Positions 1 through 64,000 of a stretch of DNA of 64,000 nucleotides are shown here, piece after piece. Numbering within the stretch: the stretch's first letter is position 1; each line of letters begins with the position of its first letter. The notes under the pieces were generated by a model. That model worked only from the letters and a program-made list of their open reading frames with translations. It searched no databases and was not told where the DNA came from. The DNA comes from Streptomyces graminilatus. GTDB lineage: Bacteria > Actinomycetota > Actinomycetes > Streptomycetales > Streptomycetaceae. Position numbers and translations under genes: made by a program. The stretch spans positions 1 through 64,000 of the forward strand of contig NZ_LIQQ01000121.1 in assembly GCF_001418565.1 (NCBI RefSeq). The letters run 5' to 3'.

Positions 1-31
1 GCGCAGTTCCCCGCGCCCCTGTCGGGGCGCG
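1..31. repeat. Dispersed palindromic repeat, terminator-like
   Basis: The window opens with GCGCAGTTCCCCGCGCCCCT followed by a matching arm. Positions 13-19 and 24-30 form a perfect 7-bp stem with a TGTC loop. The same 20 bases recur at 38012-38031, again in an intergenic position next to a gene end. Short G/C-rich hairpins of this kind recur between genes in streptomycetes. A terminator or mRNA 3'-end stabiliser is an inference. Nothing else is seen up to position 97. Confidence 0.6.
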
Positions 32-97
32 TTCCGCGCCACCTCCCCGCGCCATCTCCCGCGCGCGGCTCCCTCCGGCCGCCGCCCCCGTGCCGGT

Positions 98-874
98 CTA
101 CGACTTGCGGCGGGGCTTGCCCTGGCGGGTGCCGGTGCTCTTGCCGGTGCCGCCGTTGCGGGCGCCCCGGGCTGTGGACCTTCCGGCTGCGGGCTTGCGG
201 GCCGGGTTCTGGGTGCTCGTGCGCTTCTTGGACTTCGGCTGTTGGTCCGTCTTCGGTTCCTCGCGGCGGCCGCGTGAGCTGTTGACGGTGCGGCCCCGGA
301 CGATGCCGATGAAGTCCTCGACCAGATCGGTCGTGCGCTCCTCCGGCCAGGACAGCGCCACCTGGGACGCGGGCGCGTCGGTCACCGGGCGGTAGGTGAG
401 GTCCTTGCGGTGGTGGAGGCGGGCCAGGGACTGGGGGACGACGAGGACGCCGATCCCGGCGGCGACCAGCTCGATGGCGTCCTCCGTGGTCGCGGGGCGC
501 TCGATCGCGGGGAGGCCCGGGAGGCTCTCCCAGGCGAGGGTGTCGTCGAGGGGGTGCAGCACGATGTCGTCGGCGAGGTCCTCGGCGGTCACCTCCTCGA
601 CGGCGGCCACGACATGGTCCTTGGGGACCACGACCACGGAGGTCTCCGTGTAGAGGGGGATCGCGCTGAGCACCGTACGGTCGACCGGGAGGCGTACGAG
701 GCCGGCGTCGGCGTCGCCGGCCAGCAGCAGGGCGTGCGCCTCGGCGGTGGACACCTGGAGCAGAGTCAGGGGGACGTCGGTTCGCCGCTCGTTCCAGATC
801 CGCACCCACTTGGCGGGGATCACTCCCGGGACGTACGCGAGCCGGAACGCGGGGGAATCTTCCGAGCCAGTCAC
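98..874 (-). CDS. LysR substrate-binding domain protein without HTH
   Basis: This 258-residue protein matches the effector-binding half of LysR regulators: a first Rossmann-like subdomain from about residue 10 (FRLAYVPG), a conserved hinge, and a second subdomain ending near residue 190 (LVEDFIGIVRG). No winged-helix DNA-binding domain precedes it; the ATG lies only 59 bp from the divergent gene, so none can be hidden upstream. The last 50 or so residues are a Lys/Arg/Gly/Ser-rich tail that could contact nucleic acid (inference). It is divergent from the DUF5997 gene, and the short shared promoter suggests linked expression. The ligand is unknown. Confidence 0.85.
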   Translation of the reverse strand: MTGSEDSPAFRLAYVPGVIPAKWVRIWNERRTDVPLTLLQVSTAEAHALLLAGDADAGLVRLPVDRTVLSAIPLYTETSVVVVPKDHVVAAVEEVTAEDLADDIVLHPLDDTLAWESLPGLPAIERPATTEDAIELVAAGIGVLVVPQSLARLHHRKDLTYRPVTDAPASQVALSWPEERTTDLVEDFIGIVRGRTVNSSRGRREEPKTDQQPKSKKRTSTQNPARKPAAGRSTARGARNGGTGKSTGTRQGKPRRKS

Positions 875-933
875 CGCGCCAGGCTACCTGGCCGTGGTCG
901 GCACTTGTTCATACGCTCGATACCCTTGACACC

Positions 934-1347
934 ATGACGACGCAGCAGACCTCCCAGACCATGAAGCCCGCGACCGCGGCGAAGAAGCTGGGTGTGTACC
1001 TCCAGGCCACTCCCGCAGAGTTCCAGGAGGGTGTCGTCACGCGCGCCGAGCTGACCGCGTTGCAGGCCGACCCGCCGGCCTGGCTGCGCGACCTGCGCCG
1101 CGACGGCCCGCACCCCCGTCCGGTGGTCGCGTCGAAGCTGGGCGTCTCCATCGCGGGCCTCGCCCGCGGCGGGGTCACCGAGGCCCTCACCACCGAGCAG
1201 ATCGACACCCTGAAGCAGGAAGCCCCCGACTGGCTCAAGCACGAGCGCTCCGTGCAGGTCGACGTCCGCAAGGAAGCGGCCCGCGTCAAGGAGCTGCACC
1301 AGGAGCAGCAGGAGAAGCGGGCCGGCCAGGCGAACCAGGGCAGGTAG
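934..1347 (+). CDS. DUF5997 family protein
   Basis: This 137-residue, small, highly charged, mostly helical protein resembles the actinobacterial DUF5997 family. It has a KPATAAKKLGVYL opening, a central RPVVASKLGVSI block and a Lys/Glu/Gln-rich C-terminal helix. There is no signal peptide or membrane segment, so it is probably cytosolic. The two KLGV repeats suggest two similar helical modules that might bind DNA or RNA (inference). It diverges from the HTH-less LysR-domain gene, an arrangement I associate with this family. No biochemical function is known to me. Confidence 0.8.
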   Translation: MTTQQTSQTMKPATAAKKLGVYLQATPAEFQEGVVTRAELTALQADPPAWLRDLRRDGPHPRPVVASKLGVSIAGLARGGVTEALTTEQIDTLKQEAPDWLKHERSVQVDVRKEAARVKELHQEQQEKRAGQANQGR

Positions 1348-1504
1348 CCACGGCGGGCCGGGGCGGGCCGGAGCCTTCGGGACATCCGCCCGGGCCACTG
1401 CCGGGCCACCCACGCCCGACATGCGCGCGGCCCCCGGGTCGCCGAACATTGTCTCTGCCGTGCGGCAAGCGCTGTGCCGACGAGAAATGAGAGGTGCGGT
1501 GGCC

Positions 1505-3265
1505 ATGGACGCTTTCCGGCCGCTGCTCTTCGACGAGGTCGAGAAGCTGCTCGCCGGACCGACCACCGGGGACCTGCCGCGGCTGGTCGAGGAGTACGGG
1601 GTGCTGCGCCAGCTCCTGGAGGGCACAGCCGCCGGGGTGGTCGTCCTCGACACGGAACTGCGCTTCCAGTACGTCAATCCGCACATGGTCGAGATCAGCG
1701 GCCTGTCGGCGGCGGAGCTCCTGGGGCGGACCCTGGCCGAGGCATCGCCGCAGGTCGACCGGCCGGAGAGCGTGCTGCGGGCGGTACTGCACGACGGGCA
1801 GCCCCGTGAGCTGGTGGGGACGGGGCACACGCGCGCGGACATGCCCTTCACCCGGCGCGCCTGGCACGCCACCTATCACCGGCTCCAGGACGAACAGGGC
1901 CGGGTGCTCGGTCTCGCCGGGATCTTCCTGGAGATCAGCGCCCCGCAGCAGCACGTGGACGAGCTGGAGCGCGCGCACCGCCGGATGACCCTGCTGGACA
2001 CGGCCACCGCGCGCATCGGCACCACCTCGGACGTACAGGCGACCTGCGTCGAGCTGGCCCAGTTCATGGTGCCGGACCTGGCGGACGCGGCCGGTGTCGA
2101 GCTGAACCTCCAGGTGAAGGCCGGTCCGCACCGGCCGCCTCCGGGAGTGCTGCGGCTGCGCCGGGCGGCCCTCGCGGCGGTCCCCGGTATCAAGGACGCC
2201 ATGCTGGCCCTGGCCGGTCTCGGCGACACCGTGGACTATCCGCCGGGCACGGAGATACGGGCGTGTCTGGACGCGGGCCTTCCCTGGCTGAGCAACGGCG
2301 TCTCCGAGCAGGAGTGGCCGGCGGGGGGCGGGCGGGCGGACCGATCCGCTTCAGCCTCCGCCTCCTCCCACCGGAGCATCGGCGTCCACTCGGTCCTCGT
2401 GCTGCCCCTGATCGCGGGACGCCGTCCGCTGGGCACCCTGTCGCTCGTACGCGCGTTCAATGCCCAGGGCTTCACCGTCGACGATGTCTCGGTGGCCCTG
2501 GAAGTGGCGCAGCGGGCGGCCCGCGCCCTGGAGCGCGCCACCCTGCACACCCGCGAGCACAGCATGGCCCTGGAGCTCCAGCACGCCCTGCTCACCGACA
2601 CCGGCGCGCCGTCCGACCCGCACTCGCCGACCGCGTTCCGCTATCTGCCCGCCGACGACGTGGCCCTCATCGGAGGCGACTGGTTCGACTCCCTACCTCT
2701 GCCCGACGGCCGGAATCTGCTGGTCATCGGGGATGTCATGGGGCACGGCGTCGAGGCCGCCGTCGCGATGAGCCACTACCGCTCCGCGCTGCGCGCCCTG
2801 GCCATGGCGGGCCTTCCCCCGCATCTGGTGCTCACGCACGCCGACCGCACGGTGGCCGACTCGGGGTTCGACCGGGTCGCCTCCTGTCTGCTGGCCCTGG
2901 AGGATCCCGCCCACCGGACGGTGTCCTACGCGAACGCCGGCCATCTCCCGCCCGTCTTCCTCCACCCGGACGGCACGGTCGGTCTCGTCGAGGTCCCGGC
3001 GGGCCCGCCCCTGGGCACCGGATTCGGCAGCTATACGACGCTCACCCGCCCGACGGTTCCGGGCGGTGTGCTCCTGCTCTACACGGACGGGCTGGTGGAG
3101 CGGCGCGGCGAGGACATCGACGTGTCACTGCGCCGCCTCACCCGGCTGCGGCTGTCCCCGCGGGCCTCCCTGGACATCATCCTCGACGAGGTCCTGGCCC
3201 AGCTCGCGGACGCCCCCGCCGAGGACGACATCGCCGTCCTCGCGGCCCGCTCCCGGGCGACCTGA
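1505..3265 (+). CDS. PAS-GAF-SpoIIE (PP2C-type) serine phosphatase
   Basis: A sensor phosphatase of the kind that dephosphorylates anti-anti-sigma factors in partner-switch signalling. A PAS domain (about residues 35-150; VVVLDTELRFQYVNP) is followed by a GAF-like domain (about 165-365) and a SpoIIE/PP2C domain (about 375-580) with the metal-binding signatures GGDWFD and GDVMGHG and a late EDDIAVL. ATG 1505 is chosen because an AGAGG-type Shine-Dalgarno lies just upstream and the PAS domain follows; the frame is also open to 1421. No membrane segment is seen, so it is cytosolic. Its partner anti-sigma/anti-anti-sigma pair is not in the window. A hairpin follows the stop. Confidence 0.9.
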   Translation: MDAFRPLLFDEVEKLLAGPTTGDLPRLVEEYGVLRQLLEGTAAGVVVLDTELRFQYVNPHMVEISGLSAAELLGRTLAEASPQVDRPESVLRAVLHDGQPRELVGTGHTRADMPFTRRAWHATYHRLQDEQGRVLGLAGIFLEISAPQQHVDELERAHRRMTLLDTATARIGTTSDVQATCVELAQFMVPDLADAAGVELNLQVKAGPHRPPPGVLRLRRAALAAVPGIKDAMLALAGLGDTVDYPPGTEIRACLDAGLPWLSNGVSEQEWPAGGGRADRSASASASSHRSIGVHSVLVLPLIAGRRPLGTLSLVRAFNAQGFTVDDVSVALEVAQRAARALERATLHTREHSMALELQHALLTDTGAPSDPHSPTAFRYLPADDVALIGGDWFDSLPLPDGRNLLVIGDVMGHGVEAAVAMSHYRSALRALAMAGLPPHLVLTHADRTVADSGFDRVASCLLALEDPAHRTVSYANAGHLPPVFLHPDGTVGLVEVPAGPPLGTGFGSYTTLTRPTVPGGVLLLYTDGLVERRGEDIDVSLRRLTRLRLSPRASLDIILDEVLAQLADAPAEDDIAVLAARSRAT

Positions 3266-3286
3266 CCGGCGCGACGGCGGGGGCGA

Positions 3287-3316
3287 GGGCGCCACCCCTG
3301 GTGAAGGGTGACGCCC
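3287..3316. terminator. Bidirectional hairpin between convergent genes
   Basis: Arms 3287-3297 and 3306-3316 pair over 11 bp with one mismatch around an 8-nt loop. The hairpin lies between the stop of the phosphatase gene (+) and the stop of the GH2 gene (-), where a shared terminator is expected. There is no T-tract, as is common in high-GC actinomycetes. Confidence 0.6.
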
Positions 3317-3352
3317 CCGAAGTCACGCTCTGCCGTTACTCGGCGGCGGGTG

Positions 3353-6300
3353 CTACCCGGCGGACTCCCCCGCCGTGGGCCGCCGCGAGGCCGCCATCGC
3401 GTCGTCCACGTCCGTCAGGGGGCGCAGCCGGTAGGTGTACGAGTAGTCGCGGTCGGCGAAGAGCTTGTACTCGTCGTGGGTGTGGGCGCCCCAGCTGTTG
3501 TCGCCGCCGACGCCCATCTGGCGGTGGCTCAGGCGCAGGACGACCTCGGCGCGCGGGGTGAGCTGGTAGTCGTGGCGGGCCCCGACGGACAGGTCCTCCG
3601 GGGTGAAGTGCGAGGCGTTGACCTCCAGGAGGGGTTCGGCCGAGACCAGCAGGCCGGAGCCCTTGCGGTCGGTGAGGGCGATCCAGCGGACGTCGGTCTT
3701 GTTGCCGTTCTCCTGCGGGCGCAGATAGCCGCTCCACTGCCCGGCGACGGTGCCGGAGTACAGGCCCACGTCGGTGGCGTTGTTGCGGTCCCAGTGGTTC
3801 TCCTCGGGGCCGCGCCCGTAGTAGTGCAGCCTGTCCAGACGGCCGGGCAGGAGGAGCAGGTTGCCGACCTCCGGGATGTACGGGAGCGAACCGGCCCCGG
3901 GGTGGAAGGTGTTGTCGACCTTGATCTCGCCGTTGCCGAAGACGGTGTAGGTGATGGTGTACGTCGATGACGGTGTCGTGGGCAGGGTGCCCTCGATCCT
4001 GATCTCCACCGCGCGGTCGCGCAGGGCGCGGACGCTCACGCCGGTCACCGCGCGCCGGGTGCCCGCGTCGCGCCAGACCTCGTTGCGGGTGTGCTGGCCG
4101 TTGCCCCGGTCGTTGTCGGTGGGCGCCCGCCAGAAGTTCGGGGTGGGCCCGGAGGCGAGCAGTCGGGCGCCGCCCGCCTTGTACGACGTGATGGTGCCGG
4201 TCGCCTTGTCGACGGTGACCGAGAAGTCCTTGCCCTTGACGGTGACCGCCGCGTCGCGGTTCTCGTACCGGAGCGTCGGGACGCTGGTCAGTGGCCTGGG
4301 CGCGATGGCGGGGCTGCCCGTGTCCAGGGCGAGTTGCTGCCGGGCCACCTCGAAGCCGGCCTTGGCCCACTTCGTGGACTCCCGGGTGGTGAAGGACAGT
4401 TGGAGGAAGTACTCGGCGCCCGGCGCGGGGTCCTTCGGCAGTTCGACGGGCACGGTGACCGTCTTGGTGGACAGTGGCGGCACGTCGAGCTGGGCCCGGG
4501 TCAGACTGCCGCGCCGGACCACCTCGCCGTCGGCGACCAGTTCCCAGCGTCCGTCGAATTCGCGGAGGTTGGTGAAGAGGTACTCGTTGGTGAGGGTGAC
4601 GGCGCCCGTCGTCGCACCCGAACTCATCTGCACCGCCTGGTAGATCCGCTTGACCTCGGCGGACTTGCCGGTGAGTCCGCGGTCGGCGGTGACGATGCCG
4701 TCGCCGGAGAACGCCCCGTCGTTGGGGTTGTCGCCCCAGTCCCCGCCGTAGGCGTAGAACGTCTTGTCGCGGGGCTTCTTCTCGGTGAGGCCGACATCGG
4801 CCGCGTCGAACCAGAACCGGACGCCTTCGTCGCCGGGGCCACGGGTGTCGGAGGCCAGTTCGGTGGCGCTCAGCGCGCGGGCGTACACACGGGCCCGCCG
4901 GATGGTGCCGCTGAACTCGCGGGTGGGGTTGTCGATGTCGGTGGCCAGGGAGAGGGACGCGGTGTTGTTGTCAGGCCGCCGGGTGGTGGTACTGGTGGCC
5001 CGCACCACGCCGTCGACGTGGAGGGTCAGCCGGCCCGCCGCCGCGTCGAAGACTCCGGCGACGTGGTGTTCCTTGCCGGTCCAGTCGTCGGGCAGCGCCC
5101 ACCACGCGCTGACCCACTGGCCGCCGCCGTAGATGAAGAACTCCAGGCCGCTGTCCGACTGCTTCAGGGCGTACTGGGTGTCGCCCTTGGCGATGATCGG
5201 CTGGTGGTAGCCGAGGAAGTGCGGGGTGATCCACGCCTCCAGGGTCAGGGAGCCGGTGAGGTCGAGGCTCTCGTCGCGGGCGAAGACGGTGCCCCCGGAG
5301 ACGCCCTTGTCGCGGGTGAAGGTGCCGGCGGGGGCGATGATCTCGCCGCGGAGCGCGGCGGGCCCGGTCTCGGTGAACAGTTTGCGTGCCGGGGTGGGCC
5401 AGCTCAGGGCCTGGTCGACGAAGTCCCAGATCCAGCCGCCCTGGAGGACCGGGTACCGGCGCACGAGGTCCCAGTACTTCTGGAAGTTGCCGCTGGAGTT
5501 CCCCATCGCGTGGGAGTACTCGATCATCACGTACGGCCGGGTGTCGCGGGTGTCCTTCGCGCGCTGCTCGACGCGGGCGGGACTGTCGTACATCTCGGAG
5601 CGGATGTCGCTGATCCCGGGGCGGTCGTCGCCCTCGTACTGGATGACGCGGGTGGTGTCGTAGGAGCGGATCCAGTCGTGCATGGCGGTGAACGTGCTGC
5701 CGCCGCCCGCCTCGTTGCCGAGGGACCAGATGACGACACAGGCGTGGTTCTTGTCGCGGTGGACCATGTTCTGGGCGCGGGCCACGCATGCCGTGGTCCA
5801 CTCGGCGTGGTTTCCGGGGTACTCGCCACGGATGCCGTGGGTTTCGAGGTTGGTCTCGTCCACGAGGTACAGGCCGTACTCGTCGGCGAGCTCCAGCCAC
5901 ATCGGGTTGTTCGGGTAGTGCGAGGTGCGGACGGTGTTGATGTTCAGCCGTTTGATGATGCCGATGTCCTCGACCATGTCCGCGCGGGTGAGGGCGGAAC
6001 CATGGACAGGGTGCATCTCGTGCCGGTTGGTGCCCCGGAAGGAGACCGGCCGGCCGTTGATGCGCATCAGCCCGTCCTTGAGGGCGAATTCGCGCAGGCC
6101 TACGCGGTGGGAGAGGGTCTCGACCACCTGGCCGGCGGGGTCGCGCAGGCGGAGAACGGCCGTGTAGAGGTTGGGGTGTTCGGCCGACCACAGGCGCGGC
6201 GCGGGCACGGCCTTCGACGCGGTTACGGACTTCTCCTCGCCGGCGCCGAGCGTGACGGTCTGCTGGAGCGGACGCGGCCACACCGGGTGTCCGCCCGCGT

Positions 6301-7228
6301 CGTACAGCTGGGTCTCGACGGAGTACTGGCCGGCGCCCTTGCCGCCGTAGTCCCGGACGTTCGCGGTGACCGACAGTTCGGCCGCCTTGTAGTCGTCGCT
6401 CAGCAGGGTGTCGAGGCGGAAGTCGCGCACACGTACGGCGGGGGTGGAGTAGAGGTAGACCGAGCGGAAGATGCCGCTCAGCCGGATCATGTCCTGGTCC
6501 TCCATCCAGTCGCCGTCGGAGAAGCGGTAGACCTCCACGGCTATCTGGTTGGTGCCGGGCTTCAGGTGCGGGGTGATGTCGTACTCGGAGGGGTCGTAGG
6601 AGTCCTCGTGGTAGCCGACCAGCGTCCCGTTGATCCATACGTAGTGGGCCGACTTGACGCCCTCGAAGTGCAGGAAGGTGCGCCGTCCCGACCAGTCGCG
6701 CGGGAGGGTGAAGGTGCGGCGGTACTGGCCCACGGGGTTGTGCACGGTCGGGGCGGCCGGTGGCCGCACGTCCTCGCCCCGGCCGTTGGCGCCCCACCAG
6801 GGGTAGTCGCTGTTGATGTAGATCGGGCTGTCGTACCCGTGCAGTTGCCAGACCGAGGGGACGGGGATGGTGTCCCAGCCCCGGTCGTCGAGGTCGGTGC
6901 GGTGGAAGTCGGTGTCCCGGTCGTCGGGGCGGTCGGCGTAGGCGAACTTCCAGGTGCCGTCGAGGCTCAGCCGGTACGGCGAGCGGGTGCGGTCCGCGGT
7001 GAGGGCCTGGGCGAGGGTCGCGTACGGCATCAGCGTGGTGTGCGCGGGTTCGGTGCCGACGCGGAAGACGTCGATGTGGCCGTTCCACTCGGGGGTGGCG
7101 TCGGCCGGGTCCGCTGCGGCCGCCTGATGGGCGGCGGCCGATCCGGACAGGGCGAGCGCGCCGAGTACGGCGGCTCCTCCCTCCAGAAGACGGCGGCGGC
7201 TGACGGCGAACTCGTGGGGGTACGGCAT
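3353..7228 (-). CDS. Secreted GH2 beta-galactosidase with inserted LamG domain
   Basis: This 1291-residue LacZ-type glycoside hydrolase family 2 enzyme has a Tat-type leader (SRRRLLEGG then a hydrophobic stretch and AAAHQA), so it is probably exported folded. GH2 sugar-binding and Ig-like domains occupy about 40-390. The TIM barrel carries the acid/base Glu in SLGNEAGGG (about 504) and the nucleophile Glu in MIEYSHAMGNS (about 568). A LamG/concanavalin-like domain (about 610-815) interrupts the barrel between WDFVDQAL and the FYAYGGDWGD segment normally close behind it. The C-terminal LacZ beta-sandwich (about 1010-1280) is intact. RBS GGAAGG precedes the ATG. Substrate is a beta-galactoside, perhaps in plant or microbial polysaccharide (inference). 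Confidence 0.92.
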   Translation of the reverse strand: MPYPHEFAVSRRRLLEGGAAVLGALALSGSAAAHQAAAADPADATPEWNGHIDVFRVGTEPAHTTLMPYATLAQALTADRTRSPYRLSLDGTWKFAYADRPDDRDTDFHRTDLDDRGWDTIPVPSVWQLHGYDSPIYINSDYPWWGANGRGEDVRPPAAPTVHNPVGQYRRTFTLPRDWSGRRTFLHFEGVKSAHYVWINGTLVGYHEDSYDPSEYDITPHLKPGTNQIAVEVYRFSDGDWMEDQDMIRLSGIFRSVYLYSTPAVRVRDFRLDTLLSDDYKAAELSVTANVRDYGGKGAGQYSVETQLYDAGGHPVWPRPLQQTVTLGAGEEKSVTASKAVPAPRLWSAEHPNLYTAVLRLRDPAGQVVETLSHRVGLREFALKDGLMRINGRPVSFRGTNRHEMHPVHGSALTRADMVEDIGIIKRLNINTVRTSHYPNNPMWLELADEYGLYLVDETNLETHGIRGEYPGNHAEWTTACVARAQNMVHRDKNHACVVIWSLGNEAGGGSTFTAMHDWIRSYDTTRVIQYEGDDRPGISDIRSEMYDSPARVEQRAKDTRDTRPYVMIEYSHAMGNSSGNFQKYWDLVRRYPVLQGGWIWDFVDQALSWPTPARKLFTETGPAALRGEIIAPAGTFTRDKGVSGGTVFARDESLDLTGSLTLEAWITPHFLGYHQPIIAKGDTQYALKQSDSGLEFFIYGGGQWVSAWWALPDDWTGKEHHVAGVFDAAAGRLTLHVDGVVRATSTTTRRPDNNTASLSLATDIDNPTREFSGTIRRARVYARALSATELASDTRGPGDEGVRFWFDAADVGLTEKKPRDKTFYAYGGDWGDNPNDGAFSGDGIVTADRGLTGKSAEVKRIYQAVQMSSGATTGAVTLTNEYLFTNLREFDGRWELVADGEVVRRGSLTRAQLDVPPLSTKTVTVPVELPKDPAPGAEYFLQLSFTTRESTKWAKAGFEVARQQLALDTGSPAIAPRPLTSVPTLRYENRDAAVTVKGKDFSVTVDKATGTITSYKAGGARLLASGPTPNFWRAPTDNDRGNGQHTRNEVWRDAGTRRAVTGVSVRALRDRAVEIRIEGTLPTTPSSTYTITYTVFGNGEIKVDNTFHPGAGSLPYIPEVGNLLLLPGRLDRLHYYGRGPEENHWDRNNATDVGLYSGTVAGQWSGYLRPQENGNKTDVRWIALTDRKGSGLLVSAEPLLEVNASHFTPEDLSVGARHDYQLTPRAEVVLRLSHRQMGVGGDNSWGAHTHDEYKLFADRDYSYTYRLRPLTDVDDAMAASRRPTAGESAG

Positions 7229-7538
7229 GCCTGGCCTTCCTCGGTACGACAGTGCGCGCTGTACGGACTGAGGGTGCGTCAGATGTTGTTCGTTACTGTT
7301 GACAAACCGACCCGGAATCCGGCAGCGCTGTGGTCATCGGTGACGGCTCAACTCACCTGGGCGGTGCGGGAGTTGCAATTGGGTCAGCACACAGCTGCTG
7401 GTGACAGTGGGAGCTGCCGAGCCAGGCTCACCCTAGGACTTCGAACACAGCCGAAGCAATAATCCTGTCGGACTCTGTTGGTTCCTGATGGCTCGTCATG
7501 TCCTGTCCTGGACCGGTTCGTTGCCTGGACGCCCTTCG
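7229..7538. other. Intergenic region upstream of the GH2 gene
   Basis: No gene is seen. The stretch is relatively AT-rich for this genome, as expected of a promoter for the leftward GH2 gene. Around 7282-7305 the minus strand holds an imperfect inverted repeat (GTTTGTC ... GAACAAC separated by 8 nt) that could be a sugar-responsive operator. This match is weak. Confidence 0.4.
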
Positions 7539-8753
7539 TCAGGCGGGCGCCGCGTCCCACCGCACGTGCAGGGTGGCCGGCTTGCGGAAGACCAGGCCGC
7601 TCACCGTGGCGGAGTGCACCGGATCGAGGCGCAGGCCGGGCAGGCGTTCCAGGAGGCGGTGGAGGGCGATACGGGTCTCCAGCCGGGCGAGATGCGCGGC
7701 GAGGCAGTGGTGGGGGCCGTGGGCGAAGGCCAGTTGGAGGCGGGCGTTCGCACGGCGGACGTCGAACCGGTCGGGGTCGGGGAAGACGGCGGGGTCGCGG
7801 TTGGCGCCGGTCAGGGAGACGGTGACGAGGTCGCCTCGGCGGATCTCGGCCGGGCCGAGGACGGTGTCCCGGGTGGCGTAGCGGTCCACGACGGCGGCGC
7901 CGGGTTCGAGGCGCAGAGACTCCTCGATCGCGCCGTCCAGGAGGTCGAAGTCGGCTCGTACGAGGGCGAGTTGGGCGGGGTTCCGGAACAGGTGGAGCAG
8001 CGCGTTGGCGATCATCGCCTCGGTGGTCTCGATGCCCCCGAACATCAGGACGGCGGCATTGGAGGCCACCTCGGGCACGGTCAGCCGTTCGGCGGCGGTG
8101 CCGAGGAGGGAGGCGGTGTCCCGGTCGGCGACGGTGGCTTCCACGGCGGCCCTGAGCCGCGCGTAGGCGTCGGTGCCCGCGGGGCTCGCCATATGTCCGG
8201 CGGTGATGTCGGAGACCGACTTCACGATGGCGTCGTACCAGGTGAGCACCGTGTCGGCGGTGGTGCCGGTGAGCCCGAGCGCCTCGGTGACGACGGCGAC
8301 CGCGAGGGGTCCGGCGAAGGCGCGCCGCAGGTCGGCGGCGCCGATCGGCGGGAGTGCGGTGATGAGGCGGTCGGTCTCGCGTTCGATGCAGGCGGCGAAG
8401 CCCTCGTGGACAGCCCTCGGGCGGAAGGGCGCGTTGAAGGGTTCACGGTGGCGGGTGTGCCGGTCCCCGTCGAGGGAGAGCATGCTGGGGCCGACGACCT
8501 GGGCGGTGGAGAAGCGGGGGTCATCGACGGTGAAGGTCGCGGCGTCCCGCATCACGCTCAGGGCGAGGTCGCGCCGGGTCACCAGCCAGCCGTTCAACTC
8601 GGGCAGCCAGGACACGGGTTCGTGCTCGCGCAGCAGTGCGAGCCGCGGATGCGGGTCGTCGGCGAGTTCGGCGAGGGTGGTGGCGGCGCCGAGCGGGCAG
8701 CCCTCGACGAGGCGGGGTGTCGTCCCGTCCGGTGTTGTGCCGTTCGGTGTCAT
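7539..8753 (-). CDS. Cytochrome P450
   Basis: A 404-residue soluble bacterial class I P450 with all usual signatures: I-helix oxygen-activation motif GGIETT (about 240), K-helix EESLR (ExxR; about 280) and the haem loop FAHGPHHC (FxxGxHxC; about 345-352). It needs external ferredoxin and reductase, neither of which is adjacent. It lies downstream of the quaternary-amine importer genes in the same direction, but a strong hairpin separates it from them, so it may be its own transcript. The first 15 residues (repeated NGTTP/DGTTP) are low complexity, so the true start could be slightly downstream. An oxidative role in use of the imported compound is speculative. Confidence 0.9.
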   Translation of the reverse strand: MTPNGTTPDGTTPRLVEGCPLGAATTLAELADDPHPRLALLREHEPVSWLPELNGWLVTRRDLALSVMRDAATFTVDDPRFSTAQVVGPSMLSLDGDRHTRHREPFNAPFRPRAVHEGFAACIERETDRLITALPPIGAADLRRAFAGPLAVAVVTEALGLTGTTADTVLTWYDAIVKSVSDITAGHMASPAGTDAYARLRAAVEATVADRDTASLLGTAAERLTVPEVASNAAVLMFGGIETTEAMIANALLHLFRNPAQLALVRADFDLLDGAIEESLRLEPGAAVVDRYATRDTVLGPAEIRRGDLVTVSLTGANRDPAVFPDPDRFDVRRANARLQLAFAHGPHHCLAAHLARLETRIALHRLLERLPGLRLDPVHSATVSGLVFRKPATLHVRWDAAPA

Positions 8754-8797
8754 CCGGTGCGAACTCTTTCTGCGGCACCTTTGTGCCTGTCGGGGGA

Positions 8798-8824
8798 CCG
8801 CCCGGCTCTCGAAGAGCCGGGCGG
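8798..8824 (-). terminator. Rho-independent-type terminator after the ABC importer operon
   Basis: A perfect 12-bp stem (8798-8809 with 8813-8824) with a 3-nt loop lies 26 bp beyond the stop of the substrate-binding protein gene and 45 bp before the P450 start. It probably ends most importer transcripts. Confidence 0.75.
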
Positions 8825-8849
8825 CTGTGTGCGCGGGGGGAGAACCCGG

Positions 8850-9797
8850 TCAGCTCACGAGGCCGGCGCTCTTGAGCCATTCCTTGGCGACCGTGCTGGA
8901 GTCCTCCTTGTCGTCGACGAGCTTCTTCATCATCTCCAGCAGGTCGGCGGTGGTGAGCTTCGCCGAGACACCGTTGAGCGCCGCCTTGGCCGTGTCGTTG
9001 ACCGCCGACTTGTAGACCAGGGGCGTGACGTTCTGCGAGGAGAAGAGGTGCTTCGGGTCCTCGAGGACCACCAGCTTGTCCTCCACGATGGCCGGGTCGG
9101 TGGTGTAGAGGTTGGCGGCCTGCACCTGGTTCGACTTGAGGAGCTTCACCAGGGTGGTCTGGGCGCCCGCGTCCAGCGGCTGGAACTTGCCGAACTCGAC
9201 ACCGTAGACCGAGTTCAGGCCGATCCAGCCCTGGGTGCGGGTCTTGAACTCGGAACCGGCGCCGAGGGTCAGGTTCTTGGCCACCGACTTGAGGTCGGCG
9301 AGGGTCTTGAGCTTGTACTTGGCGGCGGTCTCGGCGGTGACGGACACCGAGTCCTTGTCCTCGGCCGCTGCCGAGTCGAGGATCTCCACCGACGCGGGGA
9401 GCTTCGCCTTCAGGTCGGCGTTGACCTGTTCCGTGCTGGTCGCGGTGCTCTTCTTGTCGACCGCCACCGACAGCAGGGCGCCGTTGTACTCCGGGAAGAC
9501 GCCGATGCCGCCCTTGACGATCTGGTCGTAGTAGACCTCGCGGGCGCCGATGTCGAACTTCCGCGTCACCTTCAGACCCTTGGCCTCCAGGGCCTGGGCG
9601 TAGATCTCGGCGAGCAACTGGTTCTCGGGGAAGTTCGCCGAGCCGACGACGATGGTCTTGCCCTTGCCGCCGCTGTCGCCGCTGTCGCCCGTCAGCGGGT
9701 TGCTGTCGCTGTCACTGCCGCCGCCGCAAGCGGTGAGCGAGAGGGCGGCGATCAGGCCGAACGCGGCACCGCGGTAGATGCGTCGGGTGGTGCTCAT
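8850..9797 (-). CDS. Quaternary-amine ABC importer, substrate-binding lipoprotein
   Basis: A 315-residue extracellular binding protein of the OpuAC/OsmF family (glycine betaine, choline, carnitine and, in EgtU-type members, ergothioneine). A lipobox LTAC near residue 25 gives an acylated Cys and membrane anchoring, followed by a Gly/Ser/Asp linker. The mature domain starts with KTIVVGSANFPENQLLAEIY, the family's hallmark opening. ATG 9797 is chosen because the signal peptide starts there and GGAAA lies upstream. It is last in the order ATPase, permease, permease, binding protein. The actual ligand cannot be read from sequence; an aromatic-cage analysis would be needed. Confidence 0.92.
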   Translation of the reverse strand: MSTTRRIYRGAAFGLIAALSLTACGGGSDSDSNPLTGDSGDSGGKGKTIVVGSANFPENQLLAEIYAQALEAKGLKVTRKFDIGAREVYYDQIVKGGIGVFPEYNGALLSVAVDKKSTATSTEQVNADLKAKLPASVEILDSAAAEDKDSVSVTAETAAKYKLKTLADLKSVAKNLTLGAGSEFKTRTQGWIGLNSVYGVEFGKFQPLDAGAQTTLVKLLKSNQVQAANLYTTDPAIVEDKLVVLEDPKHLFSSQNVTPLVYKSAVNDTAKAALNGVSAKLTTADLLEMMKKLVDDKEDSSTVAKEWLKSAGLVS

Positions 9798-9868
9798 GGG
9801 GTGTTTCCTTTCTTGGAGCCCGCAGGCTCGGCAACTCTGAGGACGAGGAGAATCGAGGACGAGGAGAT

Positions 9869-10558
9869 TCAGGGCTTCGACGCCGGCGCCAGAAGGCCCG
9901 GCGAGACGATGACGCGCCGCAGCGCGGTGAACGCGACCTGGACGACGAGTGCCAGTGCGACGACGACGGTCGAGCCGCCGATGACCAGTTGGTAGTCGTT
10001 GCGGGAGAGCCCGTCGACGATGAACCGGCCGAGGCCCCCGAGTCCGGGGTAGGCGGCCACGGTCGCGGTGGCCACGACCTGGATCGCGGCCACCCGCAGC
10101 CCGAGGAGGATCAGCGGCAGCGCCATCGGCACCTCCACCCGCAGCAGGACCTCCCACTCGGTCATCCCGACCCCGCGCGCCGCGTCCCTGGTGTCGGGGT
10201 CGACACCCCGGACGCCCTCGAAGGTGTTGATGAGGATCGGCGGGATCGCCAGGGCGACCAGGGCGATCAGTACGGGCGTCGTGCTGAGCCCGGCGACGGT
10301 GACGACGAGGACCACCAGACCGAAGGTGGGGATCGCCCGCGCCAGGTTCGCCACGCTGGCCACGGCGAACGACCCCCGGCCGGTGTGCCCGACGAGCAGC
10401 CCGAGGGTCAGCCCGATGAGGGCGGCGAAGAACAGGGACAGACCGCTGTAGACGAGGTGCTGGGCGAGCCGGTGGGGGATTCCGTCGTCGCCGTGCCACT
10501 GGGCCGGGGACGTCAGCCAGTCGGCCACGAGCCGGATCTGGTTCAGGAAGTCGTTCAT
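9869..10558 (-). CDS. Quaternary-amine ABC importer, permease 2
   Basis: A 229-residue BPD-type inner-membrane permease of the OpuCB/ProW family with about six membrane helices. The EAA-type coupling loop reads DAARGVGMTEWEVLLRVEVP. ATG 10558 overlaps the stop of the preceding permease gene (ATGA), which fixes the start. It pairs with the other permease to form the heterodimeric channel. A 71-bp gap separates it from the binding-protein gene. Confidence 0.92.
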   Translation of the reverse strand: MNDFLNQIRLVADWLTSPAQWHGDDGIPHRLAQHLVYSGLSLFFAALIGLTLGLLVGHTGRGSFAVASVANLARAIPTFGLVVLVVTVAGLSTTPVLIALVALAIPPILINTFEGVRGVDPDTRDAARGVGMTEWEVLLRVEVPMALPLILLGLRVAAIQVVATATVAAYPGLGGLGRFIVDGLSRNDYQLVIGGSTVVVALALVVQVAFTALRRVIVSPGLLAPASKP

Positions 10559-11220
10559 GCGGCCGTCACCTTGCTCCGGGACCACGGGGTCAGCAGCCGC
10601 TGCGCGAGGACCAGGAGCGCGTCGGTGGCGAGTGCGAGCAGCATGATCAGGGCGATCGCGGTGATGATCGGGGTCGGGAAGTCGAGTTGGAGACCCCGGG
10701 TGATGTAGTACCCGAGTCCGCCCTGACCGATCAGCTGCCCCACCGCCACCAGGCTGATGGAGGACACGGCCGCGACCCGGACACCGGCGATGACGACGGG
10801 CACGGCGATCGGCAGTTCGACCTGGACGACCCGTCGTATGGCGCCGAATCCCATCGCGGTGGCCGCGAGCCGGACCGGTTCGGGGACCGACGCCAGGCCG
10901 TCCACGACGTTGGGCACCAGCACCGACAGCGTGTAGAGGGTCAGCGGGATGATCACCGTGCGCTCGGTGAGCCCCGTGTAGCGGACGAAGATCATGAACA
11001 GGGCCAGCGAGGGGATCGAGTACAGGACGTTGGACACCGTCAGCGAAGGCGGGTACAGCCAGCGGTAGCGGTGGCAGAGGATGCCGAGCGGTACGGAGAT
11101 GATCAGCCCGAACAGCACCGGCAGCAGCCCGAGTCTGAGGTGGATGGCCGTGTAGGAGGCCAGTTCACCGGCGTGGTCGCCGATCCACTGCCACCGGATC
11201 AGCGGCTCGTTGTCACTCAT
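10555..11220 (-). CDS. Quaternary-amine ABC importer, permease 1
   Basis: A 221-residue membrane permease of the same OpuC family with about six hydrophobic helices and the coupling segment RLAATAMGFGAIRRVVQVELP. The C-terminal GQLIGQGGLGYYITRGL is typical of the family. It overlaps the ATPase gene upstream (ATGA at 11217-11220) and the second permease downstream by 4 bp, so all three are translationally coupled. Confidence 0.92.
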   Translation of the reverse strand: MSDNEPLIRWQWIGDHAGELASYTAIHLRLGLLPVLFGLIISVPLGILCHRYRWLYPPSLTVSNVLYSIPSLALFMIFVRYTGLTERTVIIPLTLYTLSVLVPNVVDGLASVPEPVRLAATAMGFGAIRRVVQVELPIAVPVVIAGVRVAAVSSISLVAVGQLIGQGGLGYYITRGLQLDFPTPIITAIALIMLLALATDALLVLAQRLLTPWSRSKVTAA

Positions 11221-12368
11221 CCGATCCCACCGCCCGCTCCGTCCGCCACGACCGCACCGACCGCATCCGCGTCCGTCCCGGCGGTGTCGGCCGGCCCGGC
11301 GGACAGCTCGTGGGCGTCCGCGACTCCGACGACCGCGCCGTGCGTGTCCACGCCCACCGCCAGGCGGGCGGGCGAGAGCAACGCCGAGTCGAGGGCGGCC
11401 CGTGCGGAGTCGCCGACGAGGCTGAAGGTGTGGCCGAGCGGTGCCAGCGGTACGTCCGCCAGCGTGCCGCCCTCCGGCAGGCCGGCGACCGAGGCCCAGC
11501 CGAGCGGCCGACGGCCGGCGTCGACGACCAGCACCCAGGGCTCGCCCACCGCCCGGGCCGACGCCACCGATGAGGCCACCGGCAGCACCGGGCCGTCCCG
11601 CAGCGGCACATCGGCCGCGTTGACGAAGGACAGGCGGCGAATGCCCCGGTCGTGCCCCACGAACCCGGCGACGAAGTCGTCGGCGGGATCGGCGAGCAGT
11701 CGTTCAGGGGTGTCGAACTGCGCGAGTTTGCCACCGGTACGGAAGACGGCGATCTTGTCGCCGAGTTTGATCGCCTCGTCGATGTCATGGGTGACGAACA
11801 CGATCGTCTTGTGCAGTTCCTTCTGGAGCCGGATGAACTCCGCCTGCAACTCCGCCCGGACGATCGGGTCGACCGCGCTGAACGGCTCGTCCATCAGCAG
11901 CACGGGCGGGTCGGCGCCCAGCGCCCTGGCCACCCCGACACGCTGCTGCTGTCCGCCGGAGAGCTGGTTCGGATAGCGCTTGGCCATCTCGCTCGGCAGC
12001 CCGACCAGCTCCAGCAGTTCCGCCGCCCGTGCCCGCGCCTTCTTCCGGCTCCAGCCCAGCAGCAGCGGAACGGTGGCGATGTTGTCGAGGATGGTGCGGT
12101 GCGGGAACAGTCCCGCGTGCTGGATCACGTATCCGATGCCACGGCGCAGCTCCGGGGCGTTGACCTCGCGGATGTCCTTGCCGCGCAGGCTCACCGTCCC
12201 GGCCGTGGGCTCGACCATGCGGTTGACCATGCGCAGGGTGGTGGTCTTGCCGCAGCCCGAGGGACCGACCAGAACCGTGAGACCGCCCTCGGCCAACTCC
12301 AGCGACAGGTGGTCCACCGCCGTAGTCCCGTTTGGATAGTTTTTGCTCACCGCGTCGAATCTGATCAA
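11217..12368 (-). CDS. Quaternary-amine ABC importer, ATPase with CBS domains
   Basis: A 383-residue energy subunit of the OpuCA/ProV/EgtV type: Walker A GPSGCGKTTT (about 35-44), Q-loop, signature LSGGQQQR (about 135) and Walker B LLMDEPFSAVD (about 160). Two C-terminal CBS-like repeats (about 250-370) are typical of importers gated by ionic strength or nucleotides. The start is TTG at 12368, supported by an AAGGGG Shine-Dalgarno a few bases upstream and by the usual MIRFDxVSKxYP opening; GTG 12348 is an alternative. First gene of the leftward operon, divergent from the cyclodeaminase/lyase/amidohydrolase operon. Confidence 0.93.
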   Translation of the reverse strand: MIRFDAVSKNYPNGTTAVDHLSLELAEGGLTVLVGPSGCGKTTTLRMVNRMVEPTAGTVSLRGKDIREVNAPELRRGIGYVIQHAGLFPHRTILDNIATVPLLLGWSRKKARARAAELLELVGLPSEMAKRYPNQLSGGQQQRVGVARALGADPPVLLMDEPFSAVDPIVRAELQAEFIRLQKELHKTIVFVTHDIDEAIKLGDKIAVFRTGGKLAQFDTPERLLADPADDFVAGFVGHDRGIRRLSFVNAADVPLRDGPVLPVASSVASARAVGEPWVLVVDAGRRPLGWASVAGLPEGGTLADVPLAPLGHTFSLVGDSARAALDSALLSPARLAVGVDTHGAVVGVADAHELSAGPADTAGTDADAVGAVVADGAGGGIG

Positions 12369-12385
12369 AGCTGCCCCTTACCTGA

Positions 12386-12462
12386 CTGCATATAGTCATG
12401 CAGGGTTATCTGCTGCTGAATGACAGTCAATGCCCATCTGTGAATGGCGCGTTACATTCACA
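12386..12462. promoter_or_regulatory. Divergent promoter with two inverted repeats
   Basis: Between the importer operon (-) and the cyclodeaminase operon (+) lie two inverted repeats: CTGCAT (12386-12391) with ATGCAG (12398-12403), nested in TGACT-GCATAT-AGTCA; and TGTGAAT (12439-12445) with ATTCACA (12456-12462), separated by 10 bp. The first is close to the importer start, the second about 45 bp before the cyclodeaminase ATG. Both look like dimeric-regulator operators (GntR- or TetR-like, inferred). No regulator gene is adjacent. Confidence 0.55.
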
Positions 12463-12504
12463 CGAAATCAGGCCAAGATGTCCGAATTACGAGGATAGGC
12501 AGGC

Positions 12505-13506
12505 ATGAAACCGGTCTGGTTCACCTTTTTGAACGGCTCGGACATCGAGCAGCTGGAGCTGACCGACGCCGAGATCCTCGAAGCCGTCGAGGACGGACTG
12601 CGCGCCCAGGGACAGGGCGAGACGGTGATCGAACCGCGCGTCCACCTCGTGCCCGACGCCGCGTTCGACGGCCATTTCAACGTGCTGCGCGGCTATGTCG
12701 CGCCGCTCTCGCTGGCCGGGGTCAAGATCGTGGGCGACTTCGTCGGCAACTACAAGTCGGGGCTGCCCTCGGAGATGGCGCTGCTCAACCTCTTCGACCC
12801 GCGCACCGGAATGCCCGTGGCCGTGGTCGACGCGACCGCCCTCACCGAGATGCGCACCGGCGCGCTCACCGCGCTCGGGGCACGCCATCTGGCCCGCCCG
12901 GACTCCGGGGTGCTCGGCCACATCGGCGCCCGCGCCACCTCGTACTGGAACGTCCGTCTTCTGGACCGGCTCTTCGACCTGACCGAGATCCGCGTCCACT
13001 CGCGCCGCCCGGAGAGCCGCGAGGCCTTCGCCGCGCGCCTGGAGCGGGACCTGGGCAAGCCGGTCGTCGTCACGGAGGACTGGCAGAGCTGTGTGGAGGG
13101 CGCGGACATCGTGGTGGAGGCTTCCCGCCTCGAACGTCCGGAGCCGCTGCTGAGGACCGAGTGGATCACCCCAGGCGCCCTGGTCGTGCCCTACGGGACG
13201 AACAGCGCGGTGGAGCTCGGCCTCACGGACATCATGGACAAGATCGTCGTCGACGACTGGGGCCAGGCACACGCCGGACCGTTCGGCGCGCTGCGCGCCC
13301 ACGTGGACTCGGGCAGGCTCAACAGAACCAATCTGCATGGGGAGTTGGGGGAGATCGTCGCGGGCCGCAAGCCCGGCCGGGAGAGCCCCGAGGAGACGAA
13401 CCTGTTCTGGCACCGGGGCCTCTCCCTCTCCGACATCGCGCTGGGCGCAGCCATGCTGAGGAAGGCCGAGGAGCGCGGCCTCGGCCAGAAACTCCGCTTC
13501 TCATGA
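12505..13506 (+). CDS. Ornithine cyclodeaminase / mu-crystallin family protein
   Basis: A 333-residue NAD(P)-dependent enzyme of the OCD/mu-crystallin fold, whose members are cyclodeaminases, ketimine reductases and amino-acid dehydrogenases. Visible are the substrate-loop NYKSGLPSEMAL (about 79-90), the EMRTGALTALGA helix with its conserved Arg (about 115), and a Rossmann nucleotide site at GHIGARAT (about 137). The C-terminal SLSDIALGAAML is typical. ATG 12505 follows an AGGATAGG-like RBS. It overlaps the lyase gene by ATGA. In this operon a role in reducing or deaminating an imine/amino-acid intermediate is likely, but the substrate is unknown. Confidence 0.85.
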   Translation: MKPVWFTFLNGSDIEQLELTDAEILEAVEDGLRAQGQGETVIEPRVHLVPDAAFDGHFNVLRGYVAPLSLAGVKIVGDFVGNYKSGLPSEMALLNLFDPRTGMPVAVVDATALTEMRTGALTALGARHLARPDSGVLGHIGARATSYWNVRLLDRLFDLTEIRVHSRRPESREAFAARLERDLGKPVVVTEDWQSCVEGADIVVEASRLERPEPLLRTEWITPGALVVPYGTNSAVELGLTDIMDKIVVDDWGQAHAGPFGALRAHVDSGRLNRTNLHGELGEIVAGRKPGRESPEETNLFWHRGLSLSDIALGAAMLRKAEERGLGQKLRFS

Positions 13507-15077
13507 CGGATCCCGGCACGGGCACCGGCATCCCGGAGGTCGTCGTCGACGGGCGGACACTGTCGTACGACGATGTCGTCGCCGTCGCCCGCCACGGCGC
13601 CCGAGTCGCCCTCGCGGACGAGGTGTCGCCCCGGCTGGAGCGCGAACGGGCCGTCGTCGAGGACATCGTCGACCGCCAGGTGCCGACGTACGGTCTGACG
13701 ACGGGACTCGGCACCCGCTCCTCGTACGCCCTGCCGCGCGCCGAACTGGCCGAGTTCAGCGTCCGTACGGTACGCGGACGGGCCAACGCGGTCGGCGCTC
13801 CGCTGCCGGTCCCCGTCGTCCGCGCCGCCGTCCTCGCCCGGGTGAACGGCATCGCGGGCGGCGGCAGCGGGGTGCGACCGGAGATCCCCGGGCTGCTCGT
13901 GGCGATGCTCAACGCGCGCGTGCATCCCGTGATCCCCGAGACGGGGTCGATCGGCGCCTCCGATCTGTGCCAGCTCGCGCATGTCGGCCTGGTCGTCATC
14001 GGCGAGGGGCGCGCCGAGTTCGGCGGGGAGGTGCTGGACGGCGCCACGGCGCTGCGGCGGGCCGGTCTGGCGCCGGCCGCGCTCGGGCCCAAGGACGGGC
14101 ATGTGCTGTGCAGCGCGAGCCCGCTGGCGGCCGGGCTGGGCGCGCTCGCGCTGCACGAGGCCACCGCGCTCCTCGCACTGGCCCAGGCGGTCACGGCGCT
14201 GACCTACGAGGGTTTCCGGGCGAACACGAGTCCGCTCGACGCCCGGGTACTGGGTCTGCGCCCCGCCCCCGGCCAGTCCCGTGCCACGCGCGAACTGCTC
14301 GCCCTCCTCGCCGGGGGTGAGCTGGGCGATCCGCGCAACGCCCGGCGGGTCCAGGACCCCGTCAGCCTGCGCTGTGCCGCACAGGTGCACGGCGCCGCGT
14401 ACGCGGCCCTGGACTTCGCGGGCGCCGCGCTGGATCCGGAACTGAACGGCTGCGGCGACAACCCGGTGGTGCTGCCCGACAGCGGTGAGATCCTCTCCTC
14501 CGGCAACTTCCACACCCCGGCGCTGGCGCTCGCCCTCGACACGCTCGCGCTGGCCCTGACCCAGACCGCGGCGGTCTCCGCCGAGCGGATGCGCCGGCTG
14601 CTCGACCCCGCCGTCAGCGGACTGCCGGCGAACCTCTCGCCGTACGGCCCGGAGCGCTCGGGCTTCGCGCCCCTGACCAAGACCGCGCAGGCACTGGTCG
14701 CCGAGATCCGCATGCTGTCCGTGCCGGTGTCCACCGATCCCCGGCACGGCGCGGACGCCGTCGAGGACGACTCGACCAACGCGGCGCTCGGCGCCCGGCG
14801 GCTGGCCACGATCCTCGCCCGGCTGCGGCCGCTGCTCGCCGTGGAGGCGGTGGTCGCCGCGCAGGCGGTTGACCTGGCGGGCCCCGCCTCCCTGGGCCAT
14901 GGCCCCCGGCTGCTGCACCGGGCGATCCGGGCGGCCGTGCCCCGGCTGGAGGACGACCGGCCCTGCGGGGTGGACGTGGAGGCGGTGAGTGACGGCATCC
15001 TTGGGTCCGACGACGTCCGGGGCGCACTGCGCGCGCTGCTGGAAGAATCGTCAGTCCCGGCGGGAGGAACGTCATGA
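13503..15077 (+). CDS. HAL/PAL-fold lyase lacking the canonical MIO motif
   Basis: This 524-residue protein has the histidine/phenylalanine ammonia-lyase fold over its whole length: YGLTTGLG (Tyr63), SGVRPEIPGLL, HPVIPETGSIGAS, SLRCAAQVHG, and EDDSTNAALGARRL near 420. Its active site differs from working MIO enzymes. The Ala-Ser-Gly triad that cyclises to MIO is A152-S153-D154, with the glycine missing. The His of the LSHAAG segment is Arg93, the Asn of LNGTQ is Ser204, and the Tyr of AYSLRC is Val287. Arg290 and Tyr63 are kept. It is therefore unlikely to be an ordinary ammonia lyase. Ergothionase, a trimethylamine lyase I recall as MIO-less and HAL-related, is a plausible functional analogue given the betaine importer next door. 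Coupled by ATGA overlaps on both sides. Confidence 0.85.
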   Translation: MTDPGTGTGIPEVVVDGRTLSYDDVVAVARHGARVALADEVSPRLERERAVVEDIVDRQVPTYGLTTGLGTRSSYALPRAELAEFSVRTVRGRANAVGAPLPVPVVRAAVLARVNGIAGGGSGVRPEIPGLLVAMLNARVHPVIPETGSIGASDLCQLAHVGLVVIGEGRAEFGGEVLDGATALRRAGLAPAALGPKDGHVLCSASPLAAGLGALALHEATALLALAQAVTALTYEGFRANTSPLDARVLGLRPAPGQSRATRELLALLAGGELGDPRNARRVQDPVSLRCAAQVHGAAYAALDFAGAALDPELNGCGDNPVVLPDSGEILSSGNFHTPALALALDTLALALTQTAAVSAERMRRLLDPAVSGLPANLSPYGPERSGFAPLTKTAQALVAEIRMLSVPVSTDPRHGADAVEDDSTNAALGARRLATILARLRPLLAVEAVVAAQAVDLAGPASLGHGPRLLHRAIRAAVPRLEDDRPCGVDVEAVSDGILGSDDVRGALRALLEESSVPAGGTS

Positions 15078-15997
15078 CCAGCGTCGACGTGCACCAGCAT
15101 CTGTGGACCCCACCGCTGCTGGCGGCCCTGCGGGCGCGCCGCGAGCCGCCGTTCCTCGACGGCTGGACCCTGTATCTGCGCGGTGAGCCGCCCTACGAGA
15201 TCCCGCCCGCCGATCACGACATCGCCGGCCGTGCGGAACTCGCCGCCGCCGACGGTCTCGGCCGGGTGCTCGTCTCGCTGTCCGCCCCGATCGGCGTGGA
15301 GTGGCTGCCCGGCGCCGAGGCCCGGCCGCTGCTGGACGCCTATCACGACGGATCGGCCGCCCTTCCGAAACCTTTCGACGCCTGGGCCGCCGCCTGCGTG
15401 CGGGACATCGACGCCAACGCGACGGCCAAGGACCTCGACCGGGGGTTCGCCGGTCTCCAGCTCCCGGCGAACGCCCTTGCCGACGCCGCCGGTTACGCGC
15501 GCTGCGCCCCGCTCCTGGACCTGCTCGAAGAGCGTGACCTGCCGCTGTTCGTGCACCCGGGACCGGCGGCGGGCGAACCTGCGGGGCCGGGCTGGTGGCC
15601 CGCGATGGTCCCGTACGTCCAGCAGATGCACTCCGCCTGGTTCGCCTTCCGCGCCTTCGGCCGGCCCCGCCATCCGCACTTGCGCGTGTGCTTCGCCCTG
15701 CTGGCCGGGCTCGCCCCGCTGCACGGGGAGCGTTTCGCCGCCCGGGGCGACGGCGCGGACGGAGAAGCGGACCCGGACGTCTTCGTCGACACCTCGTCCT
15801 ACGGTCCCCGCGCGGTCGACGCGATCGTTCGCGTCCTCGGCGCCGACGCCGTCGTCCAGGGCTCGGACCGGCCCTACGCGGAGCCCCCGCTGCACCCCGG
15901 ATTCGGCCTGGGCGGAGCGGCGGCGTACGCCTTCCGTATCGCCAATCCACGGCGGCTGCTCACCGGACGGGACGACCGTCGAAAGCTTTTGATCTGA
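15074..15997 (+). CDS. Metal-dependent amidohydrolase family protein
   Basis: A 307-residue TIM-barrel hydrolase of the amidohydrolase-2 type: an N-terminal HxH metal site in VDVHQHLW (residues 4-11), a later metal His in LFVHPG (about 157), a tryptophan- and histidine-rich middle, and a C-terminal catalytic Asp in VQGSDRPY (about 265). No signal peptide; cytosolic. Its ATG overlaps the lyase stop, so the three genes form one coupled operon. It may hydrolyse a C-N or C-C bond, or decarboxylate, a product made by the upstream lyase (inference). Confidence 0.85.
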   Translation: MTSVDVHQHLWTPPLLAALRARREPPFLDGWTLYLRGEPPYEIPPADHDIAGRAELAAADGLGRVLVSLSAPIGVEWLPGAEARPLLDAYHDGSAALPKPFDAWAAACVRDIDANATAKDLDRGFAGLQLPANALADAAGYARCAPLLDLLEERDLPLFVHPGPAAGEPAGPGWWPAMVPYVQQMHSAWFAFRAFGRPRHPHLRVCFALLAGLAPLHGERFAARGDGADGEADPDVFVDTSSYGPRAVDAIVRVLGADAVVQGSDRPYAEPPLHPGFGLGGAAAYAFRIANPRRLLTGRDDRRKLLI

Positions 15998-16028
15998 AAA
16001 GCGAATGCTGCGAAGGATACGAGAGGTA

Positions 16029-16056
16029 TTGACGCCCGCCGCGCGCCTCCTAGTAT
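16029..16056 (+). promoter_or_regulatory. Candidate promoter for the GH43 gene
   Basis: TTGACG (16029-16034) and TAGTAT (16051-16056) are separated by 16 bp, a good fit to the vegetative HrdB-type consensus. It lies about 120 bp before the GH43 ATG and points towards it. A GAGGAG RBS precedes that ATG. Confidence 0.5.
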
Positions 16057-16175
16057 CCAAGTTGCCCGAAGACACGACCCGCGTTCGACATGACGAACAT
16101 CGAGAGCCCGGCTTCCGCACCACCGCCCGCCCTACCCCGCACACCTCTTAGCCCCCAGACAAGAGGAGCGCCCGC

Positions 16176-17801
16176 ATGTCATGGCTACATCAACCTCGCA
16201 CGCGCCGGAACGCGCTGACCGCAGCGAGCGGCCTGGTCGTGGGAGCGGCCCTGCCCGCAGCGGTATCCACGTCCGCGTCCGCGCGATCCCTCCCGGCCGC
16301 CGGGCAGTACGCGAACCCCGTGCTCTGGCAGGACTTCGCTGACATCGACGTCATCCGCGTCGGCGACACGTACTACTACTCGGCGTCGACGATGCACTAC
16401 TCCCCCGGGGCGCCGATCCTCCGCTCGTACGACCTGGTGAACTGGGAGTTCGCCGGTCACTCGGTGCCGGTCCTGGACTTCGGGGCCAAGTACGACCTGA
16501 ACGGCGCCCGGGGCTACGTCCGGGGCATCTGGGCGTCGTCGCTCGCCTACCGCCCGAGCAACCGCACCTTCTACTGGCTCGGCCAGATCGACTTCGCCCG
16601 CACCTACGTGTACACGGCGACCGGTGTCGAGGGTCCCTGGAGCAGACTCACGACGCTCAACACGTCCTACTACGACGCGGGGTTGCTCGTCGACACCGAC
16701 GACACGATGTACGTGGCGTACGGCAACGGCACCATCAGCGTGGCCCAGCTCTCGCCGGACGGCCGTACGCAGGTCCGGGCGCAGCAGGTGTTCAGCACGC
16801 CCTCGAACATCGGCACCCTGGAGGGTTCCCGCTTCTACCGGATCAACGGGAACCACTACATCTTCGTGACCCGCCCGGCCAACGGCCAGTACGTCCTGAA
16901 GTCGACGAGCGGCCCCTTCGGCCCGTACACCCTGCGTCAGGTCCTCCTCGATCTGCCCGGACCGGTCGCCGGTGGCGGTGTCCCGCACCAGGGCGGACTC
17001 GTGCAGACGCAGAGCGGGTCCTGGCACTACCTGGCCTTCGTGGACGCCTTCCCCGGCGGCCGGATCCCCGTGCTGGCGCCGGTCAGTTGGACCTCGGACG
17101 GCTGGCCCGTCGTACAGCTCGCCAACGGCAGGTGGGGGTCGTCGTATCCCAGCCCGGTCGTCCCGGCGCCCACGCGGCAGGTGACCCCGATGACGGGCGT
17201 CGACACCTTCGACGGTACGACGCTCAAGCCGAAGTGGGAGTGGAACCACAACCCGGACAACACCAAGTGGTCGGTCGGCAACGGGCTGACTCTACGAACC
17301 GCGACCGTCACCAACGACCTGTACTGGGCCCGCAACACCCTCACACACCGCATCCAGGGCCCCACTTCGACGGCCACCGTCCAGCTCGACTACTCGGCGA
17401 TGCGGGACGGGGACCGCGCGGGGCTCGCTCTGCTGCGGGACTCCTCCGCCTGGATCGGCGTTCGGCGTGACGGTGGCGCGACCCGGGTGGTGATGGTCAA
17501 CGGGCTGACCATGGACGGCAATTGGAACACCACCGGTACCGGTACGGAGGCCGCGGGCGCCGGTGTCTCCGGTGGCCGCGTCTGGTTGCGCGCCACCGCC
17601 GACATCCGGCCCGGATCACCGCGCCCGGGAACGTTCTCCTACAGCACCGACGGCGTCAACTTCACGCGTCTGGGGCCCTCTTTCACCATGGGCAACAACT
17701 GGCAGTTCTTCATGGGGTACCGCTTCGCCATCTTCAACCACGCCACCCAGGCACTCGGCGGCTCGGTCCGCGTCGCACGGTTCGAGCTGTCCACGCCCTG
17801 A
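16176..17801 (+). CDS. Secreted GH43-type glycosidase
   Basis: A 541-residue enzyme with a twin-arginine-like leader (RTRRNALTAASG) and an Ala-rich signal ending near residue 37. The five-bladed beta-propeller of GH43 spans about 45-330: NPVLWQDFADIDVIRVGD holds the catalytic base Asp and TLEGSRFY the proposed acid Glu. A C-terminal concanavalin-like domain (about 345-540) is common in GH43 beta-xylosidases and alpha-arabinofuranosidases, where it helps shape the active site. Likely acts outside the cell on arabinoxylan or arabinan oligosaccharides (family inference). It has its own candidate promoter and is monocistronic. Confidence 0.88.
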   Translation: MSWLHQPRTRRNALTAASGLVVGAALPAAVSTSASARSLPAAGQYANPVLWQDFADIDVIRVGDTYYYSASTMHYSPGAPILRSYDLVNWEFAGHSVPVLDFGAKYDLNGARGYVRGIWASSLAYRPSNRTFYWLGQIDFARTYVYTATGVEGPWSRLTTLNTSYYDAGLLVDTDDTMYVAYGNGTISVAQLSPDGRTQVRAQQVFSTPSNIGTLEGSRFYRINGNHYIFVTRPANGQYVLKSTSGPFGPYTLRQVLLDLPGPVAGGGVPHQGGLVQTQSGSWHYLAFVDAFPGGRIPVLAPVSWTSDGWPVVQLANGRWGSSYPSPVVPAPTRQVTPMTGVDTFDGTTLKPKWEWNHNPDNTKWSVGNGLTLRTATVTNDLYWARNTLTHRIQGPTSTATVQLDYSAMRDGDRAGLALLRDSSAWIGVRRDGGATRVVMVNGLTMDGNWNTTGTGTEAAGAGVSGGRVWLRATADIRPGSPRPGTFSYSTDGVNFTRLGPSFTMGNNWQFFMGYRFAIFNHATQALGGSVRVARFELSTP

Positions 17802-17821
17802 TCGCGCCGGGGTGCCGGGTC

Positions 17822-18586
17822 CTACGGCCTGGCGCCCCCGCTCACCTCACGTTCGCGCAGACCGAGCGGGTCGACGACCTCGCGCAGCAGCCGCAGTTCG
17901 GTCTCGTCGGGCAGTCGGGTCTCGGGGGCGCCGGTCGCGTCGAGCGCGAAGCCGGTGTTCGTGTGGACCTCCTGGGGGGTGACGCCGGGATGCAGCGAGC
18001 GCACGCGCAGGCGCCCGTCGTCGCCGTAGTCGAGGACCGCGAGGTTGGTGATCACCACGCCCAGGTGGTGGAAGCGCAGCCCCTTGACGCCCCGCGCACG
18101 GTCGTTGCCCACCCCGCAGACCACGTCGACCTTCTCGACGAAGACCTTCGGGGTGTGCCGGGCCACCCAGTAGTCGGTGCGGTGGTTGGCCGTGTTGCCC
18201 GGAGCGCCGCGCACACCGATGAGCTGCCGGGTGGGCCGGCGCCAGTCGCCGATCAGGGAGATGTTCTGGTTGCCGTACCGGTCGATCTGGCTGGCCCCCA
18301 TCATGCTCTGGCGCCGGCCACTGGCGACGATGTCGAAGACCCGGCGGTACGGCACCCAGCCCTCGACGACGCCCCCGTCCGCCGCTGTTCGGCCGAGCGG
18401 TGGCGGGTCGCTCATGAAGTAGGCCTCGCCGTCGGTCAGCACCAGGTCCGGGCTGGTGGTCAGACGGGCGAGGCGCGCTCCGACCGAGGGCAGCACACCG
18501 GCCGTGTGCGCGAGCACCTCCCCGGCGTCGCGCCACACATCGGCACAGGCCACGGCGCACACTTCCGCGCGGGTGATCTCCGTCAT
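17822..18586 (-). CDS. ipdB: IpdB-like CoA-transferase family beta subunit
   Basis: A 254-residue family I CoA-transferase beta subunit. ATG 18586 overlaps the alpha-subunit stop (ATGA) and gives a length close to Mycobacterium IpdB (about 250). Features include YFMSDPPPLG, GASQIDRYGNQNIS and the C-terminal TELRLLREVVDPLGLRE. In steroid degraders IpdAB acts as a ring-opening hydrolase on COCHEA-CoA during C/D-ring breakdown rather than as a CoA transferase. The assignment rests on partner gene, length and neighbours. Confidence 0.82.
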   Translation of the reverse strand: MTEITRAEVCAVACADVWRDAGEVLAHTAGVLPSVGARLARLTTSPDLVLTDGEAYFMSDPPPLGRTAADGGVVEGWVPYRRVFDIVASGRRQSMMGASQIDRYGNQNISLIGDWRRPTRQLIGVRGAPGNTANHRTDYWVARHTPKVFVEKVDVVCGVGNDRARGVKGLRFHHLGVVITNLAVLDYGDDGRLRVRSLHPGVTPQEVHTNTGFALDATGAPETRLPDETELRLLREVVDPLGLREREVSGGARP

Positions 18587-19461
18587 CGGCTCTTCTCCTG
18601 TCCCTCGCGGTTGGCGTGGAACTCCGCCACGGCCTCGTGGTACGCCTGTTCGTCGCCGTCGAGGAACGTCTTGCGGAACAGCCGCCAGGAGTCGGTGTCC
18701 CGCGCCGCCGACGCGTAGTGCGCCTGGAAGGCCTCGTCCCGTCCGTAGTCGGGGTCGCAGGAGGTGAAGTGGGCGCCACGGGGGGTCTCGATCACCCCGT
18801 TGACGAAGAGGCGGCTGATCAGCAGTGACTGGGCGGGTCCGGCGGTGAGCAGATCCTGCGGCTCCACGATCCGCTCGGTGCTCACGTAGCAGCGGTCGGC
18901 CGCCATCGCGAACAGGTCGTCGAAGTACGGATCGGGGCCCAGGTACTGGGCGTTGCCCGTCCGGTCGGCGCGGTTGACGTGCACCAGGGCGATATCCAGC
19001 CGCAGGGCCCGCATCGCGACGTACTCCTCGTCGGCGTACGGCGAGGCGATCGTCACCAGGTCCGGGTTCATCGTGAGAACGTCGGAGCCGAGGCCCGCGC
19101 GGGTGGGCAGGAAGGACAGGCGGCTCGCGGCGGCCCGCAGGCCGGTGACGAACATGCCCTCGTCGTACTCGGCGGTCTCCACGGCGCCCTGTTCCCGTAC
19201 CGCGCGGAAGTGCGGGTCGAGGGCGATGCTGTCCAGCGACACGAAGCCGTAGACGAGCTTGCGGACCCGCCCGGCGGCGCACAGCAGCCCCACGTCCGGA
19301 CCGCCGAACGTGACGACGGTCAGGTCACGCACACCGGTGCGCAGGAGTTGGCGTACGAGTGCCATCGGTTTGCGTCGCGATCCCCACCCGCCGATCCCGA
19401 TCGTCATGCCCGACTCGACGGCGCCGGCGAAGTCCTCCAGGGACATCGACTTGTCACCCAC
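18583..19461 (-). CDS. ipdA: IpdA-like CoA-transferase family alpha subunit
   Basis: This 292-residue protein has the same length I recall for mycobacterial IpdA. It opens with the family I CoA-transferase motif GMTIGIGGWGSRRKPMALV and contains TVVTFGGPDVGLL. It forms an alpha2beta2-type complex with the overlapping downstream gene. Its start lies about 155 bp from the divergent ipdC-like gene with a palindromic operator between them, indicating co-regulation. Substrate in known systems: a ring-opened HIP-derived CoA ester. Confidence 0.83.
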   Translation of the reverse strand: MGDKSMSLEDFAGAVESGMTIGIGGWGSRRKPMALVRQLLRTGVRDLTVVTFGGPDVGLLCAAGRVRKLVYGFVSLDSIALDPHFRAVREQGAVETAEYDEGMFVTGLRAAASRLSFLPTRAGLGSDVLTMNPDLVTIASPYADEEYVAMRALRLDIALVHVNRADRTGNAQYLGPDPYFDDLFAMAADRCYVSTERIVEPQDLLTAGPAQSLLISRLFVNGVIETPRGAHFTSCDPDYGRDEAFQAHYASAARDTDSWRLFRKTFLDGDEQAYHEAVAEFHANREGQEKSR

Positions 19462-19500
19462 GGACCGCTCCCTCCCACGCTCTCACCCATACGGAGTCTT

Positions 19501-19522
19501 ACCTAGCAAACAATTGTTAGGT
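19501..19522. promoter_or_regulatory. KstR2-like palindromic operator
   Basis: ACCTAGCAA and TTGTTAGGT form a 9-4-9 inverted repeat with one mismatch in the shared promoter of the ipdAB- and ipdC-like operons. The core at 19505-19518 fits AnCAA-nnnn-TTGnT, which matches the KstR2 consensus AnCAAGnnCTTGnT (from memory) except at the two inner G/C positions. A TetR-family, acyl-CoA-responsive repressor is expected. No kstR2 gene is in the window. Confidence 0.65.
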
Positions 19523-19616
19523 TACGTTGGCTCGACCGACAACCCCTCGGCAGCCGGGCCCGGGGAATCGTCCCCACCCCGGCGAGCAGCGCGCGAAGGA
19601 GAAAAGGAGCCCCGGT

Positions 19617-20726
19617 ATGAGCGCCTCCACCAGCCCGGTCCATCCCGCCCGCCCTCTCCATCCCGCCCTGCACACGGCGCTGTGCGACCTGGTCGGCGTC
19701 CGCTACCCGATCGTGCAGACCGGCATGGGGTATGTGTCGGGCCCCGAGCTGACGGCGGCCACGGCGGCGGCGGGCGGGCTCGGCATCCTGGCGAGCGCGA
19801 CGCTCACCCTGGACGAGACCCGGGACGCCGTCCGTGCCGTCCGGGAGCGCACCGACGCGCCGTTCGGGGTGAACATGCGCGGCGACTCCCCCGACGTCCT
19901 GGAGCGCGGGCGCCTCCTGGTGCGCGAGGGCGTGAAGATCGCGTCCTTCGCGCTCGCGCCGCACGAACGCGTCGTCCGCGAGCTGAAGGACTCGGGGCTG
20001 ATCGTCATCCCGTCCGTCGGCGCCCGCCGCCATGCCGAGAAGGTCCAGGCGTGGGGTGTGGACGCGGTCGTCGTGCAGGGCGGTGAGGGCGGCGGACACA
20101 CCGGGGGCGTACCCACCTCGATCCTGCTCCCCCAGGTCGTGGACGCCGTCGGCATACCGGTCATCGCGGCCGGCGGGTTCCGTGACGGGCGGGGACTGGT
20201 GGCCGCGCTCGCCCAGGGTGCCGTGGGCATCGCGATGGGCACGCGGTTCCTGCTGACCAGCGACAGCACGGTGCGCGACTCGGTCAAGGCCGAGTATCTC
20301 GGGCGGGGCGTCAACGACACCGTGGTCACCCCCGTCCTCGACGGCATCCCCCAGCGCGTACTGCGCACCGACGCGGTGGAACGGCTGCTGCGGGAGCGGG
20401 CACCCGCGCGGCTCGTCCGTTCGCTGCGGCACGCCGTCGCGTTCCGGAAGGTCTCCGGCACGTCGTGGTCCGACCTGGTCCGCGAGGGACTGGCGATGCG
20501 GCGCGGGCATGAACTGGGCTGGTCCCAGGTCGTGATGGCGGCGAACACCCCGATGATGCTGCGCGCGAGCATGGTCGACGGCCGGACCGACCTGGGCACC
20601 CTCGCCTCCGGCCAGGTCGCCGGTGTCATCGACGACCTGCCCAGTTGCGCCGAACTCGTCGAACGCGTCATCGCGGAGGCCGACGCCGTCCTCACCCGCC
20701 TGACGACCGCCGGAGCAAAACCGTGA
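19617..20726 (+). CDS. ipdC: IpdC-like nitronate monooxygenase family flavoprotein
   Basis: A 369-residue FMN-dependent TIM-barrel protein of the nitronate monooxygenase / 2-nitropropane dioxygenase family. The opening GVRYPIVQTGMGYVSGPELTAA, the GGLGILASATL loop, the phosphate site VQGGEGGGHTGG and IPVIAAGGFRDG are all present. In steroid degraders IpdC works beside IpdAB in C/D-ring catabolism. ATG 19617 has an AAAAGGAG Shine-Dalgarno 8 bp upstream. First gene of the rightward operon, under the KstR2-like site. Confidence 0.82.
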   Translation: MSASTSPVHPARPLHPALHTALCDLVGVRYPIVQTGMGYVSGPELTAATAAAGGLGILASATLTLDETRDAVRAVRERTDAPFGVNMRGDSPDVLERGRLLVREGVKIASFALAPHERVVRELKDSGLIVIPSVGARRHAEKVQAWGVDAVVVQGGEGGGHTGGVPTSILLPQVVDAVGIPVIAAGGFRDGRGLVAALAQGAVGIAMGTRFLLTSDSTVRDSVKAEYLGRGVNDTVVTPVLDGIPQRVLRTDAVERLLRERAPARLVRSLRHAVAFRKVSGTSWSDLVREGLAMRRGHELGWSQVVMAANTPMMLRASMVDGRTDLGTLASGQVAGVIDDLPSCAELVERVIAEADAVLTRLTTAGAKP

Positions 20727-20800
20727 ATGCGGCCAACAGCGGCCGGGCCGACCTCGCCGCGATCCGGCCCCGCGACCGTGACCGCGACACAGGAGGACCC

Positions 20801-21565
20801 ATGGGCTATGAGTTCGTCAAGGCCGGCGTCGACGCACGCGGCATCGCCGAGGTCGTCGTCGACTGTCCTCCGGTCAACGCCCTGCCGGTGGCGGGCTGGT
20901 ACCAGTTGGCGGAGACCGTCGAACAGCTCGGCCGCGACCCGGCTGTACGGGTGGTGGTGCTGCGTGCCGAGGGCCGTGGTTTCAACGCCGGTGTCGACAT
21001 CAAGGAGTTGACGGCCGACACCGGCCACACCGCGGTGATCGCGGTGAACCGTGGCTGCTTCGCCGCGTTCGCAGCGGTCTACGACTGTGCGGTGCCGGTC
21101 GTGACAGCGGTCCATGGTTTCTGTCTGGGCGGCGGGATCGGTCTGGTCGGCAACTCGGACGTGATCGTGGCGGCCGAGGACGCCTACTTCGGGCTGCCGG
21201 AGGTGGACCGGGGCGCGCTGGGCGCCGCGACGCACCTGTCCCGTCTCGTCCCGCAGCACCGCGCCAGAGCGATGATGTACACCTGTGCCACCGCGTCCGC
21301 CGCCGAGCTGCACGCCTTCGGTTCGGTGCTCGACGTCGTACCGGCCGGCCGACTGCGGGACCGGGCCCTGGAGATAGCCGCCGACATCGCCGGGAAGAAC
21401 CCGGCGGTGATCCGTGCGGCCAAGGAGGCCTTCAACGGCATCGACCTGTGGGACGTCAAGCGCAGTTACCGCTACGAACAGGGCTTCACCTTCGAGATCA
21501 ACCTGTCGGGCGTCGCCGCCGAGGTCCGCGACACCTTCGGCGGCCGTACGGACGGGGAGGGGTGA
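20801..21565 (+). CDS. echA20: EchA20-like enoyl-CoA hydratase/isomerase family protein
   Basis: A 254-residue crotonase-fold protein with an AEGRGFNAGVDIKEL loop (oxyanion hole) and VHGFCLGGGIGLVGNSDVIVA. EchA20 (about 247 residues) is a crotonase-family hydrolase that opens the last carbocyclic ring of HIP-derived CoA esters. Length, the GFNAGVDIKE segment and position beside ipdABC support this. ATG 20801 is set by a strong AGGAGG 5 bp upstream; there are 74 bp from the ipdC-like stop and 3 bp to the next gene. Confidence 0.8.
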   Translation: MGYEFVKAGVDARGIAEVVVDCPPVNALPVAGWYQLAETVEQLGRDPAVRVVVLRAEGRGFNAGVDIKELTADTGHTAVIAVNRGCFAAFAAVYDCAVPVVTAVHGFCLGGGIGLVGNSDVIVAAEDAYFGLPEVDRGALGAATHLSRLVPQHRARAMMYTCATASAAELHAFGSVLDVVPAGRLRDRALEIAADIAGKNPAVIRAAKEAFNGIDLWDVKRSYRYEQGFTFEINLSGVAAEVRDTFGGRTDGEG

Positions 21566-21568
21566 GCC

Positions 21569-22717
21569 ATGGATCTCACCTGGAGTGCGGAGGACGAGGC
21601 GTTCCGGCAGGAGGCCCGGGAGTGGCTCGCGGCGAACGTCCCGGCGGACCCGCTGCCGTCCGGTGACACCCGCGAGGGGTTCGCCGCCCATCTGGAGTGG
21701 GAGCGCGCCCTGTTCGAGGCGCGCTGGTCGGTGGTGTCCTGGCCCGAGGCGTACGGCGGCCGGGACGCGTCCCTGTGGCAGTGGCTGGTCTTCGAGGACG
21801 AGTACCACCGGGCCGGGGCGCCCGCCCGGGTCACCCAGAACGGGATCTTCCTGCTGGCCCCGACCGTCTTCGCGTTCGGTACGCATGAGCAGCAGCGGCG
21901 CATTCTGCCGAGGATGGCCGCCGCCCAGGATCTGTGGGCACAGGGCTGGTCCGAGCCCGGCGCGGGCAGCGACCTCGCGGCCATCCGCAGCCGGGCGGTC
22001 CGGGACGAGGGGGCCGGTGGCTGGCGCCTGACCGGCCAGAAGACCTGGACGACCCGAGGCGCCTTCTGCACCCACCTCTTCGGGCTCTTCCGTACGGATC
22101 CGGAGGCGGAGCGTCATCGAGGCCTCACCTATTTCCTCGTTCCGTTGGACGCTCCCGGGGTCACGGTCCGTGGTTTCGAACGCCTCGACGGCGACGAGGG
22201 GTTCGCCGAGGTCTTCCTCGACGACGTCCTCGTGCCCGATGCCGATGTGCTCGGCGGGGTCGGGGAGGGCTGGCGGGTGGCGATGGCGACGACCGGGTCC
22301 GAGCGCGGGCTGACCCTGCGTTCCCCCGGCCGCTTCCTGCACACCGCCGACCGGCTGCTCGACCTGGCGCGGACAAAGGAGGCGCAGGGGGCGGAGGGGG
22401 TGGGGGTGCATCGGGACCGGGTCGTGCAGTCGTGGATCGAGGCCCAGGCGTACGAGCTGTTCACCCTGGAACAGGTCACGTCGATCGTCGAAGGGCGGGA
22501 GATCGGCGCCGAGTCCAGCCTGAACAAGCTGTTCTGGTCCCAGCTCGACATCGCCCTGCACGAGACAGCCGCCGAACTGCTCGGGCCGGAGGCGGAGATC
22601 GACGCCCCCTGGAGCCGAGGCTTCCTCTTCTCCCTCGCGGGCCCCATCTACGCGGGCACGAACGAGATCCAGCGCAACATCGTCGCCGAGCGGCTGCTCG
22701 GCCTGCCGAGGAGGTGA
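21569..22717 (+). CDS. Acyl-CoA dehydrogenase, IpdE1-like subunit
   Basis: A 382-residue FAD-dependent acyl-CoA dehydrogenase, full length for the family. The N-terminal helical domain begins WSAEDEAFRQEAREWL, the middle beta domain contains QGWSEPGAGSDLA (FAD/substrate site), and the C-terminus has the family signature YAGTNEIQRNIVAERLLGLP. An immediately following second, shorter paralogue suggests an alpha2beta2 heterotetramer like IpdE1-IpdE2 (FadE30-FadE33), which desaturates 5-OH-HIP-CoA. Subunit identity is inferred from context. Confidence 0.85.
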   Translation: MDLTWSAEDEAFRQEAREWLAANVPADPLPSGDTREGFAAHLEWERALFEARWSVVSWPEAYGGRDASLWQWLVFEDEYHRAGAPARVTQNGIFLLAPTVFAFGTHEQQRRILPRMAAAQDLWAQGWSEPGAGSDLAAIRSRAVRDEGAGGWRLTGQKTWTTRGAFCTHLFGLFRTDPEAERHRGLTYFLVPLDAPGVTVRGFERLDGDEGFAEVFLDDVLVPDADVLGGVGEGWRVAMATTGSERGLTLRSPGRFLHTADRLLDLARTKEAQGAEGVGVHRDRVVQSWIEAQAYELFTLEQVTSIVEGREIGAESSLNKLFWSQLDIALHETAAELLGPEAEIDAPWSRGFLFSLAGPIYAGTNEIQRNIVAERLLGLPRR

Positions 22718-22726
22718 CCGGGAGCG

Positions 22727-23797
22727 ATGCGGTTCGCCGTAACCGAACGGGACACGGCTCTCGCCGAGGCCGCCGGTGAGGTGCTGGCCAAACAGGCCGG
22801 TGCCGAACAGATCCGGGCAGGCTGGCCGGGTGGCCGCATCGAGAGCGTCCACGGCGTGTGGCGCACGCTGGCCGGGGTCGGTGTCACCGGCGCCCTGGTC
22901 CCCGAGCACAGCGAAGGCCTGGGCACCGGCACCGGCACCGGCCTCGGCCTCGGCCTCGGCCTCGACGAGAACGCGCTCCCGCCGTTGCTGGAGACCCTCG
23001 GCCGCAGCGGGCTCCCGGTCCCCGCCGCCGAGACAGTGGCGGTCGGCGCCCCCCTGCTGGCCACCGCGGGCGCGCCTCAACTCCCGTCCGTACTGCGGGG
23101 GTCGGCGCTGCTCACCGTCTCCCTCACCCGCGCTGCCCCGGTCCCCTTCGCCGCGCTCGCCGACCTGATCGCCGTACGTCAGGGCGACGGGCTGCGCCTG
23201 TACGCGCGCGACGAAGTGGAGACCGAGCCGGTCGACTCGGTGGACGGCTCCCGGTGGCTGGCCCGGGTGCGCGCTCCGGCGGGCGGCGGGCTGTTGCTGG
23301 CCGAGGGGCCTGCCGAACTGGCGGTCGCGTACCGGCGCGGGGTGCTGGCCACGGCAGCCCTGCTGGTCGGACTCGCCGGGCGGATGCTCGAACTGACCGT
23401 GGCTCATGTCCGGGCACGGCACCAGTTCGGCGTACCGGTCGGCTCGTTCCAGGCGGTCAAACACGCGTTGGCCGACGTGGAGTTGGCGGTACGGTTCGCC
23501 CGCCCGGCAGTCCTCGCGGCGGGCTGGGCCCAGGCTGCCGGGGACCCGGAGACCGCCGTACGGACGTCGATGGCGAAGGTGCTCGCCTCGGAAGCGGCCC
23601 GGAAGGCGGCCCGTACGGCGCTCCAGTGCCATGGCGCCATGGGGTACACCACCGAGTACGACCTCCACCTGTACGCCAAACGGGCCTGGGCCCTGGCCGC
23701 CGACTGGGGCGGCCCGACAGAACACCGGGAGTCCATCGCCCGGCGGCTGGGCCTCACCGGAGCGGCCGACAGGGGCGGCGAGGGGGCGGGCGCATGA
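22727..23797 (+). CDS. Acyl-CoA dehydrogenase, IpdE2-like partner subunit
   Basis: A 356-residue acyl-CoA dehydrogenase paralogue starting 9 bp after the first. The C-terminal half is clear: ARHQFGVPVGSFQAVKHALAD and HGAMGYTTEYDLHLYAKRAW, the latter typical of the second subunit of heterotetrameric steroid dehydrogenases. Near residues 66-79 a hexanucleotide-repeat tract encodes alternating Gly-Thr then Gly-Leu, an unusual low-complexity insertion in the N-terminal domain. RBS GGAG precedes the ATG. The stop overlaps a short relic frame. Confidence 0.83.
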   Translation: MRFAVTERDTALAEAAGEVLAKQAGAEQIRAGWPGGRIESVHGVWRTLAGVGVTGALVPEHSEGLGTGTGTGLGLGLGLDENALPPLLETLGRSGLPVPAAETVAVGAPLLATAGAPQLPSVLRGSALLTVSLTRAAPVPFAALADLIAVRQGDGLRLYARDEVETEPVDSVDGSRWLARVRAPAGGGLLLAEGPAELAVAYRRGVLATAALLVGLAGRMLELTVAHVRARHQFGVPVGSFQAVKHALADVELAVRFARPAVLAAGWAQAAGDPETAVRTSMAKVLASEAARKAARTALQCHGAMGYTTEYDLHLYAKRAWALAADWGGPTEHRESIARRLGLTGAADRGGEGAGA

Positions 23798-23961
23798 GCG
23801 GAATCCGTCGGGACCGGAGCGCCGTCGTCGGCCTCGGTGACCAACACGCCCTCGCACTCGCGGCCGAGAAGAACCCGGCGAACGGCCCCCCGGCTGTGGA
23901 CGGCATCAGCGCCGGCATCGGCATCGGCATCGGCATCGGGAGTGAAAGGGCGGGCACATGA
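23794..23961 (+). pseudogene. Truncated, decayed duplicate of the SDR gene 5' end
   Basis: A 55-codon frame overlaps the dehydrogenase stop (ATGA) and the SDR start (ATGA). Its first 25 residues (MSGIRRDRSAVV...GLGDQHALALAAE) copy the SDR N-terminus (MSGICRNRVAIV...GLGREHALALAAE) but lack the TGAGQ segment of the nucleotide-binding loop. DNA similarity is obvious over about 75 bp. After the duplicated part comes a run of GGCATC hexamers encoding Gly-Ile repeats. It cannot bind NAD. It may still be translated and couple the SDR gene to the operon (inference). Confidence 0.7.
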
Positions 23962-24839
23962 GCGGGATTTGCCGGAACCGGGTCGCCATCGTGACCGGGG
24001 CGGGACAGGGTCTCGGTCGCGAGCACGCGCTCGCACTCGCGGCCGAGGGAGCCCGGGTCGTCGTCAACGACCTCGGCGAGGCCGCGAAGGCGGTGGCCGA
24101 GGAGATCGGGGCGGCCGGGGGCGTCGCCGTCGCCGATCTGGGGGACGTCAGCGACTGGGACTACGCGGAGCGGCTGATCGGCCGGGCCGTCGCCGAGTTC
24201 GGCGCGCTGCACGCACTGGTGAACAACGCGGGCATCAATCGTGACCGGATGCTGGTGTCGATGACGGAGGAAGACTGGGACCTCGTCCTCAAGGTCGACC
24301 TCAAGGGGCATGCGGCGCCATTGCGGCACGCCGCCGCTTACTGGCGGGAGATGAGCAAGCAGGGCCGGCCGGTCGAAGCGCGGGTCGTCAACACCAGCTC
24401 GGGCGCCGGGCTGATGGGCAGCGTCGGCCAGGGCAACTACGGCGCCGCGAAGGCAGGTATCGCAGCGCTCACCGTGATCGCCGCCGCCGAACTGGCCCGG
24501 TACGGCGTCACCGTGAACGCGATAGCCCCCTCCGCCCGCACCCCGATGACCGAGGCGGTCGAGGCGTTCGCCGAGAAGATGCGCGCACCGGAGTCCGGCT
24601 TCGACGCGCCGCACCCCGGCAACGTCTCACCGCTGGTGGTGTGGCTGGCCTCGGCCGGTTCGGGCGACGTCACCGGCCGCGTCTTCGAGGCCGAGGGCGG
24701 CACGATCAGCCTCGCCGACGGCTGGCAGCACGGGCCCCGACGGGTCCGCGACCGCCGCTGGACTCCGGCCGAGATCGGCCCGGCGGTACACGGACTGCTC
24801 ACCGAAGCGCCCTCGCCCGCACCGGTGTACGGCGCCTGA
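23958..24839 (+). CDS. Short-chain dehydrogenase (Rv3548c-like)
   Basis: A 293-residue classical SDR: NAD(P) motif TGAGQGLG (about 13-20), VVVNDLG acidic loop favouring NAD, NNAG (about 93), catalytic Ser in NTSSGAG, and YGAAK as the YxxxK pair (about 160). The C-terminus is extended by about 40 residues compared with minimal SDRs and resembles the 17beta-HSD4/MFE-2-like SDRs found next to echA20-ipdABC in mycobacteria. Likely a hydroxyacyl-CoA dehydrogenase step in HIP catabolism. The stop lies inside the first unit of the downstream repeat array. Confidence 0.85.
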   Translation: MSGICRNRVAIVTGAGQGLGREHALALAAEGARVVVNDLGEAAKAVAEEIGAAGGVAVADLGDVSDWDYAERLIGRAVAEFGALHALVNNAGINRDRMLVSMTEEDWDLVLKVDLKGHAAPLRHAAAYWREMSKQGRPVEARVVNTSSGAGLMGSVGQGNYGAAKAGIAALTVIAAAELARYGVTVNAIAPSARTPMTEAVEAFAEKMRAPESGFDAPHPGNVSPLVVWLASAGSGDVTGRVFEAEGGTISLADGWQHGPRRVRDRRWTPAEIGPAVHGLLTEAPSPAPVYGA

Positions 24840-25482
24840 GGGCGCCTGCGGACGCGCGGTCCCGCGATCCTGGCGCTCGGTCGCGGGGCCGTCCCGCCCA
24901 CGTACACGGGGACATGCCCCGGTACACACGGGAAGGGACGGCCCAGCCCCTCTCTACAGCGCGCCCAACCAAAGCGCCCCGCGCGCCGGTTACGGCGCCT
25001 GAAGGCGACCTGCGGAAGCACGGACCCGCAAAGTCCCGGTGCTCAGTCGCGGGGCCGTCCGCCCACGTGCACAGGGACATGCCGGTGCACACGGATAGGC
25101 ACGGCCCAGCCCCGCCCTGCGGCGCGCCCAACCAATGCGCCCTCGCCGCACGCCGGTTACGGCGCCTGCGGATGCGCGGACCGTGGCCTTGGCACTCACT
25201 CACGGAGTCGCCCGCCCGCATACGCAAGGCGAGCCGGCGCACACGGAGACCACGGAGACTTCGGTTCACCGCTGTCCTACGGCGCGCCCAGCCAAAGCGC
25301 CGCGCGCCGGTTACGGCGCCTGAAGGCGACCTGCGGACGCGCGAACCCGCAAAGTCCCGGTGCTCAGTCGCGGGGCCGTCCGCCCACGTGCACAGGGACA
25401 TGCCGGTGCACACGGATAGGCACGGCCCAGCCCCGCCCTGCGGCGCGCCCAGCAGCTCCGTAATCGGCGCGCCGGCGCCCCG
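24822..25482. repeat. Array of four imperfect ~160-bp tandem repeats
   Basis: Units begin at about 24822, 24986, 25153 and 25308, each with CCGGT(T)ACGGCGCCTG. Periods are 164, 167 and 155 bp. Units 2 and 4 are nearly identical over about 140 bp (roughly four differences); unit 1 is similar and unit 3 is diverged in its middle. Each good unit carries CGCGGGGCCGTC, a GTGCAC ... GTGCAC pair and GCGGCGCGCCCA. Unit 1 overlaps the SDR stop, and GGCGCC-TGAG-GGCGCC there could form a small hairpin. Both strands are open in some frames but codon use does not look coding. The rest of this roughly 800-bp gap to 25642 holds only short GGACCCACC-like repeats. Confidence 0.8.
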
Positions 25483-25642
25483 GCGCGATCGGCACCCGGC
25501 GATTCGATGGCCGAGTAGCCGACCCCCGCACCCCCACGTGACCCACGGGACCCACCGGACCCGCCGGACCCACCAAGTCACCACGCCACCCTCGCGCGAA
25601 AGCCGCGCGCGCCCAGCCGCCCACTCCAACCCAGCCGCCGAC

Positions 25643-27052
25643 TCAGCCGCCCGTGCGGATCAGCCCCGTCAGATAGCGCCACAGCGAAGAGCGCTGACGG
25701 GCCGACGGGTCCGGCGGGTCCGGCGGGTCCGTCTTGGCGGACGGGATGGCCTGGTCGTATGCCAGGCGTCGGCCGGGCACCGGGACGAGTTCGTACCGGA
25801 CGGGCAGTGACCGGAGTCCGCGCATGAACGGTGAGGAGCGCCACGGGAGTTGGTCGACGGGGAGGGCCAGTTCCAGGTGCGAGAACCGCTCGAACAGGCG
25901 GCCCGCCGCCACCGACGCGACCGTCGAGGCGAGTTCACGCGCCGGGCACTGGCGTGGGCCGGCGCCCCAGGACAGGTGGGCCCGGGTGCTGACCGTGGTG
26001 TTCGGGCACACGCTCCCGGCGAAGAGGGGGTCGGCGTGCGCTGCGGCGGAGGAGACCCACACCGGGTCGCCCGCCCGGATCGTGTAGCGACCCAGCGCCA
26101 TGTCCTTGGCCGCGAAGCGGGGCACGAAGTTGACCAGCGGCGGCTTGCGCATGACCACGCGGTTCATGGTCTCCCTGACCATCCCGGCGGACAGGCTAGC
26201 CCGTACACCGCCCTCGCCCGAGATGACCTCGACCACCGTGTTGGAGATGAGGATGCCGACGTGGTCGGAGGTCATGCCCAGCAGCATGAACAGTTCGCGG
26301 GCCAGTTCGTCGACCGAGAGTCCGGGGTGCGCGGCCATCAGGTACGACGGGAAGTCGTCCCCGGGTCTGTCCAGTTTCGCCGCGGCCAGCTCGGCCAGTG
26401 TCGTGAGCAGCCGCTCCAGGGCGGGTCCCGCGTCCGGCCCCGCGTCCAGTACCCGCCACATGTCCATCAGCGCGTCGTCGCCCTGCGAACCGGGGAAGCC
26501 GAGCAGACGACTGGCCACCATCAGCGGCAGCGGCCGGGAGAACTGGGCGGACAGGTCCGCCAGGCCCGTATTGCCGCCCTGGCCCATCAGGCCGATCAAC
26601 TCGTCGGTGTAGTCGGTGACGGCCTTCTTGAGCCGCCTCGCCTGGGGGTGGCCCGGATCCTGGAACGGTTTCAGCGCCATGTCCCAGGCCACCCGTAACG
26701 GCCGGTATCCGGGACCGCCCTGGATCAGTACGTGGTTGACTTCGAGGGACGGTCCGAGCGGCCAGTCGGCGGGCACCCGGCCCTCCGAGCGGGCCCGCCA
26801 GTTCTCCAGCCCCTTCGGCCACCCGGCGTCGTCCTGCAGAACCTGGAGCGACTCCCGGTAGCCGAGAACCAGCCACGCCGGTACGCCCAGCAGGTCGACG
26901 GGTGCGACCGGGCCGTGGCGCTGCCGCAGCCGTTCGTACACGAGCCCGGGACGCGTCTCGTAGTCCCTGGTCAGCAGCGGTTCAGGGGTCATCTCCTCCA
27001 GCCGCGTGTCGTCCAGGTTCACTGGTCCGCTGTCGCCCCACTGGGATCTCAT
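25643..27052 (-). CDS. Atypical cytochrome P450 lacking ExxR
   Basis: A 469-residue P450. The haem loop WGAGPRQCPARE is clear (Cys369), followed by a proper L-helix. The K-helix position that should read ExxR aligns to R298-V-V-M301, placed by counting back from VPRF and YTIRAG. The I-helix has LGMTSDHVG in place of AGxxTT. Loss of ExxR is known in the streptomycete CYP157 family, often linked to conservon loci, but no conservon genes are adjacent. Codon 119 is TTA (26696-26698), so translation may depend on bldA tRNA. The tail after about residue 430 is Pro/Asp-rich. ATG 27052 is chosen for domain fit. Confidence 0.85.
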   Translation of the reverse strand: MRSQWGDSGPVNLDDTRLEEMTPEPLLTRDYETRPGLVYERLRQRHGPVAPVDLLGVPAWLVLGYRESLQVLQDDAGWPKGLENWRARSEGRVPADWPLGPSLEVNHVLIQGGPGYRPLRVAWDMALKPFQDPGHPQARRLKKAVTDYTDELIGLMGQGGNTGLADLSAQFSRPLPLMVASRLLGFPGSQGDDALMDMWRVLDAGPDAGPALERLLTTLAELAAAKLDRPGDDFPSYLMAAHPGLSVDELARELFMLLGMTSDHVGILISNTVVEVISGEGGVRASLSAGMVRETMNRVVMRKPPLVNFVPRFAAKDMALGRYTIRAGDPVWVSSAAAHADPLFAGSVCPNTTVSTRAHLSWGAGPRQCPARELASTVASVAAGRLFERFSHLELALPVDQLPWRSSPFMRGLRSLPVRYELVPVPGRRLAYDQAIPSAKTDPPDPPDPSARQRSSLWRYLTGLIRTGG

Positions 27053-27497
27053 CGTCGCGCCGCCCCTCCAACACTCCCCGTACCGGCATGGATTCATCCG
27101 GTAGTTGGAAACGGTGGGGACCCTACCGCAGGGCGTACGGGAGAGTAACAACGGGGCCGGAAGCCATAGTTGCCGTAGTTGAGGTACCTGCGAGGTCGGC
27201 TTCCACCCCTCGCGCCAGGGCAACTTGTAGGCGAGCCGGCGCCTCACCCGGGGGGGGAATGAGCACCGGGGCGCGGGGCCGTCGGCCACTCAACTCGGGC
27301 GGAGCGTAGCCCTTGGAATGCGAAGAGTCGATGAACTCCCGTGTGAAACCTGCGCGATGAGCATGGAGAAGCCTGTTTTCCGCCCACCGCGTCGGCGGCG
27401 GGACGGGCGCCGGGCACCGTCAACCCCTGTTGCGGCGTAAGTATGGTGATCCCGTGAAAGCACTGTTGTTGCCCGGTGAGAAGAAAGGTTCAACCAG
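27053..27497. other. Divergent intergenic region
   Basis: This 445-bp gap between the atypical P450 (-) and the acetyltransferase (+) must hold both promoters. I see no convincing gene. The right end has AGAAAGG about 10 bp before GTG 27498, the RBS of the acetyltransferase gene. No clear -35/-10 pair or strong inverted repeat was found. Confidence 0.4.
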
Positions 27498-28097
27498 GTG
27501 AGCTCCAGGATCCAGCCGACCGCGCAGGTCGACGAGACGGCCGTGATCGGCGACGGGACGACGGTCTGGGATCTGGCCCAGATCCGGGAGGACGCCCGGC
27601 TGGGCAGCGGATGCGTCGTGGGCCGGGGAGCGTACGTCGGCCCGGGGGTCCGGATCGGAAACAACGTCAAACTCCAGAACTACGCGCTGGTTTACGAGCC
27701 CGCGGTGCTCGGTGACGGGGTGTTCGTCGGCCCGGCGGCGGTCTTCACCAACGACTACTTCCCCCGCTCGGTGGACCCGGAGGGCCGGCTCAAGCGCGGC
27801 GGCGACTGGGAGGCCGTGGCGGTGGTCGTCGACGAGGGCGCGTCGGTGGGCGCCCGTTCGGTGTGCGTGGCGCCGGTGCGCATCGGCCGCTGGGCGCTGG
27901 TCGCCGCCGGCGCCGTGGTGACCCGGGACGTGCCCGACTTCGCGCTCGTGGCCGGAGTTCCGGCCCGCCGGATCGGCTGGGTCGGCCGGGCCGGCGTACG
28001 ACTCACCGCGCGCGAGGGCGAGTTGGGCGTGTGGGAGTGCCCCGGGACGGGCGCCGTATACGAGGAGAAGGACGGCCAACTCGTCGAGCGCGCCTAG
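27498..28097 (+). CDS. WbpD-like UDP-sugar N-acetyltransferase (hexapeptide repeat)
   Basis: A 199-residue left-handed beta-helix acyltransferase. It follows the WbpD/WlbB pattern closely: IGDGTTVWDLAQIRE, VGPGVRIGNNVKLQNYALVYE, VFVGPAAVFTNDYFPRS, GASVGARSVCVAPVRIG and the C-terminal FALVAGVPARRIGWVG. WbpD acetylates the 3-amino group of UDP-GlcNAc(3NH2)A on the way to UDP-ManNAc3NAcA. Start is GTG 27498. It is the leftmost gene of the exopolysaccharide locus; partner enzymes lie 3-24 kb to the right. Confidence 0.85.
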   Translation: MSSRIQPTAQVDETAVIGDGTTVWDLAQIREDARLGSGCVVGRGAYVGPGVRIGNNVKLQNYALVYEPAVLGDGVFVGPAAVFTNDYFPRSVDPEGRLKRGGDWEAVAVVVDEGASVGARSVCVAPVRIGRWALVAAGAVVTRDVPDFALVAGVPARRIGWVGRAGVRLTAREGELGVWECPGTGAVYEEKDGQLVERA

Positions 28098-28415
28098 CTG
28101 TTGCGTCCCACAAAAGGCAAATCTTCGAACATCTACAGGCATAACATGTGTGCGAACTACGCAGAGCAAGCACAATGAGCACACTAACCAGTGCCCAGGG
28201 GGGGTTACCGGGTGGATACGCCTGTGCCACGAGTCAGGAGCGACAACCGCTTCGACGCCTCATGGCTGATGTCTGACGCCTGACGTCCGATCCACGACGA
28301 CCGATGGCCGATGTCTGATGTCCGAAGTTTGATTCCGCCGTGTGACCCTTTTGTGCCGCGGCGGTCACAAGTCTGTTCACCACAGGACCCACAGGGGGGT
28401 TGGTGTGCCCAAACC
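28098..28415. other. Intergenic region with short direct repeats
   Basis: This 318-bp gap holds no gene. Between about 28263 and 28328 there are scattered direct repeats of a GATGTCTGA / GACGTCCGAT type, three to five imperfect copies, immediately upstream of the next operon. They could be a multi-site operator or slippage products. AT-richer sequence around 28110-28180 may hold the promoter. Confidence 0.4.
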
Positions 28416-29582
28416 ATGACCACCACACGTCTGGCAACGCTCGGTCGTGAGGAACCACCGCTGCTCGCGCTCGCCCAACGCCTTCTCGCGGTGGCCGAGT
28501 CGGGGTTGCCGTCGATGCTGCTCCCCGGCGGTGAGACCTTCGTCTTCACCATGACCGGCCGCGAAACCCCGGGCGGCGCCCGGACCTTGGAGCGGCGCGG
28601 CACCAGCACCCGGTACGCGGCCATCACCGCGCTGGGCGCGCGGTACCTCCCCGAGGACCGCCAGCGCGCGGTGCTCGGCGGGCACACGGCCCAGGAGTTC
28701 ACGGGTCTGCTGGTCCAGTCGCTGCCCACGGTGACCAACCTCGGTGACGCGGCGCTGATCGCGTGGGCCGCCGCCGAGACCGACCACCCCAAGCTCTCCG
28801 ACGCCGTCGAACGGGTCGGCGTACTCGACGACGAGGACCGGCCGCAGTACACCGTCGAGGCGGCGTGGGTGCTGTCCGCCTTCGCGGCGGCACGCTCCAC
28901 GATCGATATGGAGAGACGTTTCTCCGCAGCTCGCGACCGTCTGCTGCGGGCCCGGATCGGGGACAGCCCGCTGTTCCCGCACGCCACCGGGCCCGGCCTG
29001 GTGCCCTGGTACCGGTCGCACGTCAGTTGCTTCGCCGACCAGACGTATCCGCTCCAGGCCCTGGCCCGCGCACACGCCAGTGGCGACGCGGGCGGCGACC
29101 CGGAGGCGCTCGCCGCAGCCGACGCGTGTGCGGCGCGCATCTGTGAACTGCAGGGCGAGGGCGGGCAGTGGTGGTGGCACTACGACGCGCGTACCGGCGG
29201 TGTCGTGGAGGGCTACCCCGTCTACAGCGTCCACCAGCACGCGATGGCGCCGACCGCCCTGTTCGATCTGACCGACGCGGGCGGCGGCGACTACGGCGCG
29301 GCGATCCGCAGGGGTCTGCGCTGGATGTCCGACGTACCCGAACTGGCGGGCGGACACGAGGAGTCGATGATCCTCGACGAGCTGGGCGTCACCTGGCGCA
29401 AGGTCTACCGGGGCGACCCGAAGAAGGCGGTACGCGCCGCCCGGGGACTCGGCACCCGAGTCGCCCCGAACCTCCGGCTGAAGTCCCTGGACCGGGTGTA
29501 CCGCCCCGTCTCCGTGGACCGCGAATGCCGGCCGTACGAATTCGGCTGGATGCTGCACGCCTGGCAGGGGGGACGAATATGA
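28416..29582 (+). CDS. Uncharacterised alpha/alpha-barrel-like protein of EPS locus
   Basis: A 388-residue protein with no signal peptide or membrane helix. I do not recognise a named family. Regularly spaced helices with aromatic and histidine loops (EGGQWWWHYDARTGG, GYPVYSVHQHAMAP) suggest an alpha/alpha toroid of the kind seen in terpene cyclases, glycosidases and cellobiose epimerase-like proteins; this is fold inference only. ATG 28416 has no strong RBS. It overlaps the WecG-like gene (ATGA), so it is the first gene of the rightward polysaccharide operon and probably acts on a sugar or lipid-linked intermediate. Confidence 0.65.
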   Translation: MTTTRLATLGREEPPLLALAQRLLAVAESGLPSMLLPGGETFVFTMTGRETPGGARTLERRGTSTRYAAITALGARYLPEDRQRAVLGGHTAQEFTGLLVQSLPTVTNLGDAALIAWAAAETDHPKLSDAVERVGVLDDEDRPQYTVEAAWVLSAFAAARSTIDMERRFSAARDRLLRARIGDSPLFPHATGPGLVPWYRSHVSCFADQTYPLQALARAHASGDAGGDPEALAAADACAARICELQGEGGQWWWHYDARTGGVVEGYPVYSVHQHAMAPTALFDLTDAGGGDYGAAIRRGLRWMSDVPELAGGHEESMILDELGVTWRKVYRGDPKKAVRAARGLGTRVAPNLRLKSLDRVYRPVSVDRECRPYEFGWMLHAWQGGRI

Positions 29583-30361
29583 AGACGCACGGGAACGAGC
29601 GCCGGACTCTGTTCGGGGTCGAACTGGACCCGCTGACCATGGACGAGACCGTCGGGCGCTGCCTCGAAGCGGTGCGCGACGGCAGACAGTTGGAGATCGG
29701 GGTCGTCAACGCCGCGAAGCTGGTGAACATGCGGCGCGACCAGCGGCTCGCGGACGCCGTGTCCGGCTGCGATCTCGTCGTCGCCGACGGGCAGGCCGTG
29801 GTCTGGGCAGGCCGGGTACTGCGCGCCCCGCTGCCCGAACGGGTCGCCGGAATCGACCTGTTCATGCGGCTGCTGGCCGAAGCAGAGACGGCGGGCATCT
29901 CCGTGTACTTCCTCGGCGCCAAGGAAGAGGTCCTGGCCCAGATGCTGCGCCGGGTGGAGGACCGCTTCCCCGGTCTGAAGGTCGCCGGCAGCCGCAACGG
30001 CTACTTCGACGACTCGCAGCAGGAGGCCATCGCGGGCGCGATCGCCGACAGTGGCGCCCAGATGCTGTTCCTCGGCATGACCTCGCCGAAGAAGGAGATC
30101 TTCACCGCCGCCTACGGCGAACGCACCGGCGCCCGCGTCGTGCACGGTGTCGGCGGCTCCTTCGACATCCTCGCCGGGGTCACCAGGCGGGCCCCCGAGG
30201 CCTGGCAGCGGTGGGGAGTCGAATGGCTCTACCGCGCACTCCAGGAGCCGCGCCGCCTCGGCAAGCGCTACCTCACCACCAACACCGCCTTCGTCCTCAT
30301 GACGGTCCGGGAGCTCATGCGGCCCACCCCGTCACCCGCCTCCGCGAACAGGAGCCACTGA
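29579..30361 (+). CDS. WecG/TagA/CpsF family glycosyltransferase
   Basis: A 260-residue GT26 enzyme. Family features: VVNAAKLVNMRRD, VVADGQAVVWAGRVL (catalytic Asp), ERVAGIDLFMRLL, YFLGAKEEV, and LGMTSPKKEIF (about 167) followed by VGGSFDILAG. GT26 enzymes add ManNAc or ManNAcA to undecaprenyl-linked sugars. With the UDP-ManNAc-type pathway genes directly downstream, transfer of a mannosaminuronic-type residue as the second sugar is the best guess. Coupled by ATGA upstream and TGATG downstream. Confidence 0.88.
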   Translation: MKTHGNERRTLFGVELDPLTMDETVGRCLEAVRDGRQLEIGVVNAAKLVNMRRDQRLADAVSGCDLVVADGQAVVWAGRVLRAPLPERVAGIDLFMRLLAEAETAGISVYFLGAKEEVLAQMLRRVEDRFPGLKVAGSRNGYFDDSQQEAIAGAIADSGAQMLFLGMTSPKKEIFTAAYGERTGARVVHGVGGSFDILAGVTRRAPEAWQRWGVEWLYRALQEPRRLGKRYLTTNTAFVLMTVRELMRPTPSPASANRSH

Positions 30362-31620
30362 TGCGCGTCGTCGTGGTCGGACAGGGATACGTCGGTCTGC
30401 CGCTGGCCATCCGCGCCGCCGAGGTCGGACACGAGGTGATCGGCTACGACGTCGACTCCCGGCGGATCAAGACCCTCGCCGCCGGTGAGTCCTTCGTCGA
30501 GGACGTCTCCTCGGAGCGGATCCGCGCGGCGCTGGACAACGGCTCGTACCGGCCGAGCGAGTCGGCCCGGGACTGCGGCGGTTTCGACATCGCCGTGGTG
30601 ACCGTCCCGACCCCGCTGCACGAGGGCACCCCCGACCTCCGCTACATCAGGGAGTCGGCCGTCACCCTCGCCCGGTATCTGCGCCCCGGGGCCACCGTCG
30701 TCCTGGAGTCGACGACGTATCCCGGCACCACCCAGGAGCTGTTCGCTCCGATCCTGGAGGACGGCTCGGGCCTCACGGCGGGCGCCGACTTCCACCTCGG
30801 GTACAGCCCGGAGCGGATCGACCCCGGAAACGCCGTCTGGGGCTTCAAGGAGACCCCGAAGGTCGTGTCCGGGGTCAACGAGGCGTCCCTGAAGGCGGTT
30901 CAGGACTTCTACGCGCAACTCGTCGACACCACCGTGCCGGTGAGCACGCCGAAGGAGGCCGAGCTCGCCAAGCTGCTGGAGAACACCTTCCGGCATGTGA
31001 ACATCGCGCTGGTCAACGAGATCGCGATGTTCGCCCATCATCTGGACATCGACGTCTGGCAGGCCATCGACGCCGCGTCCACCAAGCCCTTCGGGTTCAT
31101 GAAGTTCACGCCGGGCCCGGGTGTCGGCGGCCACTGCCTGCCGATCGACCCCTCGTACCTGTCGTGGCGGGTGCAGCGCGAACTGGGCCAGAGCTTCCGC
31201 TTCGTGGAGCTGGCCAACGACATCAACAACCACATGCCCGAGTACGTGGCGAGACGGATCAGCGACCTCTTCAACGCGAGACGCCGTTCCGTCAACGGCT
31301 CACGCGTGCTGCTGCTCGGTCTGGCGTACAAGAAGAACACCAGCGACGCCCGCGAGTCGCCCGCCCTGCGCATCTCCCAGCTCCTGCTGGACATGGGGGC
31401 CCAGGTCAGGGCGGCGGACCCGCACGTGGTCGAGAGCCTGCCGGTGGACAGCCGGCTGATACGGGTCGAACCGACCCCGGAGGAACTGGCCGCCGCCGAT
31501 GTGGTGGTGCTGCTCACCGACCACGACAGCTTCGACTACGAACTCATCACCGAACACGCCCCCGTTGTCCTCGACTGCCGCCGCCGGCTGTCGTCGGGAC
31601 CCACGATCGAGGTGCTCTGA
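30361..31620 (+). CDS. UDP-sugar 6-dehydrogenase (WbpA/WecC type)
   Basis: A 419-residue nucleotide-sugar dehydrogenase: N-terminal Rossmann motif VVGQGYVGLP (5-14), a central helix domain, the catalytic loop GPGVGGHCLPIDPSYLSWR with the thiolate Cys (about 257), and a C-terminal UDP-binding domain with GLAYKKNTSDARESPAL. The HCLPIDPxYLSW form is typical of WbpA/WecC enzymes acting on UDP-GlcNAc or UDP-ManNAc rather than UDP-glucose. Start ATG 30361 shares a base with the preceding stop. Confidence 0.9.
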   Translation: MRVVVVGQGYVGLPLAIRAAEVGHEVIGYDVDSRRIKTLAAGESFVEDVSSERIRAALDNGSYRPSESARDCGGFDIAVVTVPTPLHEGTPDLRYIRESAVTLARYLRPGATVVLESTTYPGTTQELFAPILEDGSGLTAGADFHLGYSPERIDPGNAVWGFKETPKVVSGVNEASLKAVQDFYAQLVDTTVPVSTPKEAELAKLLENTFRHVNIALVNEIAMFAHHLDIDVWQAIDAASTKPFGFMKFTPGPGVGGHCLPIDPSYLSWRVQRELGQSFRFVELANDINNHMPEYVARRISDLFNARRRSVNGSRVLLLGLAYKKNTSDARESPALRISQLLLDMGAQVRAADPHVVESLPVDSRLIRVEPTPEELAAADVVVLLTDHDSFDYELITEHAPVVLDCRRRLSSGPTIEVL

Positions 31621-31623
31621 ACC

Positions 31624-32757
31624 ATGACGCGAGTCATCTGCGTCGCCGGGGCGCGACCCAACTACATGAAGATCAAACCGGTGATGGACGCCCTGGAACG
31701 CCGGGGCGCCGAGGTGGTCCTCGTCCACACCGGCCAGCACTACGACCCGGCCATGAACGACGTGTTCTTCGCCGACCTCGGCATCCGGCCGCCCGACCGG
31801 TTCCTCGGGGTCGGTTCGGGCAGCCACGCCGAGCAGACCGGACGGGTGATGACCGCGTTCGAGCCGCTCATCGACGAGGTGTCCCCGGACATCGTCGTGG
31901 TGGTCGGCGACATCAACTCCACCCTCGCCTGCGCCCTGGTCACCGCGAAGGCCGGGCCGCTGCTGGCCCATGTCGAGGCGGGCCTGCGCAGCCGTGACTG
32001 GAGCATGCCGGAGGAGGTCAACCGCGTCGCCACCGACCGGGTCAGCGACTATCTGCTGGCCCCCTCGCCCGACGCCGCCGACAACCTGCGCGCCGAGGGG
32101 TACCGGGAGGACCAGATCCACCTGGTCGGCAACGTCATGATCGACACCCTGCTCACCAACCTGGAGCGGGCCAGGGCCTCGGCGGTCCTGGACGAATACG
32201 GCCTGGCCAAGGGCGAGTACGGCCTCGTCACCCTGCACCGGCCGGCCAATGTGGACGATCCCGAGGTCCTCTCCGGGCTGTTGAAGGCCCTGGGCGAGAT
32301 CGCCGGCCGCCTTCCGCTCGTCCTGCCCGTGCATCCGCGCGCGTCACGGCGGCTGGCCGAGATCGGAGTCCCCGGGGGCATCAGGCTCGTACCGCCCGCC
32401 GGATACCTGGACTTCATCGCCCTTCAGGACTCGGCCCGCGTCGTGCTGACCGACTCCGGGGGCATCCAGGAGGAGACCACCGCGCTGGGTGTGCCGTGTG
32501 TGACCCTGCGGGACAACACGGAGCGGCCCATCACCGTCGAGCAGGGCACCAATGTGCTGGCCGGCCGGGATCCGGCGCGGATCGTGTCCACCGTGCACCG
32601 GGTGCTGGACACTCCGCCCGCACCGCGCAGACCCGACCTGTGGGACGGCCGCGCGAGCGACCGGATCGCCGATGTGCTGCTGGAGGGGGGCACCGCGAGC
32701 ACCCGGCCCAGACCGACCGACCAGCCGCGAGCCACGGACCGCCCTCTCCCCATATGA
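31624..32757 (+). CDS. UDP-GlcNAc(A)-type 2-epimerase (WecB/WbpI family)
   Basis: A 377-residue GT-B-fold 2-epimerase: AGARPNYMKIKPVMD, HTGQHYD, VVGDINSTLA, HVEAGLRS, PEEVNRVATD and TDSGGIQEETTALGVPC are all family signatures. The PEEVNRVATDRVSD form is close to WbpI, which epimerises UDP-GlcNAc3NAcA to UDP-ManNAc3NAcA; WecB acting on UDP-GlcNAc is the alternative. Starts 3 bp after the dehydrogenase stop. Confidence 0.88.
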   Translation: MTRVICVAGARPNYMKIKPVMDALERRGAEVVLVHTGQHYDPAMNDVFFADLGIRPPDRFLGVGSGSHAEQTGRVMTAFEPLIDEVSPDIVVVVGDINSTLACALVTAKAGPLLAHVEAGLRSRDWSMPEEVNRVATDRVSDYLLAPSPDAADNLRAEGYREDQIHLVGNVMIDTLLTNLERARASAVLDEYGLAKGEYGLVTLHRPANVDDPEVLSGLLKALGEIAGRLPLVLPVHPRASRRLAEIGVPGGIRLVPPAGYLDFIALQDSARVVLTDSGGIQEETTALGVPCVTLRDNTERPITVEQGTNVLAGRDPARIVSTVHRVLDTPPAPRRPDLWDGRASDRIADVLLEGGTASTRPRPTDQPRATDRPLPI

Positions 32758-32808
32758 TCCGGTTGAAACACATGCTCGTTGAACATTTGGCCGTAAGGGG
32801 GGACTGCC

Positions 32809-33690
32809 ATGGATCTCGCTGAGATCTTCCGGGTCACACGCAGGCGGTGGTACGTCCTGCTGCCCGGGCTGCTGCTGACCGCCGGTCTGATAGCCGCCGT
32901 GGTGATGCTCGTCCCGGTCACCTATCAGTCGCAGAGCACGGTGCAGCTCCTCAACTCCCAGAAAGCCACCGCCGCCTATGACGGCAACCCCTTCCTCAGC
33001 ACGCAGACCTCGCTCACCGGCATGGCCGACAGCCTCGCCCGCAACCTCAACTCCGACGGTTCCGTGCGGGAGCTCAAGTCCCGTGGCGCCGGCGGCAAGT
33101 TCGAGGCCAAGATCGCCGACAACGCCCAGGGGCCGCTCATGTGGCTCACGGTCACCGGCACCGACAAGGCCGCGGTCCTGGCCTCGGACCGCATTCTGAC
33201 CACGTACGCCGGTGAGCGGCTGAAGCAGTTCCAGGAGCAGCAGAAGGTCCGTCCGCAGGCCATGATCCGGCTGTGGCCGATCGTGGAACCGCAGCCGCCG
33301 GTGGCCCAGACCAAGACCCGCCTCCAGTACATGATCATGGCGGGGCTCGGGGGCCTGGTGCTCAGCCTGGTCGCCGTCTTCTACGTGGAGGCGCGCCGCC
33401 GGAACCGCCCGGCGGCGCCGCCGGAGGAGCCCACGCGGCCCGTGGAGGCCGCCGAGCCGGTGCCGACGGCCGATACGCGCGTCACCGCCCCCCGGCCGAT
33501 GACCGAGGAGTCGGTCTCGGAGCAGACGATCGCGCTGCGCACCCCGCCCGCCTGGGCGCGGTCCGCCAACAGGCCTGCCACGGAGCCGAGAACGGGACGG
33601 GCCGCCACGGTCGTGGCACCCGCCGCCGAGCCGCTCGACGAGGAGTCGACTCATGGACAGCGTTCGCACACCGGACAGCGGGACCGCTGA
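32809..33690 (+). CDS. Wzz-like polysaccharide co-polymerase
   Basis: A 293-residue protein with the two-helix Wzz topology: N-terminal helix (about 15-37) after MDLAEIFRVTRRRWYV, an extracellular helical region, the PxxPxxP-like stretch WPIVEPQPPVAQTK before the second helix (about 173-196), and a cytoplasmic Pro/Ala/Thr-rich tail of about 95 residues. No kinase domain or Tyr cluster. It likely sets polymer length or aids export. Its last 38 bp overlap the flippase gene. Confidence 0.82.
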   Translation: MDLAEIFRVTRRRWYVLLPGLLLTAGLIAAVVMLVPVTYQSQSTVQLLNSQKATAAYDGNPFLSTQTSLTGMADSLARNLNSDGSVRELKSRGAGGKFEAKIADNAQGPLMWLTVTGTDKAAVLASDRILTTYAGERLKQFQEQQKVRPQAMIRLWPIVEPQPPVAQTKTRLQYMIMAGLGGLVLSLVAVFYVEARRRNRPAAPPEEPTRPVEAAEPVPTADTRVTAPRPMTEESVSEQTIALRTPPAWARSANRPATEPRTGRAATVVAPAAEPLDEESTHGQRSHTGQRDR

Positions 33691-35149
33691 ATCCGGCGGC
33701 ACCCCCGCACCGCCCGCTGCCCCCTCGCTGGGCGGGAAAGTCCGTTCGGCGGCCCGCTGGAGCCTGATCAACACCGTCGTCATGCGGCTGGGCAACTTCG
33801 CGACCGGCATCCTGCTGGCCCGCTTCGCCCTCGGACCGGCCGAGTGGGGCGTCTACGGCATCGCCCAGACCGTGCTGCTGGTACTGCTGTCCGCGAACGA
33901 ACTGGGCGTGGGCCTCGCCATCATCCGCTGGGAGGGCGACGCACGGCGGTTCGCGCCGACCGTACTGACCCTCAGCGCCCTCTCCAGCGGCCTGCTGTAC
34001 GTGGCGCTGTTCGCGGCGGCACCGACGGTGGCGGGTCTGCTCGGCTCGCCGGACGCGGCGAACGTCCTGCGGGTGATGTGCCTGTGCGTGGTGATCGACG
34101 GGGTGGCACAGGTGCCCGCCGGTTTCCTCACCCGGGAGTTCGCCCAGGGCAAGCGGATGATCGTCGACGCGCTCAACTTCGTGGTGAGCACCTCGGTGAC
34201 GCTGCTGCTGGCCTTCGAGGGCTGGGGCGCGATGAGTTTCGCCTGGGGGGCCGTGGCGGGGAACGTCGTGACCCTGATCGGCTGTTGGCTGGCGGCGCCC
34301 GGCACCCTGAAGTTCGGCTGGGACCCCGGCCAGGCCCGGGCGCTGCTCAGGTTCGGGCTGCCGCTGGCGGGGGCGAGCATGCTGGCCCTCGCGGTGGTCA
34401 ACGTCGACACCATGGTGGTGGGCGCGACGCTCGGCAATGTGTCGCTGGGGTTCTACGTGCTCGCCTTCAACATGTCCGGCTGGCCCGTGCGGATCATCTC
34501 CGAGGCCGCCCGCCGGGTGTCCTTCGCCGGTTTCTCCCGGCTGGCCGAGTCGCCGCGGGCGCTCGCCCAGGGCTTCAGCCGCGCCCTGGGCGTGGTGATC
34601 ACCGGCACCGTCCCGCTGTGCGTCCTGCTGGCCTGCCTCGCCGAACCGGCCATCGAGACGATCTACGGGGACCGGTGGGGGCCCGCCGCCTCGGCGCTGC
34701 CCTGGCTGATGGTCCTCGGCCTGATCCGTATCGGCAGCGAACTCGCGTACGACTGTCTGGTCGCGATCGGACAGCGCCGGTCGCTCTTCCTGGTGCAGGG
34801 CCTGTGGCTGGTGGCACTGGTCCCGGTACTCCTCGTCGCCGCCAGGCTCAACGGCATCGTCGGGGTCTCGCAGGCCCATGTCCTGGTCGCCGGGGGCCTG
34901 GTGGTGCCGGTGTTCCTGGTCGCCCTCAGCCGTGGCGGCATCGGTGTCGGCCAGGTCGCCAGGGCCTGCGCGTGGCCCTTCCTCGGCGGTGCCGTGATGG
35001 CCGCCGTCGTCCTCGGCCTGCGGGGCCTGCTCGGCGACGGCCGGCTCGCGCTGCTCGCCATCGGCACGATCGCCCTGGCCGCCTACGCGCTGTGCGTTCT
35101 GCCCAGCCGCGACTTCCTGCGCGGCGTCGGCCGCCCCAAAAGGACCTGA
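33653..35149 (+). CDS. Wzx-type lipid-linked oligosaccharide flippase
   Basis: A 498-residue MOP-superfamily protein with about 13-14 predicted membrane helices. The opening (KVRSAARWSLINTVVMRLGNFATGILLARFALGPAEWG, described here by position 21-58) is the polysaccharide-exporter signature. It is expected to flip undecaprenyl-linked repeat units across the membrane. ATG 33653 lies inside the Wzz-like gene's 3' end, implying coupled translation. Confidence 0.88.
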   Translation: MDSVRTPDSGTAESGGTPAPPAAPSLGGKVRSAARWSLINTVVMRLGNFATGILLARFALGPAEWGVYGIAQTVLLVLLSANELGVGLAIIRWEGDARRFAPTVLTLSALSSGLLYVALFAAAPTVAGLLGSPDAANVLRVMCLCVVIDGVAQVPAGFLTREFAQGKRMIVDALNFVVSTSVTLLLAFEGWGAMSFAWGAVAGNVVTLIGCWLAAPGTLKFGWDPGQARALLRFGLPLAGASMLALAVVNVDTMVVGATLGNVSLGFYVLAFNMSGWPVRIISEAARRVSFAGFSRLAESPRALAQGFSRALGVVITGTVPLCVLLACLAEPAIETIYGDRWGPAASALPWLMVLGLIRIGSELAYDCLVAIGQRRSLFLVQGLWLVALVPVLLVAARLNGIVGVSQAHVLVAGGLVVPVFLVALSRGGIGVGQVARACAWPFLGGAVMAAVVLGLRGLLGDGRLALLAIGTIALAAYALCVLPSRDFLRGVGRPKRT

Positions 35150-35158
35150 GGTGACCTG

Positions 35159-36322
35159 ATGTCACGGCACATCGGCCGCAACTCCCGCGCGGGACTGCTG
35201 CTCGCGGCCCTGCTGGCGGTTCTGGGGGTACTGGGGGTGGCCTGTTCGGGACCGGACCGGTCCGAGTCGCGGGGCTGCCCGGACGACGGGCCGACCTGTC
35301 GTACGAGCCCGGCCGCACCCTCCCCGAGCGCCACGCCGTCGGCCACGGCCGGGGAGGCGACCGCCGGCCTCTCCGCGTCGCCGTCCCCGACACCGACACC
35401 GACCCCGAAGCCCACGGCGACCAGGACGCCCGCCCCTCCCGCGAAGCCCACGCCGACGGCGGGCGCCGGCAGTACGCACGGCGCACCCGCCGCGAGGACC
35501 AACTGCGCCTCGCCCGGCGCCTGCGGATTCCCCGACGCCGACTCCACCGGTCCGCGGATCTCCCTCAAGCCCAAGAAGGCCGGGAACTGGGCGATCCGTA
35601 CCGACGGGCTCGTCATCCGGGGCCAGGACATCACCGGCTCGCTCGACATCTACGCGAACGACGTCACCGTCATCGACACGAAGGTCACCTCGGACAACTG
35701 GTGGGGCATCAACCTGCGCCCCGGTTTCAGCGGTCTGAAGGTCCTGCACTCCACCATCACGGCCGTACCCGGCAAGGGGCCGGACAACGGCGGTGTGGAC
35801 TACGCGGTGTCGAACATGGGGGCAAGCTCCATCGAGGTCGGCTGGTGCGACGTGTCGGTGTTCGGCGACGCGCTGTCCATGGGGCAGGGGAACATCCACG
35901 ACAACTACGTGCACGACATCGAGCCGTTCATCAACCTCGGCGGCGAGTGGCAGCACACCAACTCGGTGATCAGCGGCGGGGGCAACACCGGCCACCTGAT
36001 CATCCGCCACAACACCCTGCTGAACCCGACCGGCCTCAAGGAGGGTGCCTCGGGCAGCGTCGGCCTGTTCGCGGACACCGGCGTGGTGCGCAACGTCACC
36101 GTGGACGACAACTGGATGGCCGGCGGCGCCTACGCCCTCTACGGCGGCAGCACCGGTGCCACCGGGATCAGGGTCACCGGCAACATCTTCTCCACCGAGT
36201 ACCACCCCACCTCCGGCGGCTACGGTGTGGTCGCCCACTGGAACGAGGGCGGCGCCGGAAACGTGTGGCGCGACAACCGGATGTCCGACGGCAGACTGGT
36301 CAAGCCGGAGCCGTCGTCGTGA
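35159..36322 (+). CDS. Lipoprotein with right-handed beta-helix domain
   Basis: A 387-residue exported lipoprotein: signal with lipobox GVAC near residue 30, then a long Ser/Pro/Thr/Ala linker (about 40-110), a cysteine pair (NCASPGACGFPD), and a parallel beta-helix (about 130-385) with repeats such as VTVIDTKVTS, LKVLHSTIT, LIIRHNTLLN and VTVDDNWM. Beta-helix proteins include polysaccharide lyases and epimerases. Between flippase and glycosyltransferase genes, a surface enzyme trimming or epimerising the polymer is plausible; the catalytic residues are not obvious. It overlaps the next gene by GTGA. Confidence 0.78.
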   Translation: MSRHIGRNSRAGLLLAALLAVLGVLGVACSGPDRSESRGCPDDGPTCRTSPAAPSPSATPSATAGEATAGLSASPSPTPTPTPKPTATRTPAPPAKPTPTAGAGSTHGAPAARTNCASPGACGFPDADSTGPRISLKPKKAGNWAIRTDGLVIRGQDITGSLDIYANDVTVIDTKVTSDNWWGINLRPGFSGLKVLHSTITAVPGKGPDNGGVDYAVSNMGASSIEVGWCDVSVFGDALSMGQGNIHDNYVHDIEPFINLGGEWQHTNSVISGGGNTGHLIIRHNTLLNPTGLKEGASGSVGLFADTGVVRNVTVDDNWMAGGAYALYGGSTGATGIRVTGNIFSTEYHPTSGGYGVVAHWNEGGAGNVWRDNRMSDGRLVKPEPSS

Positions 36323-37128
36323 GCGGGGGCGTGAGCGGGGTGGTGCGCCGGGCCGTACGGGCGCCCTGGACCCTGCTCAAGGCGTTGTTCGGCTGGCTGG
36401 TGCTCTACGAGGCCAGGAACAAGGTCCTGCTGGCCCCCACGGCGGTGCGGCTGCGGCGGATCGAGGACGCCGAGACCAGGCGACTCGCCGCCGGCCTGCC
36501 GTCGCCGCCCTCCGCGCTGGTCGCCACGGTGATCCCCACCCACCGGCGTCCCGAGGCGCTGCGCGCCGCCGTACGCTCGGCGCTGGACCAGACCGTGCGC
36601 GACCAGGTGGTGATCGTCGTCGACGACGGCGCCGGACTGCCCGAACTCCCCGACGATCCAAGGCTGTTCGCCGTCTCCCTGGCACACAACACCGGGGTGG
36701 CGGGAGTCGTCCGCAACGTGGGCATCCGCCTCGGCCACTCGCGCTACGTGGCGTTCCTGGACGACGACAACCTGTGGGAACCCGACCATCTCGAACGGGC
36801 GCTGGCGGTCCTGGAGGCCCCGGGCGGGCCCGACGGTGTCTACACGGCACTGCGCCGGGTACTGCCCGACGGCAGCGAGATGGACGTCCTGTCGGTGCCC
36901 TACGACCGGCGGCGGGCCGCCCGCGAGTCCTTCCTGGACACCAACGCCTTCGTCGCCCGCCGCGATCGTTCTCTTCGCTTCAGCCGCCTGCGCCGGACAC
37001 CGGAGGTGATGCCCCGGGAGGACTGGGAGCTGATCCACCGGTACGCGCGTGGGCACCGGGTGCTTCATGTGGCGCACCCGACCGTGCGGTATCTGGTGAA
37101 TCCGGCCAGCTTCTATACCCAGTGGTGA
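36319..37128 (+). CDS. Family 2 glycosyltransferase
   Basis: A 269-residue GT-A enzyme: VIPTHRRPEALRAAVRSAL, VIVVDDGAGLP, GVRN-like VVRNVGIRLGHSRYVAFLDDDNLW (DDD metal site, about 145) and a late EDWELIHRYA. GTG 36319 overlaps the preceding stop. An N-terminal amphipathic segment (about 10-40) may attach it to the membrane. Probably extends the repeat unit; donor unknown. Confidence 0.85.
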   Translation: MSGGVSGVVRRAVRAPWTLLKALFGWLVLYEARNKVLLAPTAVRLRRIEDAETRRLAAGLPSPPSALVATVIPTHRRPEALRAAVRSALDQTVRDQVVIVVDDGAGLPELPDDPRLFAVSLAHNTGVAGVVRNVGIRLGHSRYVAFLDDDNLWEPDHLERALAVLEAPGGPDGVYTALRRVLPDGSEMDVLSVPYDRRRAARESFLDTNAFVARRDRSLRFSRLRRTPEVMPREDWELIHRYARGHRVLHVAHPTVRYLVNPASFYTQW

Positions 37129-37161
37129 CGGCCGGATGAATCCGACGCGCTCCGCCAACCG

Positions 37162-37251
37162 TTGCTCTCTTCTCGCCTGCTCATCTCTGGCTTGCTCATC
37201 TCTGGCTTGCTCGTCTCTCGTTTGCTCGTCTCTCGTTTGCTCGTCTCTCTT
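37162..37251. repeat. Six tandem 15-bp repeats upstream of methyltransferase
   Basis: Six head-to-tail 15-bp units of the type TTGCTCGTCTCTCGT / TTGCTCATCTCTGGC occupy 37162-37251, ending 23 bp before the methyltransferase ATG. Units 4 and 5 are identical and unit 6 nearly so. The + strand is pyrimidine-rich. The whole 146-bp gap is otherwise empty. Confidence 0.8.
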
Positions 37252-37274
37252 TCCGAACACAGGTGGTTGATCCC

Positions 37275-37964
37275 ATGGCCCGCTCCCGCGCCCTCAGGAA
37301 CAAGTTCGTCGACGCACCCGGCTCGCTGGGCGAGCGCATGCGCATCGCCCGCTGGGAGCGGTTTCGGCGGTGCTTCCCCGGCATCGAGAACATGAGTGTC
37401 CTGGACCTGGGCGGTACGGCCGAGATGTGGCTGCGCGCACCGCTGCGCGCCAAGCACGTCCACCTCATCAACCTGGAGGCGCATCCCGCCGAGCTGCCCG
37501 ACTGGATCACCGCCGAGATCGCCGACGTCACCGACGAGGCGGTCGCCGCCGAGCTGAGCGCCAAGGGCGGCTACGACCTGGTGTTCTCCAACTCGACCAT
37601 CGAGCACGTGGGCGGCCACAGCCAGCGCCGGAAGTTCGTGTCGGCCGTCGAGACGCTGGCGCCGCTGCACTGGATCCAGACGCCGTACCGGTACTTCCCC
37701 GTCGAGCCCCACTTCGTGGCGCCCGGCTTCCAGTTCCTGCCGCTGGCCGCCAGGGCACGTCTCGTACGCCGCTGGCCGCTGGTCCACAGCCGCCCCGACA
37801 GCCCGGAGTCGGCGATGGACGCGGTGATCAACATCGAGCTGCTGACCCGCACCGAGATGCGCTATCTGTTCCCCGGCTCGGTGCTCCTCAGTGAGCGGGT
37901 GCTGGGTGCGCCCAAGTCGCTCATAGCCGTGAAGACGGAGCGGGACGGCGCACCGGCGGTCTAG
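37275..37964 (+). CDS. Class I SAM-dependent methyltransferase
   Basis: A 229-residue protein with the SAM-binding motif VLDLGGTAEMW (about 44) and post-motif SNSTIEHVGG, as in Methyltransf_11-type enzymes. ATG 37275 is preferred; an in-frame GTG at 37263 would add four residues. No strong RBS is visible because of the repeat tract upstream. In this locus it probably methylates a polysaccharide sugar or its carrier-linked precursor (inference). Confidence 0.8.
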   Translation: MARSRALRNKFVDAPGSLGERMRIARWERFRRCFPGIENMSVLDLGGTAEMWLRAPLRAKHVHLINLEAHPAELPDWITAEIADVTDEAVAAELSAKGGYDLVFSNSTIEHVGGHSQRRKFVSAVETLAPLHWIQTPYRYFPVEPHFVAPGFQFLPLAARARLVRRWPLVHSRPDSPESAMDAVINIELLTRTEMRYLFPGSVLLSERVLGAPKSLIAVKTERDGAPAV

Positions 37965-38011
37965 TCCGCTCCGTGCGTGATCTGTCGGCTGCGGCGTCGT
38001 TGTGGCTGGTC

Positions 38012-38040
38012 GCGCAGTTCCCCGCGCCCCTTCAGGGCGC
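38012..38040. repeat. Second copy of dispersed palindromic repeat
   Basis: GCGCAGTTCCCCGCGCCCCT (38012-38031) repeats positions 1-20 exactly. GCGCCC (38024-38029) and GGGCGC (38035-38040) form a hairpin. It sits between the convergent methyltransferase (+) and glycosyltransferase (-) genes, fitting a bidirectional terminator. Confidence 0.65.
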
Positions 38041-38058
38041 CCATGCAGAGGCTCGCTT

Positions 38059-38958
38059 CTATGGGCCCGGCGTTTTTCGCAGGGCGCCCGGTCGGGCCAG
38101 CGCGGTTGCAGCCGCTCGGGCTGCCGGGCGGCCGAGGGCTGCTCGGGATGATTCGCGGAGGAGTACGGCCGTACGGAAGGCGGCTGTTGCCAGGGGGCCG
38201 TGGCGGCGGGCGTACAGGCGGACGCGGTTGAGAGTGAGGAGGGTCCAGAGGCGGGGGGAGACCTGGGAGTCGCCGCCGAGGTGAACGGCCTCTGCTGTGG
38301 GTTCGAGTTGGGTGGCGTAGCCGTGGTCCCTCGCGCGCAGGCAGTACTCCGTCTCCTCCGAGTAGAGGAAGAAGGTCTCGTCCCAGGGACCGCAGGCGGT
38401 CAGGCAGTCGCCCGAGACGGCCATCAGGGCGCCGGTCGCCCAGTCCGCGCGGGTGGGCCGCTGGTACGCCGCCGGGTCGGTGACGAGTTCGCTCAGGCGC
38501 GGGAAGCGTCCCGCGCGGGTGTTTCCGATCAGGGCCTCGCCCAGCGCCCTGGTCACACTCGACTCGCGGCGCAGCGAGTGGTGAGGGGTGTCGCTGCCCT
38601 CTTCGTAGAGGAGGGGAACGGCGATCCCGACCCCGTCGCCGAGACTGTCGACCAGGCGCTTGGCGCAGCCCTCCCCCATCCGGATGTCGGGGTTGCAGAT
38701 GAGGACGGTCCCGTACGAACCGGCCGCGCCCAGCGCCGCGTTGACCCCGGCCGCGTACCCGGCGTTGCGGCCGGTCCGCACGACCGTGGCGTCGGGGGCC
38801 AACTCCCGCAGGACCTCGACCGTGTCGTCGGCGGAGTCGTTGTCGGCGACCACGAGCCGCCAGTCCAGGCCTGCCATGCCGTCGGGCAGCGCGGCGAGGA
38901 ATCCGGGAAGCACCGAGGCGCTGTTCCAGGTGACGACGATGACGGCGACGGTGCTCAT
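38059..38958 (-). CDS. Family 2 glycosyltransferase (rhamnosyltransferase-like)
   Basis: A 299-residue GT2 enzyme: VIVVTWNSASVLPGFLAAL, VVADNDSADDTVEVL, LICNPDIRMG (metal DxD variant) and GPWDETFFLYSEETEYCLRA, the last typical of WbbL-like rhamnosyltransferases. ATG 38958 overlaps the stop of the polymerase-like gene (ATGA). The C-terminal 60 residues are Ala/Arg-rich. Likely adds a deoxyhexose or similar sugar. Confidence 0.85.
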   Translation of the reverse strand: MSTVAVIVVTWNSASVLPGFLAALPDGMAGLDWRLVVADNDSADDTVEVLRELAPDATVVRTGRNAGYAAGVNAALGAAGSYGTVLICNPDIRMGEGCAKRLVDSLGDGVGIAVPLLYEEGSDTPHHSLRRESSVTRALGEALIGNTRAGRFPRLSELVTDPAAYQRPTRADWATGALMAVSGDCLTACGPWDETFFLYSEETEYCLRARDHGYATQLEPTAEAVHLGGDSQVSPRLWTLLTLNRVRLYARRHGPLATAAFRTAVLLRESSRAALGRPAARAAATALARPGALRKTPGP

Positions 38959-41006
38959 CGGGACTCCGCGAGTTGAGGTCGCTGGGCTTGGGCTTCTGAC
39001 GCCTTGCGGAGGGCGGGAACCTCGGCGGCGGTCGCAGCCGTTGCCTCCGCCGCCTCCCTGCGGATGAAGCCGAGGTAGCTGCCGCCGGCGCCCAGCGTCA
39101 GGAAGAACATCCCGGCGTACATGGGGAAGCTGAGCGCGTCGAAGGTGGCGCTGATGACGAGGGCGACCAGCGCCGAGGCGAGGAACGCCTGCCCGAGTTC
39201 GCGGTCCGTCTCCGTGCGGGCGAGCCTGCGGATGGCACCGCCGGTGTGGATCCCGGTGACGAACAGGGCGAGCAGCGCGACGAGACCGACGATGCCCATC
39301 TCGGCCAGGGTCAGCATGTACTGGTTGTCGGTGAAGAAGTACAGGTCGGGGGTGAAGGTGCCGAATCCCCGCCCGAACCAGGGGTGTTCCTGGAGGTAGG
39401 GGACGATCGCGCTGTACTTCACGGTGCGCGCCTGGGTGCTGCTGTCGGAGTTGGACAGGAAGGTGGCGAACAGGTTGGTGATGGTGCCGATCAGCCCGGG
39501 GATGATCACCTTGAAGCCGGCCACCGATCCCAGGATGATGCCGATCGCCGCCCAGCGCCGCTGCGGCTTCCAGCGGGGCACCATCACCAGGGCCACGATG
39601 AGGGCGCCGATGATGGACGTCCTGGACACCGTCAGCGGCAGCGCGCCCGCCATGACCGCCACCGGGCCCCAGCGGCGCAGCGCCCCGGCGTGCCGGCGTA
39701 CCGGGTCGAAGGCCTGGTGGACGGCGAAGGGGACCAGGATGGCCAGCATCCCGCCGAACTCCAGCGGATGGGCCGTGGTGGAGCGCGGCCGGGTGAAGGA
39801 GCCGCGGTCCATGGTGGTGATCCCGGCGGTGCTCGACTGGAGGCCGGGTATGTGGATGGAGTCGGCGATGTTGGTCGCCGCGAAGAAGTCGTAGTAGCCG
39901 ATCAGGGCGACCACCGTGCCCAGGACGACGAGCCGGCGCATCAGGGTCTCCAGCCGATCGCGGTCCTGGATGCCGGCCGAGGCCAGCACCACCAGCGCCA
40001 CCCAAACGCCGAGTCCGATGAGCCCCCGGTCGGCGCCGAGGACCTCCTGGTGCGAGCTTTCGCGGCTGGCGTCCGCGAGGTACGACAGCAGTACCGCGAC
40101 GGCGAGCACGCACATCACCACGCGCGGCAGCCTGGTGCCCTCGGCCGGACGGATACGGCCGCCGAGCCAGGTCGCGAGGTACCAGAGGAGTCCGAGCAGG
40201 GCGAAGACGTTGGCCGGGGTGCCGACGCCGCCCAGTGCGGGCAGGGTCAGGTTCGACGGGACGAAGAAGGCCAGCACCAGATAGCCGGTGAGGATCGTCG
40301 TGGCGTCCAGGCTACGCACCAGGGGGCCCCTGGGCTGCCGCTCGGGGGGCCGGGCGCGATGGCGGCGGGGAACGTAGCCGGCCTGGGCGCGGCCCCGGCG
40401 GCGGACCACCGCGACGCCCTCGGCCAGGATGGACAGCAGGAACGCGCTGACCATCCCGACGATGAGGACCGACGCGATGTTCTGGTAGCGGGCCTTGGAC
40501 TGCGAGACCGGGGTCTGCGGCAGTACGACCGGCGTGGCCTGCACGGAGTACTTCGCCGGCACCTTGGAGGCGGCCTGGAGGGCCTTCAACTGCTCGGCGG
40601 CGAACCCGGTGAGGGTGGTGGTCTCCCGGAGCACCTTGGCGCGGTCGGTGCCGGTGACGCTCAGGGTGAGCAGCGGGCTGTCGGCCTCCGGCGCGAATCC
40701 GGCCGTGTACCGGTCGGTGACGCCTCGGGAGTGCAGTTCCTTGGCCGAGTCGCTCGACTGGAGGGTCCTGATCAGTACGTCGGCGGTGACGACGAGCGTG
40801 CCGCCCGCGTTCGATATGGGGTTGCCGAAGGTCGGTGCCATGTCGGCGACCGCCGTGGAGTCGAGCAGGGTGACGGAGCTCTGCGACTCGTAGGACACCG
40901 GGATGGTCCGGTACAGATAGCCGCCCGCGAGAAGGCTGAGCAGGGTGAGGGGCACCATGAAGTACCAGCGCCTGCACATGATCGCCCAGATGTCGCCAAG
41001 GCTCAT
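38955..41006 (-). CDS. Wzz domain fused to O-antigen ligase/polymerase-like domain
   Basis: A 683-residue membrane protein. Residues 1-210 are Wzz-like (MSLGDIWAIMCRRWYFMVPL, helix, extracellular part, then VVLPQTPVSQSKARYQ before a second helix). Residues about 250-650 have about ten helices and the Wzy_C/O-antigen-ligase pattern: TTAHPLEFGGMLA, TVSRTSIIGALI, HPWFGRGFGTF (conserved His/Gly loop) and DNQYMLTLAEMG. Chain-length control and polymerisation are thus in one polypeptide. ATG 41006 is chosen for homology of the Wzz start. Confidence 0.85.
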   Translation of the reverse strand: MSLGDIWAIMCRRWYFMVPLTLLSLLAGGYLYRTIPVSYESQSSVTLLDSTAVADMAPTFGNPISNAGGTLVVTADVLIRTLQSSDSAKELHSRGVTDRYTAGFAPEADSPLLTLSVTGTDRAKVLRETTTLTGFAAEQLKALQAASKVPAKYSVQATPVVLPQTPVSQSKARYQNIASVLIVGMVSAFLLSILAEGVAVVRRRGRAQAGYVPRRHRARPPERQPRGPLVRSLDATTILTGYLVLAFFVPSNLTLPALGGVGTPANVFALLGLLWYLATWLGGRIRPAEGTRLPRVVMCVLAVAVLLSYLADASRESSHQEVLGADRGLIGLGVWVALVVLASAGIQDRDRLETLMRRLVVLGTVVALIGYYDFFAATNIADSIHIPGLQSSTAGITTMDRGSFTRPRSTTAHPLEFGGMLAILVPFAVHQAFDPVRRHAGALRRWGPVAVMAGALPLTVSRTSIIGALIVALVMVPRWKPQRRWAAIGIILGSVAGFKVIIPGLIGTITNLFATFLSNSDSSTQARTVKYSAIVPYLQEHPWFGRGFGTFTPDLYFFTDNQYMLTLAEMGIVGLVALLALFVTGIHTGGAIRRLARTETDRELGQAFLASALVALVISATFDALSFPMYAGMFFLTLGAGGSYLGFIRREAAEATAATAAEVPALRKASEAQAQRPQLAESR

Positions 41007-41110
41007 GAGAACTCCCCCCGGCCCGTTGCCTCGTGACCTGGCGTCCGGGCTCCGGACCAGCATAGGTGCCGTGATCTGCTGGCGATCCGCCCCGGCGCCT
41101 GGGAGGATCG

Positions 41111-41809
41111 GTGCCGACGGAAGGAATCCCCGTGTCGCCCCGTGACGTCGCCGAAGCGCTGCTCCGCCGCTGGTACATATCCGTGCTGGCGCTCCTGCTG
41201 ACGGCCGTCGGCGCCTATCCGGTGATCCGTCCGGCCCCGCAGTATCTGAGTTCGGCGGTGGTCGTGCTCAAGCCCCCGGTGACGGGGAACCAGCCGAACC
41301 AGCTCACGAATCTCCAACCGCCGCTCGCCACCCTCTCGTACGGGGTCATCCAGCAGCTCGCGTCGCCGTCCGGGCGGGACGAGCTGAGCGATGCCGGTGT
41401 GCACGGGACGTACCAGTTGATCCCGCGCAACAGCGGCACCAGCGCGACGCCCGCCTATCTGATCCCCTCGTTGCAGGTGCAGGCGCGGGCGGCGGACCCG
41501 GTCGAGGCCGACACGAGGGTCCAGCGGATCATCGACGTCTACTCCGCGCATGTCGCGCACGTCCAGGCGGCGCAGGGCATCTCGGCGGGCGCGCGGATCA
41601 ACGCGTCCGTCCTGGTCGCCCCGAGCGCCGCCCAGGTAATGGGCACCAGGAGCCGTGCTGTGGCCGGTACGGCGCTGCTGGGTGCGACCGTCGCGCTGCT
41701 GAGCGCGCTGTGGTTCGACCAGTTCGCGCTGCGCCGCAGGAAGAGGAAGGTGTCCTCCCCGGACACGGAGGCGCTCCCCCGGGTCGGCGGGGTTCCGGTG
41801 GCGGGCTGA
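41111..41809 (+). CDS. Wzz-like membrane protein, divergent
   Basis: A 232-residue protein with two membrane helices (about 22-40 and 178-197) flanking an extracellular domain and a short basic cytoplasmic tail (RRRKRK). The start VAEALLRRWYISVLALLLTAV resembles the N-terminus of the other Wzz-like proteins. GTG 41111 is used; GTG 41132 is an alternative. It diverges from the Wzz-polymerase fusion and probably is a further chain-length or export factor. Confidence 0.72.
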   Translation: MPTEGIPVSPRDVAEALLRRWYISVLALLLTAVGAYPVIRPAPQYLSSAVVVLKPPVTGNQPNQLTNLQPPLATLSYGVIQQLASPSGRDELSDAGVHGTYQLIPRNSGTSATPAYLIPSLQVQARAADPVEADTRVQRIIDVYSAHVAHVQAAQGISAGARINASVLVAPSAAQVMGTRSRAVAGTALLGATVALLSALWFDQFALRRRKRKVSSPDTEALPRVGGVPVAG

Positions 41810-41871
41810 GCGCCTGAGCGGGCGCGAGCCGTCCTGGCAGGTGTGCGCGGTCCTCGGGTCGGGCGTCGTCA

Positions 41872-42918
41872 TCAGATGCCGCGGCGCTTCCACGACTCCC
41901 ACCACAGCCACTCCCGCCCGCGTTCGGCCACGGCCGACCACACCAGCGGCTGCAGATACGGCATCGTCCTCGCGCCGATCCGCTGTCTGAGCCGCAGCGC
42001 GCGGTACTCGGACAGCGACTCGTACTCCGGGAGGCACTCCCCGGCGAAGGCCACGAGTTCGTCGACCGGGACGACGTCGGTGCGTCCCCGGTCGTAGGCG
42101 CGGTAGGCGCGGCGCAGTGCGTAGCGGGCGAGGCGGGTGTGCACGGATGTCGCGAGGTGGTCGGCCTGGGGCAGCAGGTCGGCGCACTTGGTGAGCACGG
42201 AGTCGTAGGCGACGAGGCGTTGGCGCAGGTCGTCGAGCTGGCCGCCGAAGTCGGTGGTGGACATGTTGTCGCCGTGGACGCGGTAGAAGGCCTGGTCGGC
42301 CCCGCGTACGTAGCCGACGTCGGCGCGGGCGGCGAGCCGCATCCACATCTCGATGTCGCCGGCGTGCGGGAGTTCGGGGTCGTAGCCGCCGACCTCGCGC
42401 TGGAGGCTGGTGCGGACGACGACCTCGGGCGAGGTGATGCAGCCGGTGCCCTCACGGAACCGGCGGTCCAGCCACCAGTGCCCGGGATAGACGACCGAAC
42501 CGGTGCCCTGGGTACGGGCCTTGGGCAGCGGGCCGCCGTGCTGGAAGCGCAGGGGGCGGCCGTAGGCGAACCCGGCCTCCGGGTGGGCGTCCAGCAGGGC
42601 GGCGGCGCGCACCAGGGCGCCGGGGACCAGTCGGTCGTCGGCGGACAGGAGAGCGACGTAGTCGCCGTCGGCCCACTCCAGGAGGCCCTCGTTGTAGGTG
42701 GCGATGTGGCCCTTGTTGGTCTCGTGGACACGGACCTGGATGCGCGGGTCGGTGGCGGCGAGCTTGAGCGCGGTCTCCGCCGAGTCGTCGGGAGAGGCGT
42801 CGTCGATGATGAGTACCCGGACGTCAACGCCGTCCTGCTCGTCCAGGACGCTGCTCACGCAGTCGGCGAGGAAATGGCCGTACTTGTAGCACGGGATCAC
42901 GACACTGACGGTACTCAT
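41872..42918 (-). CDS. Family 2 glycosyltransferase
   Basis: A 348-residue GT2 protein: VVIPCYKYGHFLADCVSSVL, LIIDDASPDDS, VALLSADDRLVPGAL (DD metal site, about 95) and a C-terminal helical extension of about 120 residues. It follows the large secreted protein gene after a strong terminator hairpin, so it may have its own promoter in the 74-bp gap. Acceptor and donor unknown. Confidence 0.87.
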   Translation of the reverse strand: MSTVSVVIPCYKYGHFLADCVSSVLDEQDGVDVRVLIIDDASPDDSAETALKLAATDPRIQVRVHETNKGHIATYNEGLLEWADGDYVALLSADDRLVPGALVRAAALLDAHPEAGFAYGRPLRFQHGGPLPKARTQGTGSVVYPGHWWLDRRFREGTGCITSPEVVVRTSLQREVGGYDPELPHAGDIEMWMRLAARADVGYVRGADQAFYRVHGDNMSTTDFGGQLDDLRQRLVAYDSVLTKCADLLPQADHLATSVHTRLARYALRRAYRAYDRGRTDVVPVDELVAFAGECLPEYESLSEYRALRLRQRIGARTMPYLQPLVWSAVAERGREWLWWESWKRRGI

Positions 42919-42943
42919 CGTGGGGAAAACCAATCCCCGGCGG

Positions 42944-42971
42944 TGGCCTCCCGCGAGGGTGCGGGAGGCCA
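42944..42971 (-). terminator. Terminator after the large secreted protein gene
   Basis: A perfect 11-bp stem (42944-42954 with 42961-42971) and 6-nt loop lie 22 bp beyond the stop at 42993 and 26 bp before the glycosyltransferase ATG on the same strand. It is the strongest hairpin in the window. Confidence 0.75.
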
Positions 42972-42992
42972 TCGGCGGTGGGTTGCAGTCGG

Positions 42993-45900
42993 TCAGTTCT
43001 TCTTGCGGACGGTCTTGCTGGTCAGGGTCCAGGTCTTGGACAGCACCGTGTGGTGCTGCTTGTCCTTGGCCGTGACCGTGATCGTGAACCGCGTGCCGTC
43101 CGGCAGCGGGGTGGACAGGTGGACGGACACCTTGTGGGTGGCCTGGTTGTAGAAGAGGTAGGCCTTGGCCTTGAGCTTCTTGGCGGCCTCGGCCTTCGCG
43201 CCCGGCAGGACGGTCAGCGTCGCGTTGACCGTCGACAGCTTGGCCGTGCCGGGCACCGACGTGACCAGTGCGTGCGCCGCGTCGGCGGTGTGCGCCGGCG
43301 AGGAGGTGGTCACCTCGGTGGACGAGCCCGACGTCAGTGACGCGGACGGGTCGTCGGCGGTGAAGACCGGGCCGACCCAGTAGTTCGCGGATCCGTAGGA
43401 GCCGTTGGGGAAGGCCACGCCGCTGCCGTACCGGTACAGCCCGTTGTGGGCCGTGCTGATGTCGGCGGGCGCGGTCAGCGGATAGGAGTTGTGGGCCGAC
43501 GCGAAGTAGCCGCCGTCCACCGCGTAGTTGCCGACTGGCGCGTGGTAGGAGACGACGTACGCCGTGTCGGCGGTGATCGCCACCGGCGTCGCGAAGGTCA
43601 TCGTCTGCCAGCCCGAGGGGGACTCGGCGGTGAAGGTGCCGGAGGCGAGGAGCGTGCCGTCGGCGGACCAGAGGCTGCCGGTGTGGGTGCCCGTGTTGGT
43701 GGCGCCCTTGTAGAAGGTGACGCCGGTGACCCAGCCGCTCGCCGAGGACTGGAACCTGGTGCCCAGTTCGAGGGAGTTGGGGTCGTCGGTGACGGCTGCC
43801 CTGGCCGGCACGGCGGCGGAACTCCACAGCGTGCAGGGGCAGGTGGCCGCGGGCGGGGTGGAGCTGGTGGTGAACGACCACGTCACGGGCGCCGACATGG
43901 CGTTGCCCCAGAGGTCCTCGGCCTGGACGGACGCGGTGTACGTGGTGTGCAGGTCCAGTTCCGTCGACGGTGTGAAGGTCGCCTTGTTCGACGCGGGGAG
44001 CGTCTTGGTGCCCGGCACGGTGTTGCCGCTCGGGTCCTTCAAGGTGAACGTCAGCGTGTCGGCGTCGATGGCGTGGTCGAAGACGGCGGACACCGGTGCC
44101 GTGATCGACGCGCCGGTGGCCCCCGACGTCGGGGACTTCGAGGTGACGACGGGCGGGGTCGTGCTCGCCGTCGAGGTGTCGAGCACCACGTCGACCCAGT
44201 AGTTGCTGCCCGAGGACGCCGAGGACGGGAAGGCGCTGGTCGAGCTGTAGCGGTAGACGCCGTTGCCGCCGTCGGTACCGGACTTGAGCGCGGTGAGCGG
44301 AGCCAGGCCGGCCGCGCTGTTCGAGAAGTAGCCGCCGTCGTAGGAGTATCCGCCGTTGGGCGCGAAGTACGAGGCGACGTAAGTGGTGTTGGCCTTGACG
44401 GTGACCGGGGTGGCGAAGTTCAGCTGCTGCCAGCCGGAGGCCGTCTCGTTGGTGAAGGTGCCGGTGGCCAGGCGGGTGCCGGAGGCGCTCCACAGGCTGC
44501 CGGTGTGGGTGCCGGTGTTGGCGGGCGACTTGTAGAAGCGCACGCCGGTGATCGAACCGGCCACCGTGGTACGGACCTTGACGCCGAGCTCCAGCGGACC
44601 GCCGTCACCCCCGTTGATGGTGCCGGGCACGGTGGTGGCGGGCCAGATGGTGCACGGGCAGGCCTGCGGGCCGACGGTCACCGGGACCGTGGTGACGGCG
44701 CCGATGTTGACGCTGTCGTCCACCGCGCGGACCTTGACGGTCGCCGCGCCCGGTGCCGAAGGTGTCCAGCTGTAGGTCCAGGACGTCAGACCGGTGGCCG
44801 CGTTCCAGGTCGTTCCGCCGTCGGTGGACACCTCCACGCGGGCCACCACGCCTCCGGAGTCACTGGCGGTGCCGGAGATGGTGACCGGCTTCAGGGCCGG
44901 GACGGTGACGCCGGAGGCCGGACCGGTCACGGTGACGGCCGGGCCGGTGGTGTCGGTGGTGGCCGTGGCGACGCTGAGGTTGCTCTGCCGGGTCAGCGGC
45001 TGGACGCCCATGTCGGCGAGGACGTTCACCGTCGCCTGCTGCATCCGGGCGTCCTCGGTGACGACCACGTCGTCGGGGTTGTACACCGGGAGGTTGGTGA
45101 GCCCCCACGACCACTGCACGGTCCCCGACCCGAACACCAGGGCGCCGGAGTCCTGGTCACGGAACTCGACGAGATTGTGCGTCGCCGTGCCGTTGCCGTA
45201 CATGTTGCCCCAGTCGAGGCGGTACTTGCCGTCGTCGATGTCCACGGTCGTGGACGACACGTCGATCGCCCCGGCGGGCCTGGTGCTGTTGGTGAGGTCG
45301 CTGTCCCACTCGTAGCCGAGGGTGCCGGTGGGGAAGGTGGCGGTCTGGCTCGGCGTGAGGTTCGCGATGGAGGTGTTGCGCCAGATCCGGTTCTGGCCGT
45401 ACGAGCCGGGGACCGTGATCGCGTCGGAGCGGTAGCCGTTCACCGTGAACATGGAGCCGGTGAGGATGTTCGGCGGCTGGTAGGCCTGGCCGTACTGGGT
45501 GCTCGTCGGGTCCATCCAGGTGCCGGTCCAGGTGCCGCTGGGGTCGGCGATGCCGTTGCCCTGCGACATCTTGGTCATCTTGTAGCAGACCAGGGTCCGG
45601 TTCGCGGTGTTCGTGAAGTCGTTGCTCGGGGCGAGCCGGGTCTTCCAGAAGACCTCGTTGCCGCTGAAGAAGGCCTGCCGTACGCCTGCCTTCCGGGCCG
45701 CCAGGACGTTGGAGTACTGGCTCTGCGTCCAGTACTCGTCGTGGCCCGAGGACATGTACACCTTGTGGTTCGGCAGCAGGGTGTTGCCGTTGGTCGACAC
45801 GTCCACGCCCGACAGATAGCTGACGTCGTAGCCGTTGCGCTCCAGCCAGGACAGCATCATGAACTCGGAGCCGTAGATGCCGTTGTCGCCGCCGATGTCC

Positions 45901-46592
45901 AGCGGCCGGTTGTAACTGACCTCGTAGGCGCGGCCGTCCGGCGCGGGGCCCCCGCCGCCGTACAGGTCCTGGCCGCCGTAGTCGTTGTATGCCTGCCAGG
46001 TCTCGTCACTGGTCTGCACGACGATGTCGGAGGTGCTGGAGTCCTTGCGGACGACGAACGGGTACGGCATCAGGCCGTCGCCGTCGGTCTGCGTCAGGTT
46101 CGCGATGTACAGGCCGGACACGGCGTCGCTGGGGACGGTCCAGTTCACGGTCACGGGCCAGTTGCCGCAGTCGACCAGGCCGGTGCTGCTCTTGGTGATG
46201 CAACTGGCCGGGTTGGACCAGTAGTTGCCCGGATAGGTCACCGCCGCCTGGGCGGGGGTCGAGATCAGACGCGCGCCGTCACCGCCGTACCAGCCAAGCC
46301 GGTAGATCTCCACGTGGTAGGAGACCTTCGACTGGATCTTGAACTGGACGGTCTCACCGGCCTGGACGCTCTGCTTGGTGGTGAAGCCCTTGATGCCGCC
46401 GTAGGCGTTGGGCGCGTACCAGTCGGACATGGGGGTGCCCGGCTTGGAGTTCTCGCACACGACCGGGTTCGAGCCCGCTCCGCAGGGATCGGAGTCCGCC
46501 GAGGCGGGCAGGGCCTGCGGAAGCACCGCCCATATCAACGCTGCTACGACGGCGAGGCGCCCGCCCCGGATCCGTCTTCTCCATCTGTTCAT
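42993..46592 (-). CDS. Large secreted DMFase-like/DUF4082 repeat protein
   Basis: A 1199-residue exported protein with a Sec signal (basic start, hydrophobic core, ASADS near 33). Residues about 50-560 resemble the large subunit of N,N-dimethylformamidase (YAPNAYGGIKGFTTKQSVQAGE, VVQTSDETWQAYNDYGG, SSGHDEYWT). Then follow an Ig-like domain (about 570-650), a DUF4082 module (about 655-800; GVRFYKSPANTGTHTGSLW), a Big_5 Ig-like domain (about 810-905) and a second DUF4082 (about 915-1060; GVTFYKGATNTGTHTGSLW). The two DUF4082 copies are clear internal repeats. Probably a surface or matrix protein that binds or modifies polysaccharide; amidase activity is unproven. Confidence 0.82.
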   Translation of the reverse strand: MNRWRRRIRGGRLAVVAALIWAVLPQALPASADSDPCGAGSNPVVCENSKPGTPMSDWYAPNAYGGIKGFTTKQSVQAGETVQFKIQSKVSYHVEIYRLGWYGGDGARLISTPAQAAVTYPGNYWSNPASCITKSSTGLVDCGNWPVTVNWTVPSDAVSGLYIANLTQTDGDGLMPYPFVVRKDSSTSDIVVQTSDETWQAYNDYGGQDLYGGGGPAPDGRAYEVSYNRPLDIGGDNGIYGSEFMMLSWLERNGYDVSYLSGVDVSTNGNTLLPNHKVYMSSGHDEYWTQSQYSNVLAARKAGVRQAFFSGNEVFWKTRLAPSNDFTNTANRTLVCYKMTKMSQGNGIADPSGTWTGTWMDPTSTQYGQAYQPPNILTGSMFTVNGYRSDAITVPGSYGQNRIWRNTSIANLTPSQTATFPTGTLGYEWDSDLTNSTRPAGAIDVSSTTVDIDDGKYRLDWGNMYGNGTATHNLVEFRDQDSGALVFGSGTVQWSWGLTNLPVYNPDDVVVTEDARMQQATVNVLADMGVQPLTRQSNLSVATATTDTTGPAVTVTGPASGVTVPALKPVTISGTASDSGGVVARVEVSTDGGTTWNAATGLTSWTYSWTPSAPGAATVKVRAVDDSVNIGAVTTVPVTVGPQACPCTIWPATTVPGTINGGDGGPLELGVKVRTTVAGSITGVRFYKSPANTGTHTGSLWSASGTRLATGTFTNETASGWQQLNFATPVTVKANTTYVASYFAPNGGYSYDGGYFSNSAAGLAPLTALKSGTDGGNGVYRYSSTSAFPSSASSGSNYWVDVVLDTSTASTTPPVVTSKSPTSGATGASITAPVSAVFDHAIDADTLTFTLKDPSGNTVPGTKTLPASNKATFTPSTELDLHTTYTASVQAEDLWGNAMSAPVTWSFTTSSTPPAATCPCTLWSSAAVPARAAVTDDPNSLELGTRFQSSASGWVTGVTFYKGATNTGTHTGSLWSADGTLLASGTFTAESPSGWQTMTFATPVAITADTAYVVSYHAPVGNYAVDGGYFASAHNSYPLTAPADISTAHNGLYRYGSGVAFPNGSYGSANYWVGPVFTADDPSASLTSGSSTEVTTSSPAHTADAAHALVTSVPGTAKLSTVNATLTVLPGAKAEAAKKLKAKAYLFYNQATHKVSVHLSTPLPDGTRFTITVTAKDKQHHTVLSKTWTLTSKTVRKKN

Positions 46593-46672
46593 GTGTACCT
46601 CTCAGCGGTGCTGTGCACTGTGCGGGGTCCGACCCTTGGCGTCGGGGTGGAGCAAATGACTGTGGGGGCCGA

Positions 46673-47791
46673 TCAGCTCTGGAGCGCCCTGGCGAGCGTG
46701 TCCACGACGCGCTGCTGCTGATCGGGGCTTATCTGGGGGAAGAGCGGCAGGGACAGGATCCGGTCCGCCGCCTTCTCCGCGTGGGGGAAGTCGCCACGGG
46801 CGTGGCCGAGATGCCGGAACGCCTCGGTGAGATGGACGGGGGCGGGATAGTGCACCCCGGCGCCGATGCCCTCCGCGTTGAGCTTGCCGACGATGTCGTC
46901 ACGGTCCGCGCCCGCGATCCGGACGACGTAGAGGTGCCATACGTGGACGTTGCCGGTGTCCGTCGCCGGGAGTACGACGCGTCCGGTGGCGGCCAGGTCG
47001 GCGAGCAGGGTGTCGTAGCGGGCCGCCGCCGCCCGCCGGGCCGCGTTGCCGTCGGCCAGCCTGGCCAGCTTCGCCCGCAGGACTACGGCCTGGAGCCCGT
47101 CAAGGCGGCTGTTGAACCCGGCCACGTCGTGGCGGTACTTGGCGACGCCGCCGTGGTTCGCGGTCGCGCGGACCAGGCTCGCCAGGTCCTCGTCGTCGGT
47201 GAGGACCGCGCCCGCGTCGCCGTAGGCGCCCAGGTTCTTGCCCGGGTAGAAGCTGGTCGCCGCGATCTGGCCGCTGCCCGGCGACCGGCCGTCACGGGTG
47301 GCGCCCTGGCACTGGGCGGCGTCCTCGACGATCCGTACGTGGCCGGGCAGTTGACCGGCCAGCCCGGTCACCTCCGCCATCTGCCCGTACAGGTGCACCG
47401 GCACGACCGCGCGGGTGGCCGGGCCGACCGCGTCCAGGGCTGCCTGCGGGTCGAGGAGACAGGTGTCGGGGAGGCAGTCCGCCAGTACGGGCCGGGCGCC
47501 GATCCGGGCGACCGCGCCCGCGGTGGCGATGAAGGTGTTGGCGGGTATGACGACCTCGTCGCCGGGCCCGACTCCGCGTGCGCGCAGGGCGAGTTCGACC
47601 GCGTCGGTGCCGTTGGCGACGCCGACGCAGTGCGCGACATCGCCGAAATCGGCGTACTCGCGCTCGAAGGCCCCCACCTCGTCGCCGCCGATGAACGCCG
47701 TGTTGGCCAGGACCCGTTCGAATCCGGCCCGTACCTCGTCGGCGACCTCGCGGTGGGCCGCCTTCAGGTCGACAAGCGGAATGTGGTTCAT
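46673..47791 (-). CDS. DegT/DnrJ/EryC1 sugar aminotransferase (WbpE-like)
   Basis: A 372-residue PLP-dependent nucleotide-sugar aminotransferase: IPLVDLKAAHREV, VGVANGTDAVELAL, VIPANTFIAT, VEDAAQ, and SFYPGKNLGAYGDAGAV with the PLP Lys (about 185). This layout matches 3-amino-forming enzymes such as WbpE and FdtB. ATG overlaps the upstream acetyltransferase gene. Proposed substrate: UDP-3-keto-GlcNAcA, completing the ManNAc3NAcA route. Confidence 0.87.
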   Translation of the reverse strand: MNHIPLVDLKAAHREVADEVRAGFERVLANTAFIGGDEVGAFEREYADFGDVAHCVGVANGTDAVELALRARGVGPGDEVVIPANTFIATAGAVARIGARPVLADCLPDTCLLDPQAALDAVGPATRAVVPVHLYGQMAEVTGLAGQLPGHVRIVEDAAQCQGATRDGRSPGSGQIAATSFYPGKNLGAYGDAGAVLTDDEDLASLVRATANHGGVAKYRHDVAGFNSRLDGLQAVVLRAKLARLADGNAARRAAAARYDTLLADLAATGRVVLPATDTGNVHVWHLYVVRIAGADRDDIVGKLNAEGIGAGVHYPAPVHLTEAFRHLGHARGDFPHAEKAADRILSLPLFPQISPDQQQRVVDTLARALQS

Positions 47792-48480
47792 CTCAGCGGT
47801 CCCCCCACTGTTGTCGCTGTCGCGAGTTCGTCGAGCGCGGGCACCGCCGCCGCGCGCAGCCGCCGGGCCGGGCTCCCCACCCAGACCTCGCCCGGTGGCA
47901 CGTCACCGAGCACGGCGCTGCCCATCCCGATCAGCGACCAGGCACCGACCACCGTGCCCTCCCTGACCAGCGCCCCGGAGCCCACATAGGCGCCCTGTTC
48001 GAGCCGCGCTCCCCCGCCCAGCCGGACGCCGGAGGCGATCGTGGCGAAGTCCTCCACCACGTCGTCATGGGTGAGTACGGTCTGCGGCATGACGGCGACA
48101 TGGGCGCCCACCCGCACGGCGGCGGTCAGGACACAGTGTGCGAGCAGCACCGAACCCGGGCCGACCACCGAGGTCGCCGACACCGACGCCGTCGGGTGGA
48201 TCACGGCGGCGTAGCGGTCGGTCGGCAGACCGAACCGGCGCACCAGGCGGGCGCGGGCAGCGTAGTCCCGGGGGTTGCCGACACAGATGACCACCCGCGC
48301 CTCGGGCAGGTCATGGACCAGGTCGCAGCCGCCGAGTACGGGGACGCCGTCCACCTCGGTGCCGTGCAACTCCGCGTTGTCGTCGAGGTGTCCGAGCAGC
48401 TCGATGTCACCCGCGTCCCGTACGGCCTGTGCGGTCTCCCGGGCGAACCCGCCCGCGCCGATGATCAGGAGTCCGCTCAT
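47788..48480 (-). CDS. PglD/NeuD-like sugar O/N-acetyltransferase
   Basis: A 230-residue protein with an N-terminal Rossmann-like UDP-sugar site (LLIIGAGGFARETAQAV) and a C-terminal left-handed beta-helix, as in PglD. The catalytic His is in MPQTVLTHDD (about 137). PglD acetylates UDP-4-amino sugars made by a PglE-type aminotransferase, and such a gene lies immediately upstream with an ATGA overlap, so the pair probably makes a 4-acetamido sugar. Confidence 0.85.
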   Translation of the reverse strand: MSGLLIIGAGGFARETAQAVRDAGDIELLGHLDDNAELHGTEVDGVPVLGGCDLVHDLPEARVVICVGNPRDYAARARLVRRFGLPTDRYAAVIHPTASVSATSVVGPGSVLLAHCVLTAAVRVGAHVAVMPQTVLTHDDVVEDFATIASGVRLGGGARLEQGAYVGSGALVREGTVVGAWSLIGMGSAVLGDVPPGEVWVGSPARRLRAAAVPALDELATATTVGGPLR

Positions 48481-49616
48481 CCTCGGGCCTGTTCGCGCAG
48501 CGCCGCCACCACGCGGTCCTGCTGGGCCTCGGTGAGGGTGTGGAACAGCGGCAGGATGAGCGAGTCGCGGCTGATCCGCTCGGTGACCGGCAGCGGCGCG
48601 CTCGGGTGACCCTCGTAGGCGGGTTCGAGGTGCGAGGCCATGATTCCGCGCCGGGCGGAGACGCCGGCCTCGGCGAGCGCGGCGAGCAGGTCGTCCCGGC
48701 CGACGGGGAAGTCCTCGGCCAGCAGCACCCAGTAGGACTGGAAGTTGCTCTGCCCGTGCCCGGGGTCGCGTACGGGGGTGAGTCCGGGGACGTCCCGCAG
48801 CAACGCGTCGTAACGGGCGGCCAGTTCACGGCGGCGGGCGATCATCGCGTCGAGTTTGCCGAGCTGGACCAGGCCGATCGCGGCCTGGACGTCCGTCATC
48901 CGGTAGTTGTAGCCGACCTCCAGATAGCTCTCCAGGACCGGCTTGCTGCTCGAATGGCGTTCCGCCGCCGAGGCGTTCATGCCGTGCTCGCGCAACCGGC
49001 GCAGCCGTGCCGCCCATTCGGCGTCGTCGGTGGTGATCATGCCGCCCTCGCCGGTGGTGACGAGCTTGCGGGGGTGGAAGGACCAGGCGGCGATCAGCGC
49101 GCCCTGTCCGACGGGCTTGCCGCCGACGGTCGAGCCGATGGCGCAGGCCGCGTCCTCGACGAGGGGCAGGTCCCAGTCGGCGCAGGCGGCGCGCAGACCG
49201 TGCACGTCGGCCGGTACGCCACCCTGGTGGACGGCGAGGACGGCCTTGGTGCGAGGGGTGCGGACCGCGTCGACGGTGGCCGTGGTCAGGTTGCCGGTGG
49301 CGGGGTCGACGTCGGCGAACACGGGTTCGGCGCCGACGTACCGTACGGCGTTTGCGGTCGCGATGAACGACAGCGAGGGCACGATGACCTCGTCACCGGG
49401 GCCGAGTCCGAGCGCGACGAGCGCCAGGTGCAGGGCGGTGGTGCAGGAGCTGACGGCGATGCCGTGCTCGGCGCCCACGCGCTCGGCGAAGGCCTTCTCG
49501 AAGGCGGCGACCCGGGGGCCCTGGGCGACCCACCCGGACAGCACGGCGTCGGAGGCGGCCTTGGCCTCCTCCTCGCCGAGCCAGGGGATCATCACCGGGA
49601 TGCGGTCGGTGCTCAC
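48477..49616 (-). CDS. DegT family sugar aminotransferase (PglE-like)
   Basis: A 379-residue PLP enzyme: IPWLGEEEAKAASDAVLSGW, VSSCTTALHLAL, VPSLSFIATANAV, VEDAACAIG and SFHPRKLVTTGEGG with the PLP Lys (about 180). The IPxxGEEE/SGWVAQGP opening is typical of 4-aminotransferases such as PglE and PseC. GTG 49616 overlaps the epimerase stop. With the downstream PglD-like gene this suggests a UDP-4-amino-4,6-dideoxy sugar; no certain 4,6-dehydratase was found in the window. Confidence 0.87.
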   Translation of the reverse strand: MSTDRIPVMIPWLGEEEAKAASDAVLSGWVAQGPRVAAFEKAFAERVGAEHGIAVSSCTTALHLALVALGLGPGDEVIVPSLSFIATANAVRYVGAEPVFADVDPATGNLTTATVDAVRTPRTKAVLAVHQGGVPADVHGLRAACADWDLPLVEDAACAIGSTVGGKPVGQGALIAAWSFHPRKLVTTGEGGMITTDDAEWAARLRRLREHGMNASAAERHSSSKPVLESYLEVGYNYRMTDVQAAIGLVQLGKLDAMIARRRELAARYDALLRDVPGLTPVRDPGHGQSNFQSYWVLLAEDFPVGRDDLLAALAEAGVSARRGIMASHLEPAYEGHPSAPLPVTERISRDSLILPLFHTLTEAQQDRVVAALREQARG

Positions 49617-50608
49617 TTGGCCGCCTCCGCGGTGGTGGCGTCGGCGGCGCGCTCGGCACGCCACCAGTCCACCAGGTCCTTGAGCCCCGTACGCATGTCG
49701 ATCCGGGCGGTGAAGCCGAGCCGGTCGGCGGCCTGGCTGGTGTCGGCGAGCCGTCGTTCCACGCCGTTCACCGCGCGGGCGGGCCCGTGCTCCGGTTCCA
49801 GGCCCGACGCGCCCATGGCCTCCAGCAGACCGTCGGCGAGTTCACGCAGCGAGGTCTCGGTGCCGCTGGCGATGTTGAACACCTCGTCGGTGGCGTCCGA
49901 TTCGGCGGCCAGCACATTGGCTCTGGCGATGTCCCGGACGTCGACGAAGTCCATGGTCTGGGTGCCGTCGCCGAGGATCAGCGGGGGTTCGCCCGCCTCG
50001 ATGCGCTCCATCCAGCGGATGAGCACCTCGGTGTAGAGGCCGTGGATGTCCATCCGGGGGCCGTAGACGTTGAAGTAGCGCAGCGCCACGTAGTCCAGGC
50101 CGTACATGGCGTGGAAGCTGCGCAGCATGCCCTCGTTGAAGGCCTTCGCCGCGCCGTAGAAGGTGTCGTTGTTGTACGGGTGGTGGCGCTCGGTCGTCGG
50201 GAAGGTCTCGGCCATGCCGTAGACGGAGGCCGAGGACGAGGCGATCACCTTGGCCACACCGGCCTCGGCCGCCGCCTCCAGGACGTTGAAGGTGCCGTCG
50301 ACCATGACCTCGTTGGCCAGGCGGGGTTCCTGCGCGCACTGGGTGATGCGTATCGCGGCGAGGTGGAACACCAGGTCGGCGCCCTCGGTGACCTTCCGTA
50401 CGGTGGCGGCGTCCCGGATGTCGCCCTCGACGATCTCCACGGCGCCGCTGGGCATGGCCTTGGCCAGGTTGGCCCGCCGGCCGCGCACGAAGTTGTCCAG
50501 CACCACGATCTCGCGGGCGCCGCCCTCGGCCAGCAGGTCGACGAGGTTGGAGCCGATGGTGCCCGCTCCCCCGGTGACCAGGATCTTCTTACCTCGTACG
50601 CTGCTCAA
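49613..50608 (-). CDS. NAD-dependent sugar epimerase/dehydratase
   Basis: A 331-residue extended SDR: KKILVTGGAGTIGSN NAD site (about 7-20), SSSASVYG, YGAAK as YxxxK (about 148), and RYFNVYGPRM. It resembles UDP-hexose 4-epimerases (WbpP-like) more than 4,6-dehydratases, but the distinction is uncertain. I place the start at TTG 50608: GAGAGGG lies 8 bp upstream and the Rossmann motif follows directly. It may supply the keto or epimerised sugar used by the aminotransferase downstream. Confidence 0.83.
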   Translation of the reverse strand: MSSVRGKKILVTGGAGTIGSNLVDLLAEGGAREIVVLDNFVRGRRANLAKAMPSGAVEIVEGDIRDAATVRKVTEGADLVFHLAAIRITQCAQEPRLANEVMVDGTFNVLEAAAEAGVAKVIASSSASVYGMAETFPTTERHHPYNNDTFYGAAKAFNEGMLRSFHAMYGLDYVALRYFNVYGPRMDIHGLYTEVLIRWMERIEAGEPPLILGDGTQTMDFVDVRDIARANVLAAESDATDEVFNIASGTETSLRELADGLLEAMGASGLEPEHGPARAVNGVERRLADTSQAADRLGFTARIDMRTGLKDLVDWWRAERAADATTAEAAK

Positions 50609-50639
50609 CTGCCATGCCCTCTCAGTGAATTTGGGAACG

Positions 50640-51719
50640 TCAACGTCCGGCGCGCAGGCCGACGACCGCGCCCTTGAACTCAAGACTCCGGGAGGCGGCC
50701 TCAAGGATGTCCAGCACCCGCAGGCCCGCGCGGCCGTCGGTCAGCGGTGCCCGGCGCTGTCTGATCGAGTCGCCGAACTCGTCGACCATGCTGCGCAGCG
50801 CCTCCTTCTCGCCGATGGCGGGCGCGACCATGTCCCCGGAGCGGTAGGAGACGAGCATGTCCCGGCGCTCGTCCGCGCCGATCTCCTGGGGCGCGGCCAG
50901 GTCCACGCCCCGGTCGAAGATCGACACGCGCTGGGCGGGGTTGAGGTCGTCCCAGATCAGGGTGCGTTTGGCGCCGCCCACCATGGTGGTGCGGACCTTG
51001 GTCGGTGAGAGCCAGTTGACGTGCACGTGGGCGATGGCCCCCGTGTTGAGCTGAAGCGTCAGATAGGCGACGCAGGCCTGGCCCGCGCCGATCGGGTCGG
51101 CCCCGTGGGCGGCGACGGCGACCGGCTCGACGTTGTCGGGGAGGATGAAGTCCAGGATCGACAGGTCGTGCGGGGCGAGGTCCCACATGACGTCGATGTC
51201 CTTCTGGACCAGCCCGAGGTTGATCCGGACCGAGTCGACGAAGTGGATGTCGCCGAGTTCCCCGGAGCGGACCAACTCCCGGATACGGCCCACGGCGGGT
51301 GTGTAGCAGTAGGTGTGGTCGCACATCAGGGTGAGCCCGCGCTCCTCCGCCTCGGCCACCAGCCGCATGCCGTCGGCGTAGGTCGCCGCGAGCGGCTTCT
51401 CCACCAGGACGTGCTTCCCGGCGCGCAGGGCGGCCAGGGCGATGTCGAGGTGGGTCCCGGCGGGCGTGGCCACGGCGACGGCGTGGACCGACGGGTCGGC
51501 GAGGACGGCCGCGTAGTCCGAGGTGGCCTGGACGGTCGAGTAGCCGCCGAGGACCCGCTGGGCGCGGTCCACGTCGAGGTCGCACAGCCAGCGCAGCCGG
51601 AACTGCTCGCCGGCCTGGAAGTTGCGCACGAGGTTGGGTCCCCAGTAGCCGGCACCCACCACCGCGATACCCAACGGCTCCGCGCCCTGCGTCACTTGGT
51701 CCCTCTTCTCTCGGTCCAT
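50640..51719 (-). CDS. Gfo/Idh/MocA family dehydrogenase (WbpB-like)
   Basis: A 359-residue oxidoreductase with the Rossmann motif IAVVGAGYWGPNLVRNF (about 17-33), the invariant EKPLA (about 113) and MCDHTYCYTPAV. In the ManNAc3NAcA route WbpB oxidises C3 of UDP-GlcNAcA before WbpE transamination; this gene is the obvious candidate. ATG 51719 shares a base with the stop of the upstream sugar transferase gene, placing it second in the operon. Confidence 0.85.
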   Translation of the reverse strand: MDREKRDQVTQGAEPLGIAVVGAGYWGPNLVRNFQAGEQFRLRWLCDLDVDRAQRVLGGYSTVQATSDYAAVLADPSVHAVAVATPAGTHLDIALAALRAGKHVLVEKPLAATYADGMRLVAEAEERGLTLMCDHTYCYTPAVGRIRELVRSGELGDIHFVDSVRINLGLVQKDIDVMWDLAPHDLSILDFILPDNVEPVAVAAHGADPIGAGQACVAYLTLQLNTGAIAHVHVNWLSPTKVRTTMVGGAKRTLIWDDLNPAQRVSIFDRGVDLAAPQEIGADERRDMLVSYRSGDMVAPAIGEKEALRSMVDEFGDSIRQRRAPLTDGRAGLRVLDILEAASRSLEFKGAVVGLRAGR

Positions 51720-53158
51720 CAGTAGGCCCCCGTTCCACGTACCACCACGGATCCGGTGCGCGCCAGAATCTCCAGGTCGAGCCCCATCGACCAGTTGTCC
51801 ACATAGCCGAGGTCGAGCCGGACCGCCTCTTCCCAGGGCAGGTCGGAGCGTCCGCTGACCTGCCACAGCCCGGTGAGGCCGGGCTTGACGAGCAGCCGCC
51901 GTTTGACCTCCGGCGAGTACTCCTCGACCTCCTCGGGCAGCGGCGGGCGGGGGCCGACGAGCGACATGTGGCCGCCGAGTACGTTGATGAGCTGCGGGAG
52001 TTCGTCGATCGAGGTGCGACGCAGCACGGAACCGACCCGGGTGATCCTCGGGTCCTCCTTCACCTTGAACAGCAGTCCGTCACTGTTCTCGTTGAGGTGC
52101 TCCAGTTCCGCCCGCAGATCCTCCGAATCGGGCCGCATGGTGCGGAACTTGAACATGGTGAAGTGGTCTCCGTACCGGCCCACCCGCTGCTGCCTGAACA
52201 GCGTCGGCCCGGGACTGTCCAGGCGGACGACCAGGGCGATCAGCAGCATGGGCACGGCGAGGAACACCAGGAGCACCGCCGCGAGCAGGCGGTCGAGAAC
52301 TTCCTTGGGCAGCCGGGATAACCGGGTCAGGTTCGGCGCCTGCACGCGCAGCAGGGGCACCCCGTTGGTGGGACGTACCGTCAGCCGGGAGGCGGACACG
52401 TCGGTCAGCACGGGGGCCAGCAGGAAGTCGACGCCCTGTACGGCCGCCGTCCAGGACATCCGGCGCAGGACGGAGGCGTCGGCCTCGGGGAGCGGCAGCG
52501 CCACCACGGTGCTGACGCCCATCACCCGGACCACGTCGTCCATGTCGCCGATGCCGCCGAGGACGGGGAGCCCCAACTGGTGGATCTCGGCCCGGTTCTT
52601 GGGATCGCTCAGGCACACCCCGGCGACGTGCAGTTCCTGTGCCCCGTTGCGCCGGAGGACGGCGACCAGTTCCACGATGGAGCGTGACGGGCCGACCAGG
52701 AGCGTCATGCTCCGGTCCCGGCCACGGGCCCATCTTCGGTGGAGGCGCCGGCGGAGCACATAGCGGCCCGGCAGCGCGATCGCAGCGGCGGGCACGGCAG
52801 CCATGACCATGTCATGGAGGAGTCCCTCGTCGTGCGCGAACAAGTAGTGCGCGCACACGGCCAGCGCCGGCAGCACGAAAGCTCCGCGAAGCACCCGTCG
52901 GTACTCCTCGGTTCCCAGACCGAGTGCGGTGCGGTCGTAGGAACGGTGGGTGGCCATGACCGCGATCCACATCGGAGGCAGCACCAGGGCCACCGCCCAG
53001 CGGCCGTACAGCGAGTGGATCAGAAAGGCCGCGGCGAGGGCCGCGAAGCCGTCCGCGACCAGCAGGGCGATCCGGTACTTCCGGTCCCATCGTCTCCGAC
53101 GGGCTTCCGGAGTCCTGCGTTCCACAACCAGTTGCTCATGCGCGACCTCAATGGCCAT
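51719..53158 (-). CDS. Initiating polyprenyl-phosphate sugar transferase (WbaP/CpsE type)
   Basis: A 479-residue enzyme that starts repeat-unit synthesis by moving a sugar-1-phosphate onto undecaprenyl phosphate. It has N-terminal membrane helices (about 30-130), a CoA-binding-like domain (about 140-270), a reentrant helix (about 290-312), then FRQQRVGRYGDHFTMFKFRTM, DELPQLINVLGGHMSLVGPRP and KPGLTGLWQVSGRS, the catalytic signatures. Codon 280 is TTA (52319-52321). As first gene of the leftward operon, its translation could make the whole pathway bldA-dependent. ATG 53158 is chosen. Confidence 0.9.
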   Translation of the reverse strand: MAIEVAHEQLVVERRTPEARRRRWDRKYRIALLVADGFAALAAAFLIHSLYGRWAVALVLPPMWIAVMATHRSYDRTALGLGTEEYRRVLRGAFVLPALAVCAHYLFAHDEGLLHDMVMAAVPAAAIALPGRYVLRRRLHRRWARGRDRSMTLLVGPSRSIVELVAVLRRNGAQELHVAGVCLSDPKNRAEIHQLGLPVLGGIGDMDDVVRVMGVSTVVALPLPEADASVLRRMSWTAAVQGVDFLLAPVLTDVSASRLTVRPTNGVPLLRVQAPNLTRLSRLPKEVLDRLLAAVLLVFLAVPMLLIALVVRLDSPGPTLFRQQRVGRYGDHFTMFKFRTMRPDSEDLRAELEHLNENSDGLLFKVKEDPRITRVGSVLRRTSIDELPQLINVLGGHMSLVGPRPPLPEEVEEYSPEVKRRLLVKPGLTGLWQVSGRSDLPWEEAVRLDLGYVDNWSMGLDLEILARTGSVVVRGTGAY

Positions 53159-53443
53159 GCTCCCCCCACCACATGCGCGGCTACCCCCCGATCGAAGTGC
53201 CCTCCACACAGCGACACTGGAAAGCGAGGGAGCGAGAGCGGTCCCCAACCGCTCCATGCCCCCCAGCATGCTTGTAACACAAGTTCAGAAACGCACAAAG
53301 AGCCCCACCGTGACGGTACGTCAGGTACAAGTTCTCCACCCAAACCGGTCCGGCGGCACTCAATCTAGACCACCAAACGCAATGACGGGAACGGTTGAAC
53401 GAAACACACATCGCATTAGTGACACTGACGGCATACTGCCCAC
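53159..53443. promoter_or_regulatory. Divergent EPS promoter region
   Basis: This 285-bp gap holds the start regions of the leftward sugar-transferase operon and the rightward glycosyltransferase gene. A perfect CTTGT-AAC-ACAAG inverted repeat lies at 53271-53283, a possible operator. Sequence from 53330 to 53440 is AT-richer. No gene was found. Confidence 0.45.
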
Positions 53444-54310
53444 GTGACGAGCATCGTGATCCCGGCCCACAACGAGGGGCAAGTCATCGGCCGACTCCTC
53501 GATTCACTGGTGGCCGACCCCGCCGGCCCCGCCGCCCCCGGCGACGGCGAGACCGACATCGTGGTTGTATGCAATGGCTGCACGGACGACACCGCGCGGA
53601 TCGCCGCCGCCCGTGGACCCCGTGTCCGCGTGGTCGAGATCCCCACCCCCTCGAAACACGCCGCCATGCGGGCGGGGGACGACCACGCGCGGGGCTTCCC
53701 CCGCCTCTACGTCGACGCCGACGTCGTCCTCACGGCCGCGGACGTACGGGCGTTGGTCGAGCCCCTGACCGACGACGCCTCGGACATCCTGGCCACCGCG
53801 CCCGAGCGGCGGATCCCGCTGACCGGCTGCGGCTGGCGGGTGCGCGCCTACTACCGGGTGTGGCAGCGCCTCCCGGCCGTCCGCGAGGGGCTGTTCGGCC
53901 GGGGCGTCATCGCGGTCTCGAAGGCGGGGCACGCCAGGATCGCCGCGCTGCCCCCGCTGATGGCGGACGACCTCGCCGCGTCCCTGGCGTTCGCCCCCGG
54001 GGAGCGGCTCGTGGTCGGGGGCGCCGGTGTCGTGGTCCACCCGCCGCGCACCTGGCGGGACTTGATGCGACGTCGGGTCCGGGCCGCGGTGTCCACCGCA
54101 CAGGTGGAGCAGCACCAGGGGCCAAAGGACGCCTCGGCGCGAACCAGCGTCGCGGATCTGAAAGCCCTGGTCCGCAGGGATCCGCGGCTCCTGCCCAGTG
54201 TCGTAGTCTTCCTCGCGGCGGCGGTCGCCGCCCGGCGGGCAGCCAGAAAGGCCATCCGGGCTCAGGACTTCGGTACCTGGCTACGGGACGAGAGCAGCCG
54301 GCAGAACTGA
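53444..54310 (+). CDS. Family 2 glycosyltransferase
   Basis: A 288-residue GT2 enzyme: TSIVIPAHNEGQVIGRLLDSL, VVVCNGCTDDTARIA and LYVDADVVLTA (DxD, about 82). The C-terminal part contains RDLMRRRVRAAVSTAQ, usual in membrane-associated GT2 proteins. Start GTG 53444 is right at the motif. It is the first gene of a three-gene rightward run and is divergent from the initiating transferase, so co-regulation is likely. Confidence 0.85.
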   Translation: MTSIVIPAHNEGQVIGRLLDSLVADPAGPAAPGDGETDIVVVCNGCTDDTARIAAARGPRVRVVEIPTPSKHAAMRAGDDHARGFPRLYVDADVVLTAADVRALVEPLTDDASDILATAPERRIPLTGCGWRVRAYYRVWQRLPAVREGLFGRGVIAVSKAGHARIAALPPLMADDLAASLAFAPGERLVVGGAGVVVHPPRTWRDLMRRRVRAAVSTAQVEQHQGPKDASARTSVADLKALVRRDPRLLPSVVVFLAAAVAARRAARKAIRAQDFGTWLRDESSRQN

Positions 54311-54339
54311 TCGCACCGCACCTGGAGTTCGACTCGATC

Positions 54340-55650
54340 ATGTATCTCACCGACCGTTCCGCCTCCGCACAGGCGGACAGCGAGCAGGGCCGAAGACGTG
54401 GCCCGGGGCACAGGGTCGCTCCGGTCGTGCTCGTGCTCGGCTCGGTCAGCCTGATAACCGACATCTCCTCGGAGATGGTCACCGCCGTTCTGCCGCTCTA
54501 CCTCGTCACCACACTCGGCTTCACCCCGCTCGTGTTCGGCACCCTCGACGGTGTCTACAACGGCGTCAGCGCGCTGGTGCAGCTCACCGGCGGCCATCTC
54601 GCCGACCGGGTGCGCAACCACAAGCTGATGGCCGGGCTCGGGTACGGCCTGTCCGCCCTGTGCAAGCCGCTGCTCCTGCTCGTGAGCAGCGTCGGCGCCC
54701 TCGGCACCGTCCTCGCCCTCGACCGCACCGGCAAGGGCCTGCGCACGGCCCCGCGCGACGCGATGATCTCCCTGTCCACCCCGTCCGACAAGCAGGGCCG
54801 CGCCTTCGGTGTGCACCGGGCGATGGACACCACGGGCGCGATGCTCGGCCCGCTGGCCGCCTTCTTCATCCTGCGTGCGGCGACCGATGGCTACGACGCC
54901 GTGTTCGGCGTGAGCGCGTGTGTCGCCGTGCTCGGTGTGCTCGTACTGGTGCTGTTCGTACCCGGCAGGGGGCGGGTCGCGCGGCCCGACGAAGCGGGTG
55001 CGGAGGCTGCGACAGGGTCGGAGGCGGGGTCGGCGGCGGGGTCGGCGGGCAGACCGCCCGTGCGGGTTCGCGAAGCGCTGGCCCTGCTGAAGCTGCCACG
55101 CCTGCGGGCGCTCACGATCTGTGCGGCACTGCTCGGGCTCACGACGGTCAGCGACGCCTTCGTCTATCTGCTGCTGCAACGGCGTGCGGGCATCGGCGAC
55201 GAGTGGTTCCCGCTGCTGCCGCTGGGCACCGCCGCGGTGTTCCTGCTGCTGGCCGTGCCGCTCGGCGCGCTGGCCGACCGGGTCGGACGGCGCACCGTGT
55301 TCCTCGCCGGGCACGTGAGTCTGCTCACCGGCTACGCCCTCCTGCTGTGGGCCCCTTCCACCCCGGCCCTGCCCTTCCTCGTACTCGCCCTGCACGGCCT
55401 GTTCTACGCGGCCACCGACGGCGTACTCCCGGCCGCCCTCGCCGACATCGTGCCCGAGCAGTTGCGCGCCAGCGGCCTCGCCATCGTCGGGACCGGTCAG
55501 GCGCTGGCCCGGTTCTGCTGCTCGCTGGCCTTCGGCGCCGCCTGGACGGTGTGGGGCGACGGCCCGGCGCTGGCCGGATCCGCGGTCGGCCTGCTGTGCT
55601 GCGCGGCCGTCGCGGGCATGGTGCTGCGGCCGGGCGGCGAGACCCGATGA
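54340..55650 (+). CDS. MFS transporter
   Basis: A 436-residue major facilitator with about 12 membrane helices and a central loop rich in Ala/Gly/Ser/Glu (about 205-240). The N-terminal half has SLITDISSEMVTAVLPLYLV and the motif-A-like GGHLADRVRNHK; DRTGKGLRTAPRDAMIS is typical of a drug/sugar-efflux MFS subgroup. The C-terminal half carries a second ADRVGRR. Substrate unknown; its place in the locus suggests export of a precursor or a side product. Confidence 0.85.
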   Translation: MYLTDRSASAQADSEQGRRRGPGHRVAPVVLVLGSVSLITDISSEMVTAVLPLYLVTTLGFTPLVFGTLDGVYNGVSALVQLTGGHLADRVRNHKLMAGLGYGLSALCKPLLLLVSSVGALGTVLALDRTGKGLRTAPRDAMISLSTPSDKQGRAFGVHRAMDTTGAMLGPLAAFFILRAATDGYDAVFGVSACVAVLGVLVLVLFVPGRGRVARPDEAGAEAATGSEAGSAAGSAGRPPVRVREALALLKLPRLRALTICAALLGLTTVSDAFVYLLLQRRAGIGDEWFPLLPLGTAAVFLLLAVPLGALADRVGRRTVFLAGHVSLLTGYALLLWAPSTPALPFLVLALHGLFYAATDGVLPAALADIVPEQLRASGLAIVGTGQALARFCCSLAFGAAWTVWGDGPALAGSAVGLLCCAAVAGMVLRPGGETR

Positions 55651-55684
55651 CCATCACCACCGTCACAGAGTCCCAGGGATCGAC

Positions 55685-56707
55685 ATGACATCGCTGCGTC
55701 GCCGTCTGCTCATACTCGTCACGGGAGCGCTGATCCTCACGGGCGTGGGAACCGGTGTGGTCCTGCACGCCGCCGACCGCGCGGACCTGGCGAACCGGCC
55801 GCAGCGGGGCGGCCCCGCCGTCAGCACGGGCAGGTTGACGCTCGACCAGAAGAACCGCCTGGCGTTCGTCAACGCCGCCGCCGGCCCGCACCGCGCCGCG
55901 GTCGCCTCGGTCCCGTCCACCGACCCGGGGTCCGGCCGGACCGCCTCCGGCCTGAAGTGCGCCCGCTTCTACGCGGCGTCCGGCACGGGCATCTGCCTCC
56001 AGTCCGTCCCCGGCGTCCTCAAGCAGAGCAACCGTGCCCTGATCCTCGACGCCGGCCTCCGCGTCCGGCACACCTATGCGCTCGCGGGAACGCCCAGCAG
56101 GGCCCGGGTCTCCCCCAGCGGCCACTACGTCGCCTGGACCGTCTTCGTCTCCGGCGAGTCCTATTCCTCCGCGTTCTTCTCCACCCGGACGTCGATCGTG
56201 GACACCCGGACCATGCGGCTGACGCCCAGTCTGGAGACGTTCTCCATCACCCTGGACGGCAAGCCCCACCGAGCCTCGGACATCAACTTCTGGGGCGTCA
56301 CCTTCGCCTCCGACGACGACACCTTCTACGCCACCCTCAACACCGGCGGCAAGACCTACCTGGTCCGCGGTTCGCTCTCCAGGCGCGAGGTCACCACCCT
56401 GACCGAGAACGTGGAGTGCCCCTCCCTCTCGCCCGACGGGACCCGGGTCGCGTTCAAGAAGCGGGTCCTGTCCCGTACGTCCCTCTGGCACGAGTACGTC
56501 CTCGACCTGGGCACTCTGAAGGAGACGGCGCTCGCCGAACGCCACAGCGTCGACGACCAGGCCACCTGGCTCGACAACGACACCGTCGCCTACGCCCTGC
56601 CCAGCGACGGCAAGGTGGGCGACACCGACCTGTGGACCGTACCGGCGAACGGCACCGGCGGTCCCCGCCTGCTGATCGCGGGGGCTTCGTCGCCGGCGCC
56701 GCTGTAG
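55685..56707 (+). CDS. Exported TolB-like beta-propeller protein
   Basis: A 340-residue protein with an N-terminal signal or anchor helix (about 6-28) and repeated beta-propeller blades (SPSGHYVAWTVF, GVTFASDDDTFYATL, CPSLSPDGTRVAFKK, DDQATWLDNDTVAYAL) of the TolB/PD40 type. No catalytic motif is seen. Probably extracytoplasmic, binding protein or polymer. Lies 34 bp after the transporter gene, so likely cotranscribed, and ends the polysaccharide locus. Confidence 0.8.
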   Translation: MTSLRRRLLILVTGALILTGVGTGVVLHAADRADLANRPQRGGPAVSTGRLTLDQKNRLAFVNAAAGPHRAAVASVPSTDPGSGRTASGLKCARFYAASGTGICLQSVPGVLKQSNRALILDAGLRVRHTYALAGTPSRARVSPSGHYVAWTVFVSGESYSSAFFSTRTSIVDTRTMRLTPSLETFSITLDGKPHRASDINFWGVTFASDDDTFYATLNTGGKTYLVRGSLSRREVTTLTENVECPSLSPDGTRVAFKKRVLSRTSLWHEYVLDLGTLKETALAERHSVDDQATWLDNDTVAYALPSDGKVGDTDLWTVPANGTGGPRLLIAGASSPAPL

Positions 56708-56758
56708 ACGGCGGGGCGTACGGTGCTCGGCGGGCCCTCGATCCGGACGACGCCCGCG

Positions 56759-57877
56759 TCACTTCGGCGGTCGTACCGACTGCCGGATCACCAGCTGTGT
56801 GCCGAGCACCACGTGGTCGTCGCCGGCCAGGCGGTTCTCCCGCTCCAGTGCGAGGCGGACGGCGGTGCGCCCGAGATCCTCGTAGGGCACCCGGACCGTG
56901 GTGAGCGCCGGCGTCAGGTCGGCGGCGAAGGGGACGTCGTCGAAACCGACCAGGGACACGTCACCGGGCACGGACAGACCGGCCTCACGCAACGCGGCCA
57001 GGGCACCGACGGCCACCACGTCGGTACCGGCGAAGACGGCGGTGAAATCCAGGCCCTCGTCCAGCGCGGCCCGGGTCCGCTGATAGCCGGACACCCGGGT
57101 GTACGGGCCGGGTATGTCCAGTTCCCCGGCGTAGTCCACGCCGTGCGCCCGCAGGGCCTGGCGGTAACCGGTCCGGCGCTCCTCGGCGCTGGTGTTGAGA
57201 GGTTCACCGGCCAGGAAGAGGACACGCCGGTGTCCCGCGCCGAGCAGATGGTCCACGGCCTGGAAGGCGCCGCCCCGGTTGTCGTACTCCACGACCGTCA
57301 CCGGCAGGTCGCCGGGCAGGGGCGGCCGGCCGCACAGCACCAGCCGGGAGCCGGCGGCGTCCAGCGCCCTGGCGTACTCGGCCATGCGGGCCTGGTAGCC
57401 GTCGTCGAGCACCGCTCCGCCGACGAGGACCACCGCCGCCGCGTGCTGTTCGCGCATGAGCTGCACGAGGTCGTCCTCCCGGTCCTGGTCACTGTGGGTG
57501 GCGCAGACCAGACTGAGCCTGCCGCGCGCCGCCGCCTCCTGCTCCGCCCCTGCCGCGACATGGGCCAGCGAGGGTCCGGTGATGTCCTGGAGGACCAGGG
57601 CCACGGGGCCCGCGACTCTGCCGGACAGGGCTTTGGCGTGGACGTTCACCACGTAGTGCAGGGCCTCGACAGCCGCCGTCACCCGGGCGCGGGTGGCATC
57701 GGAGACGGGGTAGTTCCCGGCGAGGGTTCGGGAAACGGTTGCTACCGACACACCGGCCTTCGCGGCGACATCGCGAATCGTGCTGGGCCTGTCGCCCGCG
57801 CCGTTGACTCGACGCCGCCTGCCGGGCTGCTGCTTGGGAGCAGGGCTGGTTCGAGCATCGTTTCCGTTGTCCGTCAC
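56759..57877 (-). CDS. LacI family transcriptional regulator
   Basis: A 372-residue repressor: HTH TIRDVAAKAGVSVATVSRTL (about 33-52) with hinge helix, and a periplasmic-binding-protein-like effector domain (about 85-365) with LVGFDDVPFAADLTPALTTV near the end. Start is GTG 57877. An operator candidate GTAAnCGnTTAC lies 67 bp upstream (autoregulation), and related sites lie before the dehydrogenase and transporter genes. The effector is probably a sugar taken up by that transporter. Confidence 0.92.
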   Translation of the reverse strand: MTDNGNDARTSPAPKQQPGRRRRVNGAGDRPSTIRDVAAKAGVSVATVSRTLAGNYPVSDATRARVTAAVEALHYVVNVHAKALSGRVAGPVALVLQDITGPSLAHVAAGAEQEAAARGRLSLVCATHSDQDREDDLVQLMREQHAAAVVLVGGAVLDDGYQARMAEYARALDAAGSRLVLCGRPPLPGDLPVTVVEYDNRGGAFQAVDHLLGAGHRRVLFLAGEPLNTSAEERRTGYRQALRAHGVDYAGELDIPGPYTRVSGYQRTRAALDEGLDFTAVFAGTDVVAVGALAALREAGLSVPGDVSLVGFDDVPFAADLTPALTTVRVPYEDLGRTAVRLALERENRLAGDDHVVLGTQLVIRQSVRPPK

Positions 57878-57943
57878 AGCTCGACGTTACTGCATTTGAC
57901 TCCTCTTGCGAGCGACCTGTACGCAAACCGGGGCCTCCGACCA

Positions 57944-57955
57944 GTAATCGTTTAC
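57944..57955. promoter_or_regulatory. LacI-type operator, GTAAnCGnTTAC
   Basis: GTAATCGTTTAC is a hyphenated palindrome with the central CG that LacI-family hinge helices prefer. It lies upstream of the lacI-type gene (start 57877) and just past the stop of the dehydrogenase gene, so it most likely serves autoregulation. Confidence 0.6.
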
Positions 57956-57980
57956 CGAGCGGCGGTCGGCGCCGGACGGC

Positions 57981-58994
57981 TCAGGCGCTGATCGCGAGGT
58001 CCGCCCGGTGCACCGCGTGGGCCAGCTGGAGTCCCGCGCCGAGGCGCGTCAGCTCGTCGACGACCGTGCGGCCGAGTCGCTCCAGTTCGTTGCCGAGCGA
58101 TCCGGCGATGTGCGGGGTCAGGAAGACGTTGGGCAGCCGGTGGAGCGGGGACTCCTCTGGCAGCGGCTCCGGCTCGGTGACGTCGAGCACGGCGCTGATC
58201 CGCCCGGCCACGAGCTCGTCGGTGAGCGCGTCGGGGTCCACCAGAGCACCCCGCGAGGTGTTGATCAGTACGCCGCCGTCCCTGATCAGGGCCAGCCGGT
58301 CACGGTCCAGCATCCGGTAGGTCTGCGGGATGTCGGGAGCGTGCAGGCTGACGATGTCGCTGGTGCGCAGCAGCTCCTCCAGGGACATCGGTACGGCGCC
58401 GAGCGCGGCGGCCCCGGCCTCGTCCACGTACGGGTCGTACAGGGCGGCCGAGAGTTCGAAGGGGCGCAGGAGTTCGAGCACCCGGCGGCCGACCCGCGAG
58501 GCACCGATCACTCCGACGCGCCGGCCGAGGTTGCCGATGTCCGCGTGGCCGGTGGAGGCGGGGTGGGCCCGCTCGGCCCGGAGGCGTTCACGCAGGCCGA
58601 AGGCGTTCTTGCCGGCGAACAGGATCGCGGCGAGGGTGTATTCCGCCACCGGCAGCGCGTTGGCCTGTGCCGCGCTGGAGACGGCGAGTCCGCGCTGCCA
58701 GGCCTCCTCCCCGATGAGGCTGCGCACACTGCCCGCCGCGTGCAGCACGGTACGCAGCCGGGGCGCGGCGGCCAGCGCCTCGGCGCCGATGTGCGGGCAC
58801 CCCCATCCGGTGATCAGGATCTCGGCCCCGGCGAGCGCCGCCCGTGCGGCCGGCTCGGTGAAGTCCTGCACCACGAGCGTGGGGTCGATGCGTACCAGTT
58901 CCCCCAGCCTCGCCATCAGGTGCGGCGGAAGGAGTTCGGGCAGGTGCGCCGGGTTCATCGCGAACACGGCCGAGGGCAGGCGCGGGCTGGGCAT
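57981..58994 (-). CDS. D-2-hydroxyacid dehydrogenase family protein
   Basis: A 337-residue NAD-dependent dehydrogenase: nucleotide site VGVIGASRVGRRVLEL (about 160), catalytic Arg in NTSRGALVD, Glu in VTEPEPLP and His in LTPHIAGS (about 300), the full triad. ATG 58994 is set by GCAGGAG 4 bp upstream. Substrates of the family are 2-keto/2-hydroxy acids; next to a sugar importer it could act on a sugar-acid or glyoxylate-type product. Divergent from the transporter operon. Confidence 0.88.
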   Translation of the reverse strand: MPSPRLPSAVFAMNPAHLPELLPPHLMARLGELVRIDPTLVVQDFTEPAARAALAGAEILITGWGCPHIGAEALAAAPRLRTVLHAAGSVRSLIGEEAWQRGLAVSSAAQANALPVAEYTLAAILFAGKNAFGLRERLRAERAHPASTGHADIGNLGRRVGVIGASRVGRRVLELLRPFELSAALYDPYVDEAGAAALGAVPMSLEELLRTSDIVSLHAPDIPQTYRMLDRDRLALIRDGGVLINTSRGALVDPDALTDELVAGRISAVLDVTEPEPLPEESPLHRLPNVFLTPHIAGSLGNELERLGRTVVDELTRLGAGLQLAHAVHRADLAISA

Positions 58995-59370
58995 GGGACT
59001 CCTGCTTGGATGCGGAGAGCGATCTGGGGGAGTAAACGTATTCCACGCTAGAGACCGATCCGGTCGTAGGTCAATGGCCTCACCGGAGACATCGGCGCTA
59101 CACAAGGTGTGCTCCCCTCACCTCCGCGCGGCTCCCCGAATCGGCATGGAAATGGACAGCGCAGGTCAGCCGCCACTTCGAGTAACGCGGGCGAAAGTCC
59201 GGCGAAACAAACCGGGCTCACCCTCTTGTGGTTCCGGTCGGCCACGCTTTACGGTCCACGCAGCAAACGGTTACCTTCCGGTCTTCGGAAGCGGACCCGC
59301 CGCCTCGCCTCGCCGACCACCGCGCCGGCCCCCACACCGCACGCGCCGCCCTGTCCCCCGTGGAGGACCG
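58995..59370. other. Divergent promoter region of the sugar-use locus
   Basis: This 376-bp gap separates the dehydrogenase (-) and the sugar-binding lipoprotein (+). It holds no gene. A weak LacI-type half-site palindrome GTAAACGTATTC (59032-59043) lies 38 bp before the dehydrogenase start, and a better one lies before the lipoprotein gene (listed separately). GGAGG precedes ATG 59371. Confidence 0.5.
59263..59274. promoter_or_regulatory. LacI-type operator before sugar ABC importer
   Basis: GCAAACGGTTAC matches GTAAnCGnTTAC at seven of eight fixed positions and shares the central CG with the site near the lacI gene. It lies about 97 bp upstream of the lipoprotein ATG, within or next to its promoter. 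Confidence 0.6.
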
Positions 59371-60699
59371 ATGACCACCTATCGCGCCAGAGCCCTCACC
59401 GCGTCGGCCGCAGCCGCTTCCCTGAGTCTGCTTCTCGCCGCCTGCTCCGGCGGCGCCGGCACGGAGGCCGGGGCCCGGCCCAGCACCGAGGGCAAGGTCA
59501 CCCTGGAGTTCTGGAGCTGGACCGACGGAATCGAGGCCCAGACCAAGGTCTGGAACCAGCGGCACCCGGAGACCCAGGTCAGGTTCGTCAACGCGGCGGG
59601 CGAGACCGTGTACCAGAAGCTGCGCGCCGCCGTGAACGCCGGAACCGCGCCCTGTCTGTCCAAGATGGACGGCATGAACCTGGCGAGCTTCGCCGCGGAC
59701 GGCCTGCTCACCGACATCACCAGGACCGCCGCACAGTACAAGGAGCGGTACACCGCCCCGGCCTGGAACGCGGTCAGCCCGGGCGGCGCCACCTTCGGCA
59801 TCCCCATGGGCTCCTCTCCGCAGTTCACCGCCTACCGTGCGGACCTGTTCAAGAAGTACGGCATCGAGGCGCCGAAGACGTGGGACGACCTGATCGCCGC
59901 CGGCCGGAAGGTGCGGCAGCAGGACAAGAACGTCAAGATCTTCAACATGGCGGGAGAAGACCCGAGCACTCTGGTCGACCTGTCCTGGCAGGCCGGCGCC
60001 CAGTGGTACAAGGCGGACGGCGACCACTGGACGATCGACTTCACCTCGCCGGAGGCCCTCGCAGCCGGTGACGTCGTCCAGCGGCTCGTCGACGACGACC
60101 TCGCCTCCAACGCCTCGTACGCCGACCCCGGCGTCTTCAAGACCTGGGACCTCGGCAGGACCATCGCGATGACGACATCGACCTGGCAGTTGCCGATCTA
60201 CGACACCAACTTCCCCAAGTCCAAGGGCAAGTGGCAACTCGCGGACTCCCCCGTCTTCGACACGACCCGGCCGCGGACCGCCAGCAACTTCGACACCACC
60301 GCCGTACTCAAGGGCTGTAAGTACCCCGACCGCGCCGCCCAGTTCGCGGCCTGGCTGTCCAGCGACAAGGAATCCCTGACCACGCTCACGGACCCGGCTT
60401 CCAAGTCCGGCCTGTTCCCCGCGGTCGACGACGTGTCGCCGTACGTGGACAAGATCATCCCGACCGACATGTTCAACAAGGAGTCCGACAGCGCCCCGGT
60501 GATCAAGACGGCCGCCTCCCGGGTCGGCGACCAGTGGCGGTACGGGCCGAACTACGCGGCGATGTACTCCGAGATGCAGAAACAGTGGGGCAAGGTCATC
60601 AAGAAGGAGCTCACGGTCAAGGACATGCTGACCGGCCTGCAGAAGTGGACCGTGAACGACCTGAACAGCAAGGACATCAAGGCCGTCGCGGGTAGCTGA
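59371..60699 (+). CDS. Carbohydrate ABC importer, substrate-binding lipoprotein
   Basis: A 442-residue family 1 (MalE-type) extracellular binding protein. The lipobox LLAAC at about residue 25 gives a lipid anchor. The mature part starts VTLEFWSWTDGIEAQTKVWNQ, a standard opening, and includes SPQFTAYRADLFKKYGIEAPKTWDDL. First gene of a three-gene importer operon without an ATPase; streptomycetes usually share the MsiK ATPase for such systems (family knowledge). Strong RBS GGAGG. Confidence 0.92.
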   Translation: MTTYRARALTASAAAASLSLLLAACSGGAGTEAGARPSTEGKVTLEFWSWTDGIEAQTKVWNQRHPETQVRFVNAAGETVYQKLRAAVNAGTAPCLSKMDGMNLASFAADGLLTDITRTAAQYKERYTAPAWNAVSPGGATFGIPMGSSPQFTAYRADLFKKYGIEAPKTWDDLIAAGRKVRQQDKNVKIFNMAGEDPSTLVDLSWQAGAQWYKADGDHWTIDFTSPEALAAGDVVQRLVDDDLASNASYADPGVFKTWDLGRTIAMTTSTWQLPIYDTNFPKSKGKWQLADSPVFDTTRPRTASNFDTTAVLKGCKYPDRAAQFAAWLSSDKESLTTLTDPASKSGLFPAVDDVSPYVDKIIPTDMFNKESDSAPVIKTAASRVGDQWRYGPNYAAMYSEMQKQWGKVIKKELTVKDMLTGLQKWTVNDLNSKDIKAVAGS

Positions 60700-60752
60700 C
60701 GCCGCCCGATCCCCGCCCGGAGACAGCCGGCGTACCTCACCTGGAGACATCC

Positions 60753-61703
60753 GTGCCCACCCTGACGCGACCGCCGGCCGCGACCGGCTCCCCGGTCCGG
60801 CGGACCTCCCCCCGCCGCACGGGGAGACGGGGAGCCTACAAGGGCCTGCTGTTCGCCCTGCCCTTCCTGGTCGGCTTCCTCCTCACCTACGTCCTGCCGA
60901 TCGTCTACGCCTTCAACGAGAGCCTGCACGAGAAGAAGGGCACCGGACTGGGCTTCGGCCCGACCCGGGTCGTCTTCACCGGCTTCGCCAACTTCGCGTC
61001 GGTCCTCACCGACAACGCGTTCTGGGCCAGCATGCTGCGCACCCTGTTCTTCGGCGCGGCGCAGATCGCGGTGATGCTGGGCATCTCGCTGGTGCTGGCC
61101 CTGCTGCTGGACGGCGTCGCCGCGCGGGCGGTCCGCTTCTTCCGGGCCGGGCTGCTCATCCCGTACGTGATTCCCACGGTGGTCTCCGCCCTGATGTGGC
61201 TGTTCCTCTACAGCCCGACGGGCAGCCCGATCATCGACCTCGCGAACCGCGCCGGCACGGACATCGAGTTCTTCGGCGGCCTCAACACCTATCTCTCGCT
61301 GGGCAATCTGCTCACCTGGCAGGGCATCGGCTTCAACATGATCCTGATCTCCGCCTCGTTGCAGGCGCTGCCACGGGAGCTGTACGAGGCGGCCCGGCTC
61401 GACGGAGCCCGCGAGTGGCGTATCGCCTGGTCGGTCAAGGTGCCGAACATCACCGGAATCCTCGTCCTGACCGGCATGTTCTCGCTCATCGGCCGGCTCC
61501 AGTTGTTCGCGGAACCGCTCCTGCTGCGGCAGATCGCACCGGAGTCGATCAACACCGACTTCACTCCGATGATGGAGATCTACGACAAGGCGTTCAAGAC
61601 GGGCAACTACCAGTACGCCGCCGCCGAGTCGCTGGTCCTGGCCGTGGTCACCGGCATCCTCGCCTTCGTCTTCTATCACGTCACGAACAGGAAGATGTCA
61701 TGA
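60753..61703 (+). CDS. Carbohydrate ABC importer, permease 1 (MalF type)
   Basis: A 316-residue membrane protein with six helices; the first follows a basic N-terminus (RRTGRRGAYKGLLFALPFLVGF). The EAA loop reads YEAARLDGAREWRIAWSVKVP. GTG 60753 has GGAGA upstream. The stop overlaps the second permease gene by ATGA. Confidence 0.9.
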   Translation: MPTLTRPPAATGSPVRRTSPRRTGRRGAYKGLLFALPFLVGFLLTYVLPIVYAFNESLHEKKGTGLGFGPTRVVFTGFANFASVLTDNAFWASMLRTLFFGAAQIAVMLGISLVLALLLDGVAARAVRFFRAGLLIPYVIPTVVSALMWLFLYSPTGSPIIDLANRAGTDIEFFGGLNTYLSLGNLLTWQGIGFNMILISASLQALPRELYEAARLDGAREWRIAWSVKVPNITGILVLTGMFSLIGRLQLFAEPLLLRQIAPESINTDFTPMMEIYDKAFKTGNYQYAAAESLVLAVVTGILAFVFYHVTNRKMS

Positions 61704-62641
61704 CCGGAGATGTCATGAACCGCGCCGTCAAGGCGGGCCGGGCCCGTGTGCCGGGCCGTACGCCGAAGGCCCCCAGGGCCGGGGAGGCCTCCAGGGGCGG
61801 AGTGCGCCCGACTCGCCGCGCGGTGGCTCTCACCACCGGCCTGCTGGTCGTCTTCCTGGTCTACTCCCTCGCCCCCACCTGGTTCCTGCTGGTGTCGGCG
61901 ACCAAGAACCAGACGGACCTGTACTCCACGTTCGGCCTGTTGTTCTCCGCCAACCACCTCGGGGACAACCTCCAGCAGATCGCGAGCTATCACGACGGTG
62001 TGTTCCTGCGCTGGATCGGGAACTCCGTCCTCTATTCCACCCTCGGCGCGGCGGGCTCCACGCTCATCTCGCTCGCCGCCGGATACGGCCTGGCCAAGTA
62101 CGACTATCGCGGCCGGGGCGCCCTGTTCGCCCTCGTCGTCGGGGCCTCGCTGCTCCCCAGCACGCTGCTGGCGTTCCCGCTCTACCTGGTGTTCGCCGAG
62201 ATGGGGCTCACCAACACCATCTGGTCGGTGCTGATCCCGTACTTCATCAACCCGTTCGGGGTCTATCTCGGCAAGGTCTACGCGGACAGCTCGGTGCCGA
62301 CGGAGCTGATGGAGGCGGCCCGCATCGACGGTGCGGGTGAGCTGCGCATCTTCTTCGCGGTCGCCCTGCGACTGATGCGGACCGGTGGCGTCACCATCTT
62401 CATGCTCGACTTCATCAACATCTGGAACAACTTCTTCCTCCCGCTGTTCATGCTCAACGGCGAGCGCAGCTTCCCCGTGACCCTGGGCCTCTTCTCCTGG
62501 CTCCAGCAGGCACAGACCGCCCGCGACATGAACACACTCGTCCTGACCGGTTCCCTGCTGTCGATCATTCCGCTGGCGGTCCTCATGTTCACCCTCCAGA
62601 AGTACTGGCGCAGCGGAATCCTCATGGGCAGCCTCAAATAA
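61700..62641 (+). CDS. Carbohydrate ABC importer, permease 2 (MalG type)
   Basis: A 313-residue membrane protein with six helices and the EAA loop MEAARIDGAGELRIFFAVALR; the C-terminal VLMFTLQKYWRSGILMGSLK is typical of MalG-like subunits. ATG 61700 overlaps the preceding stop; a second in-frame ATG follows at 61712. About 45 N-terminal residues are basic and cytoplasmic. Forms the pore with permease 1. Confidence 0.9.
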   Translation: MTGDVMNRAVKAGRARVPGRTPKAPRAGEASRGGVRPTRRAVALTTGLLVVFLVYSLAPTWFLLVSATKNQTDLYSTFGLLFSANHLGDNLQQIASYHDGVFLRWIGNSVLYSTLGAAGSTLISLAAGYGLAKYDYRGRGALFALVVGASLLPSTLLAFPLYLVFAEMGLTNTIWSVLIPYFINPFGVYLGKVYADSSVPTELMEAARIDGAGELRIFFAVALRLMRTGGVTIFMLDFINIWNNFFLPLFMLNGERSFPVTLGLFSWLQQAQTARDMNTLVLTGSLLSIIPLAVLMFTLQKYWRSGILMGSLK

Positions 62642-62650
62642 GGATCAGCG

Positions 62651-63427
62651 ATGACCGCCGCCGCAGGCCTCTTCCACACCGTCATGGGGCCCGTCGCCGC
62701 CCCGGCCGTGCTGCTGGTGCACGGGTGGGGCGGCGACGGCCGCGAATGGTCGCCGCACGCCGACGCCCTCGCCGAACGGCACCGGGTGATCGTGCCCGAC
62801 CTCCGGGGCCACGGCCGCTCCCCCGTCCCCGAGCGGGACAACACCCCGGCCGCGATGGCCGGGGATCTCGCCGTGCTCCTCACCGCCCTCGGCACCGGGC
62901 CCGTCGTGGCGGTCGGTCACTCCATGGGCGGTCAGGTGGTGAACCTGCTCGCCGTCCACCGCCCGGACCTCGTCCGCTCGGTCGTCGCCCTCGACCCCGC
63001 GCACGGTGCGCACGGCGCCGAACTCGACGAGATCCCGCACCGTCTGGCCGCGTACCGCGAGCACGGCTCGCGCGCCGCCGTACCGCTGGTGGCCGGAGCG
63101 TTCTCCCCGACCGCCCCTCCCGGGCTGCGCACCGCGCACGTCCGCACCATGCTCGGCACCCCGGGCCATGTCGTCGCCCAGGCGTACGCGGGCATGTACA
63201 CGGACCCGGGAGCAGTGGGCATCCGCCCGCGCAGCGAGGAGCACCTGCGGAGCCGCGGCTGCCCCGCCCTCACGGTGTGGACCTCGGCGGAGGCAGCCGA
63301 CTGGGAACGCTCGACGCTGCGGGTGCCCGGATCCCGGGTCGACCACTGGACCGGGACCGGCCACTACCTGCACGAGGAGCGTCCCGACCGCACCGTCCGG
63401 CTCATCGAGCGGTGGGCGGCGGACTGA
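62651..63427 (+). CDS. Alpha/beta hydrolase
   Basis: A 258-residue serine hydrolase: oxyanion segment LLVHGWGGDGREW (about 21-33), nucleophile elbow GHSMGG (about 98) and catalytic His in GTGHYLHEE (about 240). No signal peptide, so it works on an imported compound, for example an ester or lactone. Starts 9 bp after the permease stop and is probably in the same operon. Confidence 0.85.
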   Translation: MTAAAGLFHTVMGPVAAPAVLLVHGWGGDGREWSPHADALAERHRVIVPDLRGHGRSPVPERDNTPAAMAGDLAVLLTALGTGPVVAVGHSMGGQVVNLLAVHRPDLVRSVVALDPAHGAHGAELDEIPHRLAAYREHGSRAAVPLVAGAFSPTAPPGLRTAHVRTMLGTPGHVVAQAYAGMYTDPGAVGIRPRSEEHLRSRGCPALTVWTSAEAADWERSTLRVPGSRVDHWTGTGHYLHEERPDRTVRLIERWAAD

Positions 63428-63445
63428 ACGCCCGGCCCAGGAAGC

Positions 63446-64000
63446 TCAGAGATAGTAGGGCCGGTTGTGGGCGGCGACCGGTGGTGACTGGTAGGTCCAC
63501 GCCCCGGCCGCGGGGGTGTCGCCGATCAGCCGGGTGAGGTCCTGGCCGGGCTCCGCCGTGGTGTCGTGGACGGTGAGTCGTACGCGGGCACTGGTGGCCG
63601 GGTCGAGGGTGTACTGGCGGTAGGGCTGGTAGACGTTCATCGGCCCGGCCAGTGCCCTGCCTCCGTCCTCGGTGCCGTAGCCGGTGATCGGGGTGTTGTT
63701 CGCCGGGGTGTGGGTCAGGCCCGTCAGGTCGGCGGTGAAGGAGAACAGGTCGTCCTCGTGGCGGGTGACGGTCTCGGCGTCCGGGCCGGCGGAAGCCTTC
63801 TTGCAGCGCACCGACCAGGCGTCTCCGGCGGGTCCGTTGAGGGAGGGCATCGTCGTCTCGAACCAGCCGGGGTACTTGGGCTCGGCGTACAGCTTGCGCC
63901 CGGCGTCGATGGCGAAGGGGTTGTCGCACAGGACATGGATACGGGCGATGCCGAGCAGCTTGGTCTGGTCGTAGCCGTGGGCGTACTCGTCGTATGTCAG
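63446..64000 (-). CDS. 5'-truncated unknown protein, runs off the right edge
   Basis: The frame is open from the edge to the stop at 63446, giving 184 residues of a C-terminal part. An internal ATG at 63850 is not the true start, because coding-like sequence continues to the edge (YDEYAHGYDQTKLLGIARIHV). The segment GRKLYAEPKYPGWFET and the beta-rich remainder loosely recall acetoacetate-decarboxylase-like proteins, but this is weak. Convergent with the hydrolase gene (18 bp apart). Confidence 0.6.
   Translation of the reverse strand: MTYDEYAHGYDQTKLLGIARIHVLCDNPFAIDAGRKLYAEPKYPGWFETTMPSLNGPAGDAWSVRCKKASAGPDAETVTRHEDDLFSFTADLTGLTHTPANNTPITGYGTEDGGRALAGPMNVYQPYRQYTLDPATSARVRLTVHDTTAEPGQDLTRLIGDTPAAGAWTYQSPPVAAHNRPYYL

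Follow-up and report, generated by a model that had tools for sequence, protein, structure and literature searches.

Background

The antioxidant ergothioneine is produced by fungi and by many bacteria, and plants and animals acquire it by uptake. To our knowledge, hardly anything is known of the recycling of its oxidised forms in soil, where bacteria such as the Streptomyces host of the present locus live. A close described system, to judge by the title of a 2022 paper by Yan, Huang and Zhang (ACS Catal. 12:4825), is a catabolic route for ergothioneine sulfonate in Agrobacterium radiobacter, which was reportedly reconstituted in vitro and has the class of substrate proposed below. The present locus differs in lying in a Streptomyces host and in having its own importer, an amidohydrolase gene, and a putative operator that is conserved. 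A first-pass annotation of this DNA had called the module possibly undescribed; 'undescribed' is too strong because the in vitro pathway for ergothioneine sulfonate dates from 2022. In a literature search of open papers, the gene set was described in no title or abstract opening.

Organization of the locus and the importer

In the window, that is, the whole stretch of 64,000 nucleotides that was analysed, the genes of an OpuC/EgtUV-type importer (8850-12368, minus strand) diverge from genes for an OCD-family protein, a HAL-fold lyase, and an amidohydrolase (12505-15997, plus strand), and 4-nt overlaps are present at both the OCD/lyase and the lyase/amidohydrolase junctions. This confirmed the earlier description of a complete importer divergent from a coupled three-gene operon, the two being separated by 136 bp in which a pair of inverted repeats lies.

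Like the EgtUV, OpuC, and OpuB importers, the set comprises a binding protein, two permeases, and an ATPase, all of which matched the expected EgtUV/OpuC families in Pfam. These are a substrate-binding lipoprotein (8850-9797, minus strand; PF04069 OpuAC, E = 1.4e-49; lipobox LTAC), permeases at 9869-10558 and 10555-11220 (both minus strand; PF00528, BPD_transp_1, E = 1.7e-23 and 5.2e-21, respectively), and a proV-like ATPase with a TTG start (11217-12368, minus strand; PF00005, ABC_tran), which scored 305.4 bits against the NCBIfam proV model, below the cut-off of 326.6. Solved relatives of the binding protein include choline/nicotine sensor precursors and EgtUC. In the alignment, from which rows L102, L103, and L105 were excluded and in which comparison rows L080_b and L093_b stand outside the argument, the positions that we take to form the aromatic box for a quaternary amine carry F56, Y104, and Y231, whereas two positions of the EgtUV/OpuC/OpuB box are non-aromatic in the window's protein (Asp149 and Gln255), so that the box is preserved in part only. 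A panel search found no exporter, hut, or sulfur gene within the window's locus.

The HAL-fold lyase

The lyase (13503-15077, plus strand) matched PF00221 (Lyase_aromatic) with 445.9 bits (gathering score 27.3; E = 2.1e-133), and its family and fold are those of HutH. Its loop reads GSIGASDL as against GSVGASGDL in HutH, one residue shorter and without the MIO triad, and the loop Ser is replaced by Ala in some orthologs. The position of the HutH base Tyr280 is Val in the window lyase. Treponema denticola ergothionase (6s7j, 6s7q) likewise has the one-residue deletion and no Tyr280. The predicted model of the window lyase (pLDDT 86.8) gave its best match to ergothionase 6s7j (Z 43.9, rmsd 2.3, 492 residues aligned), tied with HutH 7tqr (Z 43.1). 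The earlier proposal that the lyase is of a MIO-less, ergothionase-like kind was supported by its loop and the absent Tyr280.

The window lyase and T. denticola ergothionase are only 30% identical, however, and differ at the position of HutH His83, presumably a contact to the tip of the substrate side chain, which is His in T. denticola ergothionase and Arg93 in the window lyase. Arg occupied this position in 20 of the 31 clusters of short-loop lyases (scored as MIO-less by loop length) and in none of the 8 full-loop clusters. The 55 rows of such Arg-type lyases represented 51 distinct lyases (L037, L042, L045, and L052 were counted twice), and their Tyr280 position was V in 31, L in 16, and I in 8. 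Frames shorter than 400 aa were dropped from these counts, including cut frames on C109 and in L105, and the canonical HutH used for clustering was taken from L120. An Arg-type lyase in L049, accompanied by an amidohydrolase and no OCD gene, was absent from the extracted rows. Loci L060, L061-L074 (short), and L115-L118 (short) were left out of the lyase-cluster, OCD, and neighbourhood tallies. A FastTree phylogeny was built from 50 sequences, in which short-loop and full-loop lyases were separated by a single branch (support 0.918); the Arg-type lyases fell into two separate clades (parting node 0.923), and members of both adjoin OCD genes. The MIO-less status of the divergent Arg clade (L099, L100, L101, L106, L108, and L109) is uncertain because its short loop still reads x-A/S-G, with ASG in L109 and TSG in L106.

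The OCD-family protein and its gene neighbourhoods

The OCD/mu-crystallin-family protein (12505-13506, plus strand), a proposed NADPH-dependent, desulfonating 2-sulfourocanate reductase, matched PF02423 (OCD_Mu_crystall) with 195.7 bits (gathering score 24; E = 1.2e-57). Its nearest solved relative is the archaeal alanine dehydrogenase of the OCD family (1omo, 151.7 bits), from which it differs in two respects. The nucleotide motif is non-classical, reading GAR (G141-x-R143) in place of GxGxxA/G (GxGxxA in 1omo), with both residues conserved across the 19 cluster representatives at a level of 97% or more, and the site aligned with Asp219 of 1omo, which we take to be catalytic, is N, M, V, I, or H. 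The residues of the subfamily are R45, H57, R62, K74, G141, R143, and W302-H-R-G. Many cationic residues and S166-R-R are retained, which suggests NADPH as the cofactor. The protein was matched at E <= 1e-60 in 84 plasmid records, 69 of them from Rhizobium.

Co-occurrence of the genes elsewhere had been put forward as a check on the first-pass annotation, and the linkage, that of the importer included, does recur in other genomes: parts of the gene set remained together both in other actinobacteria and among proteobacteria, the proteobacterial loci being drawn from plasmids and one contig collection. The best-conserved partner of the lyase was the OCD gene, found within 12.5 kb in 45 of the 55 Arg-type rows (42 of 51 distinct), counts that are partly pre-selected since many loci were found through OCD. 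At the level of 75% clusters, OCD accompanied 16 of 20 Arg-type and 5 of 11 other short-loop clusters, a difference that is not significant (Fisher p = 0.106); with the divergent clade removed, the Arg-type count was 11 of 15 (p = 0.23).

The 56 OCD loci formed 19 clusters at 80% identity, each scored for a feature if any member had it. An Opu-type binding protein was scored in 10 of these, an Arg-type lyase in 11, and hut genes in 8, and genes annotated hutC occur in several. A gene labelled 'putative sulfate exporter' (YeiH in Polaromonas) was scored in 2 of the 19; in Rhizobium, Polaromonas, and Paracoccus it forms part of the gene cluster that includes the OCD gene, without always adjoining the latter. 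Two OCD loci (L079 and L089) carry a canonical HutH only.

Proposed pathway and alternative readings

The earlier view of the locus as a catabolic module is supported, and on balance we consider it probable that the module serves ergothioneine in an S-oxygenated form, the sulfonate being the likeliest. The importer would take up the betaine, and the lyase would eliminate trimethylamine without an MIO electrophile, which may be dispensable because a quaternary amine leaves readily as it is. The role of Arg93 would be to bind the sulfonate on imidazole C2, and the product would be 2-sulfourocanate. The OCD-family protein would then transfer a hydride to the sulfonate-bearing C=N carbon with loss of sulfite, and the usual Hut enzymes would convert the resulting urocanate into glutamate. 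Several observations weigh against this reading: the association of Arg with OCD falls short of significance in loci that were partly found through OCD, the aromatic box of the binding protein is incomplete, the nucleotide motif of the OCD-family protein is non-classical, and the short loop of the divergent Arg clade may still hold a triad. Exporter-like genes are moreover confined to 2 of 19 OCD clusters, the window's own locus has no exporter, hut, or sulfur gene, some His-type lyases also occur with OCD, two OCD loci have canonical HutH alone, and two Arg-type lyases have neither OCD nor amidohydrolase. The first-pass annotation had proposed ergothioneine, hercynine, or another betaine as substrate; a betaine and the loss of its amine are kept, and plain ergothioneine or hercynine gives way to an S-oxygenated form because of the Arg at the His83 position, the OCD partner, the adjacent hut genes, and the exporter-like genes of a few lineages. 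It had also noted that no urocanase-like gene was present, so that a thiourocanate-type route would need genes elsewhere. The genome does encode a urocanase elsewhere (HutU, on C109), and three Streptomyces (L024, L036, and L054) have a urocanase-like gene in the neighbourhood of the locus.

In those three loci, the urocanase-like gene and a CDO-like gene adjoin a second MIO-less lyase, an arrangement that would suit plain ergothioneine or hercynine catabolism, with a true ergothionase or hercynine lyase and with the OCD-family protein and amidohydrolase processing thiourocanate or a hydrated product. This reading, to which we give a modest chance, also agrees with the enzyme class and fold of ergothionase and with three ergothionase-like lyases of the His type that likewise occur with OCD (L077, L078, and L084). 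It is countered by the Arg that replaces His at the presumed side-chain-tip position, by the exporter-like genes in three genera, which suggest sulfite, and by four loci (L110-L113) in which His-type MIO-less lyases stand with hut genes and no OCD gene in the stretch examined. Three of the latter (L110-L112) carry a similar importer and look more like the hercynine/ergothioneine route; the fourth, L113, is a 7-kb contig without an importer.

We see a slim chance that the substrate is some other compound, a betaine or sulfonium whose side chain is anionic, from which the lyase would yield a non-imidazole acrylate. CoA-transferase, SDR, and MaoC genes in the Rhizobium clusters and two flavin monooxygenases in some others, rhizobia among them, would fit such a product, but 8 of the 19 OCD clusters have hut genes, which handle imidazole compounds, and hutC annotations occur in several. 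DMSP or another sulfonium substrate, which was raised by the flavin monooxygenases in some rhizobia, was rejected on account of the hut neighbours. An ordinary histidine ammonia-lyase operon, as the PF00221 match and scores of 399-405 bits against HutH models (high but below the curated cut-offs) might suggest, is rejected as very unlikely on the missing MIO triad and Tyr280, the loop Ser being unconserved and a canonical HutH being present elsewhere in the genome (C283).

Should the ergothioneine sulfonate reading be confirmed, a lyase with Arg in place of HutH His83 and a shortened MIO loop, together with an OCD partner, would form a simple genome signature that sorts genomes into probable users of ergothioneine or hercynine and users of oxidised ergothioneine, and the labels 'histidine ammonia-lyase' and 'ornithine cyclodeaminase' on rhizobial plasmids could be corrected.

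The amidohydrolase

The third gene of the operon (15074-15997, plus strand) encodes an Amidohydrolase_2-like enzyme with possible non-redox C-S cleavage activity, a description based on its nearest solved relatives and its metal-ligand residues. The window protein matched no Pfam family at 1e-3; its relative in Actinophytocola (L049) matched Amidohydro_2 with E = 6.5e-11, and the metal ligands of that family (HxH, His, Asp) were invariant in 9 of 9 sequences as H7, H9, H161, and D265. The nearest solved relatives, ACMSD and the uracil-5-carboxylate (isoorotate) decarboxylases, are nonetheless very distant, and the position that we take to be the catalytic His of ACMSD is Leu here. The predicted model (pLDDT 46) was too poor for use. 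Among the loci examined, the amidohydrolase was confined to actinobacteria.

The enzyme is possibly an accessory that handles the sulfinate form. OCD or amidohydrolase genes lie near 49 of the 51 distinct Arg-type lyases, and the amidohydrolase may therefore be an alternative desulfinase. There is a small chance of a more specific arrangement, in which the metal-dependent amidohydrolase swaps SO2 for a proton at imidazole C2 of a sulfinate supplied by a neighbouring CDO-like cupin, interchangeably with the reductive OCD-family protein acting on the sulfonate. The C-S cleavage is suggested by the nearest solved relatives, which replace CO2 likewise. The two routes are suggested by the distribution of partners among the distinct Arg-type lyases (both in 16, OCD only in 26, amidohydrolase only in 7, and neither in 2, namely L053 and L051, the last near a contig end) and by CDO-like matches that come directly after the amidohydrolase gene in 6 of the 25 distinct loci that carry it (L027, L040, L049, L050, L056, and L092). 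If true, there would be two interchangeable natural ways of stripping sulfur from oxidised ergothioneine.

The divergent promoter region and flanking genes

The shared divergent promoter region (12369-12504, 136 bp) was aligned with those of 23 Streptomyces loci; 5 of the 28 loci tried yielded no region, and 21 of the 24 regions aligned were distinct. One of its two inverted repeats, the palindrome CTGCATATAGTCATGCAG (12386-12403), is by its sequence a conserved putative operator among Streptomyces: the left arm CTGCAT was present in all 24 regions (21 of 21 distinct) and the right arm ATGCAG in 22 (20 of 21 distinct). The other, an exact repeat TGTGAATG/CATTCACA (12439-12462) and likewise a putative operator, is not kept in this form among the relatives, TGTGAAT being found in 2 of 24 regions. 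A regulon scan of the 9.6-Mb genome with the CTGCATATAGTCATGCAG pattern at up to two mismatches returned its own site only, and the reversed control pattern also gave one match. A copy with three mismatches, which may be due to chance, lies directly upstream of an RpiR gene in L049.

Further neighbours in the window include CoA-transferase, acyl-CoA dehydrogenase, and SDR genes, and matching CoA-transferase starts were seen in the near relative L022. Among the loci compared, orthologue-like matches to the neighbouring P450 and GH43 genes were seen in L022, L033, and L034 only, with the P450 at 61% in L034.

Organization and conservation of the locus

The locus was composed of two divergent transcription units, to which 136 bp were common. 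The importer genes on the minus strand (8850-12368) encoded a proV-like ATPase, two permeases, and a binding lipoprotein of the OpuAC type. On the plus strand (12505-15997), successive genes that overlapped by 4 nt encoded an ornithine cyclodeaminase/mu-crystallin-family (OCD) protein, a lyase with the HAL fold, and a protein resembling amidohydrolases. When the window was aligned with 23 other loci (21 regions distinct; 5 of the 28 loci tried yielded no region), the left arm of the palindrome CTGCATATNGTCATGCAG was found in all 24 aligned regions and the right arm in 22. With up to two mismatches, the CTGCATATNGTCATGCAG pattern had one site in the 9.6-Mb genome of the window, and a reversed control pattern likewise had one match.

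A search of 246 genomes of the genus detected the lyase at E <= 1e-90 in 12, that of the window included, and the importer and OCD genes adjoined it in 9 of the other 11. The amidohydrolase was the only partner near the lyase in two of these 11 (L026 and L032) and was missing in three (L024, L025, and L028). A wider scan produced 28 loci from Streptomyces, Actinophytocola, Pseudonocardia, Thermoleophilia, Solirubrobacteraceae, Nocardioidaceae, and Rhizobiales. In 26 of them the lyase had importer, OCD, or amidohydrolase genes nearby, singly or in combination, and all three were absent near it in L053 (Pseudonocardia) and L060. The linkage noted in the first-pass annotation is real, as is the conserved catabolic module that the locus represents. 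The best conserved part was the OCD protein: of 396 genomes searched from the phylum beyond this genus, 11 had it at 59-66% identity, and it was also present in 84 plasmid records, 69 of them from Rhizobium. In two Streptomyces loci the OCD gene is perhaps broken or shifted, the match being split in two pieces in L048 (9017-9965) and beginning only at residue 97 in L034 (9153-10001).

Identity of the lyase

The window lyase matched PF00221, and its scores against the HutH models were under the curated cut-offs. Its MIO loop (GSIGASDL; GSIGAADL in some orthologs) was one residue shorter than that of HutH (GSVGASGDL), a shortening shared with Treponema ergothionase (SSIGEGDI). The predicted structure (pLDDT 86.8) was matched by ergothionase 6s7j (Z 43.9) and HutH 7tqr (Z 43.1); because these scores are tied, the fold alone does not decide between the two. 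The 80 lyases of the comparison loci formed 39 clusters at 75% identity, 31 with the short loop and 8 with the full loop, and a single branch (0.918) separated short-loop from full-loop sequences in a tree of 50 lyases.

Arginine occupied the position of HutH His83 in 20 of the 31 short-loop clusters and in none of the 8 full-loop clusters, and the position of HutH Tyr280 was taken by Val, Leu, or Ile in every one of the 55 Arg-type rows. In HAL and TAL the residue at the His83 position contacts the distal tip of the side chain; an Arg at this position suggests that the tip is anionic. In the tree the Arg state was divided into two clades (parting node 0.923), each with members adjoining OCD. 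The short loop of the divergent clade (L099, L100, L101, L106, L108, and L109) still had x-A/S-G (ASG in L109, TSG in L106), so this clade is perhaps not MIO-less throughout. In Rhizobium lusitanum, a HutH-like lyase near importer genes (L093, 40-1440) lacked three residues of the MIO loop (GSVGY---LI).

Gene neighborhoods

Among 51 distinct Arg-type lyases (55 rows), OCD was located within 12.5 kb of 42 and the amidohydrolase within 12.5 kb of 23; one or both were near 49 (26 with OCD but no amidohydrolase, 7 with the reverse) and neither was near 2. OCD accompanied 16 of 20 Arg-type clusters vs 5 of 11 other short-loop clusters (Fisher p = 0.106; p = 0.23 without the divergent clade), in loci that were partly retrieved through OCD itself. 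Exceptions were OCD with a His-type lyase (L077, L078, and L084) and with canonical HutH (L079 and L089).

Four loci of actinobacterial family f18 (L110-L113) had a His-type MIO-less lyase alongside hut genes, with a similar, OpuC-like importer in L110-L112 and RpiR in L110, L112, and L113; these are candidates for hercynine catabolism. OCD was absent from the stretches examined (7 to 20 kb), which fits a role for OCD only with products bearing an extra group at imidazole C2. Adjoining the locus in L024 (10681-16102), L036 (12401-17823), and L054 (12392-17859) was a second cluster, perhaps an ergothioneine route, in which a MIO-less lyase of the His type (GSIGQADL) was accompanied by a CDO-like cupin and a urocanase-like gene; L024 and L054 additionally had GntR and 3HCDH-like genes.

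In 19 OCD clusters, with a feature counted when any member had it, an Arg-type lyase was present in 11, an Opu-type binding protein in 10, hut genes in 8, a PhnD/SsuA-like protein in 6, and an exporter-like gene in 2. A gene annotated as sulfate exporter shared the OCD cluster in Rhizobium, Polaromonas, and Paracoccus; such exporter-like genes suggest sulfite and therefore a sulfonate substrate. OCD lay amid hutU, hutI, hutG, hutH, and a gene for formimidoylglutamate deiminase in Paracoccus and on a Comamonadaceae plasmid. One stretch of R. johnstonii pRL12 (L086, 3263-16095) contained LysR, a sulfate exporter, CoA-transferase, SDR, MaoC, HutC, an Arg-type lyase (annotated hutH), OCD (annotated ornithine cyclodeaminase), a PhnD/SsuA-like protein, and an importer. 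Two LLM flavin monooxygenases separated the importer from OCD-lyase in L076 (9594-11989), L082, L083, and L059. In L053 (8286-9992), where OCD and amidohydrolase were both lacking, a thiamine-diphosphate enzyme gene overlapped the start of the Arg-type lyase.

Relation to known ergothioneine catabolism

On sequence grounds, the locus is best read as importing oxidised ergothioneine and degrading it to urocanate. Ergothioneine sulfonic acid is reportedly also turned over by the ergothionase of Treponema. Ergothionase is described in PMC13405746 as lacking MIO and as firmly identified in few organisms; the same article cites an in vitro catabolic pathway for ergothioneine sulfonate (2022, named with Agrobacterium radiobacter) and a gut pathway with thiourocanate desulfhydrase (2025), and PMC7653990 mentions ergothionase and further breakdown to glutamate. 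The pathway type is thus probably already known; the literature searched yielded no description of the operon in actinobacteria, of the importer or amidohydrolase that belong to it, or of the Arg signature.

Importer, OCD protein, and amidohydrolase

F56, Y104, and Y231 of the window binding protein matched aromatic positions of a solved choline/nicotine-sensor precursor, whereas Asp149 and Gln255 did not. Similar changes were found in other actinobacterial binding proteins, and the usual residues were kept in rhizobial ones. An RpiR-type regulator gene followed the binding-protein gene in L022 (15361-16257) and at similar places in several other Streptomyces, and was absent from the window; the nearest copy in its genome (77%) was on contig C109, next to a lyase gene truncated where the contig ends.

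The OCD protein had G-x-R in place of GxG, and its S166-R-R motif suggests NADPH use. Residues were variable at the position where the catalytic Asp of alanine dehydrogenase would lie. The window amidohydrolase had no Pfam match, and a relative matched Amidohydro_2; the nearest solved structures were ACMSD and uracil-5-carboxylate decarboxylases. A CDO-like match directly followed the amidohydrolase in 6 of 25 distinct amidohydrolase loci. With low probability, this enzyme may strip SO2 from a sulfinate by non-redox chemistry.

Other genes of the window

Adjoining the locus was an acyl-CoA catabolic cluster (17822-24839) in which the CoA-transferase and acyl-CoA dehydrogenase families were each represented by two genes, together with an SDR. 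Polysaccharide genes of the UDP-GlcNAc 2-epimerase and polysaccharide biosynthesis (flippase-type) families were located at 31624-35149.
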